This document shows positions 1 to 64,000 of a DNA stretch of 64,000 nucleotides, piece by piece. The notes under the pieces are model-generated. The model was not told the origin of the DNA. It ran no database searches and saw only the letters and a list, made by a program, of their open reading frames with translations. The position numbers were made by a program, and so were the translations under genes. The stretch's first letter is position 1; each line of letters begins with the position of its first letter. This DNA comes from Brachycybe producta (Eukaryota; Arthropoda; Diplopoda; Playtdesmida; Andrognathidae): NCBI GenBank assembly GCA_036925085.1, contig JAUPFP010000019.1, positions 2,050,001-2,114,000 of the forward strand. Reading direction: 5' to 3'.

Positions 1-2039
1 AAAATATCTACTTATAAATTGTAATGCCTTTTAGCATGGAAGTTTACGAGCCATATATTTAATGACTACTTTAAAAACACTATTAAAATATTAGTATTAC
101 AAATGCAGTAGAGCGTCAATTAATGGAACGTCGGTTATCGGAAACCTTTAATTGGTTAACCGTTATTTCAATTTTTTCAAATTTTTTTTAGAAATCGTTA
201 TTTCAAATAAATTGTAATTTTGGAATTTAGCAGTGTATAACACATACAGTGTTCACTGTAATTTGTTTTTTGTTCTAAATTCTGTATTCAAATAAAAAAA
301 ATTGTTTGGAATTGGCTTTTTGCGTACTTTTCTTCACTTTTGTTTATTGGAATACGATTATCGGAACTATTCATAGCTCCCATAATAGACGCTCTACTGT
401 ATTTTGTATTTTTTTTTTACGAAACAAAGTTTATTTTACTCACAAAATCTTAATGTAGGTGCTGAACGTTTATAATTATTTTAAATCGTTTTCAGTTGTT
501 TTAATTGCAAAAATGTGTTCACTTGCCAATTTAATCTGGCTGAAATCATTAGAGAGTTACGTAAATTTCGTACTAAATAATGTAACTTGACGTAAATATT
601 TCATACGAAATCTTCACTTAATTTATGCAATTATCAAAGCATTTCATATGTAATTTGGTAGGAAACGAATATACGAAATATACGTTATGTGCATGTGCAA
701 AAGAGTTTTACTTTAAGAACATCCTGTTTCAGGAACTTGAAATCAACGCCATTTTTTCTATCACTTCAACAAAAACCTTATTAGAAATAAGGAGAATTGT
801 TTTCATTTTGTTTTGGTTTCTGTACGAAATATTTACAAAAACGAAATTTCCGGTACTTAATGTAACAAGGCAACTCTTGGGCATAACAATTTTTTGGATA
901 AACCGTCAAAATCCAGGTGAAAGCAAACTATTTTCACCGTCTGGACATCCTTGTGGGTTGGTGACCGTACTCCTTAGGGCACGCTGCAGGCGGACTTCTA
1001 ACCGTTGCATATTGAGTCCCTGGTCCGGGTCACTATCGGAAGGACGATTACTGCGGTCCGCTGCGATGAGCACCTCAAATGAATAGTTGCTTACATTCAT
1101 TCGTTGAGGTGACCATCACCCAACGGTCAGAGAACTTGTAAAATGTAAAGGTTGATTCCACAACCTTCACCACAAATAAATGAAGACACCAGTCAGTTGA
1201 ACCATTAAAATAAATGTTAAATTAACTTAAAAAAGAAATAAAATTATATGTTGCATCCATTTCGTGGAATTGTCCATTACACAAAATGTACGTCTTTAGC
1301 CTAGTACACACCTGGATGCTTTGTTGTGATACATTGTTGCGGGGCTGCTCCGATACAATCTTGCGGGGCTGCTCCGATACAATATTGCGGGGCAGAATCG
1401 CAACTGATGCGATTCTGACCCGCAACAGTGTACTGTAGCCACACCAGTACTCAGTTTTTCTCCATCCTTCTGGCTTTCACCATGTCATTATCACATACAG
1501 AAGTGGCCCTTTCAATATGTGTTTACAGTGTCATTGATCAAGAGGGGTGAATAAAACACAAACGGTGGTGGGCATTGGACGCACAAGCTTTTTTCAGCCC
1601 AGAACACATTCAGTTCACCTTTAAATTAGGAGATGGGGCAGGAGTTTGAAATCCCCAAAACACAATTTAGTAATGAATTTACAGAGAAGGTCGTCAAGTA
1701 GTTTAACAGTATTTTAAACTAAAAACTGAGCCCTTTGAGTCTTTGTTCATGTTTCAAAAAGAGAGTCCACACTATGATATGTTTCGAAACAATGTTTAAA
1801 TGTTTCCCATTTTTATGGGAGTCAAGAAACATGAATCTGAGCTGACGTGATTCAGCCCCGAAACATTTCAACATTATTGCCGGTCTACATTGTATCGCAA
1901 TTCACTTTCCTTAACTAGGCGTCTCCCAACGGTGGAATGTGTGCGCTCAGAATGTTGGCATCATCGATGTTCTTGTAAAGGAACAAAAAAGCATTTTATG
2001 ACCCCCAGAAAATGCCTTCGTGAAAGGCAGGTAATGGCT
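1..2039. other. non-coding, no gene recognised
   Basis: AT-rich sequence left of the first visible FBXO38 exon, probably an FBXO38 intron. I looked for the F-box-encoding exons expected upstream and saw none. An open frame at 625-1086 has no recognisable domain and no splice context. Apart from the short minisatellite listed separately, nothing is supported here. Confidence 0.5.
1328..1417. repeat. 24-bp minisatellite plus short hairpin
   Basis: Two full and one partial 24-bp units (GATACAATNTTGCGGGGCTG followed by CTCC) run head to tail at 1328-1395. They are followed by a perfect 10-bp inverted repeat, CAGAATCGCA / TGCGATTCTG with a 5-base loop, at 1393-1417. This is directly visible. No function is implied. 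Confidence 0.7.
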
Positions 2040-2049
2040 GTACTTTTGT

Positions 2050-2345
2050 TTGTTTCATGCAGAAAACATCCAGCACACATCTCAGAATACCCTTTTAAGT
2101 GTACTAATTAGAATTATTTGTAAAAATAATACCTTTTTTGAGATAATTTAATACTTTTTTGTTCACATGAAGACTGAAATGAACGTTTTCAGAGAATAAA
2201 TTAATTTGAAAAAGACGCCATTTTGCATTGATGACAAAAAACAAGTATTTTTTTTGTTGGCAGTTTTGACCTAAACAGGTAACGATTTCCTCGCATCGTA
2301 AGACCAATCAGACAGATAAGGAACTAATTCGTTTAACCGATGGAC
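2050..2345 (+). repeat. interspersed repeat family R1, copy 1
   Basis: About 300 bp resembling 8620-8940 in the same orientation. Shared blocks include AAACATCC, TCACATGAAGACT.AAATGAA, GGCAGT.TT and TAAGACCAATCAGACAGATA. Copies are clearly diverged, so the family is old. No terminal repeats or coding capacity were seen, and the class is unknown. Confidence 0.6.
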
Positions 2346-2799
2346 ACATCATGAAGATGATGCGAACCGTTTGGTTTTTATCTAAAAACACATTGGCTAA
2401 AGTGTTGGGCATATCCTCAATGTTGGCCCTAACATTGCATTTTTTGTTTTTTATCTATTCTGACATAAATAATTTGCATAATGTTAGCAATACGTATCCG
2501 TTTATATATATTTTTGTGGTTTTTAATTTCAATCATTGAAATTTTTTGGTAGCCAACGATATTCTTTAAGAATATGATTGTTTACATCTGTTAATGTTGT
2601 GTTAAAATTGCTAACAATGCATTTGATCTGCCAACGTGCTATACTCTTTGGGTTCGTAATCTTTTTCAATAACATTTTTTTTATTGACGTCAGCTGGTAA
2701 AATATGGCTTGAACTGTCCAGATAAATCTGCAGTGAACTAATTAATGAAGACCAAACCATTGCAAAATCTTATCTGAGTGGTAACTTTCCATTTTTCAG

Positions 2800-2984
2800 G
2801 TATTTACCAGTGGCAATGACAGATAAGCAGTTGATGATACTCCTTACCAAATGTCCCAGAGTCGAATATGTCTACGGTTTGAATCCGAGGCGCATTGAGA
2901 GGCGACACTTGCGAGGATCGACTAGAGTTAAACTCACCATCTCTGGCGTTATTACGGCGTTGAGCATCTGCAAGTGTTTGAAAG
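2800..2984 (+). CDS. FBXO38: FBXO38 exon a (LRR-like segment)
   Basis: Acceptor ATTTTTCAG before 2800 and donor AAAG|GT after 2984. The frame starts at 2801, with base 2800 closing the previous codon, and the exon ends in phase 1. The translation contains VYGLNPRRIERRHLRG, which follows human LYGLHPRYLERRRVRG. The preceding exon, coding the F-box, was not found in the window. Confidence 0.9.
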
Positions 2985-5811
2985 GTTCTCATAAATTTGC
3001 AGTTAATATTTCTATTGCACTTTATTTTTTGTTAAACATATGGTATGTTCCATCTCACACCGAGTCACACGTTTCCATTTCATATGAATCTGTATTGCAC
3101 TTAGGCGAGGGTTGGAGGTGGACACTTAGTAGTGCTTTACGTCGGCACTCTCAACCCTCATCACTTCCTTTCATGGTATGGGAGGTTAAGCACATTTCGT
3201 TAGCCATTTGTTTGTAGAGGAAGGATATTAATTTGGTCTCTAGCCATAATACTATGGTTCCATTTAGAGTTTTGCATTTCGGTTTACCCGACACTGAAAA
3301 ACTGCGATTTTTCGATGAAAAACCGAAACCGCAAAACAGTTTTATCAAAAACAAAATCAAAATCAGTCATTATCTCTAAAACAGGAATTCGCAATGTTTA
3401 AAAACCGTGCCAAAAGATGAAGAACCTTGGTGCAGTACTTCCTACCATAAAACCAACATCAACATATGCAGAAAGGACATTTTTGTTGAGTAGTAATTTT
3501 TGTACAAAACTTCGTTCACGATTATGTGATAAATTAGTAAATGCTCTTGTTTTCCTAACAGGTTATGATCTGCAATAATTATAACTACTTAAAAAATAAT
3601 AAAAAAATTCATTCAGTGTGATTGATTGCGTTTTCTCCAATGCATCCATAAACATTGTAGAGAAAATGTAAAAGATGTCTGTTATTTTACCTTAGTCAGA
3701 CCTATATTAGAATACTAGTGGGGTAACCCGTCATAAATGACGGGAGCCAAATTCAGAGGCAATTGTGCCCAGCATTAGAATTTCTTTTCCTCCGCCCTTT
3801 TATGACGTCAGACCAAGTAACAAACCAATTAGAAATTGATGACGTTCATAAAAGGGCTGAGCAAAAGAAATTCTAATGCTGGGCACAATTGCCTGTGATA
3901 AACTGTAGTTTAATTTTGCTACTATTATCCCCACCCCTTTTTATATTTGAAAGAGAAAATGAGTTTTTCATTTTCTCTGGTGTGTGTATGCGCATCGTTT
4001 GTTCCTTTTTACTCCTTTCATTTCAATTTCAGTCACCCCTCCCACTTTTTCCCCCCTCCACGTTTCTCCTACCCCTCTACACTTTCCAACCTTTTTCCCC
4101 TCTCCAATTTAATATCATGGGGTTCTTGGATGGGAATAGTTCAACATATAGTTGACCTTGAGAAAAAAAAAAGCTGTTCATTTATTCATTTAAATTTATA
4201 TAAATTCCGATGTGCTTCAAGGTTTTTGTAGTGTTATCTCCACTCACACACACACAGACCTGGCGTAATATATATATAATTGTTCCCCAATTTGGAGCCC
4301 ATTTGGCAGCAACATAAAGCACGAAATAGAAATGGTACAGATTAGGCAGAAGAAATGACCAAAACCTTGCCCTTTTCGGACGTTTACTGGCAGATGATAA
4401 TATTGCCCTACTTATACATCCTCGTAAGAGAAGACATGGACATTCAAATGCTTTTTTAAAATTAATGGCTAGAACTGACGCATATTTTTGGTTTTTCCCG
4501 AATGTTATCAGACTATGGAATTCAATTCCAGTTGATAGTTCTTTGTTAGGACGATTTCAATTTAATAATGATGTCTTGTTTTACCTGAACGACAATCATT
4601 TGTGATCGGGAGCAGATTGCATGTGTACTGTGTTGAATTGAATTGTTTTTATAAAGAATTTTAAAATTTAAGGAAAAAAGAATACAAAACCGAAAAGTCG
4701 CGTTTTCCCCAAACTCTCGTTCCACTTTCATAGACTTCCGGGTGGCCACCTTCTCTACTGGTTGAAGTTCTAGTAGAGATGCCCGTCTTAATTGGAGAAG
4801 GCCATAGCTTTGCTGTAGAAGGCCATGGCTTCGACGTCATGAAATATGTACCGCACATACATATCTGTACCCAGTGTCCTTTTTCGGAGGCGGATAGGCG
4901 ATTTTCTGAAAACTAGCGGCTAAGTGGTAGTTCCACTAACAACAATTTCGACGATCATCCTCTCTTATTCTTGAAAGTCGAAGATGAATGGAACCATAGT
5001 ATGATGGCTAGCCTCTACCTCCCACCCCCGTCATTGTGCTTCGTTCAGTTATATTTTTGACATGATGTAGTCTTCTTAATCACTTAAATGTTTTTGTTAT
5101 ATATATTGCAGGTGTGGAGACCTCGCATCTCGAACTGATGGAAGCAATATTGCACCAATTGCCACGGGTTAAAATTGTTGGTCATTTTCGTAATCACAAC
5201 GGACGTTTTCCCATACCGAGCATCAATAGATTACAGTTGCCACCGGAGCCACTTCTATCATCGCTGCACCTAACCGGGATCGAGATTCCAGAACTGCCAT
5301 CCATTCCGACCATTGAGTATCTCTACCTTCAGTGGGTTCGATTCAGCAAAGCACAACCGTTTCTCAACTTCTCGGCCCCTGTGCTTCATACGTTTGTTAT
5401 GCGACATTGTGTCGGCCCGGGGAATCCTTTGCGATTCGTCCCTATGGCATTTGCTTTGGCAGCAGCCACCGAACTCAAACGTCTCGAACTTGTGGGAATG
5501 GCTTTTCTTGGTCGTCTATTGCAGAGAGTAGCCGAAGACAACCTTCGAAAAGGAAGCTTCAGAAAACTGGAGAAATTGATTTTTGGTGCTTGTCGAAACG
5601 TGGTCGAAACTGATGTTGGTAAGAAACTTTTCTTTTAATGAATCGACAGTGAATCAACGTTAAACACTATGAAAATGTCAGTGCCTCATAATCTTTAGAA
5701 TAGCTATTACATGAAGTCTTCCCCCTTTTGCAACCCTCACATTGAAATCTTCTTCAATCCCACTGTAGTTACACATTTAATCACTTTTTATAGTTGGGTG
5801 ACACAAATATA

Positions 5812-5897
<86 letters not shown>

Positions 5898-8800
5898 ATA
5901 TATTATGCCTGGTCTGTGTGCGTGTGTATCTATCTGTAATAACGCTGTACAAACCTTGAAGCACATCGGAATTTATATATATTTGAATAAATGAACGGCT
6001 TTTTTTCTTAAGGTCAACTATATGTTGCACACTCCCCATCCAAGAACCCCATGATATTAAATTGGAGAGGAGGAAAAAGGTTGGAAAGTGTAGTGGGGGA
6101 GAGAGAAACGTGGAGGGGAAAAAGTGGGAGGGGTGACTGCAATTGAAATGAAAGGAGTAAAATAGGAACAAACAACGCGCATGCGCACACCAGAGAAAAT
6201 GAAAATCTCATTTTCTCTTTCAAATATAAAAGGGGAGGGGATAATAGTAGCAAAATTAAACTAGAATTTATCACAGGCAATTGTGCCCAGCATTAGAATT
6301 TATTTTGCTCCGCCCTTTTATGAACGTCATCAATTTCTAATTGGTTTGTTACTTGGTCTGACGTCATAAAAGTGCGGAGGAAAAGAAATTCTAATGCTGG
6401 GCACAATTGCCTGTGAATTTTGCTCCCGTCATAACGGGTTACCCCACTAGTTATATATATATTAAGCCAGGTCTGTGTGCGTGTGTGGTAGCGCTGTACA
6501 AACCTTGAAACACGTCAGAATTTATATAAATTTAAATGAATAAATAAACCGCTTTTTTTCTCAAGGTCAACTATATGTTGCACCCTTCCCATCCAAGAAC
6601 CCCATGATATTAAATTGGAGAGGGGAAAAGGTTGGAAAGTGTAGAGGGGAAGAGAAAGACAGTGGAGGGGAAAAGGTTGGAAAGTGTAGAGGGGGCGAGA
6701 GAGAAACATGGAGGGGGAAAAAAGTGGGAGGGGGTGACTGAAATTGAAATGAAAGGAGTAAAAAAGGAAAAAAAAAAACGACGCGCATGCGCACAACTGT
6801 CTGTGAATTTTGCTACCATCATTTATGACGGGCTACCCCACTAGTTTGTTTATATTGCTCTAAATCGTTTTTAAAGAGAGTTTTTCAAACTTTTTTGAGA
6901 GGGTTTTTTGTCTATGGGATTGAATATGGAGATAAAAAAATGTATGATTTTTGCAGAACACAGTCTAAGAAACAGTGCTTTAGAGAAACTGTAAATTGAA
7001 CATAAAAGTATAGCCTACATTAGATCAATATAAAACCCCTAATACAATCTTGCTGGAAAATGGGTGCGGGACATTTGCTCTAATGACACTTGCCCTATGG
7101 ACACAGTGACACTTGACCTAAAGCCATTTACCCTAAAGACCCTTGCCCTACGGACACAGTGACACTTGCCCAAAAGCCATTTGCCCTAAAGACCCTTGCC
7201 CTATGGACACAGTGACACTTGCCCTAAAGCCATTTGCCCGAAAGGGACATTTGCCCTAAAGACACTTGCAATAAAACCATTTGTCCTAAAGGGACATTTG
7301 CCGTAAAACTATTTGCCCTAAAGTGACTTGCATTAGAGGTACGTTTGCCCTAATCAGTAGTCTAATTATGTCATTTGGCTTTTTTTGCCAACCTATGGCG
7401 CGCAAAACCTATTTAAGATACTCCACCGAAAGACACTAAACTGTATGAAAAGAGAGAACATAAATGTGGTTTTAGAGCAAATGTCCTTTAGGGCAAATGT
7501 CCCTTTAGTGCAAATGATTTTAGGGTAAATATCCCTTTAGGGCAAGTGTCAATTTAGGGCAAATGGGTTTAGTGCAAGTGGATTTAGGGCAAGTCCTTCC
7601 TTAGGGCAAAAGGCCTAGGGCAAGTGTTTTTAGGGCATATGGCTGTATCCCCTGGAAAGTAGCCTTAACGTGGACATAACACAGTCCAATTTATTGGAAT
7701 CAACAGTGTTGAAACCAACAAACCAGGACGTTCAACATGTCTACATACATGGGGCACATACATACGTCCAACAACAAATTTCATCATTAGCAGGAGTACA
7801 AAATATCAAAAAATTATGATATTCTATTGTATGCCTTCCAACACTATTTTGCTGGACTGAAGTAGAGCAGATCCTACTTTTGTTGGTTTATGTCAGATGT
7901 TATAACCATTACAGTTTTATTCGGTCATACACAATCCAATTTGTTGGTTTCAACATTGCCTAGCTTTGCTGGATAGTCGTATGAAAGGTGCTGTCCAGCA
8001 TTTTTGTATTGTACAAACGGCGATTTAGAACACATCTATATCTAAAGCATATACAAATAAAATACTGACTTAATACAGATTTAATTTACCTTGAATGCTA
8101 TTTTTAAACAGGTTATCTTATGCTTGTAAGTAGTGCAACAATAAACAACATAAGTTTGCAGCCGTCGTTATCAAGAGACAGTCTATTCTTATCGTTAAAA
8201 ATGGCAGAATCGGTGTTTATGCAGTTGCAATCGTTGTACGTTGGATTCGTCGATGACTTTCCTCGTAAAGGTAATGAGTGCAAGTATTTTTTTTTACGTA
8301 AAGTATGTAACACGGTTTTGGGTAATAGTTTTAGAGGATACATATAGAGGTGATGAACATCCTTGTGCTTCAGGGCAATGGAGCCGAGCAGATCTGTTGG
8401 CATTCGGACTAGACGATATTCTCGAGCTTCCAGCTCCTGTCACAGACATAGGAATGAAGATTGCCGGAACGCTGTTTCCTGTGTTGACGAAATTGGTCAT
8501 CTACAACTGTCCTCACCTTGTAAAACCTACAATGTGGTATAAAACACCTGGTATGTCAAGGTTACCTTAACAAATTAAATAATCCTAACTTTCTTTAACA
8601 AATTGAGTCTATCAACGGGTGAATACATCCGGAAAACATCCTACACACTTCTTTCAGTACCCTTTACAGTGTACTCGTTAAAATTAATTATTTATTCGTA
8701 AAATTCTAACCGTTTTCAAGAACTTTTAATACTTTTTCATCCACATGAAGACTAAAATGAATTTGGAATTTGGACGCAGAATTAACTTGCCATTTTGAAT

Positions 8801-11800
8801 TAAATACATGAAACCAATAGACCATACGAGTTTTTTAATGGCAGTGTTAAGCTAAACAGGAAATCACGTTTGCTCATCCTAAGACCAATCAGACAGATAA
8901 CCATAAATTGTTTAGCCAATGGACAAATCGTAGAGTAAAGCATGGGACACACTATACGTCGAACTAGGTGTCGTAGTTTTAACCAAAGACAACTAATTTT
9001 TTTTGTAAATTGCACTGAATCTATTGATTTTTAATAGAGGTGGGACGAATCTTAAATTTTCTCAAATCATAATCTGAATCCTAAGAGGTTCTTGAATCTC
9101 CCAAAATCTCTCGAATTCTTCATATAAGAATCCTATATTTTTCATTAAGAAGATACAAATAATTGAAATAATATTAAATTATTAATAATAAAAAACAGTG
9201 TTGCACTCAGGGTCGCCACAAGGTGATGTTGGTGATCCGGGTACCACCGAAATTGCAATAATCGCCGTTTTTTGTTAGTAAACCCTTCTGTTGGACGTCA
9301 ATGGGGTTAAAACTAATTTTACCAAAGTTTTTAACAGTTTTTTAGGTTATTATTCAAAAGAGACGAAAGACGAAAAAAGCGAAAAGATTCGAATATTCGA
9401 ATCTAATATTTTTCAAGATTTTTGGGAGTCGAGGATTCGAACGTCTCATTCCTAGTTTTTAATATGCAAACAGAAATTCGACTTCATTCAAACAATATGC
9501 TTCACTACCTAGGTCTTACTGTGACTCATAAAGGTCATGGGAGTTGCAGTTTGTAACTGAAGGTTTTGTCTATGGTAATCACTGCTGCCCACACACATTA
9601 TTTGGGTTAATTGGAATTATTAGTTTAATTATTTTTATATTTATATTACACTAGCTTTTGTACCCGGCTTTACCCTGGTTTTAAACTCTCAGATTAATTT
9701 CTCTGAAAAAGATCAAAGAGTATTGGTGCTAAGACACAGCAACTGTGACAAAAAACCGCACCCCTTTCACAGCCAACCAAACAAACAACTTCTGCAACTT
9801 TATATACACTTCTGCGGGTTCCTAGAATTCCGCACCTCTTCAAAAATACATTATTTATGTGTTGGTATGGAATTCCGCAGAGGTGCATTGTACGAAGCCC
9901 TGTAAAGGACATACACAAAATTAAATAAAGTTTAAAAAAAAAGATCTGACCACAGTTAAGGCACCACTTATGGACAGGCATTTAGAAATCGGGACGAACA
10001 CAAGTTGGCTCCGCCGTTTTTATGGCGAACGCAACTTCTAATTGGTTGGTTAAGTATTCTGACGTCACATGCTCCGCCCTTTTCAACATCGAACCACACA
10101 ACAAACAAATTAGAAGTTGCCGGTCATCATAAAAAGGGCGGAGCCAACTTATGTTCGTCCCGATTTCTAAATGCCTGTCCACTTATTGCGCCAAAAAAGA
10201 TACGGCCACACTTATTACCATATTTGTTTTTTTAGAATTCGTTTGATAATCAATTATGAAATCTGTTTAAACAAAAAAAAACAGGTTTAAACCACCAAAG
10301 AAACCGGGTTAATTTGTTTTGTTCCCTCCAAACTAAAATAAAACAGCAACCCTGGAGCCGAATGCCTTCCAGCACTGGACGAATGATAGTATAACACCCA
10401 GCGTGGCCATGAGATGGATATCTAGTGTCCTATGCTGAGCGTCCAATGTTCGACATTGGAGTGTATTGGAAGGTGTTCAGGCAAGTGTTGGTTTCCTTGT
10501 CCCGCATTAAAGTGCCCCTTCAACATTGAAATGTGTTCACCCCACCATTCGTGACTCAGTTACACATAGTCGGACTGGTTCATCAATTGCAACAATTGTT
10601 ACAGACAAATATGGGTAAAACGTTGGACACATAGTGTCCTAGGCTTTAGTGCAATTTAGAAGAATTACAAGTTTCAGTACTGTTACATGGGCTGTTGGAT
10701 TTTATTGCCTGGAACTAGGTGCACGTTTCCAAAATATGTTTCTTTTGAAATTGGCTGAAGGAACACGAGAAATGATTGTGAATCTCTGAATTTCAGTTTA
10801 ATACTATTGGAAAAACATGTGGACAGGTTAAGTCTTTACAGTATAATCTATTATTTTAAATCACTTGTTTCTTGTTTCTCAAAAATATATGTTTATTCAT
10901 GTATTAAAACATTATCAGTATTTTAATAAATTCAGCATTTTACAGTAGATCATTAGCAAGTTAATTAGGGATCGACAGATGTATTGGGTATCTGTATGGA
11001 TTGGGGGTCATTGCTGTACAATTGTTGTACAATTTTTTAGTTAATCTGCATTGGTTAATTACCTGACCAAAGGTTCAGATGGTCATTAAAATAGTGTAAA
11101 AGCATGCCCGTCATAAGACGAGGACTTTGCAATAGGGGGAACCTATACGAATATGGGATGTTGCCCGTTCTAGGACGTTATTATGTTAAATAAATCTGTT
11201 TAGATATTATATAACAAATGTATACCACCATCTAGCAGTGAAAAGTTACCACTGATACAACATCACAGCATTAGTGCCATTGCAAGACAGCTCATAATCT
11301 TATCTATATTTTTGGATGTGGGTTGTCTGTTTGTCAGCTATGCATTCCCAAACCCTTTCACCTATAGAAGCCACATTTGGCAGGAATACAGGGAGTATTC
11401 CTGCCAATTTTGGCAGGATGCCAAATGCCATGATGCATTAATGCAAATTTCCTTTTTCTCTAAAGGGACATTCGCCCTAAAACCATTTGCCCTAAAGACA
11501 CTTGCCCTAAAGGGACATTCGCCCTAAAACCATTTGCCCTAAAAAGACCTTTGCCCTAAAACCATTTGCTCGAAAAGGACATTTGCCCTAAAGGGACATT
11601 TGCCATAAAATCATTTGCCCTAAAACCACTTTTTTGTTCTCGCTTTTCATATGGTTTAGTATCTATCATAGCCAAATGACATAAATTTACACTACTGATT
11701 AGGACAAATGTCCTTTTAGTTCAAATGCCCCTTTAGGGCAAGTGTCCATAAGGCAAGTGTATTTAGGGCAAATGTCCCACACCCCAGTACACATACACAT

Positions 11801-14800
11801 CTTGCAAGAAGCCATATACATGTTTGGCTCATTTCTACAACACTTACACATCATTTGACCTAGAATATATGCTCTAATACTTCTTGTCCTAAAATCACAT
11901 GCCTTAAACATGTGCCCTACATTAATTTGCCCCAAAACACATTTGAACTAAATAAGCATTTGACCTAAATTGTCATTTGATCTAAACAGCCATTTGACCA
12001 ACAAGTATATTTCACCAAAAGAAACATTTGCCCTAAAAGACAAATGTTCTTTAGGGCAAACATCATTTTAGGGCAAGTGGTTTTAGGACAAATGTATATT
12101 TCTCAGATGCGACATATTTATATATCTATGTATTCATAAAAATAAAAGTTGTATGCATAATTCATATTCAAGCAAGAAGACCAGGGTGGCATTTGTACCT
12201 TCCTATTTTTCCCCGGGCAATGCCAGGTATCTCTGCTAGTCATCAATAACTTCTCAAGAGATTCTATGATTATTTCTGGTTTTTGGCCAAGTAAGCACCC
12301 TAGGTTAGCAGTTTACCATCAATTGTGCAGCTCATCAGACATAATATCATTTTCTGAGGCCAAAGAGAAACAATTTCTGGGATCAAGGTCGTCCTTGTCT
12401 ATTGGGTTTTAGAGAACAATTTCAAGAATAACTAGATAAATGTAGACCTGAGGACATCTTTCCTGGAGACGAATCGCAATGGCAAAAGTGCTGCTGAATG
12501 TGGATGAAGTGTCCTAAAATCGTTTACATTCATGGATATTAGTATTGAATACAGCTGCATTTGAGTTAAGGAGAGATTTTGAAACTGTGTGAATGAATAC
12601 TCCTGCCATGGCCCTTATTTCTGACTTGAAACTTCAGGCTTATATCACTGTAAACTCATAACAATGTTTCAATTGAATTGCATTAATCTCTCTTGCAATC
12701 AATATATCTTTTCTTTACAGATGACAGAACGTCATGGAACCACTTGCAGGAACTGACATTATCGCATTGTCATTGTTTGCGATTGGAAGATTTTCTGCTT
12801 TACCTAGCATATTTACCAGCAATTGAGTCTGTTGTATTAGAAGATGTGTTTCGCGAACCTCCTAAAGGATGCAGCTATGTCGGTTTGAGTGCTGGAACTG
12901 GTTTAGGAATGTCATCTGCCATTGTCAGCAATCAGCAAGAATTAATTGCAGTCAATGGTAATGCAATGGAGGCTGTTGCTGCTCCACCCGCTGCTGAACG
13001 CGATTTTGACGAAGATGATGAGGATGATGACGAAGACGACGACGATGAAGAAGAGGAGGAGGAGGACGATGAGGAGGTTGAGGAGGAAGACGAGGAGGCG
13101 GAGGATGAATCGGACGATTCCATTAACGAAAACTATGGCGAGTTTTCAGAAAGAGAAGATGTATTAGCATTAAGTATTGCAGAGTGTTGTAGTGAAAGAG
13201 CTCTGAATTTTAAGATAGAAAAATGTAGACACTGCGGCTTAGTAATGAACAGCAGACATACAAAAGTGGATTCTTTAGATCCTCAGCCAGGAACGTCAAT
13301 GGGATGTAGTTGTGTTCAGCCAATTAGCCCAACAGTTTGTGATATGGAAAGATCAGCACCTGAGATAACACAAAAGAGAAAATCTAAGAAATGCTATTCC
13401 GTTAAAATGATTGATCAAGAATGCAGTGTTACCGTTGATGACATAAAACAGGAAACACGCTGGGTTTCTAATTTGGGAGATGAAAGACCGATTGATGGGA
13501 AAAGGTAGTAAATATGAAAGTATTTCAGATGTTATCTTTTGTACGTCTAAATAACAATTCTGTTACTTTTTTGGAAGGGTGCTAGAAGGTCGTGCCAGTC
13601 GTTATAAACCAGCAGGAATTCAAAGCAGAAAGTCGTATTACTCTCCTCATGCTGTAGATAAAGCTAGTGGAACAAGTGATCCCATACTAGAGGATGATTA
13701 CGAACAGGTATTTTATTTTTAGAACACATGCAGTTGAGACATTTCAGCTGTTTTATTTTTGTTGGGCCATGTAACTCTGTTTAGCTTCTGGGCCATCCAG
13801 CACTGTTGGTGCTGTTCGACACAGATTATTGTTGATACAGTGTGAATCACCTGTTGCATGTGATGCATGCTACATGAATTATTTTTCCAAATGTTTTTCT
13901 TTTAAAGTGTTTTCTTTAAAAATCTTTTTGTTCATAGTGTATTTGTTTGTTTGTGTCCCCTAAAAAGCCCTAAGGGCCTTTTTCAAAAGTTTAGAAATAC
14001 AAAACTACACCCCTCTCAAAACCCCTGCCCTAAAAAATTCCAAACAAACTTTCTTTTCAGTTTTTGTAAACAAGGTCTCCCCTCCTTAAAAAACCCTACA
14101 GGGCATAACACCACCACGAAAACCAGAAAGTAAAAAAGACAACAAAATAACAAGTCCCCCTCTTATGAACTCCTACATAGGCCCAAGTTATATAAATGAA
14201 AAAATGGGTCAATTCAAATATTATTTAAATAAATAATATTTGAATTGACATTAAGAACTAACCATCCAATCACTAGAGTCCAGTGGTTTCCTATGAGAGG
14301 CAAACCATATAAAAAGGCCAGTATTTGGCTGACTAAAAGCATTAGGACCTTGGCATCTCTCTTGGAATACTGTCAAGTTGCCTAACAATTTGAAACTCTG
14401 GAGAAAATTTAAAAAGCAGAGTTGGCTACCAAGTGTTCTGGCCAGAGCTGCATCCTGTAAAAGTGACAGAACAAGAATGAACCATTGGCTATAAGCCAAC
14501 TTGGTATAATCTGAGAAACTGTCTCTTGAGCAAATTTGCAGCATTCATAACACTCTTGGCTGTTCAACATCGAGCTTCCAGAGGGGACTCTAGTAATTTC
14601 AATTTTTGGGAAACTTCACAGAAATGGATATCTGGAAACTGTAAGAATAGTATTTTATAAATTGTTGTATACCTTCTAATTTTTTTTTTCTTCTAACCAT
14701 TGTTTGAGAACTCACATATATGTATTGTAACGAACCACCTTCATGGGGATAGAATTTACTAAAAAGCGGTTGGCTATGCCGCTTATTCTATTTTTTACAG

Positions 14801-17800
14801 TTAAAATGGATCTTAGCTGTCTGCTACCCCTCGGGCTTTCGCCCGTTAAAAGCTGGTTGATCATGTTGTTCCTTGAAGTTTCATCTAGAAGTAATGATCC
14901 AGGTTTACACCTGGGTTAGCAATTCGAGATGATGAATGATGCGAACTTTTGTTCTTTCCAATAAGTATAAAAATAAGATGTAGCAACTTTTTACTCTTCA
15001 CAATAATTTATTTACACAATATACAGAATTTGGCCACAATCGGGCATAATTTCAGTGTCAGAGTAAACAATTCAAAAAGTGCTTAACAAACTCTAAAATA
15101 CACGGCCTTTTATACTATAAAAGAGAATACTGAGAACACTTTCTCAGTATCTCCTGATTGGGCAAAACAAAAGTAAAAACCAAACTGGCCAATCGATGTG
15201 ATTGACCAGTGGTCACCAAAATATAGAAAAATGACTCGTCGTCAATAAGAACAAACTTACACAAGAAAGTTTCACCCCATAGACTTAATGCTGAGGCTTA
15301 TCAGGGCAATCTCTTTGTATTAAGGGGTGGGATTGAGAGGAAAAAGGACCCAAGACCCACGACAGTGTATTGGTGCCATCAGCTGATAGAACTAGGTCAA
15401 TCCTCTGTAAATGAGTACAGAGGGTTGACAAAGTTTCACGCCAATTTTCAACAAAAACAAACGAGCCAGGATCGCTCCAGGGCTTATCGTTTCACCATAT
15501 ATTTTTATTGTCATAGTATTAGGTGTAGGCTATATATTATTGTTTGTCTTAATAATTAAAGGGAATGGTAAATAAAAATTGTTATTTTATGATTTTATAA
15601 TGAATAAATATTAAATAAACAAAAGTCTTTAAATTTCCACTAATGGTCTTCATTGGCCAAAACGAACCAAGACAGAATTGATATGCCTTTTAATAAAATA
15701 AAATAAAGTTATAAACAAACAAAGAAGGAATAACACACCCCTCTGCCCATTGTATTCATTTTCCCTTGATTGGGTTTATGGTTTTATAATTTCATTTTGT
15801 TTTCATTTTTGCTTTTCACACCTGCATGTGAAAAGCTGATGTCAGCAACTTTGGCCAAACAGTACCATTTGGGCCCAAGTCCCTTAAGTGACCAATAGAA
15901 AAAGTGCTCTGGGAATCCGGATATCATGATATATAGAGCTGTAAAGAGCTTAAGCAGAAAATCTATGCCGGTTTTTGGCTATATTCTAATTTTGTTCAGA
16001 AGTTGTTTACACCGGATCTTATCAGTTCAAATTTATATTGTTACTGGAATTAAACAAGTTAATTTTCACTAGGTTGTAGTAGGTTGTGCTTCATCATCAT
16101 CATTTCAGCTTTCCACCGGGCCATCGTGTACAAGATGACGACCAGGTGCAAACCTGCAAAACTTTAAGGGATAGCAGTCAACGCGATCTTCAAGGTTAAT
16201 TTCTCGGGCGCAAGCCTGACGGCATAACAGACGACAAAAGATCCTCAAAACTGTGGAAGTTTGTTTGAGGACTAGTGAGGACGTTAGAAAGGTATTATAT
16301 TGGCCAAATCCTCCAGGACCAGATAGAGTAAGTGACCTAGCCAATCACTTTCTAATCGAGTGAACAACTCAAACGGTACCTAATAAAGAGCAGACTCTAT
16401 CAAGTCGAGAAGGATCCGTCACACAGTATCCTTGCAACTCGTCACTGAAGCAACTCAAAAGCATGTTGATACAGAAACAGTGGGTTTCCTTGTGTAAATA
16501 CGTATCTGAGACTAGAAAATAAAGAAAAAGAATGTGGTCCCATTTTAAGGGTTGTATGTTATGTTTTCGTCCAATTGTTGCACTGATTCTTTCCATCCCT
16601 TAATTTCTTCAGACAACTACAAAGGTCCAAATAGCACTATCGAGGGTGCCTTACTCACCATCACAAAACGTTTTCTTTCAGAACTTACGAGTTATGTCAG
16701 ATACTTTACTGAGTCTAACTGTCATGTCGTGTGGCATTTCGGATATTTGTCTACGTCACTGTCCAAAATTGGAACATCTCGAAGGTTGAAGTGCGACGGG
16801 TGTATTCTAGGCTTTATCTTAATCTTGACCGTTTTGTTTTTATTAATATTAGTTGAATCTTGTCGCATTTTACGTCGTGTGCGACTCCGTAAATGTCCGC
16901 TACTAGTCAAAGTTTCTGTCTCGCAATGTCCCAAGTTGGATGTTGTTAATATGACAAAAGATATGGGAAGATTGCCTCCGAAAAGGAACCGAATTTTGTT
17001 TCTGCAACCAATATACGAGACGAGTGAGTCTCAAGACAATAAAAACAGTAAACGTACTTATATGAAGTCAAAGGTGAAGGAAGTAGAAAGTAGGGAATCG
17101 GTTTTATACATTACTGAACAGTGATACTTTTACATTTTAATTTTTGAAGTTTGATGCCATTGCCGTTGAGAAAACAGCTCTTCAGTCGACGTTACCAGGT
17201 TACAACGTCTGTGTTGTTTGGGATGACGGTTCCACGAGAGATTTCCGACTAATCCACCGCCAAATCGTTTACCGCTGGCTCAATCTTATTAGTAACATAA
17301 ACAGGTAAGTTTGTCCTAAACTTATTTAAAAAATTGAATTCCCCTCAATTTCTTTAAAAACCGGTTTGTGTTTTGTATGCTTTATTTTTTGTTTTAGTAA
17401 ATTGATTCATGAAAACCTGTTTACCAAAGGACCGGGGTCAATTATATCCAAACAGAAAGAATATCCTTGGGGAAGAAAAATACACCGTATTCAAGGTAAG
17501 GAATTAGAAATTCATAAAAAAAAACTATCACGATACAAAAAAGTAAATTGAATGATCACAGCGCAGGTAAAATTGCAGACTTGAGCAACTTTGAAAAGAA
17601 TTTCAGAACGTTGTTGAGTGTAAAACAGTAAACAAATATATAGCAGTTATTTTCTTGATGATATATGTTACAGTAAAAATCGTTTCACATGAAAAGAATG
17701 AGACCTAAGGTGGCTGAATAGATATTTAGTTTGCTTTTGTCCTCCCGGATGGCGCCACTGAAGTGGCTAATGCTATGCTCCATAGATGATTTTGTAAAAT

Positions 17801-20800
17801 TTGGATGTAAAAACGTCAAGTGAACATTTATTTTAGAAACAACATTACGAAAAAGTCCAAACTTATAAAAACTAGAATGGTAGAAGATTGTTAAAATGTT
17901 TTAATGGCAATATCTTAAAAAATAAACATTTTATAACAGCTTGAAAATGACCCGTTTTTTCGTTTTTCCATCACTTCGAATTTTTTTGTAATGTTTCTCG
18001 TGAAAAACGTTTGCTCGAAAAATTTATTAAATACAATTAAATTATTTTTGGCAACACAAGATACACAAATATAGTTAATTATTTACAGGCTTTGTAATTA
18101 ATATATAGTAGACTTTTACTGATACATAGTAGACTGATATATAATTCAACAAGGGAAAACAGTCAAAATTAAACTTTGAATACATGCTTGTTGGTTGTTT
18201 GTCACTATAGTGTGGCCTTTCAATTTTACATGTTAAGCGGATGCTACACGTAGCAATAATTCAGCAACTTAAGAGTAACATAGGCGCGTTGCTGTATTGT
18301 TTCATGTAAGTTGAAACGTCTGTCATAGCAGCAACAAACCGAATTGTTGCTCACAAATTGAAAGCAACAAAATTTTCAAATAGAAATTGGTTCTATTTTC
18401 AAGCAACCATTTCAGGCAACAGCCATTAAAAACGGTTTGTATAATCACATCACATGGCTATTTTAATTTATGAAGAGTATAGTATTATGAAGAAAAATGT
18501 CTACCAACATGACATGTAGTTATCAAAAAGGGAAATAATTGTTCCTAATAGAATTTTATAAAGGTATGTTTGATTCACAATTAGGAACTATTTAATAGCC
18601 ATTATAATGAAATCAGCAGCTTTTCTACTCTCAAAGGAGGACACCATTTTTGTTTCACAACCTCTTCGTTTCATTGGTTGTTGTTGCTTTCAAGAATGAG
18701 TTAAGATTTGAAGTACTCAGTAAGTTTTATGAAAGTTGCTACATGTATCATAGGTGTTGCTAGCAACAAATGGGAAACTACTGTTGCTACAACTAATATT
18801 GTAGCTTGACTGTTGCCATGTGTAGTATCAGCTTTAGGAGTTAAAAAGCTTACTGGTGATCCACTTGGTTGTGGTGAAACTAGTATAGGTAGCCTCTGCT
18901 ATTGGTGTCATGCAAAGTGTCCTTTACGATAGTTGACTATCATTTGTATAGTCTTTATTGTTTACTTCTATTCGAAGTAATCAAAGTATTCGAATGCTTT
19001 GTAATTATATTTGTGCTTAAAAAATATAAACTTTCACAAAACCTCCTATAGAACATATAGCACCTCGACCAGAAGAGTGGCCCAACTAAAAAAAAACACT
19101 TTTTTGGAAAACCTCAATTATTGTAGGGGAGCCAAATAAACGAATATTGTGAAGCTTTTCAAGTGCAAAAACCGTTTTAACTCGGTTTTTGCACTTGAAA
19201 AGCTCAGCAAAGTAAGCCATGAATCTTCTCGTAACTTTAAACTCATTTTGCCAATGATTTTCCCTTCTAGTCTAGGTGCGATATAGCCACGGCAGGGGCA
19301 ACATCCAGTTGGGAGAGGGACAAAACAAAATAAATATTTATTCAGCCACTTTAAAAGAAATTTTAAAAAACGTATTTCCAGTGTTTTAGTACTATAATGT
19401 TATGGCACACGCACTCAGCTAGTATGGGAAGAAGAGTGCAGGGTCCCAAATGAATAATAAATTGTACTGCGATAAGTATTATTTAATATCACTTAAGTAG
19501 AAACTCCACAATACATACTTCAGGTAAGAAAGTATGCAGAAAAGCAGTAAATTCATAAAACCCGAGCTGAGAATTAAGTGTTTTTTTTATATGAAAAGCT
19601 TTTCAGAAAGATACTATCTTAAGCCACGGTTATTTAAAATCGTTTACAGCTAACGTTTACTGCAATACGGAATAATGACATCAAAGTGACACCACAGCAA
19701 GGGTTGCATTGTGTCTTGTTAAACAAAATTTTCGAGTTACTTGTTTTATCTTAAACGAAATTAATTATATGGAAAATCTATCTTTAGGAAATATACCTAA
19801 CGTATATATTTTGCATTCAATGAATTTATTGTTATTCAATTTCATGTTAACAATTTCCTATGTATAAATTTCTGATGAGGATCAAACACTATAGGCCTAG
19901 CAAGAAAATAAAATATTAAGAAGTGAAGTGAAAATTCAAATTCACCATTTTTTTTCTATTTACGTTCTTCACCTTGTATAGCAATATTAGAAAAGGTAAT
20001 ACATAGTAGGCAACAAATGTTACGACCTTTGCATGGTTGTCACATTTAACATGACCCTGTTTTGCTCCTTCTTTAATTAGGAGGAGCAAGACTGAATCCT
20101 GATGTCGTCTGCTAGGCTGGTATAGTAGGCAGCCCGGTGGACGACATGAACTCTAGGTAGGGTCACTGTCAACCCCCAGGTGGAGCAGCCTGGTGGGTAC
20201 TTAATGGCAAGGCAGCCATTAAGGAGAGACAGTGTAGTATGACCCTGAGAAGTGAGTGGATGTGTGCTGCAGTGATGAATGGCGTCCAAGATGGCCACCA
20301 TAGAAACATCCCTTTGTTCTTATGTTGCTGTTTTGGGTGTTCTTTGGTTTTCTCTGCTGAACTCCTTTCCTTGTTCAGCAGATATCTGTATAAGTAATAC
20401 TAAGTAAGTGTTTGTTTGGAATAAATCCTTTATATTATTTTAACTACACTGTGTGGTGTCACGTGTGCATTATTCTGGGGAAGTATCCGCGGGAGGGTGG
20501 GGTTACACCGGCTCGTCACTGTCCTGTGTGGCCGGTATTTCGCGTCGGTTCCACGATGAGATCCATCGGGGATTCACTGTGGGTTCTTCATCGGTTCAGC
20601 GGGAAGTCACCGTCGACTTGCGGCGAGGAAGACTCCGGACCGTCGCTCCCTAGGGATTATGTGGGAGCAAGAGGGCAGCTGGCGTTGCGATCCCGGCCCC
20701 TTTCGGAGTCAGGATCCAGTAAGACGGGGAAGTTTTACCGGGGGTGTTGTGACAGGCCCAGTTGGGTTGTTACACATACTTTTATACTATTGTTTACAAA

Positions 20801-23800
20801 TTTAATCACTTTCTGCGGTGTAAATGGGACTCTGCCGGACGGTCAACATACTGCTGGGCGTGCCGGTAGACCATTTAACTTCAAATCCGAACTGTTTAAT
20901 ACAGGGTGGCTGATTTTTTTGATTTTTTTTAAATCAAATAAATCGATTTTTTTTATTTAAATTAGATTTTTTTTTATTTAAAACAGATTTTTTTATTTTT
21001 TTTTATTTATATGAAATATTAAATTTTTTTTATGATGATTTTTGCAAAAAATGAGTAATAACATTGTTAATTGTGAAGTTGTTAGTAAAATAATTGCAAA
21101 ATAATAAAATAAAATGTTAATAAACATTGAAATTTGAAAATAATAAGTTTCAAGCACTGTTAATTTAACATTCTGAACATAAACATGAGCCTTGCAGCCT
21201 TTTCAGTTCCCAGAGCAAATCATTGTCTCAGAGGTAAACTGTGTTAAGTCACTTTTTTTTTAAAAAAAACACGAGTTTTACATCTCCATAAGATATAAAA
21301 TTCGTGTTTTTAAACAGATTGTAAAGTTCTATCAGTGGTGAACAGTGTTAAGTCCACAGTTTTACACATCGGCTGCTAGATGCTCTTAAATAGAATACTA
21401 TTACTATTTATATCAATGTGTCCCTTTAATGATTTCCACCAGTTATTTGGGGATACTTCCTCAAGCATATCTTAAAAATAATGCATTAATAAAAGGACTA
21501 CCACCGGACTTTATTTTATAAACATAAAGAAAAATGCTGGAAACTGTTTTCTTTTTATTGTATAATTTAAATGTTAAAATAAATGTGAATATTTTTATTT
21601 AAAAAAATAATTTGATTTAAATCACGATTTAAATCAATGTGATTTAAATCACTGCCACCCTGGTTTTTTGCAGGCTCTACGGTCCGTCTCCAACGGACCG
21701 TAGAGCCTGCAAAAAATCTAAACGGCTTTGCAGATTTTGATTCTCCAAAAAAATCTAAAAACTGGGTTGTTGCACAAAAGCAAATGAGTGACACGCACCC
21801 TACACCGTTATAATATTTTATTTTCTTGCAAGACCTATAACAGTGGTAGTGCGTTCTGAAGCACATCTACACAAGTACGAACATGCATGTCTTCAATTGA
21901 AAATTACGAAGTGGTTTATTTTGTTTAAATTGATAGCAATCCCATATGCCACAATGGCACTGTTTTAAAGTAACAAATGCTAAGAATTCTGGCCTGGTTA
22001 TCTTTGTTTCAAATAGGAGACCTTCAGGATGGAAGGTTTGAAGTATGCACTGATATGCCATGGATTAGAGAACTGTGGAATTCTCCTTATTGTTCAAAAG
22101 CAACGTGGCCTCAATACACAGGTTAGTATCGCATTTAGTAAAAATAATATGGGGTTGACGAGAAAGTTCCAAGAATAAATCAAATTCATAAATTTCAAAG
22201 CTATGTTTTGTAGTAACTTCGAAATGCATATTTAAAAAAAAATTCTGAAGTTTTAACAACAAGTAGATATTTCAAGTTGCGACAATGATAAGTTGAGGAG
22301 TTATAACAATTTTAAGCGATATACAGAATGTTCACAAAGCATCCAACAACGAAATTGTCGAAATTTACAAGTAATCACGTTAAAAAAAATCTAAACACCA
22401 AAACTATATTCAATTTAGTTCAATTCAGTACACCTGCAATCACCTTAAAAGCCATGTGGCAGGGGGGGGGGGGGGGGTTTGCCCCGATCACAAATGATTG
22501 TCAATCAGGTAAAACAAGACATCATTGTTAAATTGAAATCGTCCCAACAAAGAACTATCAACTGGAAGGGAATTCCATAGTCTAATAACATTCAGGAAAA
22601 AAGACAAAACATATGCATCAGTTCTAGCCATTAATTGTTTTAAAGTCTTATGAGGATCTATATTTAATAAGTCATTAATGAATGCAATATTATCATCTGC
22701 CAGTAAGCGTCCGTAAAGGGCAACGCTTTCGTCATTTCTTCTGCCTGCTAATGATTCCCATTTTATATCCTGAAGCATAGACGATACTGTCAGTATACAC
22801 ATATCTTCGTTTCACAACTCTTCCAGCCCTACGATGTTTGGCTGAAATTATTCATTTTAACAATAATAAAAATAATTTTCAGAATCATTTGAAACATCAT
22901 GTGTAACAGTGTAGCCCTCTTTTTTGCAGTAATAGTATAAACGGGAAGCAGTGTTGGGGAATATTTAAAATACATCCGTTAAATAATGTATTTGTATTTT
23001 AAATTACTTTTTATTTATAGTACTAGTGGGGTAACCCGTCTTAAATGACCGGAGCAAAATTCACAGGCAACTGTGCCCAGCATTAAAATTTCTTTTCCTC
23101 CGCCCTTTTATGACGTCAGACCAAGTAACAAACCAATTAGAAATTGATGACGTTCATAAAAGGGCGGAGCAAAAGAAATTCTAATGATGGACACAATTGC
23201 CTTGATAAATTCTAGTTTAATATTGCTACTATTATCCCCTCCCCTTTTTTATATTTGAAAGAGAAAATGAGATTTTCATTTTCTCTGGTGTGCGCATGCG
23301 CGTCGTTTTTTCTTTTTTTTACTCTTTTCATTTCAATTTCAGTTTCCCCTTCCCCCTTTTTCCCCTCCATGTTTCCCTCTCCCCCTCTACACTTTCCAAC
23401 CTTTTTCCCTCTCCAATTTAATATCATGGGGTTCTTGAATGAAGAGTGTGCAACATTAAATTTATATAAATTCCGACGTGGTTCAAGGTTTTTGTCCTTA
23501 ATTGTTTTTACCTTGCTTAATATATATACTGTATACTAGTGGGGTAACCCGTCATAAATGACGGGAGCAAAATTCACAGGCAATTGTGCGCATGCGCGTC
23601 GTTTGTTTCTTTTTTACTCCTTTCATTTCAATTTCAGTCACCCCTTCCTCTTTTTTCCTCCCGCCACATTTCTCTCTCCCCCTCTACACTTTCCAACCTT
23701 TCCCCCTCCATGTTTCTTTCTCTCTCCCCCTCTACACTTTCCAACCTTTTCCCCTCTCCAATTTAATATCATGGGGTTCTTGGATGGGGAGTGTGCAACA

Positions 23801-24823
23801 TATAGTTGACCTTGAGAAAAAAAAGCAGTTCATTTATTCAAATTTATATAAATTCCGACATGCTTCAATTGTTGAACAGCGTTACTTCTGAGACAGACCC
23901 ATAGACCCACAGACCTGGGATATTATACATATTACATATACAATATATATATATATATATATGTATACTAGTGGGGTAACCCGTCATAAATGACGGGAGC
24001 AGAATTCACAGGCAATTGTGTGCATGCGCGTCGTTTTTTTCCTTTTTTACTCCTTTCATTTCAATTTCAGTTTCACCCTCCCCTTTTTTTCCGTTCCACG
24101 TTTCTTTCTCTCCCCGCTCTACACTTTTTAACCTTTTCTCCCTCTTCAATTTAATATTATCGCGTTCTTGGATGGGAAGAGTTGAACATATAGTTGACCT
24201 TGAGAAAAAAAGCGGTTCATTTATTCATTTAAATTTATATAAATTCCGACGTGCTTGAAGGTTTTTTGTGACACACAGCCACACACACACACAGACCTGG
24301 CTTAATATATATATAATATAATTTTAGTATTTTAATTACTACAAAATACTATTTAAAAGAATTGTTACTTTCAAAAGATTTTTTTTTACTTTGGGAAAAC
24401 TTTTATGTTTCAATACATAGTTCACAAATGCAGAGCTCTTTGACAGTAATTCCAAGAAGGAATAGATTTAGTGACCAATGCTTTCAACAGTTATTAGTTT
24501 ATTACTCCTCAAGACATATAAGATAAAGTTAACATTTTAGTATTTTAAATACTTTTTTCAAAGTATTTTGTATTTTAAATAAAAGTAAAAATTTGTATTT
24601 GTATTTTAATTTAAATACATTTTCATGGAACTATTTTGTATTTTATTTAAAATACTTTTTTAAAAGTATTTTCTCCCAACAATGATGGGAAGAAATTGAA
24701 GTGAATTGTCGCCCAAAACAAGAGATGTGTTAATTGGTGTTTTTAGATCAGTTTCTTGATGAGAATGACGCCCCTGGAAATTTCCTATTAGATTTTCTGT
24801 CGAATTTCACAGACTGCTTCTAA
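2800..24823 (+). CDS. FBXO38: F-box only protein 38 orthologue, spliced, 5' end outside window
   Basis: Twelve exons are visible, together about 2.7 kb of coding sequence (about 900 codons). FBXO38 is the substrate-binding subunit of an SCF (SKP1-CUL1-F-box) ubiquitin ligase and, in mammals, a nuclear coactivator of KLF7. The N-terminal F-box is upstream of the window. Visible in order are leucine-rich-repeat-like segments, the FREPPKGC / VGLSAGTG block, a long Asp/Glu tract, a Cys-rich stretch, TSDPILEDD, further LRR-like segments, PPKRNRI and YPWGRKI. Every exon junction is GT-AG, and the phases match from exon to exon. The seven exons from 2800 to 13504 all join in phase 1 except the last of them, which ends in phase 2. 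Relative to the human protein as I recall it, the Ser/Thr-rich middle is much shorter and the C-terminus is shorter and divergent. Introns are loaded with transposons, including LTRs in both orientations. Identity is very likely. The last exon is less certain. Confidence 0.9.
3715..4282 (-). mobile_element. Helitron-like non-autonomous element, copy 1
   Basis: On the - strand the 3' end reads CCCGTCATTTATGACGGG, then TTACCCCA, then CTAG, followed by T. This is the hairpin + CTRR + T arrangement of Helitron 3' ends. The other end, shared among copies, is near AGCCAGGTCTGTGTGTGTG next to (TA)n. No coding capacity. It contains a nested foldback MITE at 3755-3898. It lies in the intron between FBXO38 exons a and b. 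Confidence 0.6.
3755..3898. mobile_element. foldback MITE nested in Helitron copy 1
   Basis: Near-palindromic, about 145 bp, with arms GGCAATTGTGCCCAGCATTA and the complement at the right end. The interior carries CCGCCCTTTTATGACGTCAG and ACCAATTAGAAATTGATGACG. Related copies are at 6271-6416, 23061-23206, 9972-10180 and 50069-50264. Helitron copies 3, 5 and 6 lack it. Confidence 0.65.
4286..4640 (+). mobile_element. LINE 3' fragment, copy 1
   Basis: Translated pieces include LLADDNIA, LMARTDAY and VIRLWNSIPVDSSLLGRFQF, the C-terminal end of a non-LTR reverse transcriptase (R.WNS.P motif). It is 5'-truncated and frame-disrupted, as usual for dead LINE copies. It matches the antisense copy at 22450-22830. 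The clade (CR1/RTE-like) is not settled. Confidence 0.65.
4641..5111. other. intron, nothing recognised
   Basis: Remainder of the intron before FBXO38 exon b. It contains only a possible branch/polypyrimidine region near 5090-5111. No repeat or RNA recognised. Confidence 0.4.
5112..5618 (+). CDS. FBXO38: FBXO38 exon b (LRR-like repeats)
   Basis: 507-bp exon after acceptor ATATATTGCAG, ending TTG|GTAAGA, phase 1 at both ends. The translation begins GVETSHLELME and contains FRNHNGRFPIP, LHLTGIEIPELPSIP and FGACRNVVETDVG, all colinear with vertebrate FBXO38. Spaced Leu residues fit LRR-type repeats that form the substrate-binding surface. This is the longest uninterrupted conserved block of the gene here. 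Confidence 0.93.
5815..5892. repeat. (TA)n microsatellite
   Basis: About 38 TA dinucleotides, nearly uninterrupted, directly abutting the 5' side of Helitron copy 2. All copies of that family border TA-rich DNA, so the run may be part of the element end or its preferred target. Confidence 0.9.
5893..6450 (+). mobile_element. Helitron-like element, copy 2
   Basis: Ends at 6450 with TTACCCCACTAG followed by T, and the terminal hairpin is slightly decayed. Starts near GCCTGGTCTGTGTGCGTG. Contains the foldback MITE (6271-6416). It is directly followed by copy 3 in the same orientation, so the two form a head-to-tail tandem. Confidence 0.6.
6271..6416. mobile_element. foldback MITE nested in Helitron copy 2
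   Basis: Same family as 3755-3898. It starts TCACAGGCAATTGTGCCCAG and ends with the complement GGGCACAATTGCCTGTGA. Interior TGACGTCA palindrome near 6360. It sits at the corresponding place inside the host element, so it probably jumped once and was copied with the Helitron. Confidence 0.65.
6451..6844 (+). mobile_element. Helitron-like element, copy 3 (short form)
   Basis: Starts TATATATATTAAGCCAGG immediately after copy 2 and ends ATTTATGACGGGCTACCCCACTAG followed by T. It lacks the nested MITE and the region beside it, and a pyrimidine-rich block inside is duplicated. It is about 390 bp against 560 bp for the long form. Confidence 0.6.
7060..7655. mobile_element. GCCCTAAA-armed foldback element, copy 1
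   Basis: The left arm (7070-7345) is a degenerate array of TTTGCCCTAAAG-like units. The right arm (7470-7650) holds the same units inverted (TTTAGGGCAAATG). They flank a 120-bp core with AATCAGTAGT, AACCTATTTAAGATACTC and AAAGACACTAAACTGTATG. Related copies lie at 11455-11790, 11868-12095 and 47528-47745. The whole could fold into a long imperfect hairpin. No coding capacity. Confidence 0.65.
7656..8111. other. intron, nothing recognised
   Basis: Intron DNA before FBXO38 exon c. No repeat, RNA or conserved block was recognised beyond the acceptor tract at its right end. Confidence 0.4.
8112..8270 (+). CDS. FBXO38: FBXO38 exon c
   Basis: Acceptor TTTTTAAACAG and donor CGTAAAG|GTAATG, phase 1 to phase 1. 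The translation GYLMLVSSATINNISLQPSL continues to SLKMAESVF and YVGFVDDF, parallel to human IQPSL, ALKMAELEF and LGYVDEF. The internal GTAAGT near 8127 is not used as a donor in this model, because reading through it gives the conserved protein. Confidence 0.9.
8374..8550 (+). CDS. FBXO38: FBXO38 exon d
   Basis: Acceptor GTGCTTCAG and donor CACCTG|GTATGT, phase 1 at both ends, with a 103-bp intron before it. The translation contains ADLLAFGLDDI, VTDIGMKIAG and LVIYNCPHLVKP, matching human ADLVKYGLADV, ITDIGMKAV and AIYNCPHLHNP. LRR-type spacing of hydrophobic residues continues. Confidence 0.92.
8620..8940 (+). repeat. interspersed repeat family R1, copy 2
   Basis: Partner of 2050-2345, same orientation. 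It shares AAAACATCC, CATGAAGACTAAAATGAA, CTAAACAGGAAA and CTAAGACCAATCAGACAGATA. Copies are diverged. Both lie in FBXO38 introns or flanking DNA. Confidence 0.6.
8999..9660 (+). repeat. interspersed repeat family R2, copy 1 (split by hAT MITE)
   Basis: Segments 8999-9035 and 9456-9660 together match 46936-47320 (TTTTGTAAATTG.ACTGAATC, TTAATATGCAAAC, GACTCATAAAGGTC, GAATTATTAGTTTAATTA). The 420 bp between them are a separate insertion with target duplications. No function seen. Confidence 0.7.
9036..9455. mobile_element. hAT-type MITE with 8-bp target duplication
   Basis: Bordered by TTTTTAAT on both sides (9028-9035 and 9456-9463), an exact 8-bp duplication as made by hAT transposases. Ends are AGAGGTGGGACGAATC and GATTCGAACGTCTCATTCC then TAG, imperfect inverted repeats. 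The related R2 copy near 46960 has the site unoccupied. It contains no transposase, so it needs one in trans. Confidence 0.85.
9972..10180. mobile_element. foldback MITE with ACTTAT duplications
   Basis: Begins GGACAGGCATTTAGAAATCG and ends with the inverted complement. Arms of about 44 bp differ at one or two bases. Flanked by ACTTAT at 9966-9971 and 10181-10186. The interior keeps CTAATTGGTT, TGACGTCA and CTCCGCCCTTTT, linking it to the MITE inside the Helitron-like copies. Confidence 0.8.
10265..10355 (+). repeat. A-rich repeat shared with 47448-47532
   Basis: Both sites carry GTTTAAACAAAAAAAAACAG followed by GTTTAAACC-like sequence, CTCCAAACTAAAA and a terminal CAGC(C)A(C)CCTG. The end resembles the TIR of the element at 20902-21662. 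Confidence 0.5.
10356..11454. other. intron, nothing recognised
   Basis: Long FBXO38 intron. Pieces such as GCCCGTCATAAGACG near 11105 and CCCGTTCTAGGACG near 11165 look like decayed transposon ends, but no boundaries can be set. Confidence 0.35.
11455..11790. mobile_element. GCCCTAAA-armed foldback element, copy 2
   Basis: The left arm of GCCCTAAA units (11461-11625) leads into a core with TCATATGGTTTAGTATCTATC and TTTACACTACTGATTAGG, followed by inverted units (AGGGCAAGTG) ending GCAAATGTCCCACACC. The core is in the opposite orientation to that of copy 1. Confidence 0.6.
11868..12095. mobile_element. GCCCTAAA-unit array, diverged fragment
   Basis: A run of variant units (CATTTGACCTAAA, CATTTGATCTAAAC, CATTTGCCCTAAAAG), then inverted TTTAGGGCAAA units at 12040-12090. 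Probably a diverged relative or neighbour of copy 2. The core segment is not recognisable. Confidence 0.5.
12721..13504 (+). CDS. FBXO38: FBXO38 exon e with acidic tract
   Basis: 784-bp exon after acceptor TTCTTTACAG. It enters in phase 1 and leaves in phase 2 at AAAAG|GTAGTA. LRR-like LTLSHCHCLRLEDFL leads to FREPPKGC and VGLSAGTGLGMSSAIVSNQ, the best conserved block of the family. From about 12999 to 13120 there are some 40 almost uninterrupted Asp/Glu codons. After these comes a divergent part with Cys pairs (ECC, CRHC, CSC) and a basic RKSKK. Human FBXO38 has a much longer Ser-rich middle here. The acidic tract may act in nuclear or transcriptional interactions, which is inference only. 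Confidence 0.92.
13578..13707 (+). CDS. FBXO38: FBXO38 exon f
   Basis: The 73-bp intron before it ends TTGGAAG. Entry is phase 2 and exit phase 0 at GAACAG|GTATTT. The translation VLEGRASRYKPAGIQ runs to GTSDPILEDDYEQ, matching human STSDPVIEDDHVQ at the start of the conserved C-terminal half. The acceptor lacks a strong AG-proximal pyrimidine run but is the only one giving the right frame. Confidence 0.85.
14208..14249. repeat. perfect 20-bp-arm palindrome
   Basis: GTCAATTCAAATATTATTTA is followed by AA and then its exact reverse complement. It lies in the FBXO38 intron between exons f and g. It could be the junction of two inverted element ends or a replication-made palindrome. Flanking sequence at 14250-14720 is unrecognised. 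Confidence 0.8.
14726..15362 (-). mobile_element. solo LTR, antisense in FBXO38 intron
   Basis: Read on the - strand, the block starts TGTCGTGGGTC and ends CGTTACA. It has a TATAAAAGG box near 15112 and an AAATAAAT polyadenylation signal near 15010, spaced about 100 bp as in an LTR. No body is attached, so it is a relic left by LTR-LTR recombination. The right boundary is less sure than the left. The lineage is probably Ty3/Gypsy-like, judged only by ends and layout. Confidence 0.5.
16140..16440 (+). repeat. interspersed repeat family R3, copy 1
   Basis: About 300 bp shared with 48395-48690 in the same orientation. Common blocks are AAACCTGCAA, AGATCCTCAA.ACTGTG, GTATTATATTGGC, CCAGATAGA, GTGACCTAGCCAATCACTT and GTCCGTCACA. 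No terminal inverted repeats or clear tRNA-like head were found, and the class is unknown. Confidence 0.6.
16682..16784 (+). CDS. FBXO38: FBXO38 exon g
   Basis: Acceptor TTTTCTTTCAG, phase 0, and donor CTCGAAG|GTTGAAG, phase 1. The translation NLRVMSDTLLSLTVMSCGI followed by SDICLRHCPKLEHLE follows human NLVGVTMTNCGI followed by TDLVLKDCPKM. A longer open frame overlaps this exon in another register, but only this register gives the family sequence. Confidence 0.88.
16853..17073 (+). CDS. FBXO38: FBXO38 exon h
   Basis: A 68-bp intron ends TTAATATTAG and the exon enters in phase 1. The translation VESCRILRRVRLRKCPLL and CPKLDVVNM leads to MGRLPPKRNRILFLQP, matching human MPPERNRIIYLRP. The donor is taken as TCAAAG|GTGAAG because it leaves phase 0, which the next exon needs. 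The GTGAGT at 17024 would put a stop at the join. The last 20 or so residues are lysine-rich and lineage-specific. Confidence 0.82.
17150..17304 (+). CDS. FBXO38: FBXO38 exon i
   Basis: Acceptor TTTTTGAAG after a 76-bp intron, phase 0, and donor AAACAG|GTAAGT, phase 2. The translation FDAIAVEKTALQSTLPGYNV runs to RWLNLISNIN, parallel to human EQKLFSGPYPYHI and RNWMDTIANIN. Conservation is moderate and order is preserved. Confidence 0.85.
17398..17495 (+). CDS. FBXO38: FBXO38 exon j
   Basis: Acceptor TTGTTTTAG and donor TTCAAG|GTAAGG, phase 2 to phase 1. The translation SKLIHENLFTKGPGSI leads to KQKEYPWGRKIHRIQG, matching human KKYPKYPWGREIYTLEG. The YPWGR motif is the strongest C-terminal anchor. 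Confidence 0.9.
17496..18232. other. intron, nothing recognised
   Basis: Start of the 4.5-kb intron between FBXO38 exons j and k. AT-rich, without recognised repeats or RNA genes. Confidence 0.4.
18236..18833. mobile_element. PIF/Harbinger-like MITE
   Basis: 598 bp with terminal inverted repeats AGCGGATGCTACACGTAGCA on the left and, read inverted, AGCTGATACTACACATGGCA on the right (4 mismatches). TTA lies on both sides (18233-18235, 18834-18836), the 3-bp TWA duplication typical of PIF/Harbinger. The interior repeats GTTGCT/AGCAAC motifs. No transposase. Confidence 0.7.
18837..20046. other. intron, one hairpin, otherwise nothing
   Basis: Unrecognised AT-rich intron sequence apart from the inverted repeat at 19153-19204, listed separately. 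Confidence 0.4.
19153..19204. repeat. perfect 22-bp inverted repeat
   Basis: The left arm begins AGCTTTTCAAGTGCAAAAAC and its exact complement follows after an 8-base loop (TTTTAACT). On either strand it would make a stable short hairpin. It could be a decayed palindromic element core or a template-switch product. It is short for a microRNA precursor. Confidence 0.8.
20047..20774 (+). mobile_element. solo LTR of the A/B Gypsy family
   Basis: Start aligns as TAACATGACCC with TGTGACGACCC of the intact LTRs and the end is GGGTTGTTACA. Shared landmarks are the ATGTCGTCTGCTAGGC block, CCCAGGTGGAGCAGCCTGG, AATAAAT, GTGTGGTGTC and GGGGAAG.ATCCGCGGGAGG. It is flanked by CATT and CATA, a near 4-bp duplication. 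Diverged, hence older than element A. Sits in the intron between FBXO38 exons j and k. Confidence 0.8.
20902..21662. mobile_element. AT-rich element with CAGGGTGGC terminal inverted repeats
   Basis: Begins CAGGGTGGCTGATTTTTTTG and ends AATCACTGCCACCCTG. Adjoining the ends are repeated AAATCA/TGATTT blocks that make each end itself palindromic. About 760 bp with no coding capacity. Target duplications are not obvious. Non-autonomous DNA transposon, superfamily unknown. Confidence 0.55.
21664..21716. repeat. perfect 24-bp inverted repeat
   Basis: TTTTTTGCAGGCTCTACGGT (then CCGT), loop CTCCA, then the exact complement. It lies two bases beyond the end of the CAGGGTGGC element. Perfect arms in otherwise diverged intron suggest recent origin. 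Confidence 0.8.
22017..22121 (+). CDS. FBXO38: FBXO38 exon k
   Basis: Acceptor GTTTCAAATAG and donor ACACAG|GTTAGT, phase 1 on both sides. It lies 4.5 kb after exon j. The translation GDLQDGRFEVCTDMPWIREL, then WNSPYCSKATWPQY, follows human [20 protein letters not shown] and NSFARYDF. It was found by looking for the expected PWLRSL-like block in the right phase. Confidence 0.8.
22450..22830 (-). mobile_element. LINE 3' fragment, copy 2
   Basis: On the - strand it encodes SSMLQDIKWESLAGRRNDES, LYGRLLADDNIA and VIRLWNSLPVDSSLLGRFQF: the C-terminus of a non-LTR reverse transcriptase, then a short 3' UTR ending beside a 16-base C run (G16 on the + strand, 22462-22477). 5'-truncated. Lies in the last FBXO38 intron. 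Confidence 0.7.
23023..23530 (-). mobile_element. Helitron-like element, copy 4
   Basis: Starts (its 3' end) ACTAGTGGGGTAACCCG, with the terminal hairpin partly decayed, and runs to TTGCTTAATATATATA. Contains the foldback MITE. First of three same-orientation copies in tandem in the last FBXO38 intron. Confidence 0.6.
23061..23206. mobile_element. foldback MITE nested in Helitron copy 4
   Basis: Same family and same relative place as in copies 1 and 2. Arms TCACAGGCAACTGTGCCCAG and its diverged complement. Interior TGACGTCA retained. Confidence 0.6.
23536..23950 (-). mobile_element. Helitron-like element, copy 5 (short form)
   Basis: Begins CTAGTGGGGTAACCCGTCAT with a perfect terminal hairpin and lacks the nested MITE (ATTGTG joined to CGCATGCGCG). 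The duplicated pyrimidine block CTCTACACTTTCCAACCTTT is also in copy 3. Followed by (TA)n and copy 6. Confidence 0.6.
23968..24315 (-). mobile_element. Helitron-like element, copy 6 (short form)
   Basis: Begins CTAGTGGGGTAACCCGTCAT with a perfect hairpin and ends CACACAGACCTGGCTTAATA. No nested MITE. Third unit of the head-to-tail array. Confidence 0.6.
24747..24823 (+). CDS. FBXO38: FBXO38 putative terminal exon
   Basis: Acceptor GGTGTTTTTAG fits phase 1. The translation DQFLDENDAPGNFLLDFLSN ends FTDCF and a TAA at 24821. YTDQFLDEND resembles human YDFEDDEES, but the human protein continues about 50 residues further. No AATAAA is seen before the retroelement at 24995. It is either a shortened C-terminus or one of two alternative ends. 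cDNA would decide. Confidence 0.5.
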
Positions 24824-24994
24824 CTAAATTTGGAATGTTATTTCTGTTGCATGTGTGTGTTGACCAATCGTTCTGATTTATTGTGCAGGATTCTGTAAAG
24901 TCATGAACAATATTTGTGCACAGGGAACTTTGCAGAATTTCTCTGCAAAGTAGTGAAACATTTCTGCAGGGTCTGCAAAATCTGTGCACGCTTA

Positions 24995-25755
24995 TGTAAC
25001 GACCCGACTTGGGTCCGTTGCAACACCCCGGCAAATCTTCCCCGACTTACCGGATCCAGACTCCGTTAGGGGCCGGGATCGTAACGCGGGCTGCCCTCTT
25101 GACCACGTGTCCGGGTGGCGCCGGCCAAACGGAGCCTGCCTCGCCGGATATCGACGGTCGGATGACCGCCGAGCCACGACGAGAACCTACGGTGACCGCC
25201 CGATGGGTCCACCGTGACCGGCGCGTGAAGAACCGGCCGACAAGACGTAAACAAGCCGGAACAGGACGGTGGTGGTATGGTGACTCCCAACCATAAACCC
25301 CCACCCTCCTCGCGGAACTTCCCCAAAGAATGACACGACACAGTGTGGTGAGTGAAAATAATATGATAATTTATTCAAGGTAAGAATAAATGAATAAACA
25401 CTAAAAACACTCACCATAAGAGATGCAGTAATAGATGAGTCTCCTGGCTAATCCAGCCAGGAGAGGAGGTCATTGACCTCTATCACACAACAAAGAAAAA
25501 GATGAATGGTGGCCATCTTGGCCACCTGATGAAATTGAAGAAGCAATTACATGCACAAGCATCCAGGGTCTCCCTCACACTGCCCAGAATATAATGGCCG
25601 CCGCCATTATATACCCCCAGGCTGCTCCACCTGGGGGAGGACAGTGACCCCATGCTGGCCATTTTGTCGTCTGCCTGGCAGCTAATTAGCCAGCCTAGCA
25701 GACGACACAGGAGATTTAGTCTGCTCCAACTAAAGAGCAAAACTGGGTTGTCACA
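24995..25755 (-). mobile_element. 3' LTR of element B
   Basis: On the - strand it starts TGTGACAACCCAGTTTTGC and ends GTCGGGTCGTTACA. A purine-rich tract (GGGAAGTTGAGAGGAT) lies immediately upstream. AATAAATT and the CCGCGAGGAGGGTGGGGG block align with the LTRs of A. It closes about 170 bp after the putative last FBXO38 codon. Confidence 0.88.
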
Positions 25756-26919
25756 ATCCTCTCAACTTCCCTGATCCGCCCCGGGATCAGGTCAGTCGAG
25801 ACAGCAAGGATTGCTCCTGTGACCCCCACTCAGTTTCGGGCTGAATTCATCGGCGGTGGAACCACCGGAGTGCCCACCACTCCGATATCCACCGACGTGC
25901 CCACCACAGGCACATCCGGGTGTTACGCCACCCGCCTCCGATAGCGAACTCAGTCCTCTGAGCCTTGCCTCTTCTTGCCGTCGAAACACCTCGATGGCTA
26001 GAGTGGCAAGCTGCGGACCCTTACGTAGGGTCCGACTCGTTAGAAGATCTACGAGGGCGGCTGCGGGATCAGACTCGCTCCCTTGTAGCGGTTGGACAAC
26101 AAATTCTCCAACCATCTCTTCTAAGTCGCAGCCAAGGAGACGCTGGACGTATGGTGCCGCGAGCTGGACTAGACGAACTAATCCAGCTCCTGTCCCCATC
26201 ACATCCAAAAACGCGAAACGTCTCCTAACCGGGTTGACGACCAACAACCCCGGAAAATCTCTACCGCCAAAAGCAAGCACATACCGCATGCTAAATGACG
26301 GCAACAACAGCAACCATGGTACCGGGAGTGGCTCTCCCAAACGGTAATAACCAAGGTACTGGAACCTCTCCATTCCCGGCTGGTCCTGCCACAGACCAAG
26401 TCGGTTATTCAGAAAGACCTCTCCTTCTGAATACGGAGGACTGGCTCCAGAATGTCGACCCTTGCCCGCAGGCTGGGGAGACCTGGCTTCCTCTTCCGGT
26501 CCTAGGGTCCCAAAGACCCCTTTGTCAGGACAGGAGAGAAGGGTGTCCTTCCAATGGAAGGCACGGGACCACGTTTGGCAGGAACACTAACTGTCCCCAC
26601 CGGGCTGCCCCCGCATCTAGGTGAATGCGAGCTGACCCGGCGGAGAGTTCCCACCGACCGAACCCGTGGGTTCGGTACCGTGACCACCTTCGGGGAGGAT
26701 GGAGGTATACCGAGAACAACGTCTCGCATTGACCTGCCATCCGTCCGCGCCGTCATTACCTGACGGGTATGGTACGGCTGGTTCCCGGCCGACACGGTCG
26801 CACCGTGTCGGGACTCCTCCTCGTCCGTCCCAACCCTTCTGGTAGTCGTCCCCAGGGACTCCTGACCAGAAGGTCCTGGACCTCCCTTCTTCCCAAACCT
26901 GGACTTTTTCTTGTCCACC
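25756..26919 (-). pseudogene. element B accessory region, C-terminal part
   Basis: - strand frames encode the counterpart of the last 330 or so residues of element A's accessory region: RSMRDVVLGI, YYRLGEPLPVPW, MRYVLAFG, LLVVNPVRR, GTGAGLV, LAAPYVQRLLGCDLE and VDLLTSRTLR. No known domain recognised. Separated from its N-terminal part by the insertion of A. Confidence 0.8.
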
Positions 26920-27780
26920 TGTGACGACCCAGTTCTGCTCCTTTTTGGTGCAGAACTAAATCCCATGTCGTCTGCTAGGCACTTGCTAAATTGAGTGCCA
27001 GGCAGACGACAAAATGGCCAGCAAGGGTCCCTGTCCTCCCCCAGGCTGCTCCACCTGGGGGAGGACAGGGACCCTTGCTGGCCATTTTGTCGGCGGCCAT
27101 TGTATACTGGACAGTGGAATGAGAACCCTTGTTCTTGGTGGATGTGATTGTGTGCTCTCGTCATTGTGCTTCTACAAGTGGCAAGATGGCTGCCACTCCA
27201 ATTTTGTGGATGGAGGTGAATGACCTCTCCTCCTGGCAACAATAGCCAGGAGACTCATCTTTTGTTCATCGTTTGTGCATCTCTTTGTTGGCTCTCTGCT
27301 GGTACAATTACCAGCAGATATTGCCTTTTATAGTGAGTGTTTTATTTATTCTATTGCTGAATAAATTATATATTTATTTTCACTCTCTCAACCACTGTGT
27401 CCGTGTCTTTCATTTATTATTTACTTTAATAATACATTGTGGGGAAGTTACCGCGGGGAGGGTGGGGGTTCCCGGTGGGTTTTCACCGTCACCATCACCG
27501 TCCTGTCCGTCATGTGTTCCGGCATGTCGGCCGGTGCTTCGCGCGCGGTTTATCCACGGTAGGATTCATCGGGAATCTACCGTAGATTCCTCGACTTGTT
27601 CGGCGGTCGTTCGTCCGTCGACTTGCGGCGGGGAGGATCCTCCGATCGGCGCTACCCGTGGCACGGACGGGTACAAGAGGAGGGCTGGCCAGCGCTTCGA
27701 CCCGTCCCAAGGAGGGTCAGCGACGGTAAGTTAAGTCGAATTTACCGTGGGTATTGTAGCGACCAAGTCGGGTCGTTACA
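26920..27780 (+). repeat. 5' LTR of element A
   Basis: Starts TGTGACGACCCAGTTCTG and ends GTCGGGTCGTTACA. AATAAATT polyadenylation signal near 27359. The downstream half is GC-rich with paired CCGT/ACGG motifs. 861 bp, 17 bp longer than its partner because of a perfect palindrome at 27008-27091. Confidence 0.95.
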
Positions 27781-28642
27781 ATTGGTGGAGGCGCCGGGTA
27801 GCGCTACGACCAGCCTCTTTTGTGCGGTCGGTAAGACCGGAGTCGTGTGGTGCCGGTAGGGCGTGGACATTTGTCCACGGAACTACGGCCGAACGCGGCT
27901 TAGGGCGTAGTAGTCCGGTGAAGGACCGTGGGACACGGACGGTTGTCCGTGATACCGCGGTGGTCACCGGGGAAAGCCCTAGGTTATCCGTAAGTAGGAC
28001 GGTGGGCGCGGTGGTTGACCGTGCAGGACCGTCCGAACGCGGGATAACGGTCTTTTTACCGTCAGTATACCGGTGGCACGGTGATTTACCGTGCGGAACC
28101 GGTAGAACCCGGTGAAAAGGGGAACTTAACCGTAGCTTGTCCGGTAGACAGGTAGTACGCCATAGGGCACGGACTTTTGTCCGTGGAACTACGGCGGAAA
28201 CCCGTCTGCGGCCAGGTTTACCGGTGTTATACCGTGGGACACGGACTTTTGTCCGTGATACCGTGGTTAAACCGGGTTACGGTCAAGTTTTACCGTAAGT
28301 AGACGGTGGATTACGGACTTTTGTCCGTGAATCACCGTTCGAACACGGTAAGAAGTCGGTTTCACCGTTGGTGGACGGTAGATTGCGGACCGTTGTCCGT
28401 GTATCTCCGTTCTGGGACGGTGAAAGAGCTTTGTACCGTGATTAGACGGTGAACATCGGACGGTTGTCCGTGTATCACCGGTCGAAAACGGTAAGAAGGA
28501 ACTCCACCGTAAATCTGACCGTGGGACACGGACTTTTGTCCGTGAAACTGCGGTAGTTTACGGTTCTACCGTTAATTGTCGGTGTTTTGCGGACTCTTGT
28601 CCGTAAATTCACCGTATTGCACGGTAGAGTTTCTTCCAACAA
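27781..28642 (+). other. element A leader with hairpin array
   Basis: Untranslated leader after the 5' LTR. A primer-binding-like TGGAGGCGCCGGGTA is near its start. At least nine hairpins of the form ACGGACnnTTGTCCGT occur at about 27863, 27935, 28168, 28238, 28314, 28385, 28456, 28526 and 28589, each followed by ACTACGG or ATCACCG. Spacing is about 70 bp over the second half. No long conserved frame. It could serve RNA packaging, translation initiation or regulation, which is inference. Confidence 0.75.
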
Positions 28643-30515
28643 GTGGTGGCCAGTTTTGCCCGTGTTCGCACGGACGAAATCGGCCAAGACCCTGTTTTCC
28701 CGATGTCTGGTCGGGGAAGCAGTTTGTTGGAAGGATTGGAGTTGCGTTCCCGCACCATCGGCCGCGGTAGGCGGCCGGAGGGGCGGCACCCTGTTGAGGG
28801 TGCTGTTGGCGGGAATGCACCCGGTGATTCCACGGAGGAAGGTGTTGTAGAGGTTGAACCTACGGACCAACCTCCGGCTGGAGGCTTTGTGACGGTGCGG
28901 ACGCACCGTCGGGACACTGCCTCCGGGGGAGCACCGGGAGACGGTGGTGATGGAGGGTCACCGACCCCAACTGGGACAGGCGTACGGCCTATGGCCGGCC
29001 TGTTAACCTCCACCGCCTCCCGTCCTGTTGGACGTGGAGGTAATCCCTTAGCGGGAGAGGTGGTAGGGACCCCGGGGCCACCCTCAGTGAACACGACGTC
29101 ATGGTTGGCGTCGATGACTGAGGAGGAGCTCCGTGAGGTTGCCAGGGGGATTGATGAACTGCGATGGCAGGGTCATCTTTCCCCAGGGGTCGGGCGGCTC
29201 CATCGGTCGCAACCTCGGTTCACACCGTCGCCTGTGCACCGGGAAGGTGCAGGTAGAGAGGTGCCGCCGGCTCCGGCCAGGCGGGTGCCTCCAGGTGGAG
29301 GAACTCGGACCGCTCCTATGGGAGGCGGTCGGGGAGTTCCTCCGCCCGTTCAGCGACCACGGGTCCACTTGGTGGAGCCCGAGGATGCTGAATCCGATGC
29401 TGAGACTTCGGGGAACCGGAGCAGGGCACCACGGCGGGTAACCGTGGACGCCTGCACCGGCTGTCCCGTCGGAGATCCAGGCGTTTGGGTTTTTCAACCC
29501 GGTTCACTCGTTCATCCGGTATGATGGACGAGAGGACATTACGCCTTTTCTCCGGCAGTTCAAAGCCAAAGCTCGGGCTCAGCGCTGGACGGATGAGGCC
29601 AGGTGCAGTTTCTTTACGTACCTGCTCGATGGTCCGGCTGAGGAACATTACGCCTGTTTGGTGGAGTTCAAGCCGAACCTGACCTGGCCGGAGTTGAGGC
29701 AGGCTATGCTTCACCGCTTTGGGACGAAGAATCAGGCTCAGGCCTGTTTCGACCGTTTCGAGGCCATGAAGCAAGGGCCTGCGGAATCACTCCAGGCGTT
29801 CTACTGGCACTTTATTGAGCTAGCAGAACGAGTTTCTCCTGGTGAGGATGAGTCTTGTCGACTCCTCCGATATAAGAAGAAACTGCAGCCGGAGATTCTC
29901 AGACCTCTCTGGGGATCGAAAGCTCAGACGGTCAGGGACTTTACCACCGAGGCAATGTTGGTTGAGGCCGACATGCTTACGGCGGGAGCGTTACCTGCCC
30001 GTACCTTGACGGTACCAGGGACCCAGGCTGCGGCCAAGGTCTCTGGTGCTGTGGCAAAGCCCAAGAGCTCTGCTACGTCTACCTCTACCTCTTCGGGTGC
30101 GAAGGCAGCGGCACCGTCCAAATCGGATGGAGCTACTGCCAAGACCGGAGGGCAGAAGGGAAGAAAGACGAAGCGGCAGAGCCAGGGTGGAAATAAGTCC
30201 ACAGCAGCCCCGTCAAGTTCCAGCCAAACGGCTGGAGGTGGAGGTCCTACTCGTAGGCAGCCAGGTCCATGCTTTCGGTGTAACCAAATGGGTCACCTTA
30301 GGAAGGACTGTCCGAGGGCAGTTGCCCAAGGACAGGTTGCTCGAGTACCACCGGGCGAAAGCCCAGTGGTGCAGTACCTGCCGGGTCTGGCACCCGTGGT
30401 ACTGCAGGGCCGGGAGTATCTGTCCACCGTCATTGATGGACAGATGTTCTATCTACCTGTTGCCAGAAACGAGGGCCCGCCCTCGTTAAACCGGCGCCGG
30501 TCCCTGCAGAACTGA
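28643..30515 (+). pseudogene. gag: element A gag region
   Basis: Pro/Gly-rich N-terminal part followed by a Gypsy-type capsid region (LTWPELRQAM, SLQAFYWHFIELAERVSPGE), a Ser/Thr/Lys-rich linker and one CCHC zinc knuckle, CFRCNQMGHLRKDC (30270-30311). Gag forms the particle and binds RNA. Not one open frame in this copy. Confidence 0.85.
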
Positions 30516-30532
30516 GCTGCAGTCGACCGGTA

Positions 30533-32167
30533 ATGCTACAAAACTCAGGTGCCCGGCAAAGCCGGCGAAGTAAAGAAGGAGCGTACCTTCGGGCAGTCTC
30601 CAGATATGTGGGTATCCTGCATGACGCAGGGGTGCCTCTGGCTAGGTCTGCGGACCCAGAAATTACCCAGTGGGTATTTCAGGAGCCAAGCCCCACACTG
30701 GAAGCTGCGCTTGCCCGGCTGGAGAGCTGGGTGGCACCTTTCTTCCCTGAAGAGGGGGAGGAAGGTCCGAATGGTACGGGCATTACGAGGGCTTCGAGCG
30801 TTGGTGCGCCCATGCTGTCGCCCAGGCCTGGTGGGTCTCCTGGTGTGGAGACTGGAAGCCAGGCCCCTGAGCATCCGGTACGACTGTCCCCTGGGGACAG
30901 AAGGACGGATGAGGCTCAGAGAAGTGATGTCGGGCAACGACGGTTGCCCATTCCGGAATTACAAAGCCGTGCTTACTTGCGTGGGGCACCGCGTGTTCTG
31001 GTGTCGATGGATGGTCGGCTGGTTGAGTCGATCGTCGACACCGGTGCCGAAGTATCGGTAATGAGCATGTCGGTGGCACGGGAGATGGAGTTACCGGTGC
31101 AGGAGGTTAGCCTCCCCTCATTCCTGACGGGCATGAGCGGGTACTCCATCCAGATAGAAGGAGTCATGTACGTGGACATGTCAATCCACGGACGGTCCAT
31201 ACATACCCATCTTCTCCTCATTGAGGGTGAAGGGGAAGCCGTAATAGGTGTTGACCTGGCTTCCCGGTTTGGGTTAATGTTGGACGTCGTGAGCCGGAAA
31301 GTTTATTTCCGGGAAGACATCTGGAATGCACATTCAGATGCTCTTCATGCCGCACTGGCCGTTCAGGCTTTGCAGGGTACTTCGGTACAACTTCCGAACT
31401 CTGTGGTGGAGGCGTTGGCGAGGCTTCACGATTCTGTGGAGCCGGTGCTACTCCCTCCTTTCGGGTTCCCGGAAGGTATGCCTGCGGAGCCTGAAAAGGT
31501 GGATGGGTGGGTTGACATTGTGTCACCCATGCTTGCCGAGACCAGTTCTCCAATTAGGAGAGGGGAAGTTTGTTCCCTGCGACTGTTGCAGAACGTATGG
31601 TTATCAGCTCATGAGCGGAAGGTAGTTTCCGTGAGCTTGATAGAGCATGCTGGCCCTGGACAGCTGCTTCTCGTTGAGCCCCATCGTAAAGCCTTAGGAG
31701 GCCGTGGTCTGTTGGCGGTGGCAGGAATTGCCGAAGCCACAGAGGAAGGCTCTTACGACATTTGGCTTGAGAACGTCGCCGACGTACCCATTGCCCTGGA
31801 GACAGGGGAGGGTGTGGCGACAGCTCAAGCTGTGGAGGCAGCCCTAGTGGTGGGACTGGACGTTCCATCTAAGTTGAGAGGGGGAGACCCCACTCATGGA
31901 GATGGTCGACCAAGGGGGCTTCCGCCTAAGTTGAGAGGGGCGACCAAGAAAGGTCGCCGGATCCTCAATGCGGAAGTCAAGCCCACTCTCGAAGAGTGCC
32001 TTAAAATCGGACCTAGTCTGAAGCCTTATGAGGCGGCACAGCTTAGGGAGTTCCTGCTAGAACGCCGTGATCATTTTGCGTTCGATTATACAGAGCTGGG
32101 GGAAACCCCGCTCGTCGAGCACACTATTGATACCGGTGGGTTACTAAGGCGGATCAGTACCCGTTAG
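30533..32167 (+). pseudogene. pro: element A protease and linker to reverse transcriptase
   Basis: Retropepsin signature DTGAEVSVMS at 31037-31066, inside VESIVDTGAEVSVMS, followed by a flap-like region and IGVDLASRFGL. The downstream linker VWLSAHERKVVSVSL leads towards the RT N-terminus (FAFDYTELGETPLVEHTID). The enzyme would cleave the polyprotein. Closely matches element B. Confidence 0.85.
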
Positions 32168-32253
32168 CTCGCATCGATGATGCCCTCGATTCACTTGCTG
32201 GAGCGAAGTATTTCGCAACTCTAGACCTTGCTAGTGGTTACTGGCAGGTCAGG

Positions 32254-34560
32254 ATGGCGGAGCAAGACATTGAGAAGACAGCATTCATTTGCTCTCAAGG
32301 TCTGTTTGAGTTCCGAAAAATGCCTTTCGGACTCTGCAATGCTCCTGCCACTATGCAAAGAGCGTTAGACCTCTTGTTGGCGGGACACAAGTGGGAGAGC
32401 TGCTTGGTGTACCTAGACGATATTATCGTCTTTGGGAGCACCTTTGAGCAGTTTCTCAAACGCTTGAGTACTGTCCTGAGACTGTTACGAGGGGCGGAGC
32501 TGAAACTCCAGCCGAAGAAATGTTTCTTCGGTTTTGACAAGGTCAAATATCTCGGTCACATTGTTAGTGCCGAGGGAGTTGCTCCGGACCCGGGTCTCGT
32601 AAGAGCAGTCGAGGAGTTCGATGTCCCTACAACGGTGACCGCCGTCCGAAGTTTTCTTGGACTGGCCGGCTACTACCGTAGGTTCATCAAGGACTTTGCC
32701 AAGATCGCAAGACCACTGCATGATCTGACCAGAAAGGATGCGTCCTTTGACTGGTCGGAGCAGTGTGGTCTAGCTTTCGAACGGTTAAAGGCATTTTTAA
32801 CCGAAGCACCGGTGCTCACCATGTACGATCCACGTGGTGAGGTGTTAATTCACACCGATGCTAGTGGGTACGGTCTAGGTGTCGTAGTATACCAGAAGTT
32901 ACCTGAGGACAAGGCTCCTCGGGTTCTGGCCTACGCTAGCCGTCTCATGAAGGGACCGGAAACACGGTATAGTGTCACCGAGCAGGAATGCTTGGCGATC
33001 ATGTTTGCCGTGGGTAAATTCCGACCTTACATCTTTAACCGGGACTTTGTGATCGTAACTGATCACCATGCGCTCTGTCATTTGCAGACTGCCAAAAACC
33101 TGCAAGGCAGGTTGGGGCGTTGGCAAATGCAGTTGCAGGAGTACCGGTATAAGATTCAGTTTAAGAAGGGGAAACTTCACGAGGATGCTGACTGTTTGAG
33201 TCGGTATCCGGTGAATGAAGTTGTTGATCCTTCTTTGCCTGAACACGTCGAAGCCGACGTGGGTGAGGTGATTTACCGGATCCGGTCTGAGGTGGATTGG
33301 GTAATGGAGCAGGCCAACGACAGTTGGTGCTCCAAGGTGAAGCGTGAGCTCTCCGCCGACCCCGACTCGAACTTAAGGTTCAAGTTCGTGGTGGCAAACA
33401 AGTTGTTGTATGCCATCAAATCCATCCAGGATCGCACTAGAACTGTGTTGGTTGTGCCGAGGTCGTGTCAAGCCTTCTGCTTGCGGAAGTTGCACGATAG
33501 CTCCGAAGCTGGTCACTTCGGAGTGTACAAGACCTACCAACGGTTACGTACTCGTTTCTACTGGTTAGGTATGAAACGTGACACGGTGGAGTATGTTAAG
33601 TCATGCTTAGTGTGTCAGAGAGTACGACAGTTCGCAAGAGCTCAAGGATTCTTGCAACCCATAGTTCCTGAGTACCCGGTTCATGCCTGGGGAATGGACT
33701 TCGTTGGGCCTTTTCCCGCGTCCGTGGGTGGAGTCACATATGTATTGATTATGGTGGACTACTTCACCCGGTACGGCGTGGCAAAGGCAGTACGAAGGGC
33801 TACGGCCGCTTGTGTTGTCAAGTTTCTGAAAGATGAGATCTTGTCGGTGTATGGCACACCGACTACTCTCATCTCGGATCGTGGATCCCAGTTCTGTAGC
33901 AGGGTTTTGCGAAAGTTCCGGGAGCGCTATAATATAGCGCAGCACTTCACGACGGCGTACCATCCGCAAGCTAATGGGCTTACGGAGCGTACGAACAAGA
34001 CCGTGATGGAAACCATCAAGCGTTACCTTGATCCCCTCAAGGAGCAACGTGATTGGTGGGAGAAATTGCGGCCCGCCGTGTGGGCCTACAACACTGCGGT
34101 GCAGGAGAGCACGGAAGTGTCTCCGTACCAATTGTTGTTTGGTCGTGAGCCTAGGTTGGGGATTGACAATCTCCTCCCTAACGGTCCGGTCCGCGACTTG
34201 CCCAACCAGCAAGCCGTGGAAGAGCGTGCTCGTCAAAATTTGGCGGCCGCTCAAAGCAGACAGAAGAGTCGGTATGACGCCGGCCGGGTGGAGCCACCCC
34301 GATACCAGCCTGGTAATAAGGTCTGGATAAGGGACATGGCTGGGAAGCTCGGTCAAGCCAAGAAGTGGAATTTCGCTTACAAGGCTGAACTGGGTACGGT
34401 GGTCCGGCAGGTTTCCGACCTGGTCTACGAGATAGAATTCATAGATGGGTATGGTCGGAAGGTGCGGGACCGGTTTCATGTAGATAACTTGAAGCCGTAC
34501 GTTCCCACATGTGGGGTTCGTGAGGAAGATGGCCTAGGCGGCTCTGAAACCTCATCGAAC
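32254..34560 (+). CDS. pol: element A pol: RT, RNase H, integrase
   Basis: Long open frame. RT with MPFGLCNAPATMQRA and catalytic YLDD at 32410-32421 (LVYLDDIIVFGS). RNase H with HTDASGYGLG and VTDHHALCHL. Integrase with an HHCC zinc region (AGHFGVYKTY to SCLVCQ) and DDE core segments WGMDFVGPFPA, LISDRGSQFC and YHPQANGLTERTNK. Then a GPY/F-like TVVRQVSDLVYEIEF. Classic Ty3/Gypsy order with RNase H before integrase. The same frame continues without a stop into the accessory region, ending at 38955. Confidence 0.93.
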
Positions 34561-37500
34561 TCTGAAGGGACCAGTGATGCTGAGTCTGGGTCAGCTAGAA
34601 GTGAAAGGAGGGATGATGTCTCTCCAGGACCTTCTGGCCAGCCTAGCTTGGTGGTGGAGTCAACTGACTCTGAGGCAGAGGAAGCACCTCGGCCCCGGTA
34701 TTACCTCCGTCCGAGGAAACCCAGGGCTTTTGAGGTTCTGCAAGCTTCCTCTGGAGCTCCAATAGGCACCAGGGTGGTGCAGGGACTTTGGAAGTCCCTG
34801 TCCTGGTGGGAGAGAGCAGGTCATTCTCTGCTTTGGGATGATGACTTGAATTGGGGAAATAAGGATTGGGAGCGCAGTGACCCCTGGACTGGGCGCCGCC
34901 TGTCTGTCACGGACAGATGGCGGTTGTCCAGGGGGAGCTGGGTGGAGAAATCCACAATTCCCAGCTGCAAACCCGAAGAGGAGTCTGCAGCAGTGATTTC
35001 TCCTAAAGATCTCTCTCCTGAGTCTTTCCATAAAGATTCATGCCGTGTATCTGCTCCTATTGTGGCAGACGACGGTAGAGTCTCTATGGTAACAGCAATG
35101 GAGGCGGCTAATGATGTTTTAGCTGCCAAGCCGCCGCTGTTAGTCGTTTCTAAGGTGAAATTAGCTGCTAAGCGCCATCTTGTTTTCAAATTGAAACATA
35201 GACGGTCGTTTGCCGCTATTTTTAAAAGAAAACGTCTATTTCACCGACGAAACGGCAAAGATTCAGAACAATTGGATGCTTCAAAACAAGAAGTAAGTCC
35301 CCAAAGGGGAATCTCCTTTTCCTGCCCTTTGGCAGTATTCTTTTATTGCTTTTGGGTGTGTCAAGCGGTCATTGACCGCTTGAACACGTGGTTTTGGTGG
35401 AGGCATCACCGTAACAATTTTGACGGTGATGCTACCGCCGATGGGGCCGTGTATAACACGGTGGTTTACCGTCAGAACACCGTGGGACTTGGTGGAGACC
35501 AAGTTCTACGGAGTTTAGATGGTGAAAAGGTGTTTTTGCACGGTTCTGTCCGTGAAACCACCGTGGAAAATGGTTTCGACCGTGATCCTCTGTGTTCTAA
35601 CGGATGGAAAGTGGTTTTGCACGGTAGTTGTCCGTGTAAACCACTCCCCAAGGAGCCTGAATTGTCGGTGCCAGGCTTGGACGGTCCAAACACTTGTTTG
35701 GCCGATTCCGACCGTGCGGGTCCCGTGAAGGACGGTTTTTACCGTGGGTCACGGGATATGCACGGTGGAAACGGGATTTCCTACGGTGATTTACCGTGGA
35801 AATCACCGCCCAAGTTACCGAACGTAAAATTACGGAATTTGGACCGACCTAGAATGTTTTTGGCCGGTTCCGACCGTGCAATTACTGTTGGGGACGGCTT
35901 TGGCCGTGTACCACGGTGCCTGCCCGGCCGGAAAACATTTTTTCGCGGTTTTGGTCCGTGGAAAATGTTTCCTACCGTAGTAGGTCGAATACTTACCATG
36001 TTTTTTGATCTCTTTCAGGTAGCCACGGCGGAGAAGGAAGAAACTGGCGGGGGTGGCAGCGGTTCCTCCTCCCTCAGCTCTTTGCATCCGGGTGATGCAG
36101 AGCTGTTGGAGTCGGATGCCGCTTGCTCCCCGGATTCTTTGGGTCGGGCCATAGCTGACTTGGCCGACGGCGGACCTTTGGGTCTGCTATTGGCTGATGA
36201 CGCTGTGGTGACCCAGCCGTCCCCTCTGACCCCTCTATATTATGGGTCTGTTTGGGGACGGTTGACACCGCCTCCCACCGTGGGTTCTCCGAGGGTGACC
36301 ATTAGGTTGGGAGCCATGGAGATCCCGGCGGTTGGTGAGCCGGTGCGGGCCAGCACGCCCGTCGAGGAGGTGGCCACCGGTTTGGCAGCTACCTCTTTGA
36401 CGAAGTGTGATCCTCCGGCGGACCAAAGCCGGCTAGAATTGGCTAGCCTGGCTGAGGGAAGCAGGGATGCCTCCTTGGGAGGAACCCTGGTCATTGACAC
36501 GGAGGCAGAGATGGACACCATGGAAGATGATGTGGTGCCCGTCTCCAGGCGGTGGCGAGGCCAATGGATCTTCTCTTCAGAGGACTCTTCGGAGTCTGAA
36601 GGGAGAGGATCAGGCTCCTTGGGTAAACGGTCTGTGACCGGATCCCAGGAGGGTACTCCAGCCCGGAAGGGCAGTCCAATTCTGGTCGACCCTGTTGGGG
36701 AGGCGGAAGCGGCCTGTCTGGAAAGGCAGGATGAAGCCGCGCAGTACCAAACGGCGTCAGGTGGTTTCCTGGCGTCGGATGGGAAACGCTACTTCGTTGA
36801 GGAGTACCCTACCCAGCAGTTCCGTAAGGACGGTTCTAAATCCAAAAAGAAGTCCGGAGCTGCTCGGTACACCGCCAGGATGAAAGCCCTGGCGAAGAGG
36901 GAGGCACAGTTGGAGCGGACGAAGGCTGCCTTGGCGAAGTTCACGCTGGCAGTGGGTCTTCTCCCTGTGTCACCAGCTCATCCTGAGGGAGCTGCTGGTG
37001 CTGCCTGGCCTGTTGGTCAGCCTCCGGTTTCGGGACCAACCGAAGCGGAGGCTGGCTGTTCAAGCTGGCAGTCCGCAACTCCCAAGAGGGACCGAAGAGC
37101 GGAAAAGAAGGCCAATCAGCCTTCTCCTCCCGCTCCGAGGAAGAGCACTCGTGCCAGTGGTGGTGGTGGTCAGGGACAGAAACGTCCCCGCCCCTTCACC
37201 CCACCTTTGGCCAGTAATCCGGTGGGAAAGAAGGCTAAGACCTCTCGTGGAGGTCCGGCCGGCTTTCCCAAAGGAAAGTGGAGCCAGGAGGACCGCTTGC
37301 GGTACCACCAGGCACAAGCGGCCAGATGTGCTGCCCTTGTCCTGCGGGACAAGAAGGCTGCACGCCGTTGGGAGTTTGAGCTCCAGGCCTCTCAGTTTCC
37401 GCCCCTGCGGGACGCTGATGCCAGGAATCCGCTCAGTACAGGGGAACCTCCCGTCGGAGTTAGTGCCACTCCTATTGCGAGTGCCACCACGGCTGCTGGC

Positions 37501-38955
37501 CAACAGCGTATCGCCCAGAGGGGGGCGATACAAGCTGCCAAGGCACCTCACCAAGGTGCGGCAGTTAAACCTGTTGGTGGCAAGGGTCAGCCGACCCTTG
37601 CCCCGGAGAAGAGAGATCTTCCCCGGGATGGAAAGGGACGCTTCGTGGCGACACGAGCGCCCTCGACCATCAGTTCGGCTACGGGAGCTAGTTCAAAGAC
37701 TAGTACAGCTTCGGCTAGAAAGTCTGCGACTAGGAAGTCCGGTCAATCGAAGGGGACTAACCACCCTCCTAAGACTGACCGGCCCGGTAAGTCTGTGAGC
37801 TTCGGTGCGTCCAGCTCACAGCGCGGTGAACCTTCTTCTCATGACAAGAAGAAAAAGAAGAAGAAAAAGGGCAAGAAGGCCCGTCATGAGAAGAAGGGAG
37901 GTCCGAAAGCTTCCACCCATGGGTCCCAGGGGGGGACTGGTGGTGGTGGAAGTATCGGGACCGAGGAGGAGGAGTCCCGACACGGTGCGGCCGTGTCGGC
38001 CGGGAACCAACCGCACCATACCCGTCATAGTAGGACGGCGCGGATGGATGATCGGTCAATGCGAGACGTTGTTCTCGGTATACCGTCATCCTCCCCGAAG
38101 GTGGTGGCGGTACCGAACTTGTTAGTCCGGTCGGTGGGAACTCTCCACCGGGTCAGCTCACCGTTACCTAGCGGTGGGGGCAGCCCGGCGGGGAAAAGTA
38201 ATGTTCCCGCCAAACGTGGTCCCGTGCCTTCCGAAGGAAGGACACCCTTCTCTCCGGGTCCCGATGATGGGGTCTTTGCGGCCCTAGGACCGGAAGAAAG
38301 AGCCAAGTCTCCTGAGCCCGAGGGCGAGGGTCGACGCTTTGGTGCGGAGCCTCCGTATTCAGAAGGAGAGGTCTTTCTGAATAACCGGCTTGGTCTGTGG
38401 CAGGACCAGCCGGGAATGGAGGGGTACCAATACCACGGATACTATCGTCTGGGAGAGCCACTCCCAGTTCCGTGGACGCCGTCATTGCCGTCATTTGCCA
38501 TGCGATATGTGCTGGCATTTGGCAGTACAGACTATCCGGTGTTGCTGGTCGTCAACCCGGTAAGGAGGTGCTTCACTGTTCTAGACGTGGTGGGGACAGG
38601 AGCTGGACTTGTACATGTAGCCCAGCTCGCGGCCCCATACGTCCAGCGTCTCCTTGGCTGCGACTTGGAAGGAATGGTGGGAGAATTTGTCACCCACCCT
38701 CTACGAGGTAGCGTGTCCGATCCCGCGGCCGCCCTCGTAGACCTTCTGACAAGTCGGACTCTTCGGCAGAGTCCGCAACTTGACACACTTGCCGTCGAAG
38801 CGTTTCGACAGCAGGAGGTGTTAAGACTCAGGGGGACTGATTTCGATGTCGGTCTCGGGTGGAGAAACACCCGGATGTGTTCGTGGTGGATACGTCGGTG
38901 GATGTCGGAGTGGATGGTGGCTCCGATGAATCCACCACCGAAGAAATCAGTCTGA
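34561..38955 (+). CDS. element A accessory region, unknown function
   Basis: In frame with integrase, about 1,460 further residues. In order: acidic/Ser-rich linker, YYLRPRKPRAFEV, a hairpin-rich intron-like stretch (35293-36018), acidic Ser-rich part (WIFSSEDSSESEGRG), a predicted coiled coil (ARMKALAKREAQLERTKAAL), Lys/Pro-rich low complexity with KKKKKKKKGKK, RSMRDVVLGI, and a compact C-terminal domain near 38390-38830 (YYRLGEPLPVPW, MRYVLAFG, VVNPVRR, APYVQRLLGCDLE). No signal peptide, glycoprotein-like cysteines or convincing membrane anchor, so it does not look like an envelope. Conserved in element B. I do not recognise it. Confidence 0.75.
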   Translation, partial: SEGTSDAESGSARSERRDDVSPGPSGQPSLVVESTDSEAEEAPRPRYYLRPRKPRAFEVLQASSGAPIGTRVVQGLWKSLSWWERAGHSLLWDDDLNWGNKDWERSDPWTGRRLSVTDRWRLSRGSWVEKSTIPSCKPEEESAAVISPKDLSPESFHKDSCRVSAPIVADDGRVSMVTAMEAANDVLAAKPPLLVVSKVKLAAKRHLVFKLKHRRSFAAIFKRKRLFHRRNGKDSEQLDASKQEVSPQRGISFSCPLAVFFYCFWVCQAVIDRLNTWFWWRHHRNNFDGDATADGAVYNTVVYRQNTVGLGGDQVLRSLDGEKVFLHGSVRETTVENGFDRDPLCSNGWKVVLHGSCPCKPLPKEPELSVPGLDGPNTCLADSDRAGPVKDGFYRGSRDMHGGNGISYGDLPWKSPPKLPNVKLRNLDRPRMFLAGSDRAITVGDGFGRVPRCLPGRKTFFRGFGPWKMFPTVVGRILTMFFDLFQVATAEKEETGGGGSGSSSLSSLHPGDAELLESDAACSPDSLGRAIADLADGGPLGLLLADDAVVTQPSPLTPLYYGSVWGRLTPPPTVGSPRVTIRLGAMEIPAVGEPVRASTPVEEVATGLAATSLTKCDPPADQSRLELASLAEGSRDASLGGTLVIDTEAEMDTMEDDVVPVSRRWRGQWIFSSEDSSESEGRGSGSLGKRSVTGSQEGTPARKGSPILVDPVGEAEAACLERQDEAAQYQTASGGFLASDGKRYFVEEYPTQQFRKDGSKSKKKSGAARYTARMKALAKREAQLERTKAALAKFTLAVGLLPVSPAHPEGAAGAAWPVGQPPVSGPTEAEAGCSSWQSATPKRDRRAEKKANQPSPPAPRKSTRASGGGGQGQKRPRPFTPPLASNPVGKKAKTSRGGPAGFPKGKWSQEDRLRYHQAQAARCAALVLRDKKAARRWEFELQASQFPPLRDADARNPLSTGEPPVGVSATPIASATTAAGQQRIAQRGAIQAAKAPHQGAAVKPVGGKGQPTLAPEKRDLPRDGKGRFVATRAPSTISSATGASSKTSTASARKSATRKSGQSKGTNHPPKTDRPGKSVSFGASSSQRGEPSSHDKKKKKKKKGKKARHEKKGGPKASTHGSQGGTGGGGSIGTEEEESRHGAAVSAGNQPHHTRHSRTARMDDRSMRDVVLGIPSSSPKVVAVPNLLVRSVGTLHRVSSPLPSGGGSPAGKSNVPAKRGPVPSEGRTPFSPGPDDGVFAALGPEERAKSPEPEGEGRRFGAEPPYSEGEVFLNNRLGLWQDQPGMEGYQYHGYYRLGEPLPVPWTPSLPSFAMRYVLAFGSTDYPVLLVVNPVRRCFTVLDVVGTGAGLVHVAQLAAPYVQRLLGCDLEGMVGEFVTHPLRGSVSDPAAALVDLLTSRTLRQSPQLDTLAVEAFRQQEVLRLRGTDFDVGLGWRNTRMCSWWIRRWMSEWMVAPMNPPPKKSV

Positions 38956-39035
38956 AACTGAGTGGGGGTCATGGGCGCAATCCTTGCTGGCTCAGCCGAC
39001 CTGATCCCGGGGCGGATCAGGGAAGTTGAGAGGAT

Positions 39036-39879
39036 TGTGACGACCCAGTTCTGCTCCTTTTTGGTGCAGAACTAAATCCCATGTCGTCTGCTAGGCACTT
39101 GCTAAATTGAGTGCCAGGCAGACGACAAAATGGCCAGCAAGGGTCCCTGTCCTCCCCCAGGTGGAGCAGCCTGGGGGTGTATATAATGGCGGCGGCCATT
39201 GTATACTGGACAGTGGAATGAGAACCCTTGTTCTTGGTGGATGTGATTGTGTGCTCTCGTCATTGTGCTTCTACAAGTGGCAAGATGGCTGCCACTCCAA
39301 TTTTGTGGATGGAGGTGAATGACCTCTCCTCCTGGCAACAATAGCCAGGAGACTCATCTTTTGTTCATCGTTTGTGCATCTCTTTGTTGGCTCTCTGCTG
39401 GTACAATTACCAGCAGATATTGCCTTTTATAGTGAGTGTTTTATTTATTCTATTGCTGAATAAATTATATATTTATTTTCACTCTCTCAACCACTGTGTC
39501 CGTGTCTTTCATTTATTATTTACTTTAATAATACATTGTGGGGAAGTTACCGCGGGGAGGGTGGGGGTTCCCGGTGGGTTTTCACCGTCACCATCACCGT
39601 CCTGTCCGTCATGTGTTCCGGCATGTCGGCCGGTGCTTCGCGCGCGGTTTATCCACGGTAGGATTCATCGGGAATCTACCGTAGATTCCTCGACTTGTTC
39701 GGCGGTCGTTCGTCCGTCGACTTGCGGCGGGGAGGATCCTCCGATCGGCGCTACCCGTGGCACGGACGGGTACAAGAGGAGGGCTGGCCAGCGCTTCGAC
39801 CCGTCCCAAGGAGGGTCAGCGACGGTAAGTTAAGTCGAATTTACCGTGGGTATTGTAGCGACCAAGTCGGGTCGTTACA
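39036..39879 (+). repeat. 3' LTR of element A
   Basis: Preceded by purine-rich GGATCAGGGAAGTTGAGAGG. Starts TGTGACGACCCAGTTCTG, ends GGTCGTTACA, followed by the target duplication CACC. 844 bp. The open frames on both strands within it are identical to those in the 5' LTR, showing near identity. Confidence 0.95.
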
Positions 39880-41516
39880 CACCTTCTGTTTCTTCTTTTG
39901 GGAAGAAGGTTTACCGTGCTTTGAGCCGGACACACCTACACTCAAAGACTCACCGGGCCGGCCAGACTTAGGAGGGTGGTTAACCCCATTCGAGTGACTG
40001 GACTTCTCAACCGAAGCCTTTCCAGCCGAAGCTGTACTCGCCTCCGAGTTGACTCCCGTAGCCGACTTGACAATTGAGGACGGTCGTGCCTCCACAACCC
40101 ATCCTCTTTCATCACGGAAAATTTTTACTTTCTCTGGTGCAAGGGTCGGCTGACCCTTGCTACCAACAGTTTTAGCTCCCGCACCTTGGGTAGGTGCCTT
40201 GGGAGCCTGCATCGCCCCCTCTGGGCAATGCACTGTTGGCCAGCGGCGGTTGTGGCACTCGCAACACGTGCGACACCACATCCGACAGGAGGTTCCCCTG
40301 TAACGAGCAGATTCCGGACTTCAGTTCCCCGCAGGGGCGGAAACTGAGAGGTCCGGGGCTTGAACTCCTGACGGCGTTCAACCTGCTTAGCTTTCTTTAT
40401 CCGAGCTTCGCACTTTGCCGCTTGAGCCATGTGGTACCACGCACGGTCCTCATAGCTCCACTTGCCTGCAGGGAAGCCGGCCGGACCTCCATGTGAGGTC
40501 TTGGCCTTTTTCCCTGCCAGATGACTGACCACTGGTGGGGTGAAAGGGCGGGGACATTTCTGTCCCTGACCACCACCACCACTCACTGGAGTGCTCTTCC
40601 TAGGTGTGGATACTGAAGGCTGGTTGGCCTTCTTCTCCACTCTTCGGTCCTTCTTGGGAGTCCCAGACTGCCTACCCGAAGCACCAGCCACTGCTGCGGG
40701 CGAACCCACGGCAGGAGGTTGGTCTTCAGGCCGGGCAGCCCCTGGGGCTCCCTCAGGATGAGCACGGGCCTCAGCCAGAGGGCCTACTGCCGGCATAAGC
40801 AATGCCATGGCAGCTTCCCTCCTCTTAAGCTGAGCCTCTCTCTCAGTAAGAGCCCTCATCCGCGCAGCGTACCGAACAGCACCGGACTTCTTAGATTTTG
40901 ACTTGTCCTTACGGTGCTGCTCGGCAGGGAACTCCCCGACGTAGGATCGTTTCCCATCCGCCATCAGAAAACCTTCCGACGGCATCTGGTACCTCCGACT
41001 TTCGTCTAACCGATCAAGTCGGTCCTCCTCAGTTTTCCCCGAAGGGTTAACGTCTAGAGGACTCCCTTGAATGGTGGGAGTACCCTCCCGGGATCCAGTC
41101 ATCGATCGTTTACCCGGGGAGGCCTTTCCTCTCCCTTCAGACTCCAAAGAGTCCTCTGAAGAGAGGATACATTGGCCTCTCCACTGCCTGGTGATGTGCA
41201 CCACGGAAACCTCCGTTGTGTCCATCCCAGCCTCCGGACTTTCCTCAGCCAGGCTAGCCAATTCTAGCCGGCTTCGGCTTACCGGAGCTACCAATTTTCT
41301 ACTGGCAACCAGTGAACCTGCATCTTTCCGTTTCCTCCGCTGAAACAAACGTTTCAGGAGCCCACTAGCAGCAAACGACTGTCCCTGTTTACTTTTCCAA
41401 ACAGGATGGCGCTTAGCCGCTAATATTACCGGAGGAACGGCCAGCATTGATGCAGGAGAGAGATCACGGTAGGAAACTTCATCCGCAGACTTAGCACCAA
41501 GTCTGCAGCTGGACAT
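39880..41516 (-). pseudogene. element B accessory region, N-terminal part
   Basis: - strand open frame of about 460 codons. It matches A's accessory region with SRLELASLAEE, SLESEGRG, ARMRALTEREAQLKRREAAM, GQGQKCPRPFTPP, GKKAKTSHGGPAGFP and TSQFPPLRG. The hairpin-rich block of A (about 35293-36420) has no counterpart here. Element A begins immediately beyond its left edge. Confidence 0.8.
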
Positions 41517-43637
41517 TACAGATTTCTCAACCCAGTTCTCCCCGGGCGACCGCCATCTGTCCGTGACAGACAGGCGATGTCCCGTCCAGGGGTCTCTGGG
41601 TGCCCAGTTCTTGTTCTTCCGAACCAGGCCATCATCCCACTCCAGGGATCGGCCTGCTTTCTCCCACCAGGGTAGGGACTCATAGAGTCCCGACGAGTCC
41701 TGGCACTCTCTGGTGGCCCAGAGGAAGCTTGCATCACCTCAAAAGCCTTCGGTTTCCTCGGACGGAGGTTATACCGGGGCTGAGGTGCTTCCTCTGCCTC
41801 AGTCGGTAGACTCACTAGCCAAGCCAGGCCGACTGGACGGTCCTGGAGGAACATTATCGTCCTCCACCGTCCTATCATCCTGGGACTCAGCATCACTGGT
41901 CCCACTGGAGTTCGATGAGGTGTCAGAGCCACCTAGGCCATCTTCCTCACGAACTCCACATGTGGGAACGTACGGCTTCAGGTTATCAACATGAAACCGG
42001 TCCCGCACCTTCCGACCATACCCATCTACGAACTCTATCTCATAGACTAGGTCGGAAACCTTCCGGACCACCGTACCCAGTTCAGCCTTGTACGCGAAGT
42101 TCCACTTCTTGGCTTGGCCGAGCTTCCCAGCCATATCCCTCATCCAAACCTTCATACCAGGTTGGTACAGGGGTGGCTGCACCCGGCCAGCGTCATACCG
42201 GCTCTTCTGCCTCGCCTGAGCGGCCGCCAAATTTTGACGAGCACGCTCCTCCACGGCTTGCTGGTCAGGCAAGTCACGGATCGGACCGTCAGGAAGGAGA
42301 TTATCAATCTCCAACCTAGGTTCGCGGCCAAACAACAATTGGTACGGAGACACTTCCGTGCTCTCCTGCACCGCAGTGTTGTAGGCCCACACGGCGGGCC
42401 GTAACTTCTCAAACCAATCACGTTGGTCCTTGAGGGGATCAAGGTAACGCTTTATGGTCTCCATTACGGTTTTATTCGTACGCTCCATAAGCCCATTTGC
42501 TTGCGGATGGTACGCCGTCATGTGGTGCTGCGCTATATTATAGCGCTCCCTGAACTTTCGCAAAAGCTTGCTACAGAACTGGGATCCACGATCCGAGATG
42601 AGAGTTGTCGGTGTGCCATACACCAACAAGATCTCATCTTTCAGGAACTTGACAACACAAGCGGCCATAGCCCTTCGTACTGCCTTCGCCACGCCGTACC
42701 GAGTGAAGTAGTCCACCATGATCAAAACATAGGTGACTCCACCCACGGACGCAGGAAAAGGCCCAACGAAGTCCATTCCCCAGGCATGAACTGGGTACTC
42801 TGGAACTATCGGTTGCAAGAATCCTTGAGCTCTTGCGAACTGTCGTACTCTCTGACACACCAAGCATGATTTAACATACTCCACCGTGTCACGTTTCATA
42901 CCTAACCAGTAGAAACGAGTACGCAACCATTGGTATGTCTTGTACACTCCGAAGTGACCAGCTTCGAAGCTATCGTGCAACTTCCGCAAGTAGAAGGCTT
43001 GACACGACCTCGGCACAACCAACACAGTTCTTGTGCGATCCTGTATTGATTTGATGGCATACAACAATTTGTTTGCCACCACGAACTTGAACCTTAAGTT
43101 CGAGTTGGGGTCGGTGTAAATTACCTCACCCACGTCAGCCTCGACGTGTTCAGGCAAAGAAGGATCGTCAACTTCATTCACCGGATACCGACTCAAACAG
43201 TCGGCATCCTCATGAAGTTTCCCCTTCTTGAACTGAATCTTATACCGGTACTCCTGCAACTGCATTTGCCAACGCCCCAACCTGCCCTGAAGGTTTTTGG
43301 CAGTCTGCAAATGACAGAGTGTATGGTAATCAGTTACGATCACAAAGTCCCGGTTAAAGATGTAAGGTCGGAATTTACCCACGGCAAACATGATCGCCAA
43401 GCATTCCTGCTCGGTGACACTATACCGTGTTTCCGGTCCCTTCATGAGACGGCTAGCGTAGGCCAGAACCCGAGGAGCCTTGTCCTCAGGTAGCTTCTGG
43501 TATACTACGACACCTAGACCGTACCCACTCGCATCGGTGTGAATTAACACCTCACCACGTGGATCATACATGGTGAGCACCGGTGCTTCGGTTAAAAATG
43601 CCTTTAACCGCTCGAACGCTAGCCCACACTGCTCCGA
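41517..43637 (-). pseudogene. pol: element B RNase H and integrase
   Basis: - strand: HTDASGYGLGVVVYQKLPED, VTDYHTLCHL, the zinc-binding AGHFGVYKTY to SCLVCQ, the DDE region WGMDFVGPFPA, LISDRGSQFC, YHPQANGLMERTNK, and RKVSDLVYEIEFVDGYG, then YNLRPRKPKAFEV. Very close to element A. Confidence 0.88.
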
Positions 43638-46085
43638 CTAGTCAAAGGACGCATCCTTCCTGGTCAGATCATGCAGTGGCCTTGCGACCTTGGCAAAGTC
43701 CTTAATGAACCTACGGTAGTAGCCGGCCAGTCCAAGAAAACTTCGGACGGCGGTCACCGTTGTAGGGACACTGAACTCTTCGACTGCTCTCACGAGTCCC
43801 GGGTCTGGAGCAACTCCCTCGGCACTAACAATGTGACCGAGATATTTGACCTTGTCAAATCCGAAGAAACACTTCTTCGGCTGAAGTTTCAGCTCCGCTT
43901 CTCGTAACAGTCTCAGGACTGTACTCAAGCGTTCAAGAAACTGCTCAAAGGTGCTCCCAAAGACGATAATATCGTCTAGGTACACCAAGCAGCTCTCCCA
44001 CTTGTGTCCCGCCAACAAGAGGTCTAACGCTCTTTGCATAGTGGCAGGAGCATTGCAGAGTCCGAAAGGCATTTTTCGGAACTCAAACAAACCTTGAGAG
44101 CAAATGAATGCTGTCTTCTCAATGTCTTGCTCCGCCATCCTGACCTGCCAGTAACCACTAGCAAGGTCTAGGGTTGCAAAATACTTTACTCCGGCTAGCG
44201 AATCGAGGGCATCATCGATGCGAGGTAGCGGGTACTGATCCGCCTTTGTCTGGGCATTCAGTCTCCGATAGTCCACACAGAAACGAAAGCCACCATCCTT
44301 CTTGCGAACAAGTAAGATAGGGCTTGCGTAAGGACTATGCGAAGGTTGGATTACCCCTGCATCCAACATTTTCGCTACCTCTTCTCGCTCGATCGCACGA
44401 GCCGCTGGAGCGGTTCTTCGCAATCCTTCTCGCACCGGAGGTAACCCACCGATATCAATCGTATGTTCGACGAGAGGGGTTTCCCCCAGCTTTGTGTAAT
44501 CGAACGCGAAATGATCACGGCGTTCCAGCAGGAACTCCCGAAGCTGTGCCGCCTCTTCAGGCTTCAGACTAGGTCCGATTTTAAGACACTCCTCAAGAGT
44601 GGGTTTCACTTCCGCATTGAGGACTCGGCGACCTTTACCGGTCGCCCCTCTCAACTTAGGCGGAAGCCCCCATGGCCGGCCATCTCCATGAGTGGGGTCT
44701 CCTCCTCTCAACTTAGATGGACCGTCCAGTCCCACCACAATGGCTGCCTCCACAGCTTGAGCTGTTGCGACACCCTCCCCTGTTTCCAGGGCAACGGGAA
44801 CGTCAGCAACATTCTCAAGCCATATATCGTAAGTGCCTTGTTCTGTGGCTTCGGCAATTCCTGCCACCGCCAACAGACCACGGCCACCTAAGGCTTTACG
44901 ATGGGGCTCTACAAGAAGCAGCTGACCAGGGCCAGCATGCTCTACCAAGCTCACGGAAACCACCTTCCGCCCATGAGCTGGTAGCCATACGTTCTCTAAC
45001 AGTCGCAGGGAACAAACATCCCCGCTCCTAATTGGAGAACTGGTCTCAGCGAGTTCAGGCGACACAATGTCGACCCACCCATCCACCTTTCCAGGATCTG
45101 CAGGCATCCCTTCCGGTATCCCGTAGGGAGGGAGTAGCAGAGGCTCCACAGAATCGTGAAGCTTCGCCAACGCCTCCACTAACGAGTTCGGAAGCTGTAC
45201 CGAAGTACCCTGCAAAGCCTGATCGGCCAGTGCGGCATGAAGAGCATCTGGATGTGCATTCCAGATGTCTTCCCGGAAATAAATTTTCCGGCTCACGATG
45301 TCCACCATCAGCCCAAACCGAGAAGCCAGGTCAACACCTATTATGGCTTCTCCTTCACCCTCAATGAGGAGAAGATGGGATCTGATGGACCTCCCGTGGA
45401 TTGACATGTCCACGTACATGACTCCTTCTATCTCGACGGAGTACCCGCTCATGCCCGTCAGGCATGAGGGAAGGCTAACCTTCTGCACCGGTAACCCCAT
45501 CTCCTGTCCCACCGACATGCTCATTACTGATACCTCGGCACCGGTGTCGACGATCGACTCAACCAGCCGATCGTTCATCGACACCAGAACACGTGGTGCC
45601 CCACGCAAATAAGCACGGCTCTGTAATTCCGGTATAGGCAACCGTCGTTGCCCGACATTACTTTTCCGAGCCTCATCCGTCTTTCCGTCTGTAAAGGACG
45701 GTCGTACCGGATGCTCGGGGGTCTGGGTACCAGTCTCCAAACCAGAAGACCTACCAGGCCTGGGCAACAGCATGGGCGCACCAACGCTCGAAGCCCTCGT
45801 AATGCCCGTACGTTTCGGACCTTCTTCCCCACAATCAGGGAAGAAAGGTGCCACCCAGCTCTCCAGCCGGGCAAGCGCAGCTTCCAGTGTGGGGCTTGGC
45901 TCCTGAAATACCCATTGGGTAATCTCCGGGTCCGCAGACCTCGCCAGAGGCACCCCTGCTTCATGCAGGATTCCCACGTACTTGGACACTGCCCGAAGGT
46001 ACGTGTCGAAGGTTCGCCGGCTTTGCCGGACACCTGAGTTTTTAAGCGTACCCGGTCGACTGCAGCTCAGTTCTGCAGCGACCAT
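43638..46085 (-). pseudogene. pol: element B protease and reverse transcriptase
   Basis: - strand frame of about 815 codons with VESIVDTGAEVSVMS (protease) and RT motifs FCVDYRRLNAQTKADQYPLP, MPFGLCNAPATMQRA and LVYLDDIIVFGS. It is the longest open stretch of this fossil copy. Confidence 0.88.
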
Positions 46086-46645
46086 TGCCGGTTTAACGAT
46101 GGCGCACCATCGTCTCTGGCAACAGGCAGATAGTATGTCTGTCCATTAATTACGGTGGACAGACACTCACGGTCCTGCTGTACCACGGGTACAAGACCCG
46201 TGCCATACTGCACCGCCTGGCTTCTGCCAGGTGTCACCCTAGCAACCTGTCCTCGGGCCAAAGCCTCCAGACAATCCTTCTTCAAGTGACCCATTTGGTC
46301 GCACTTGTAGCATGGACCTGGTTGCTTCCGGGTGGGACCTCCACCTACAGCCATTTGTCCAGACCCAGACGGGGCTGCTGTGGACTTATTTCCACCCTGG
46401 CTCCGCCGCCTAGTCTTATTACCCTTCTTCCCTCCGGTCTTGGCAGTCGCTCCATCCGCATTGGACGGAACAGTCGCCTTCGCACCCGAAGGGTTGGAGG
46501 AAGACTTAGCAGAGCCTTTGGGCTGTGCCACAGCACCCGAGGCCTTGACCGTAGTCTTGGTCTCTGGTACCGTCAAGGTACCGGCAGGCAATTCACCCGC
46601 CGTCAGCATGTCGGCCTCAACCAACATTGCCTCCGCGGTGAATGC
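46067..46645 (-). pseudogene. gag: element B gag, C-terminal remnant
   Basis: - strand: EAMLVEADMLTAGELPAGTL, a Ser/Lys-rich linker and a zinc knuckle CYKCDQMGHLKKDC. The element stops at about 46645, directly against the alternating purine-pyrimidine tract. Confidence 0.82.
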
Positions 46646-46649
46646 CGCG

Positions 46650-46945
46650 GTGCACGCATGTGTGTTCACATGTGCGCATGTGTACGCACATGTACGCACT
46701 TGTGTTCATGTGTACGCACATGCACGCACTTGTGTTCATGTGTATGCACATGCACGCACTTGTGTTCATGTGTATACACATGTATGCACATGCGTACATG
46801 TGCGAGCACATGTGTACACGTGCGTTCACGTGCATACATGTGTACACGTGCATACATGTGTACACGTGCATACATGTGCACACGTGCGTACATGTGCGTC
46901 CACAAGCGCGCACGTGTGTACATATGCACATGCATGTTTTGTAAA
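46650..46945. repeat. alternating purine-pyrimidine minisatellite
   Basis: About 300 bp made almost only of alternating purine and pyrimidine, with imperfect units such as TGCACGCACTTGTGTTCATG and GTGTACACGTGCATACAT. Such DNA favours Z-form and many small palindromes. It produces open frames on both strands (CTHMCV..., ACTCVH...) that are repeat artefacts. It forms the broken 5' edge of element B. Confidence 0.85.
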
Positions 46946-47320
46946 TTGTACTGAATCTATTGGTTTTTTAATATGCAAACAAAGATTAGACTTCATTTCC
47001 ATAATATGCTTCATACATAGGTCAGTGGTGTGCTGGGAATATAATTTGGCCCTGGCATTTTATACTGGATTGGCAATATTTTTTGAAAAAAGAACCGGCC
47101 CACTTGAATACCGGCCTTTCTGGCATTTGCCCGAGCTGCCCCTTTGGCTAGGCCGCCTCTGACATAGGTCACACTGTGAATCATAAAGGTCGTGTGAGTT
47201 GCAGATTGTAACTGAAGCTTTTATGTCTTTGTTTATCACTGCTGTCCACACATGATACAGACGATTTGGGTTAACAGAATTATTAGTTTAATTACTTTAA
47301 TATTTATATTACATTAGTAT
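46936..47320 (+). repeat. interspersed repeat family R2, copy 2 (unoccupied site)
   Basis: Matches 8999-9660 but without the hAT MITE: TATTGGTTTTTTAATATGCA is continuous here. A stretch near 47025-47150 (GGCCCTGGCATTTTATACTG, CGGCCTTTCTGGCATTTGCC) is extra to this copy. Confidence 0.7.
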
Positions 47321-47447
47321 TTGACTTTTGAAAAAAAACTCAAAATATGCACAGTATGCAAAATGCAAAAATATACACTTCCTAGTGTGGAAGTGTCTTA
47401 TAGTCAGTGTAGTAATATTTTTTTTATAAAAAAACAACATATTTTTT

Positions 47448-47532
47448 GGTTTAAACAAAAAAAAAACAGGTTTAACCAAAAAAAAACAGGTTAATGTGTT
47501 TTTTCTTCAAACTAAAAAACCAGCCACCCTGC
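47448..47532 (+). repeat. A-rich repeat shared with 10265-10355
   Basis: GTTTAAACAAAAAAAAAACA and GGTTTAACC units, ending ACCAGCCACCCTG. The end resembles the CAGGGTGGC TIR of 20902-21662. Directly followed by a GCCCTAAA-armed element. Confidence 0.5.
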
Positions 47533-47745
47533 CCTAAAATCATTTGCCCTTAAATCACTTTTGTGTTCTCTCTTTGCATATGGTTTAGTGTCTTTCGCCA
47601 GAGTATGTTAAATAGGTTCTGCGCACTGCAGGCATGCAAAAAATGCTAAACGACGTTAATTTACACTACTGATTAGGTCAAATGTCCTCTTAGGGGAAAT
47701 GGCTTTTGGCCAAGGGTCATAGGGCGAATGTCCCACAACCCTAAA
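47528..47745. mobile_element. GCCCTAAA-armed foldback element, copy 3 (short arms)
   Basis: Arms reduced to two or three units. The core is well preserved: GCATATGGTTTAGTGTCTTTC, AACATACTC-like AGTATGTTAAATAGG, and TTTACACTACTGATTAGG. Ends GAATGTCCCACAACCC. Core orientation as in copy 2. Confidence 0.6.
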
Positions 47746-48394
47746 TCAATATACCAAGTTAATTCAATGTGAAAATGTCTTGGAAAATTTGTTTGAAAGT
47801 GTGAATAATCTCTTTTAGCTGGGTATATGGTCTAATATTTAATATTCAATACTTGCTATTAGCTATTGAAGTAGCTCCATGTTTTGTTTTTGTAATTCAG
47901 TGTTACCATTTGATACTTTTTAATCTCGAATGGTACAAGTTTCATGCTTTAAGAAACACAAAAACTAACATCCGGCATCTTTCTATTTAGGTCTGTATAG
48001 ACCGGACAACCGAGGGCATACATCAAGTGACATCTGTATTCAATTACTTGACGACGCAATTCGAGAACATGCCAAAAGTGATCATTTTCTTCTACCATAT
48101 ACATTTGCTGTGTATATGCACCTAAGCCATGAAGAAGTAGATTATTAAAAATGAGACAATTAGAAATAATTTGTAACGTAAATATTCTAAAGTTTCTCCA
48201 CAAAATAAGCTAGTTTTCAAAATGCACCCAAATATTTTGTATTTTGTTAGGTGTTTGAACATGTGTTATTACTTTTTCTATGTCTATACAGAAATTAAAC
48301 CATCTTTATTTCAAAACAGTGGTGAATTATTCTTTTTATTTTGCGACTGTGCTTTCATCATTGCAACTCTACACCTTGTATTTCTAGGTGTATC
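47746..48394. other. intergenic, nothing recognised
   Basis: AT-rich, short open frames only (for example 48222-48455), with no domain or splice context recognised. Confidence 0.4.
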
Positions 48395-48690
48395 AGGTGT
48401 AAACCTGCAATTCTTAAGTCGACAGCAGTTCATCGAAATCTTGAAGGGTAATTAAACGGATGAAAGTCCGAAGACAGACAGAGACAACAGATCCTCAAGA
48501 CTGTGAGTCTTTAACCAGACTAGTGAGTATGTAAACAAGTATTATATTGGCGTAGTTCTCCCTGGCCAGATAGAAATCGTGACCTAGCCAATCACTTGTG
48601 ATACGAGTGAAAACTCGCCTTGTATCTAAAATTAAGCAGATTCTATCTGGACGAAAAAGGTCCGTCACAATAGAGACCAAAATCATTGTA
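48395..48690 (+). repeat. interspersed repeat family R3, copy 2
   Basis: Partner of 16140-16440. It shares GTAAACCTGCAA, AGATCCTCAAGACTGTG, GTATTATATTGGC, GACCTAGCCAATCACTTGT and GGTCCGTCACA. Confidence 0.6.
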
Positions 48691-48926
48691 AAATAAGTCA
48701 TATCCCATCCCTCCAAGACAGTAAGGGAGCATCCCTTAATTTTCTTTACCCCAACTAAGGGTTTAAAAGGCTTAAAAATCCTTCCTTTTGACATAAGCTT
48801 TCATTAGCTTTGGGAGGTCCGTCTTGTCAAAATATATTCCAATAGAAGAGATACAATAACTCAGGGGATAACCAAGTGATAACTGCAAAGGGCACTTCTT
48901 GTTCTGCCCCTTTGTGACCTATATTG

Positions 48927-49435
48927 TGTAATGACCCGACCGGTCCATTGCATAACCCTGGGAAGTTTGCGGCCAAACTCACCCAGCCAGACTCTGTCGG
49001 GGATGGGATCGCAGCATTAGCTGCCCTCTTGCACTCTTGTCACGGGTGGTGCTGTCCAACCCGGAGTCTTCCTCGGCGAATGTCCACGGTGATTTACCGG
49101 CAACCAAGACAAGAAACCACGGTGGACCCCCGTTAGATCCCACCGTGAACTGGTGCGAAGTTACCAGCCGCAAGACGGGAACAGGACAGTGGTGAGATGG
49201 TGAAACCCTCACCGGAATTCCCACCCTCCCCACGGTTACTTCTCCAAGAAAGGTGACATGACACTGTAGTTAATAAATAGATGTTTAATATAATTAACAC
49301 TCACTCAGTATTTACAGAATAACAATCAAGAAGAACATCAAAACCAAAATAACAAAGAAGCATTGACGCCATTATCTGGAGCCATTATCTAGGGTCCACA
49401 CTACAGTACACTGTCCCGAATAATGGCCATAGGAA
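48927..49435 (-). mobile_element. partial LTR of the A/B Gypsy family
   Basis: On the + strand it begins TGTAATGACCCGACCGGTCC (the LTR end inverted) and runs through CCCACCCTCCCCACGGTTAC and TTAATAAATAG to AATAATGGCCATAGG, where similarity stops. Diverged and truncated, so older than A. Confidence 0.75.
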
Positions 49436-50068
49436 GCCGCTGAAAATAAAATAATTTTTCAATTTTTGTTTCAGGACGATCATGTATAGTTGATATTTCC
49501 GTCCAGGGGTGCCAAACTTTCAGCAGAGGGCATTTCGGTACCCCGCCTCCCCCCCACCTATAGCTGGATCCGCCACTGAGAATATATAAACTCAACAATC
49601 CATGTTAGCAAATCATCTGAATAGAATCAAGTATGAGTTTAGACATTCAATTCACATTCACATCAAATGCATTCAAGTGGATCGATCATCTCACTTGACT
49701 CGCCATAAACTACTACCTAGTGGTTAACGCGGCTTGCTTCACCAATGAAAACAATGGATTGCTGTCAGTGCATTCTTCTAGTATGACCTTCAGTGAACAC
49801 TGACAAACAGCTGGGCGGGTTCGCCACTGTTGGCTAAGCTCGCCCACCCTTCGCCACAATGGTGCACAAACAACCGTTGTGGTGTCTCATGTAAACACTC
49901 CTTTTATAATCTATGGATTCGTAAAGTTTCAAGATATTGACTGCATGTAAACAAGCTAAAGCTAAAAGGATTGAATCACCCCCTTTGGGAGGTGCAACAT
50001 ATGGAGCCCTTCAATTACATTGTTAATCACAAATTTACATTGTTAAACCATTACAGCCTCATGACCCC
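49436..50068. other. intergenic, nothing recognised
   Basis: Contains a low-complexity ACCCCGCCTCCCCCCCACC near 49540 and no recognised gene or element boundary. Confidence 0.4.
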
Positions 50069-50264
50069 ACAGGCATCTCTGCCCAGCAGTAAATTTTTGC
50101 TGGCCCGCCCTTTTATGAGCGTCAGCTAGCCAAATATCAACCAATTAGAAATTAAAAAGGGCGGGGCATGTGACATTGGACCAAGTAACAAATCACTTAG
50201 AAATTGATGATGCTCATAAAAAGGTGGGGCCAACAAAATTTTACTGCTGGGCAGAGATGCCTGT
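50069..50264. mobile_element. foldback MITE, related to the Helitron-nested family
   Basis: Arms ACAGGCATCTCTGCCCAGCA and its complement, with CCGCCCTTTTATGAGCGTCA, AACCAATTAGAAATTA and TGATGCTCATAAAAAGG inside. About 196 bp. No clear target duplication. Confidence 0.65.
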
Positions 50265-50359
50265 CAAGACCCTCACTCCTCCCTCTAACAGTAAAATCTG
50301 AAAAATTCCTTCAATTACTAATTGGTTAGCCTCTATACAGGGCAATGCCCCTACATAAG

Positions 50360-53300
50360 CTATTACAGCTCATTTGCAAGGTTTTAGGTTTCCACATGCA
50401 ATGTTTATTTAGTCCAGTAGCTTGGTGTAAAAAAGAGGTGAATTGTGCACATTGTGATAAAAGCACCAAATTTGGCAGATATGAAGAACTATGTAAAAGA
50501 CTTGATTTCAGATATGGAGGCATGACGCCATTTTGGCAGCTATCTTGGAAAATGGCTGACTTTTGTTTTTTCTTAATATCTTGGGAACCACAACCCCAAT
50601 TGATGTGTGGTTTGTTTTTAAATGTTTGATAGTACACTGCACATATGTGACGACCCAGTTCTGCTCCTTTTGGAGCAGAACTAAATTCCCATGTCGTCTG
50701 CTAGGCACTTGTATTGGTTGCCAGGCAGACGACAAAATGGCCAGCAAGGGTCCCTGTCCTCCCCCAGGTGGAGCAGCCTGGGGGTGATATATATGGCGGC
50801 GGCCATTATATCTGGACAGTGGAAAGTGAACCCTTATGATGTGTGCTTCTGGGAGAATGCTCTCTTCATTTCAACAGGTGGCCAAGATGGCCACCATTCA
50901 TCTTTTCTTTTGTGTTGGATGGGAGGTCAATGACCTCCTCTCCTGGCTGAATTAGCCAGGAGATTCATCTCTATTACATCTTACTTATAGTGAGTGTTTT
51001 TATTTATTCCTTGTAGAATAAATATTATTTATAATATTTCACTCAACCACTGGTGTCCGTGTCTTTATTATTTCTTAATAATAACTGGGGAAGTTACCGC
51101 GGGGAGGGTGGGGGTTTACCGGTGGGGTGTCACCGGTACTTCACCGTCCTGGTCCGTCATGTTTTCCGGTATGTCGGCCGGTGCTTCGCGCGCGGTTTGT
51201 CCATGGTAAGATCCATCGGGGATTTACCGTGGATTCTTCGTCTTGTTCGGCGGCCATTCGTCCGTCGACTTGCGGCGTGGAGGATCCTCCGATCGGCGCT
51301 ACCCGTGGCACAGACGGGTGCAAGAGGAGGGCTGGCCAGCACTTCGACCCGTCCCAAGGAGGGTCAACAGCGGTAAGTTAGCGAAATTTACTGTAGGTCA
51401 TTGCAGTGACCAAGTCGGGTCGTTACACATATTTGATGTCATATATAATTAACACATACAGTTCACATTTTTAGATATTATGACTTTTTTGAAGAATTTC
51501 ATTAAAAAATTGTGTATTTCGCTTTATATTATCTTAAGCAGTATAGATGCGTGATTTTAACATTACATGTAACTTCAAGACACATTCATTGTGAACATTT
51601 TTCGTATTTAAACGTTAAGATTAGCCAATTATTTCCTGAGTTACATTAATTTTAGTAATGCTGTATCAAGGAAAAGTAACATTTGAATGAACGTGTATAA
51701 CCTTTCCTATGCTGATTTAGCTAGCATTTTACATGCAAAAAAAATTATTTCATTGAAGACCCTTTATATGCAGGTTGATTGGTTAGGATTTCAACTTAGT
51801 TTATCTAATCTGGGTATAGGCTATCTGCCATTTTCTCAGCCATATCGCTAAAATCGCTGACTTTTTTACTATATTGGGAAGTAAAACTCCAATTAATGTG
51901 CACATTGTCTTAAAATATGCATGACATGATAATGTACATATTTGATGTGATACATAATTAGCCTAAATCATCCAAATTTTGAAGTATAATTACTTCTTTT
52001 GAGAACTTTATTTTAAAAAGGTGTATTTTGCTGTATGTTTTTAGATACAATGCATAGTTAACTACAGCATCACATGCAACTTGCCTCATTCATTATAAAC
52101 ATTTTTTATATCTATTCCAGCCCCAGTAGCTTCCTCTCTGCTTTTGGTGCTGGGGTCCTATTTTCGAATCTCAGTCTAGGTATGGTTATTTCTTTCATAA
52201 TTTCTCAATCATTATGGAGTTGATGTTCTGCAGAGCAGCCCATCATGAGACATTTTGCCAAATCTGACTTATGCCTCATCTTTCATTATTCATCATCATT
52301 ATCATCATCGTTTGACTGACCCCTGCATGGTAAAGAATGTGGTCCAGAGAAAAAAAAAATAATACAAATGGTATTTAAAAATTACAGTTTTTGTTATGTC
52401 ACACAGTTAAGCGAGTACATTATGTCTGCACTGGCAATCACAAGGACACACTGCAGTGAAATTTTGCTCATAGACATGGTTGCTTACTTCTGGAAAAGCG
52501 GTCCAGGTTGGCTCATGTAGTCTTTTAGATTTCATCTGCACTGAAGAAGAAATTGTATTGTAGGTTCTGGATGCATTGCATAAGCCCAGACAAATCCAAC
52601 TTGGAAAATTGCTTTTTCACATGTAAAAGTGCAGCATGTGATGGTTGAATGTTTTCTGGAGTAGGCCTACAACTTTCTTGAAAAGAGCTTCCTTGCTTAA
52701 TTTATATCAAAACATCTGCTTGTTTTATCATAAATGAAAATAACATTTGTATGATGTTGAGATTTTGATAAAAAAAAAGCAGTTCTAGCAGTTAAGATTG
52801 AGTAAGAATGTATTTAAGTAAAGTGGTACTGCTTTTTCCATGTCAAGCAAATGCCATCACTGTCAGAAAAAGTATGTGCCTGGAATATACTGTATGTAAG
52901 GCCAGTGGTTTTTCTTTTCCAAGCAAAAGTGCTTTATTATGAGTGGCGCAATATTGTAAATTATTTCAGGCCACAAATGCTATAGATAATTTGAATTAAG
53001 TCTTTGGACTGCCGTAACTGCAAAAATACCTAATAAGGTAGTAGTATCCACAGTAAATATGCATACTGAAGTGCTGAGCTAAAGTACACTGCAGTGTGAT
53101 ATTGTTGTGGTCAGTGCACTGACTTAATGTACATGATTAACAGTATAACATTATGAAAATGTAGTATCTTAAGTACTGTTTGTACTGTCTCCTTTTATCC
53201 CTGGACCACATCCCACACTGGATGGGGATGGTCAAATGATGATGATGAAAGATGCAACATGAGTCTGGTTTGGCAGAATGTGTTTTATGACTGGCTGCCT

Positions 53301-54310
53301 AACATTAACTCTGCATTGAATGAGAAATTATGACAAACACAACAAGTCCTAAGTCAGGATTTGAAGCCGGACCCTAAGCACGATAAGCAGAGGCTATCTC
53401 TACTCAGCCACTTATCTGCATTATATCTAAAAACATGCAGCAAAATACACCATTTTAAAATAAAGTTCTTAAAAAAAGAAATTATACTTCAAAATGTAGA
53501 TGATTTAGGCTAATTATGTATCACATCAAATATGTACATTATCATGTCATACATATTTTTAAGACCATGTGCACATTAATTGGAGTTTTAGCAAGTCAGC
53601 AATTTTAGCGATATGGCTGAGAAAATGGCAGATTGCCTTTACCCAGATTAGATAAATGAAGTTGAAATCCTAACCAATCAACCTGCAGGAACTTCCATGA
53701 AATAATTTTTGTGCATGTAAAATGCTAGCTAAATCAGCATAGGAAAGGTTATACACGTTCATTCAAATGTTACTTTTCCTTGATACAGCATTACTAAAAT
53801 TAATGTAACTCAGGAAATAACTGGCCAATGTTAACGTTTAAATAGGAAATATGTTCACAATGAATGTGTCTTAAAGTTACATGTAATGTTAAAATCACGC
53901 ATCTGTACTGCTTAAAATAATATAAAGCAAAATACACAATTTTTTAATGAAATTCTTCAATACAGTCATAATATCTAAAACTGTGAACGTTCTATGTTAA
54001 TTATGTATGACATCAAATATGTGCAGTGTACTATCGTACATATTTAGAAACAATCCGCACATCAATTGGGCTTGTGGTTCTCAAGATATTAAGAAAAAAC
54101 GAAAGTCAGCCATTTTCCAAGATGGCCGCCAAAATGGCGTCATGCCGAAGTGCCTCCATATGTGAAATGAAGTCTTTTACATAGTTCTTCATATTTGCCA
54201 AGTTTGGTGCTTTTATCACAAAGTGCACAATCAACTCACCAAGCTACTGGACTAATTGGCACCATTTCATTCAAGCACTAATCATTGCACCAGTAAAAGC
54301 AGGTGTTCTT
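50360..54310. repeat. nearly 4-kb imperfect palindrome
   Basis: The sequence left of about 52750 recurs inverted to its right. Pairs include TAGTCCAGTAGCTTGGTG (50412) with CACCAAGCTACTGGACTA (54238), CATATTTGATGTCAT (51428) with its complement near 54010, TAATTTCTCA (52198) with TGAGAAATTA (53321), and GTGGTCCAGAG (52329) with TCTGGACCAC-like DNA near 53200. Arms are about 1.6 kb without the solo LTR and clearly diverged. No coding capacity. Likely a large foldback-type element or an old inverted duplication. Confidence 0.8.
50646..51427 (+). mobile_element. solo LTR of the A/B family, CATA duplications
   Basis: 782 bp from TGTGACGACCCAGTTCTG to GTCGGGTCGTTACA, flanked by CATA (50642-50645 and 51428-51431). 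It interrupts the left arm of the palindrome. The right arm still reads as one continuous CACATATTTGATGTC when inverted, which is the empty site. It resembles the LTR of A more than that of B. Confidence 0.93.
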
Positions 54311-54714
54311 TTAGTCGCCAGTTATGGGTCATACTAAAAGGCAGGACAGACAGGTTTGGCAGGTTGGGCAGAATTGCCTATTTTTTTCATTATTTTTGGG
54401 CAGGTCGCGATAGTTTTGGGCAAGTGAGGGTAGGTGGTGGTACCCCCACCAACATTCAAATACGGTCGGTATAAAAGACGGAATTTCCGTTGCCGGAAAT
54501 TCTGTACCCTACAGAAGCCTCATATAGACCACCTACGAAATTCCGTCGTCTATAGAATACTACTGTAAACTATTTGGAACACTACGGAATTATTTTTAAT
54601 TACTAATTCATCTATTCAATTCAGTTATGCATCGATTAAAAGCGACGGAAGGTTTTTTAATCAGCTTAAAATTAAATTAAAAGGTATGGAATGTTTTTCT
54701 TATACCCAATAGGA

Positions 54715-54945
54715 AAATAATTTTGTACCTTTCAATGGTAAAAGGGACGAATTTTTTTTCCTATAGGATTTTCAATGTTAAAAGCTACGGAATTTTTTTC
54801 CTATAGCTTTTTCAATGTAAAAAAGCTACGGATTTTTTTTTCCTATAGCTTTTTCAATGTTAAAAAGCTACAGAATTTTTTTCCTGTAGCTTTTTCGATT
54901 TTAAAAAGCTACGGAATTTTTTTCATATAGCTTTTTCACCATAAT
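54715..54945. repeat. minisatellite of about 45-bp units
   Basis: Five to six units of the form AAAAGCTACGGAATTTTTTT then CCTATAGCTTTTTCAATGTT. Each carries AAAGCTA / TAGCTTT, so every unit can form a small hairpin. Directly visible. No function inferred. Confidence 0.8.
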
Positions 54946-55033
54946 GAAAAGTTGTAGTTTGTAATTCATTTTTAAATCTGTTATAAACTGGCAGAAGTTT
55001 TAATAATTACTCGAAATTAATTTTATACACTAG

Positions 55034-55745
55034 TGTAACATTCCCGTTTTCTCACGGTTAGCAGAGAGATCTCTGTTCGCCATTCGAAAGTGTCGATTGA
55101 ATGTTGATGATTAAGTCTTTCGGTCTATTGGCTCCTGTGTTGTGTGCTTAACCACCAGGGGCACAAGGGTCGGTACCTCAGGAGTCCAGTGGTAGAAAAT
55201 AGCGTTGTTGAGGTGCCTTACACGTTGCTGCTGGAGACTTCATTTTCTATCGGGCAAATCATTGGCTGAGTGGCGGCTGTAACATTAAGTCCCACTCCCA
55301 GAAATAACAGAATCCATACATAGAAGTTACATTTCCAAAAGATACTTTATTTCAAAAGACAGCAACATGCTGTGGGTTGAGAGTATCAGAGATGTGTCGA
55401 GTTTTATGGTTGTAACCAGTCTGACTCTCAATCCACGCGGTCCTGCTTATATATGTTCAACAACAATAAAAACATATGATCTACAAACAAAGGTGCCAGG
55501 TGTGTCCAAGTCTCTTGGACACAACCAGGACCTTCAATTAATTATATTAATTCTAAAATGAAAACATCTATAAGATGTAATAATTATAACAATCAAGAAG
55601 GATCTTCGTTGATCCTTCCAATAAAACAATCAAAAGATTTTCACGTCCAAGAGTTCTGCATCGTTGGTTCTTCTAGGATATGTCCTATTAAAACCAGCGA
55701 TACAATTCTCTTGGCTATTGTTCTCATCTTATGGGCAGGGAGGCA
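55034..55745 (-). repeat. 3' LTR of element C (approximate)
   Basis: On the + strand it begins TGTAACATTCCCG. An inverted AAATAAAG polyadenylation signal is near 55346 and an inverted TATATAAG near 55450, about 100 bp apart as in the solo LTR at 14726. A second TGTAACATT at 55278 is an alternative left edge. The right edge is set by a G-rich polypurine stretch (GGGGGTGGTTGGGAAG on the - strand). Boundaries are uncertain. Confidence 0.5.
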
Positions 55746-55806
55746 TCGTCTCGATGGCTTCCCAACCACCCCCAAGCATCAGGTGAGAACCTCCGTTAAA
55801 TATTTC

Positions 55807-57496
55807 TTATTCTACAGGGTGATTAAACAAACGACGAATTCTAAGCAGTGAATTCATTACACCTGAGTTGCCAATTTTCTTCGGAGGAGTCGTTCCTTCG
55901 TGCTCCGTGATATGGCTATCATACAGCAAAATTCTCTCGCCATCGTTTGTTTCGTAGACATTCTTCATCAAGGACAGCCCTACTCGGTGATACGCAATGG
56001 CCAGATCGATCAAGTGCTTAAGTTGAGCATTGTATAGGTCCCTCGGATTTTCAACCGTCTTGGTGACTTCTGGCATCTTGGGGACTTCTGGAGCATTGGT
56101 TTTCAGTACTGAAAAGGTCTTAGCTGTTTCGGCAACCATGATGGCTTCGGAGTCGAAGTCCATGTTCTCCTCATCGTTGCAGAGAACATCATCGTCCTCA
56201 TCGTGTAGGTCTGACTCCGATTTACTCTTGATGGTCATGATCAGTCCATTGATAGGGCCACAGCGGACTTTGTGGGCCCTTCCTCACGGCGACGCTTGGC
56301 ATCTCGATGTATCTTGCTTGGCTTATTGTGCTTCCGTAGAAGGAGCTCGCTTGGAGCTTATGCAGCGGCTGGTGGACTTGCAAGAGGAACGGGTCTTTTC
56401 AGGGTTGGTACTGCAGCCTTGAATTTTCTTGCTTCCGGCAATACAAGTTCTGCATAGGCTCTCTCCGCATTTTTTAACTCCTGCCTCTTTGGGACGTATT
56501 TCCCATTGTTGTTCCAGATTTCCTTGACGGTACGATGAGGCACAGAGGGTGGTTTCTGCGGCTATGCTGTTCCCAATCTGCGGGAGTCCAGTCTTCTGTG
56601 GTATCGTCGTTGTTACCTTTGCCCCAATTCCGAGGTTCGGCACCTCCGGGAGCAAACTCTCCGGGCTTAATAGCCTTGTAGAAGTTGGGCTGTCCAGCCC
56701 CGACGAACACTTACAGAATCTTCTTTTTCTGCTTGTCCTGCTGCTTTTTCGACAGTTTGGGTGCGACTTCATATGTCCAAAGCCCATCGGCGATTTCTTT
56801 TTCTAACGCCACTGCTGCAGTGTCGAACATCAGCTTGGAGCCTCCTTGTATCAGTATGATGGAGCTGGGTGCGGTCCTTGCTTGCTTGAAGTACCTATCG
56901 CCCTTTTGGACATGACCCTGCAAGGTGGGCCCAAGGGCACCGTGACCCCCACCCTGCCTGGTAGTGGCCACATTGTCGTACAAGTTTTCCAATGGCGATA
57001 TCATATTGCAACTCCTTTTAGACATGCAAGACAAAGAAAAAGGGTGTGAACCTCGTAGCCCGAAATTTGGTTTCTTTTTTTGGCTCTTTCTTACCCTTTG
57101 CGTTCCAGGTTGTGGTGCGAGGCTAGTGGTCATTTCATTAATTGTATTCCTCTGCCCACGTGTTTCTCTCATGCTCATTAGTGCTGTTGACCACTCCCTG
57201 TTTACTTCCTCATTTGGGACGTCATCTTCTGTGGCGTCACTAACATCGTTACTATCGTCTATTTTTGTGGTTCCATCGATAATTTGCGCGTCTTTTATTA
57301 CAATTTCAAATTCCTTTGTTGATTTTACATCTTTTTCATCAACTTTCATCGCTTCTTCAGGAATTTTGTCGATTTCTTCGATAAATCCATTGGTCTCCAT
57401 GGTGAAATTCGGCTTGTCACCGTATTTTCTGGTGAATTTCATCGCATCTTCGCCAGGTAAGTATGAGAATTGCTGTTGATTATTGTCTGCTGCCAT
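55807..57496 (-). pseudogene. element C accessory frames, unknown function
   Basis: Two or more - strand frames after integrase. One begins MAADNNQQQFSYLPGEDAMK, is acidic, then has GGGHGALGP and a basic QQDKQKKK end. The other contains an acidic stretch and the helical-looking LYNAQLKHLIDLAIAYHRVG, then SLMKNVYETNDGERILL. No envelope-like signal peptide or membrane anchor. No sequence similarity to the A/B accessory region was noticed, but the position is the same. Confidence 0.6.
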
Positions 57497-58058
57497 TTTT
57501 CTTCCAATTTCGACGTTACGGTCGAAACGCTATTGGATTTCCTTTTTGAATATTTCAACTTCTTCATCCTCAGATGATTCGATCCAAGCATTTTGGCATC
57601 TACAGTGTCCACAACATCTCTTCTTCCGGGAAGGTAAGTTCTTTTTGACAAACGCTGTCATATTCTTTTCTTTTGCAGGTTCCGATTAGGATTCTTCGAG
57701 GGGTGAGTTACCCATGGACTCCAGGGTGTCTCCAGTCGTTAGAACATTGGGTCCTTCTTGTTGGTAAGTCTCATATAGTGGTCTCAGGTTAACAACATTT
57801 ACAGTCTTCCACTAATCTTCCAGCTCGATTTCCGTATGATAATTGGTATACGGTGTCTGATACCTTCGCGACAATCGTATATCCCTGTCTCCATTTTGTT
57901 AAGAACTTATTCTGGCCAGGCCTGATTCGCATGTCTCCCACAAGTACTTTCTGACCAATTTGATACTCATAAGGCTTCTTGTCGCTGTCGTAGTATTTCT
58001 TCCGACGATCATGTGCTGCTTTCAGGTTCGCTCTGACTGCTCTTAGTTTATCTTCTTT

Positions 58059-58918
58059 TCATTCCTCCTCCTGTGATCGAACGTTCACGAGGTTTCCTGC
58101 CTCGTTATCCACAATAACTGGTCGTTCTGGAACTAAGGTGTCAACTTTGGTTCTAGGCTCCCGTCCAAACATGAGTCTATGTGGTGTAAACTTCGTAGAT
58201 GAGTGTAAGGACGAATTGTACGATTCCAATACTTCATCCAGTTTCGTAGCCCAATCAGTTTGGTTTTTTGCAGGAGTAAGATACTTCTTTATAGTCTGAA
58301 TAATGCTCTTATTCATTCGTTCGGCAAGACCGTTACTTTGAGGATGATACGCTGTTGTGGTTTCGTGCTCAATCTTATTTTCTTTCAAGAAATCTTGAGT
58401 CTTTCCAGCAACAAATGGCGTTCCTCTATCAGAAATAAGTTTCTTGGGTCTCCCAAAGATTCTTCTTGCATCTTTTGTTAGGTAGTGGATGACGATTAGG
58501 GCAGTTTGACTGCTCTCGCAACACAATATCTAGTGGCATAGTTTACCGCCAACAAGATGTGTTTAGTCCCTCCAACTGATGGTACTAATGGTCCAATGAA
58601 ATCCATTCCCCAGCATTCACAAGGTTTTCCTATGGGCATTTCTTGAAGCAACCCTTCAGGTTTCTCCATACCCAACTTATGTAGCTGACAAATCTCAAAT
58701 GACCTGACATATTCGAAAATGTCGTGTTTCATATTCCAATAGAATTTCTGCCTGGCTCGATCCCAGGTCTTGGTTTGTCCTTCATGACCAGCATCTGGCT
58801 CATCATGGCATAATCTCATTACTTCTGGGATCATGTGTTTTGGAACCACGTTCACGAATGTGGGCACGGAACTTCCGTGGAACACACAAGCGAACAAAAT
58901 GTTGTAATCGCAGAACAA
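58059..58918 (-). pseudogene. pol: element C integrase
   Basis: Zinc-binding region (DAGHEGQTKTWDRARQKFYW, FEICQLHKLG) and DDE core pieces WGMDFIGPLVPSVGGT, LISDRGTPFV and YHPQSNGLAERMNKS, followed by LMFGREPRTKVDTL. Typical Ty3/Gypsy integrase. The gap to the accessory frames (57500-58058) holds the integrase C-terminal remnant. Confidence 0.85.
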
Positions 58919-60354
58919 GAAGTCGTGACTGGCTGTGTACGTAGCTCTTCACGGAGTTTCATAATCTCTTGGTCCAATTTTTGCTCTATCATCCAATCCC
59001 ATTGTAAGGTTACATTGAAAATTATGCTGTAATCTAGGTCTTCAGCTTCGGGAATTGCCTTACAGTTAAGAGGCACTCCTGCTGGGTATCTCCAGAGGCA
59101 ATCGGCTTCGACATGAAGTTTCCCCTCCTTGTAGATGATTTTGTAATCGTACTCTTGCATCAGAAGCTGCCAGCGTCCAAGTTTTCCTTCCAGACGTGCT
59201 GCAGTCTTCATATAGCATAATGCATGATGATCAGTCACAATTGTAAAGCGTTTCTGGAACAGGTACGGCCGGAACTTGGTGACTCCATAGATCACTGCCA
59301 AGCATTCTTTATCTGTCGTACCGTAGTTTTTCTCAGCATCCCTTAGAACTCTGGAGACACTTCCAATGATCTCCTTTCTTCTTTTGTCTTCTGACTTCTG
59401 GTACAGCATGGCTCCAATACCGTATCCACAAGCATCAGTGTGCATAAATATTGCAGCCTTGGGATCATAAACGGCGACTAATGGAACTTTTGACAACATA
59501 CTCTTCAAAGTGCGGAATGCATTCTCGCAGTCAATCGACCATTCAAACGGTATATCCTTGCCCGTAAGGTCTGACATTGGTTTGGCTATGTTGGCAAATC
59601 CAGGCACATGCTTTCGATAATAACCCGCTAATCCTAAGAAACTCCGGATTGCGGTTACATTGTTAGGAACTGGGAAGTTCTTTATGGCAACAACCTTATC
59701 TGGATCTGACTGAATTCCATCAGGCGAGATCAGGTGTCTCAAATACTTCACTTCTTGGAAACCAAAGAAACATTTTACTGGATGCAACTTTAGGTTTGCT
59801 GTCCTCAGCAGGTCGAAGATAGTTCTCAATCTTTCCAAAAATTCCTCAAAAGTTCGTCCAAACACTACGATGTCATCAAGGTAGACCAGGCACGTTTCCC
59901 ATTTGTGCCCTGCGAGTAGGATGTCTAATGCATGTTGCATAGTGGCAGGAGCGTTTCGGAGTCTGAAAGGCATTTTTACAAACTCGAACAATCCTTGATG
60001 AGATGTAAAAGTGGTCTTCTCGATGTCGCTGTCTTCCATCTCGAAGTGCCAGTATCCACTCTTCATATCCAATGTTGCGAAGTAGCATGCTCCTCTCATG
60101 GAGTCTAATGCATCATCAATTCTTGGCAATGGATAAGTGTCTGCCTTTGTAATTGCATTCAACTTTCGATAATCAACGCAAAAACGGTAGGATCCATCCT
60201 TCTTTACAAGGACGATGGGTGATGCAAATGACGATTTCGATGGTCGTATAACCCTAAATTTCTTCATCTCCTCCAGCATCTCATCAATTACGATGCGTTC
60301 TCCAGGTCCACATCTTCGTAACGTGTCTAACAGGGAGATTATCTCCAGTTTCAA
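58852..60354 (-). pseudogene. pol: element C reverse transcriptase and RNase H
   Basis: - strand frame with FCVDYRKLNAITKADTYPLP, NAPATMQHALDILLAGHKWE and the catalytic LVYLDDIVVFGR, then RNase H segments HTDACGYGIGAMLYQK and VTDHHALCYM. It keeps the core catalytic motifs though the element as a whole is broken. Confidence 0.88.
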
Positions 60355-61250
60355 TCTTGTGTTTAATCAAATTTGTCGCTCCCAGGTTCTTAGATGAAAA
60401 GGCAAAGATTGGTTGGAACTCCTTCAGTAAGATCATCAACTCTTCTCTTTGTGCATCTGTTAATTCCAGACCAAGTTGAATTTCTTTCTCGAAATCAATG
60501 GGCGCTTCTGTGATGTCTCTAAAGTCTTGCTCCTCGGAGACTTTGCAGGCTTGCTCTTCTTCTGTTTCCTCCAGAAGTTTGAAGTGTCCAATAGTCTCGC
60601 GGTCTCTAATCCCCACGGACTCCAGTGTGGTATTCAGGAGTTGAACTTCCAGTTGTGATGTTCCATCTCCTTGTAGCACACTGCTGGCCACAATGACACC
60701 TTTTCCATTAAAGAGACTATCGTCCGTTTCAATCATGAGGATCTCATTTTCCTCAATAATACGCTCAGCAGACACCTTGAGGTTCAAAGATTGGCCTGGA
60801 TTCAACATGATCCTACCTTGAGTTTTTACTCGGCTCTCCTCTTTTGTTCTGACAGCGTAGGAGTTCTCCAGATGGCTGTTACGAGCACATCTTCTCTCCT
60901 CTATATCTCTGAAGAAATCCCAGGGAAGGCTGTTCTGAGCACTTCCTTTCTTAATCAAATCTGTTGTTCTTTCATAGAACATTTCGTTAGCGAAGTTAAT
61001 CTTGGAGGTCTTCATGGAAACGATTAAATCAAATGCAGCTCTCAGGTCACTCTCCAGCAGTGCTTCTCATTTTCCCTCTATGATGAGCATCCTTTCAGTT
61101 ACTTGCTTCCCATTCAATTCAAACATGGGCCACATCTGACCAAGTACTTTAATTGGTATGCCTCCAACTGCTCCAAGTGCAGGAGGGGATTGAATGGATT
61201 CGTAACAGAATCCGTACTCTCTAGCCATTGTGCCTGACAAGATAGTGTAT
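60284..61250 (-). pseudogene. element C protease/RT linker region
   Basis: - strand pieces AREYGFCYESIQSPPALGAV, then GKQVTERMLIIEGK, then VKTQGRIMLNPGQSLNLKV and FAFSSKNLGATNLIKHKIET, the region between retropepsin and RT in this clade (compare FAFDYTELGETPLVEHTID in A). The protease active site itself is not in the window part seen. Element D begins at its edge. Confidence 0.65.
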
Positions 61251-61790
61251 TGTGACACGCGACGTTCTGGGTGTCTTATTTGTAGGGGGTTTCATATATT
61301 GCAGCTGAATAATCTTTATGAAGAGATCGATAATCAATCGATCTCCCTTCTTTCCTCCCTTTCTTTTTTGAATTGTCAGCTGGCTCCATGGGGCTGAGGT
61401 GATGAAAGCTGATCTGTCGCAGCTGACGGTTGAGTTGGCCAATCAAGCGATTGCTACATCACGAAAGGGGTGTAGATGATCGCCATCAAATTGAGAGGCA
61501 AATTCGAATATCAGCTGTTCTTTTTCATCTGTACATCAACTTGGATGCACCGTCAGTTAGATGTTCCGGGAAAGAAACAGTCTAAGCCTCTTGAGGTTCT
61601 TCTTTATTGTAAATAAAAGTATCTTCATCTGTGTTCATCGTCGTTTTATTCATTGTAAATAAATAAAAGTTCGTTTCTACATTCTCCCCGTCTTCGTTTG
61701 CGTTTGTTTTCGGGACATAAATCGAGTGAGCGTACATTGAGGTTCCCCATTCAACAAGACCGCCCGGAAACAGAATCTCGGCGTTTTACA
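61251..61790 (+). repeat. 5' LTR of element D
   Basis: 540 bp, starts TGTGACACGCGACGTTCTGG and ends CTCGGCGTTTTACA, with AATAAATAAAAG near 61658 as polyadenylation signal. Differs from the LTRs of A, B and C. Confidence 0.8.
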
Positions 61791-62073
61791 TTTAGTGGAG
61801 GTGCGGGGTACCTGCAACCCACTTGTTCGTCCCGAAATAACTTGAAATAGACGGTTTCAAGAAGTTTTCATGGGTCGGGAGGGAGTTCTAACGAATTTAA
61901 GTGTATTTTTATGTATGTGTAGTCGAAATTCGACCGAAAAAACAGTGAAAGTGCTTGTGTTAGTGCTTAAAAATAACTTTTTGTGTTGAAAAAGTATCTA
62001 AAGACACTAAAAAGACACTTCAGGTTTCCCAAAATATCTGGGGAAATCAAAAAATAAAAAAAAAACTCACCAG

Positions 62074-64000
62074 ATGATAAATCCGTCTTCAAGTTCGGTG
62101 GAAATTGACCAGTCCAACGGTCAATTCGAAGATTCAATCGGCGGTAGGGTTCTTCAGAATCCCCGTTCGAAGAGAAATCCATTGATTTCCTATAGAGGAA
62201 ATTTGAATTTCGAAAATCGAACGATGGAGAGGGAAAATTTCCCTAACTTTTCATCGATCGACTCTCCTCTGTCAACACGTGGAGAAGAAATGAACAGAAG
62301 ATCCATGTCTTCACCAGACGCCATATTGGATGCTGCTCCGTTTGAGCGGAGCGCTCCACAACTTAGTTCAATGTACTCTAGTGAACAGAATGGAGCTGCT
62401 ACTTTCTTTGGTAGACACTCTATGATGACATCATCTTCTCAAGTAAGTGAGAGAAATTTTAACAACCAATGGGGGTTTCAACACACATAACCTCTGGACC
62501 AAACAACACCGGGATGGGAGGAGCTACTACGTCATCAGTTTTTACATGACCAACGATGGCTCAACAGAGTCCAACAGCTGGAGTTTCTTCAAGCCAATCA
62601 GGATATTTTTTATCCTATGATGTCAGCCAATTTTCTCACCAACCCCGTGTCAACAAATTTGAGAGGGATTTTAAATTCTTTCCCTCATAACACTATGGCA
62701 ATGGAGGGGCGGGAAAATTCAAATTTTCCCCAATATTATTCTATGGGGCCACATTATTATCCACTAACAATGATGACGTCACATGGCAATGTTTACACAG
62801 ACATTAGTGGTACCCAACAGCGGCCTGCGATAAACATGGGACTATCATGGGGAGCCACAAGGGCCCTTCCCATCAATGGGGCCCCAGTTTTACCAGCCTT
62901 ACACCTATCCAGAGAGCAGACCACAGGGGTTTGGGCCATTTGGGGGGTATCAACAGCCAGCCCAGCCTGTACAGCCTGTCTTTTATGAACAGCCTGTTGC
63001 AGAAGAAAGCATTTGCACAGGTGAGACACTGAGACAGGTTGAGTAACCTGTATGGTTACTCAACCTGTCCCACCTGTGCAAATGCTTTCTTCTGCTTCAA
63101 CTGAACAATATTTCCGACCGAATCAACCAGCTCAGTCAGTAACATCAACTCGAGTGTTTCAACCGTTACGGCCGGTTCCACAAGGACAACCAAGTCGGAC
63201 TGAGGTGTCCACACAGCCTACTTTGACTTTGCGAGCTGTACAGCCAGCTCATACTGAATAGTCTGAACCGGCTGGATACTATGATCAATTCGTAAGTGCG
63301 GAGCGACGACAGCTTGCCACAGCTTGCTCTGCCATTTCAGAACCAGCGCAAGTTCCGGCCCAGTTTTCGACTGAAGGGCCGACTCCAATTGTGCAACGTC
63401 ACCAACCTGCTCTTTCTGTGAATATGAGAAGCAGGGACTCCGACAGACGACCGGAGGGAATTCCTCTTCTGATCCAAAGTGAACCCGAGCCACAGGCCGG
63501 GGCCAGAGGGACAGTAGAAGAGGCAGTCTATTACAGGCTTCCTTCCAGCCATTGGAGTGAGGGGGTTGAATCATCACAAGAAAATTCAGGAAACGAGCGC
63601 CTACAGCCTGTAGTCTGTGAACTTACCGTGGAGGAGCTGAACCGACAATATGGTCACCGTCATCCCCTTGACCAGCTGAAACCTTTTACAGGAAATGGTC
63701 AAGTGAATGAATTCCTGGAGGAGTTCGAAACGATCGCCGCTCTACACGAATGGTCAACCCGACATCGCTACTTCTACATAACAACATGTGTAAAGAAGGA
63801 TGCTTGTCACTGGTTATCGCAAACTCGAGCTCGAAATCCTGGACTGGACTGGTATGGATTGAAAGAAAAGATGTTAGAAGCCTTCAGACGACCTGATGAG
63901 GATCTTATCCTGAAAAAGGAATTGTCGGACATGAAGCAGAGAGAAGGAGAGCCCACTCCATCTTTCATCAGAAAATTCTTACGGTTATCTGAAAGACTAC
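62074..64000 (+). pseudogene. gag: element D gag region (3' end outside window)
   Basis: Begins MINPSSSSVEIDQSNGQFED, Ser/Asn/Pro-rich. The right part (from about 63590) holds a Gypsy capsid region: LTVEELNRQYG, LDQLKPFTGNGQVNEFLEEF, ACHWLSQTRA, MLEAFRRPDEDLILKKEL and TPSFIRKFLRLSERL. No zinc knuckle reached before the window ends. Not a single open frame. Confidence 0.78.
62999..63095. repeat. near-perfect inverted repeat inside element D
   Basis: The left arm GCAGAAGAAAGCATTTGCAC continues to GGTTGAGTAACC. A 5-base spacer (TGTAT) follows and then the complement of the same sequence, apart from a small internal length difference. Arms are 42-50 bp. Confidence 0.8.

Follow-up and report, generated by a model that had tools for sequence, protein, structure and literature searches.

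A Gypsy-type retrotransposon family whose pol frame continues into a long accessory module with a candidate degenerate ULP1-like domain at its end

The window analyzed here, a 64-kb stretch of the Brachycybe producta genome, contains a Gypsy-type LTR retrotransposon family in which pol runs on, without a stop or a change of frame, into an accessory module of about 1,050-1,460 residues. Purifying selection on this accessory region is real, yet limited to islands, and the last of these, the C-terminal domain (CTD), may be a worn-down ULP1/SENP (SUMO-protease) fold that is unable to cut. The explanation that we tentatively put forward, at rather less than even confidence, is that the module is made together with integrase and that its last part is a degenerate ULP1-like domain with a binding role. 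Several Gypsy elements are known to carry additional coding capacity beyond integrase, often without a known fold, selection test or function.

The family is represented in the window by element A (26921-39879), which is a young Gypsy insertion within an opposite-strand copy, B. The parts of the two elements outside the accessory region of A are as follows.

26916-26920 (left) and 39880-39884 (right), no strand: target-site duplication CACCT, a 5-base overlap across the insertion in comparison with four of four B relatives
26921-27090, + strand: abnormal 5' terminus of A, in which the 3' untranslated end of A is repeated together with the polypurine tract and followed by a fold-back of that sequence
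27091-27780, + strand: 5' LTR of A, sharing an exact 690-nt match with the 3' LTR (offset 12099)
29442-30515, + strand: gag of A (Pfam Retrotrans_gag, E 2.5e-7; zinc knuckle, E 7.5e-6)
30437-32167, + strand: protease part of pol of A, an open frame with DTGAEV in its translation, overlapping gag in another frame
32131-33399, + strand: reverse transcriptase (RT) and RNase H of A, with the start of RT missing (RVT_1, E 1.7e-25; RT_RNaseH, E 3.4e-33)
33454-34500, + strand: integrase of A (Pfam Integrase_H2C2, E 1.3e-19; rve, E 4.1e-17)
39178-39879, + strand: 3' LTR of A; the 690 nt shared exactly with the 5' LTR begin at 39190
39880-46145, - strand: upstream part of B, pol and the first half of the accessory region, decayed (open frames 43638-46145, 41799-43637 and 40125-41738)
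25756-26920, - strand: downstream part of B, the last accessory blocks and the CTD (25954-26424), recognized by sequence identity to the relatives L051-L054

The assignment of A to the Gypsy (Ty3) group rests on its identical LTR blocks of 690 nt, the short target duplication CACCT, the pol order RT-RNase H-integrase and a gag with a zinc knuckle in Pfam; DTGAEV is presumably the protease motif. Compared with B, pol of A is interrupted near 32140 by a deletion and a frame break. The first bases of the 5' LTR appear to be missing, and the 3' LTR probably starts at 39178, because TG follows the purine-rich CCTGGGGG there. At the aberrant 5' end, a direct repeat (26920-27061 to 39036-39177, 96%) is accompanied by an inverted one (27038-27098 to 39117-39177, 97%). 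Pfam searches with four pieces covering 32131-38952 found no chromodomain after integrase, and Rfam at its gathering threshold gave no match within the window.

The initial annotation had described B as an older, diverged copy of A in the opposite orientation, carrying a counterpart of the accessory region. The orientation and the counterpart are both evident from inverted block matches, which pair A 34670-39059 with B 41802-39883 and 26839-25732, but B is not merely an older copy, being a member of a second subfamily. It matches L051-L054 at 93.4-94.2% over 39880-41000 and at 96.2-96.6% over 25701-26920, and its CTD is 80% identical to that of A. The two halves of B are contiguous in all four relatives, overlapping by the five bases of the target duplication.

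The open frame of A (32131-38955) has 2,274 codons, of which 1,464 lie after 34560, past integrase, so that the giant post-integrase region of about 1,460 codons claimed earlier is indeed present in frame. It can be divided into the following parts, for which dN/dS values between the A and B subfamilies (A-B) are given.

34561-35298, + strand: acc1, first accessory linker, common to B-type copies (dN/dS A-B 0.62)
35299-36348, + strand: acc2, insert found only in the A subfamily (no match in four of four B-type copies), with one hydrophobic stretch
36349-37119, + strand: acc3, coiled-coil island, KREAQL at 36895 (dN/dS A-B 0.337)
37120-38040, + strand: acc4, basic low-complexity linker, net charge +41 in 307 residues (dN/dS A-B 0.664)
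38041-38400, + strand: acc5, linker starting near RSMRDVVLGI (dN/dS A-B 0.576)
38401-38832, + strand: CTD, candidate degenerate ULP1-like fold from structure models and Foldseek (dN/dS A-B 0.196); its conserved block starts at about 38365
38833-38955, + strand: short tail and stop codon (dN/dS A-B 0.633, bootstrap 0.29-2.10)

At least 150 matches to the end of the tail are present in the 295-Mb genome. Among the 150 scored, 12 belong to frames that measure exactly 2,897 codons, and another 4, from the second subfamily (that of B), to frames of exactly 2,478 codons. Read backward from the CTD, 21 copies of the A type and 4 of the B type have an uninterrupted frame across the entire accessory region, and in these same copies 24 of the 25 other frames of the five accessory pieces contain stops, a test that is biased because the copies were chosen for long frames. 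The stop-free exception is one reverse frame of acc5 (120 codons). In acc4, low synonymous divergence and dN/dS above 1 in some windows raised the idea of overlapping-frame coding, and one forward frame has a median of only 1 stop in A-type copies; overlapping coding was not supported, the five other frames of acc4 having 7-14 stops per B-type copy.

The presence of both subfamilies, with many intact copies, in a single genome provides a clean test of selection, in which pol, the coil and the CTD are held and the linkers are freer. The calculation used 24 copies picked for long frames, 4 of them B-type, and the acc1 comparison left out one of the 21 A-type copies, which has no acc1 match. Between the subfamilies, dN/dS was 0.052 for RT, 0.143 for RNase H and 0.095 for integrase. 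The bootstrap range was 0.109-0.324 for the CTD and 0.24-0.49 for the coil region of acc3, where windows over 36637-37116 gave 0.09-0.41. The region-by-region comparison that the initial annotation had proposed thus places neither the CTD nor the coil near 1, and its suggestion of protein-level selection on kept blocks between drifting linkers agrees with these values, both well below 1, and with linker values of about 0.6. Within acc1, windows at 34654-34893 gave 0.39-0.47. The coil named KREAQL in that annotation is kept in both elements, although the motif itself reads KREAQL only in A and EREAQL in B. If the region were a passenger without function whose frame stays open through hitch-hiking, this might account for the linker values, for the dispensability of acc2 and for a dN/dS near 0.8 among the 4 B-type copies; this explanation is hardly credible, since the CTD and coil values between subfamilies differ from 1 and exact frame lengths recur.

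Between the subfamilies, pol is far less diverged than the CTD and coil, and therefore the accessory module has its own history. Pol, and not the coil or CTD, has been homogenized between the subfamilies, and this contrast with the older accessory parts suggests that retroelements swap their enzyme core while keeping separate accessory modules.

The view that the accessory region is without a domain known by sequence has held up. Pfam gave nothing at E up to 1 with three pieces covering 34561-38952, the last domain ending at about 34500. Searches that included nr and UniRef found no homologue at E up to 10 for 36241-38952 (7,994 candidates scored, words taken from the first 500 residues only) or for the last 215 residues of 34561-38952 (1,829 candidates); these searches spanned protein lengths of about 500-1,580 and 805-2,560 residues, a range in which proteins of the size of the 2,897-codon frame would have gone unseen. 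Sequence matches in the PDB were at chance level (best E 1.1 and 0.66), the best 150 candidates scored per search of the same genome included no more distant relatives of the CTD, and the region of element C has no significant similarity to the tail of A.

The region had also been described as lacking the features of an envelope protein. It indeed does not look envelope-like, but the lack of a membrane anchor, judged by hydropathy, cannot be stated as a certainty for A, because acc2 has a hydrophobic stretch at 35317-35373 (Kyte-Doolittle mean 1.85). That stretch and the location after integrase would fit an envelope gene that became fused to pol and survives as a relic, and for one arthropod Gypsy element the available part of its description considers whether the extension might be a remnant of env (PMC7998251). 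Such an origin is nonetheless very unlikely: the strongest hydrophobic stretch lies only in the part without a B-type match, the two highest hydropathy maxima of L051 (1.44 and 1.34; one B-type copy examined) fall within the CTD, and purifying selection acts on the coil and CTD.

A ULP1-like fold had been guessed for the CTD before any structure was computed. Two low-confidence AlphaFold models (one with the A sequence first, one with B first) both predict a strand, three strands, a helix, a strand and helices. With either model, Foldseek placed ULP1/SENP-type proteases in the top 11 positions of its PDB matches, none of them significant: chains of SENP1/2, Den1 (first run only), Ulp1 and the chlamydial ChlaDUB/Cdu1, all of clan CE. 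Yeast Ulp1 (2hkp) had Foldseek probabilities of 0.89 and 0.94 in the two models. VIA-align did not place clan CE first. The clear match to a known domain that would have ended the claim of novelty was thus not obtained, though these weak structural matches lead to a ULP1/SENP fold without its active site.

A different strand-helix fold with another function, GNAT acetyltransferase-like or not seen before, is somewhat unlikely. It draws on GCN5 and phage or bacterial acetyltransferases among the structural matches, and on a G-T-G-A-G-L sequence after the third strand, which we take to resemble the GNAT coenzyme loop and which is invariant in 15 of 15 members of the A2 set, but not in all decayed copies. 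GCN5, however, ranks only 12th, behind the 11 clan CE matches, with a TM-score of 0.21 versus 0.39 for Ulp1, and Pfam gave no acetyltransferase match.

For the ULP1-like reading, profile comparisons give a partial register. Pfam did not recognize the CTD as C48, its only match being SWC7 (E 0.26, 2 of 15 members), and a C48 profile of our own gave no significant match, the best local hhalign match falling on the His-Asp register. The best ungapped diagonal lies one residue off this register, which itself ranks 2 of 348; none of 500 column shuffles placed the top diagonal within one residue of it. The spacing from Tyr57 to Asp74 (17 residues) equals that of His-Asp in a C48 profile of 123 sequences, mostly SENP8, and that from Asp74 to Pro120 is 46 residues versus 43. 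Residues were surveyed in 46 distinct copies, after removal of identical repeats and of matches that span fewer than about 120 residues. The proposed catalytic Asp is present in all 46, the proposed His position holds Tyr (36) or Phe (10) and never His, and the proposed Cys position holds Pro (43), Leu (2) or Ser (1) and never Cys. Because of these replacements the CTD should not be an active peptidase. If the register were one residue off, the His position would hold Asp in 15 of 15 members. At the oxyanion Gln position before the Cys, Arg was found in 41 copies, Gln in 2, a stop in 2 and Leu in 1. Near the N-terminus of the domain, Phe-Leu-Asn resembles a WLND-type motif in 46 of 46 copies, although the diagonal for this motif comes no higher than rank 35 of 348.

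If the accessory module is produced together with integrase, it could be packaged in the particle and then released by the protease that the element itself encodes. Nucleic acid would be held, and oligomerization allowed, by the long basic linkers and the coiled coil; nucleic-acid binding or chromatin targeting is possibly a property of the region, judging from basic composition only (see acc4 above). The CTD, as a clan CE (ULP1/SENP-like) fold with its active site lost, might have a binding function, the most plausible partner being a ubiquitin-like modifier or a host protein that bears a modification, and might anchor the incoming complex in the nucleus or protect it there, a role ascribed to the chromodomain in chromoviruses. 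A more specific version, which we consider unlikely, is that a captured ULP1/SENP protease domain lost its His and Cys and is now selected as a non-catalytic SUMO/ubiquitin-like reader at the end of the integrase polyprotein, host modification serving the targeting or protection of integration. A dead ULP1 fold, if confirmed, would provide a concrete link from retrotransposon integration machinery to SUMO/ubiquitin signaling, and one that is cheap to test.

Among the open-licence PubMed Central papers listed, none was found to report a Gypsy polyprotein with a ULP1-like or dead-ULP1 domain. A close known system is that of the Ginger1 elements, where, in the available text, a Gypsy-like integrase with a GPY/F motif has a protease domain, Ulp1 or OTU, C-terminal to it (PMC2836005); these are DNA transposons with an Ulp1 domain recognizable by sequence, whereas the present family is an LTR element whose domain, if related, is without an active site.

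The CERV protein of the C. elegans Gypsy/Ty3 element Cer1, as far as the available text describes it, is a 517-aa spliced product that exports Cer1 genomic RNA and contains a leucine zipper, a candidate nuclear localization signal and a GTPase-like domain without critical residues (PMC10309623). It too is element-specific and non-envelope, its C-terminal half is coded between pol and the 3' LTR, and its predicted enzyme-like domain is likewise without critical residues; compared by description, it is shorter than the present module of 1,050-1,460 codons and differs from it in predicted fold (PMC10309623). A similar regulator, a nuclear protein that exports the element's genomic RNA and is made mainly from spliced mRNA, is unlikely here. 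The position between integrase and the 3' LTR is the same, basic runs and a coil are present, the leader of A has 3 GTAAGT donors versus 0.6 expected, and acceptor-like sites occur at 34619-34641, but these donor-like and acceptor-like signals are weak.

Gypsy_Ds1 of the ostracod Darwinula stevensoni, also from an arthropod host, resembles the present family in having an in-frame pol extension past integrase with a coiled coil and no detectable homologues (PMC7998251, available part). Its extension is only 250 aa long and has remote similarity to viral spike coiled coils, while a selection test and a predicted folded C-terminal domain are found here and not in Gypsy_Ds1 as described there. Varied captured genes beside gag and pol are also found in bdelloid rotifer LTR elements, in which, according to the available text, a third ORF (ORF3) codes for known enzymes or an envelope gene, unlike here (PMC5408684). 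Plant Gypsy elements likewise have extra coding regions with a conserved domain beside pol, such as TRP28 of Retand, for which DNA binding has been proposed, and 2-ODD in orchids; in the available portions of these reports the additional ORFs are separate or antisense and code for other domains, whereas the accessory module described here is an in-frame continuation of pol (PMC11963269, PMC9289625).

The Pfam matches of the integrase of element A, a Gypsy LTR retrotransposon, end by about 34500, and the frame runs on beyond integrase for 1,464 more codons. With a query of 210 residues taken from the tail's end, a search of the 295-Mb genome, in which the best 150 of 1,411 candidates were scored, returned at least 150 matches, and among the 150 listed, frames of exactly 2,897 codons recur in 12 and frames of exactly 2,478 codons in 4. 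The abundance of matches and the recurrence of exact frame lengths establish that the long frame past integrase reported in the initial annotation is real and extends beyond a single copy. A further search, whose query was 72 residues from the coil region, likewise gave at least 150 matches (150 listed, 888 candidates). The 2,897-codon group is the subfamily of A; the 2,478-codon group is a second subfamily, with an identity of about 78-79% over the query region, and its members include B, the opposite-strand relative that is split by A. A counterpart of A 35299-36348 was sought in four B-type copies, and no match was found in any of them.

Selection on the tail was analyzed as dN/dS from Nei-Gojobori counts, with 21 A-type copies (A of the window and the genomic copies L031-L050), picked for long frames, set against 4 B-type genomic copies (L051-L054).

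Pol domains and tail pieces of A (+ strand): dN/dS between subfamilies, with codon bootstrap range for tail pieces, and A-B divergence at four-fold degenerate sites
pol, RT: dN/dS 0.052; four-fold 0.10
pol, RNase H: dN/dS 0.143; four-fold 0.11
pol, integrase: dN/dS 0.095; four-fold 0.16
34561-35298, acc1, first tail piece: dN/dS 0.62 (0.458-0.859); four-fold 0.33
36349-37119, coil region: dN/dS 0.337 (0.236-0.491); four-fold 0.36
37120-38040, acc4, basic linker: dN/dS 0.664 (0.489-0.920); four-fold 0.22
38041-38400, acc5: dN/dS 0.576 (0.338-0.975); four-fold 0.17
38401-38832, CTD, C-terminal domain with a candidate degenerate ULP1-like fold: dN/dS 0.196 (0.109-0.324); four-fold 0.38
38833-38955, tail after the CTD: dN/dS 0.633 (0.292-2.103); four-fold 0.15

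When dN/dS was followed in sliding windows, two clear islands were found, at about 36640-37356 and about 38329-38808, along with a third, weaker island at 34654-34893. These islands, and the contrast in dN/dS between them and the freer linkers, bear out the earlier reading that blocks of the tail are kept while linkers drift. Inside the A-type copies dN/dS was 0.169 for the CTD and 0.220 for the coil region; inside the 4 B-type copies the corresponding values were 0.791 and 0.747, with few differences behind either.

Judged by four-fold degenerate sites, the two subfamilies differ far less in pol (32200-34500) than in the coil and CTD (within 34561-38832), with acc4, acc5 and the final piece intermediate; divergence among A-type copies is 0.02-0.07 in every piece. 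The low A-B divergence of pol relative to acc1, coil and CTD is therefore a sign that pol was exchanged between the subfamilies later than these three pieces split, and that recombination homogenises pol. Template switching between co-packaged genomes could bring about such an exchange.

The junction between integrase and tail lacks a stop, the overlapping gag and pol are read in different frames, and the translation of pol contains a DTG, which we take to be the aspartic-protease motif. Given these three features, the simplest way to express the tail would be as part of the pol polyprotein, which would be packaged and cut by the element's own protease. The basic linker carries a net +41 across 307 residues, and linker, coil and CTD would work with integrase in the particle or the nucleus. 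The main rival explanation for function is an RNA-export factor like CERV, the element-specific protein of Cer1 from C. elegans, made from a spliced mRNA, but the splice signals for such a product are weak.

Coding regions beside or after integrase have been described for Cer1 (CERV), an ostracod Gypsy element, rotifer elements and the plant Retand and orchid elements, and in Ginger1 DNA transposons a Gypsy-like integrase is followed by Ulp1 domains that are recognisable as such. None of the descriptions compared matches the arrangement of A's tail. The window itself contains a third, decayed Gypsy element on the - strand (55810-61066), with an RT-RNase H 54% identical to that of A. Its own post-integrase ORFs, of 272 and 158 aa, have no Pfam match and no significant similarity to A's tail.

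Elsewhere in the host assembly (G000), repeated genes with a C48 (Ulp1-like) domain over Pfam's cut-off occur in 1,049-codon open frames at C12:3728210 and C27:1094205 (contig:position). Three inverted C48-like pairs, 5-6 kb apart, lie at C2:4232005/4237984, C5:5401240/5407219 and C38:894947/900173, with frames of 844-1,088 codons and E 0.41, below Pfam's cut-off. These other repeated C48-domain genes are possibly DNA transposons. The SENP8-like gene of the same genome has as its best match an insect protein (Timema), at 47% identity. Together with a 401-base piece of COX1, open when translated with the invertebrate mitochondrial code and with some other codes too, this match makes an arthropod the probable host.

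Element A sits within B, which is on the other strand, and has the following landmarks.
26921-39879, + strand: element A
26916-26920 and 39880-39884: target duplication CACCT, flanking element A
26921-27090: 5' end of A, where about 170 bases copied from the 3' untranslated end and polypurine tract of A, plus a fold-back of that stretch, precede the LTR
28287-28546: tandem array in the 5' leader of A, 3.6 copies of 72-base units, with GTAAG at 28295, 28348 and 28491

The LTR blocks of A are completely identical across 690 bases, and A is thus a young insertion. Its pol is damaged near 32140, and part of RT is absent relative to B. The extra bases and fold-back fall inside the CACCT duplication, and the 5' end resembles an abnormal product of reverse transcription that went on to integrate in the normal way. 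The gag frame of B is truncated at its start, where repeats of alternating CACGTG/ACGCAC type lie (46654-46922). Two further arrays, of ACATTTGCCCTAAA-like repeats, are found at 7072-7641 and 11460-11778, and behind each comes a second array, whose repeats are the reverse complement, TTTAGGGCAAATGT.
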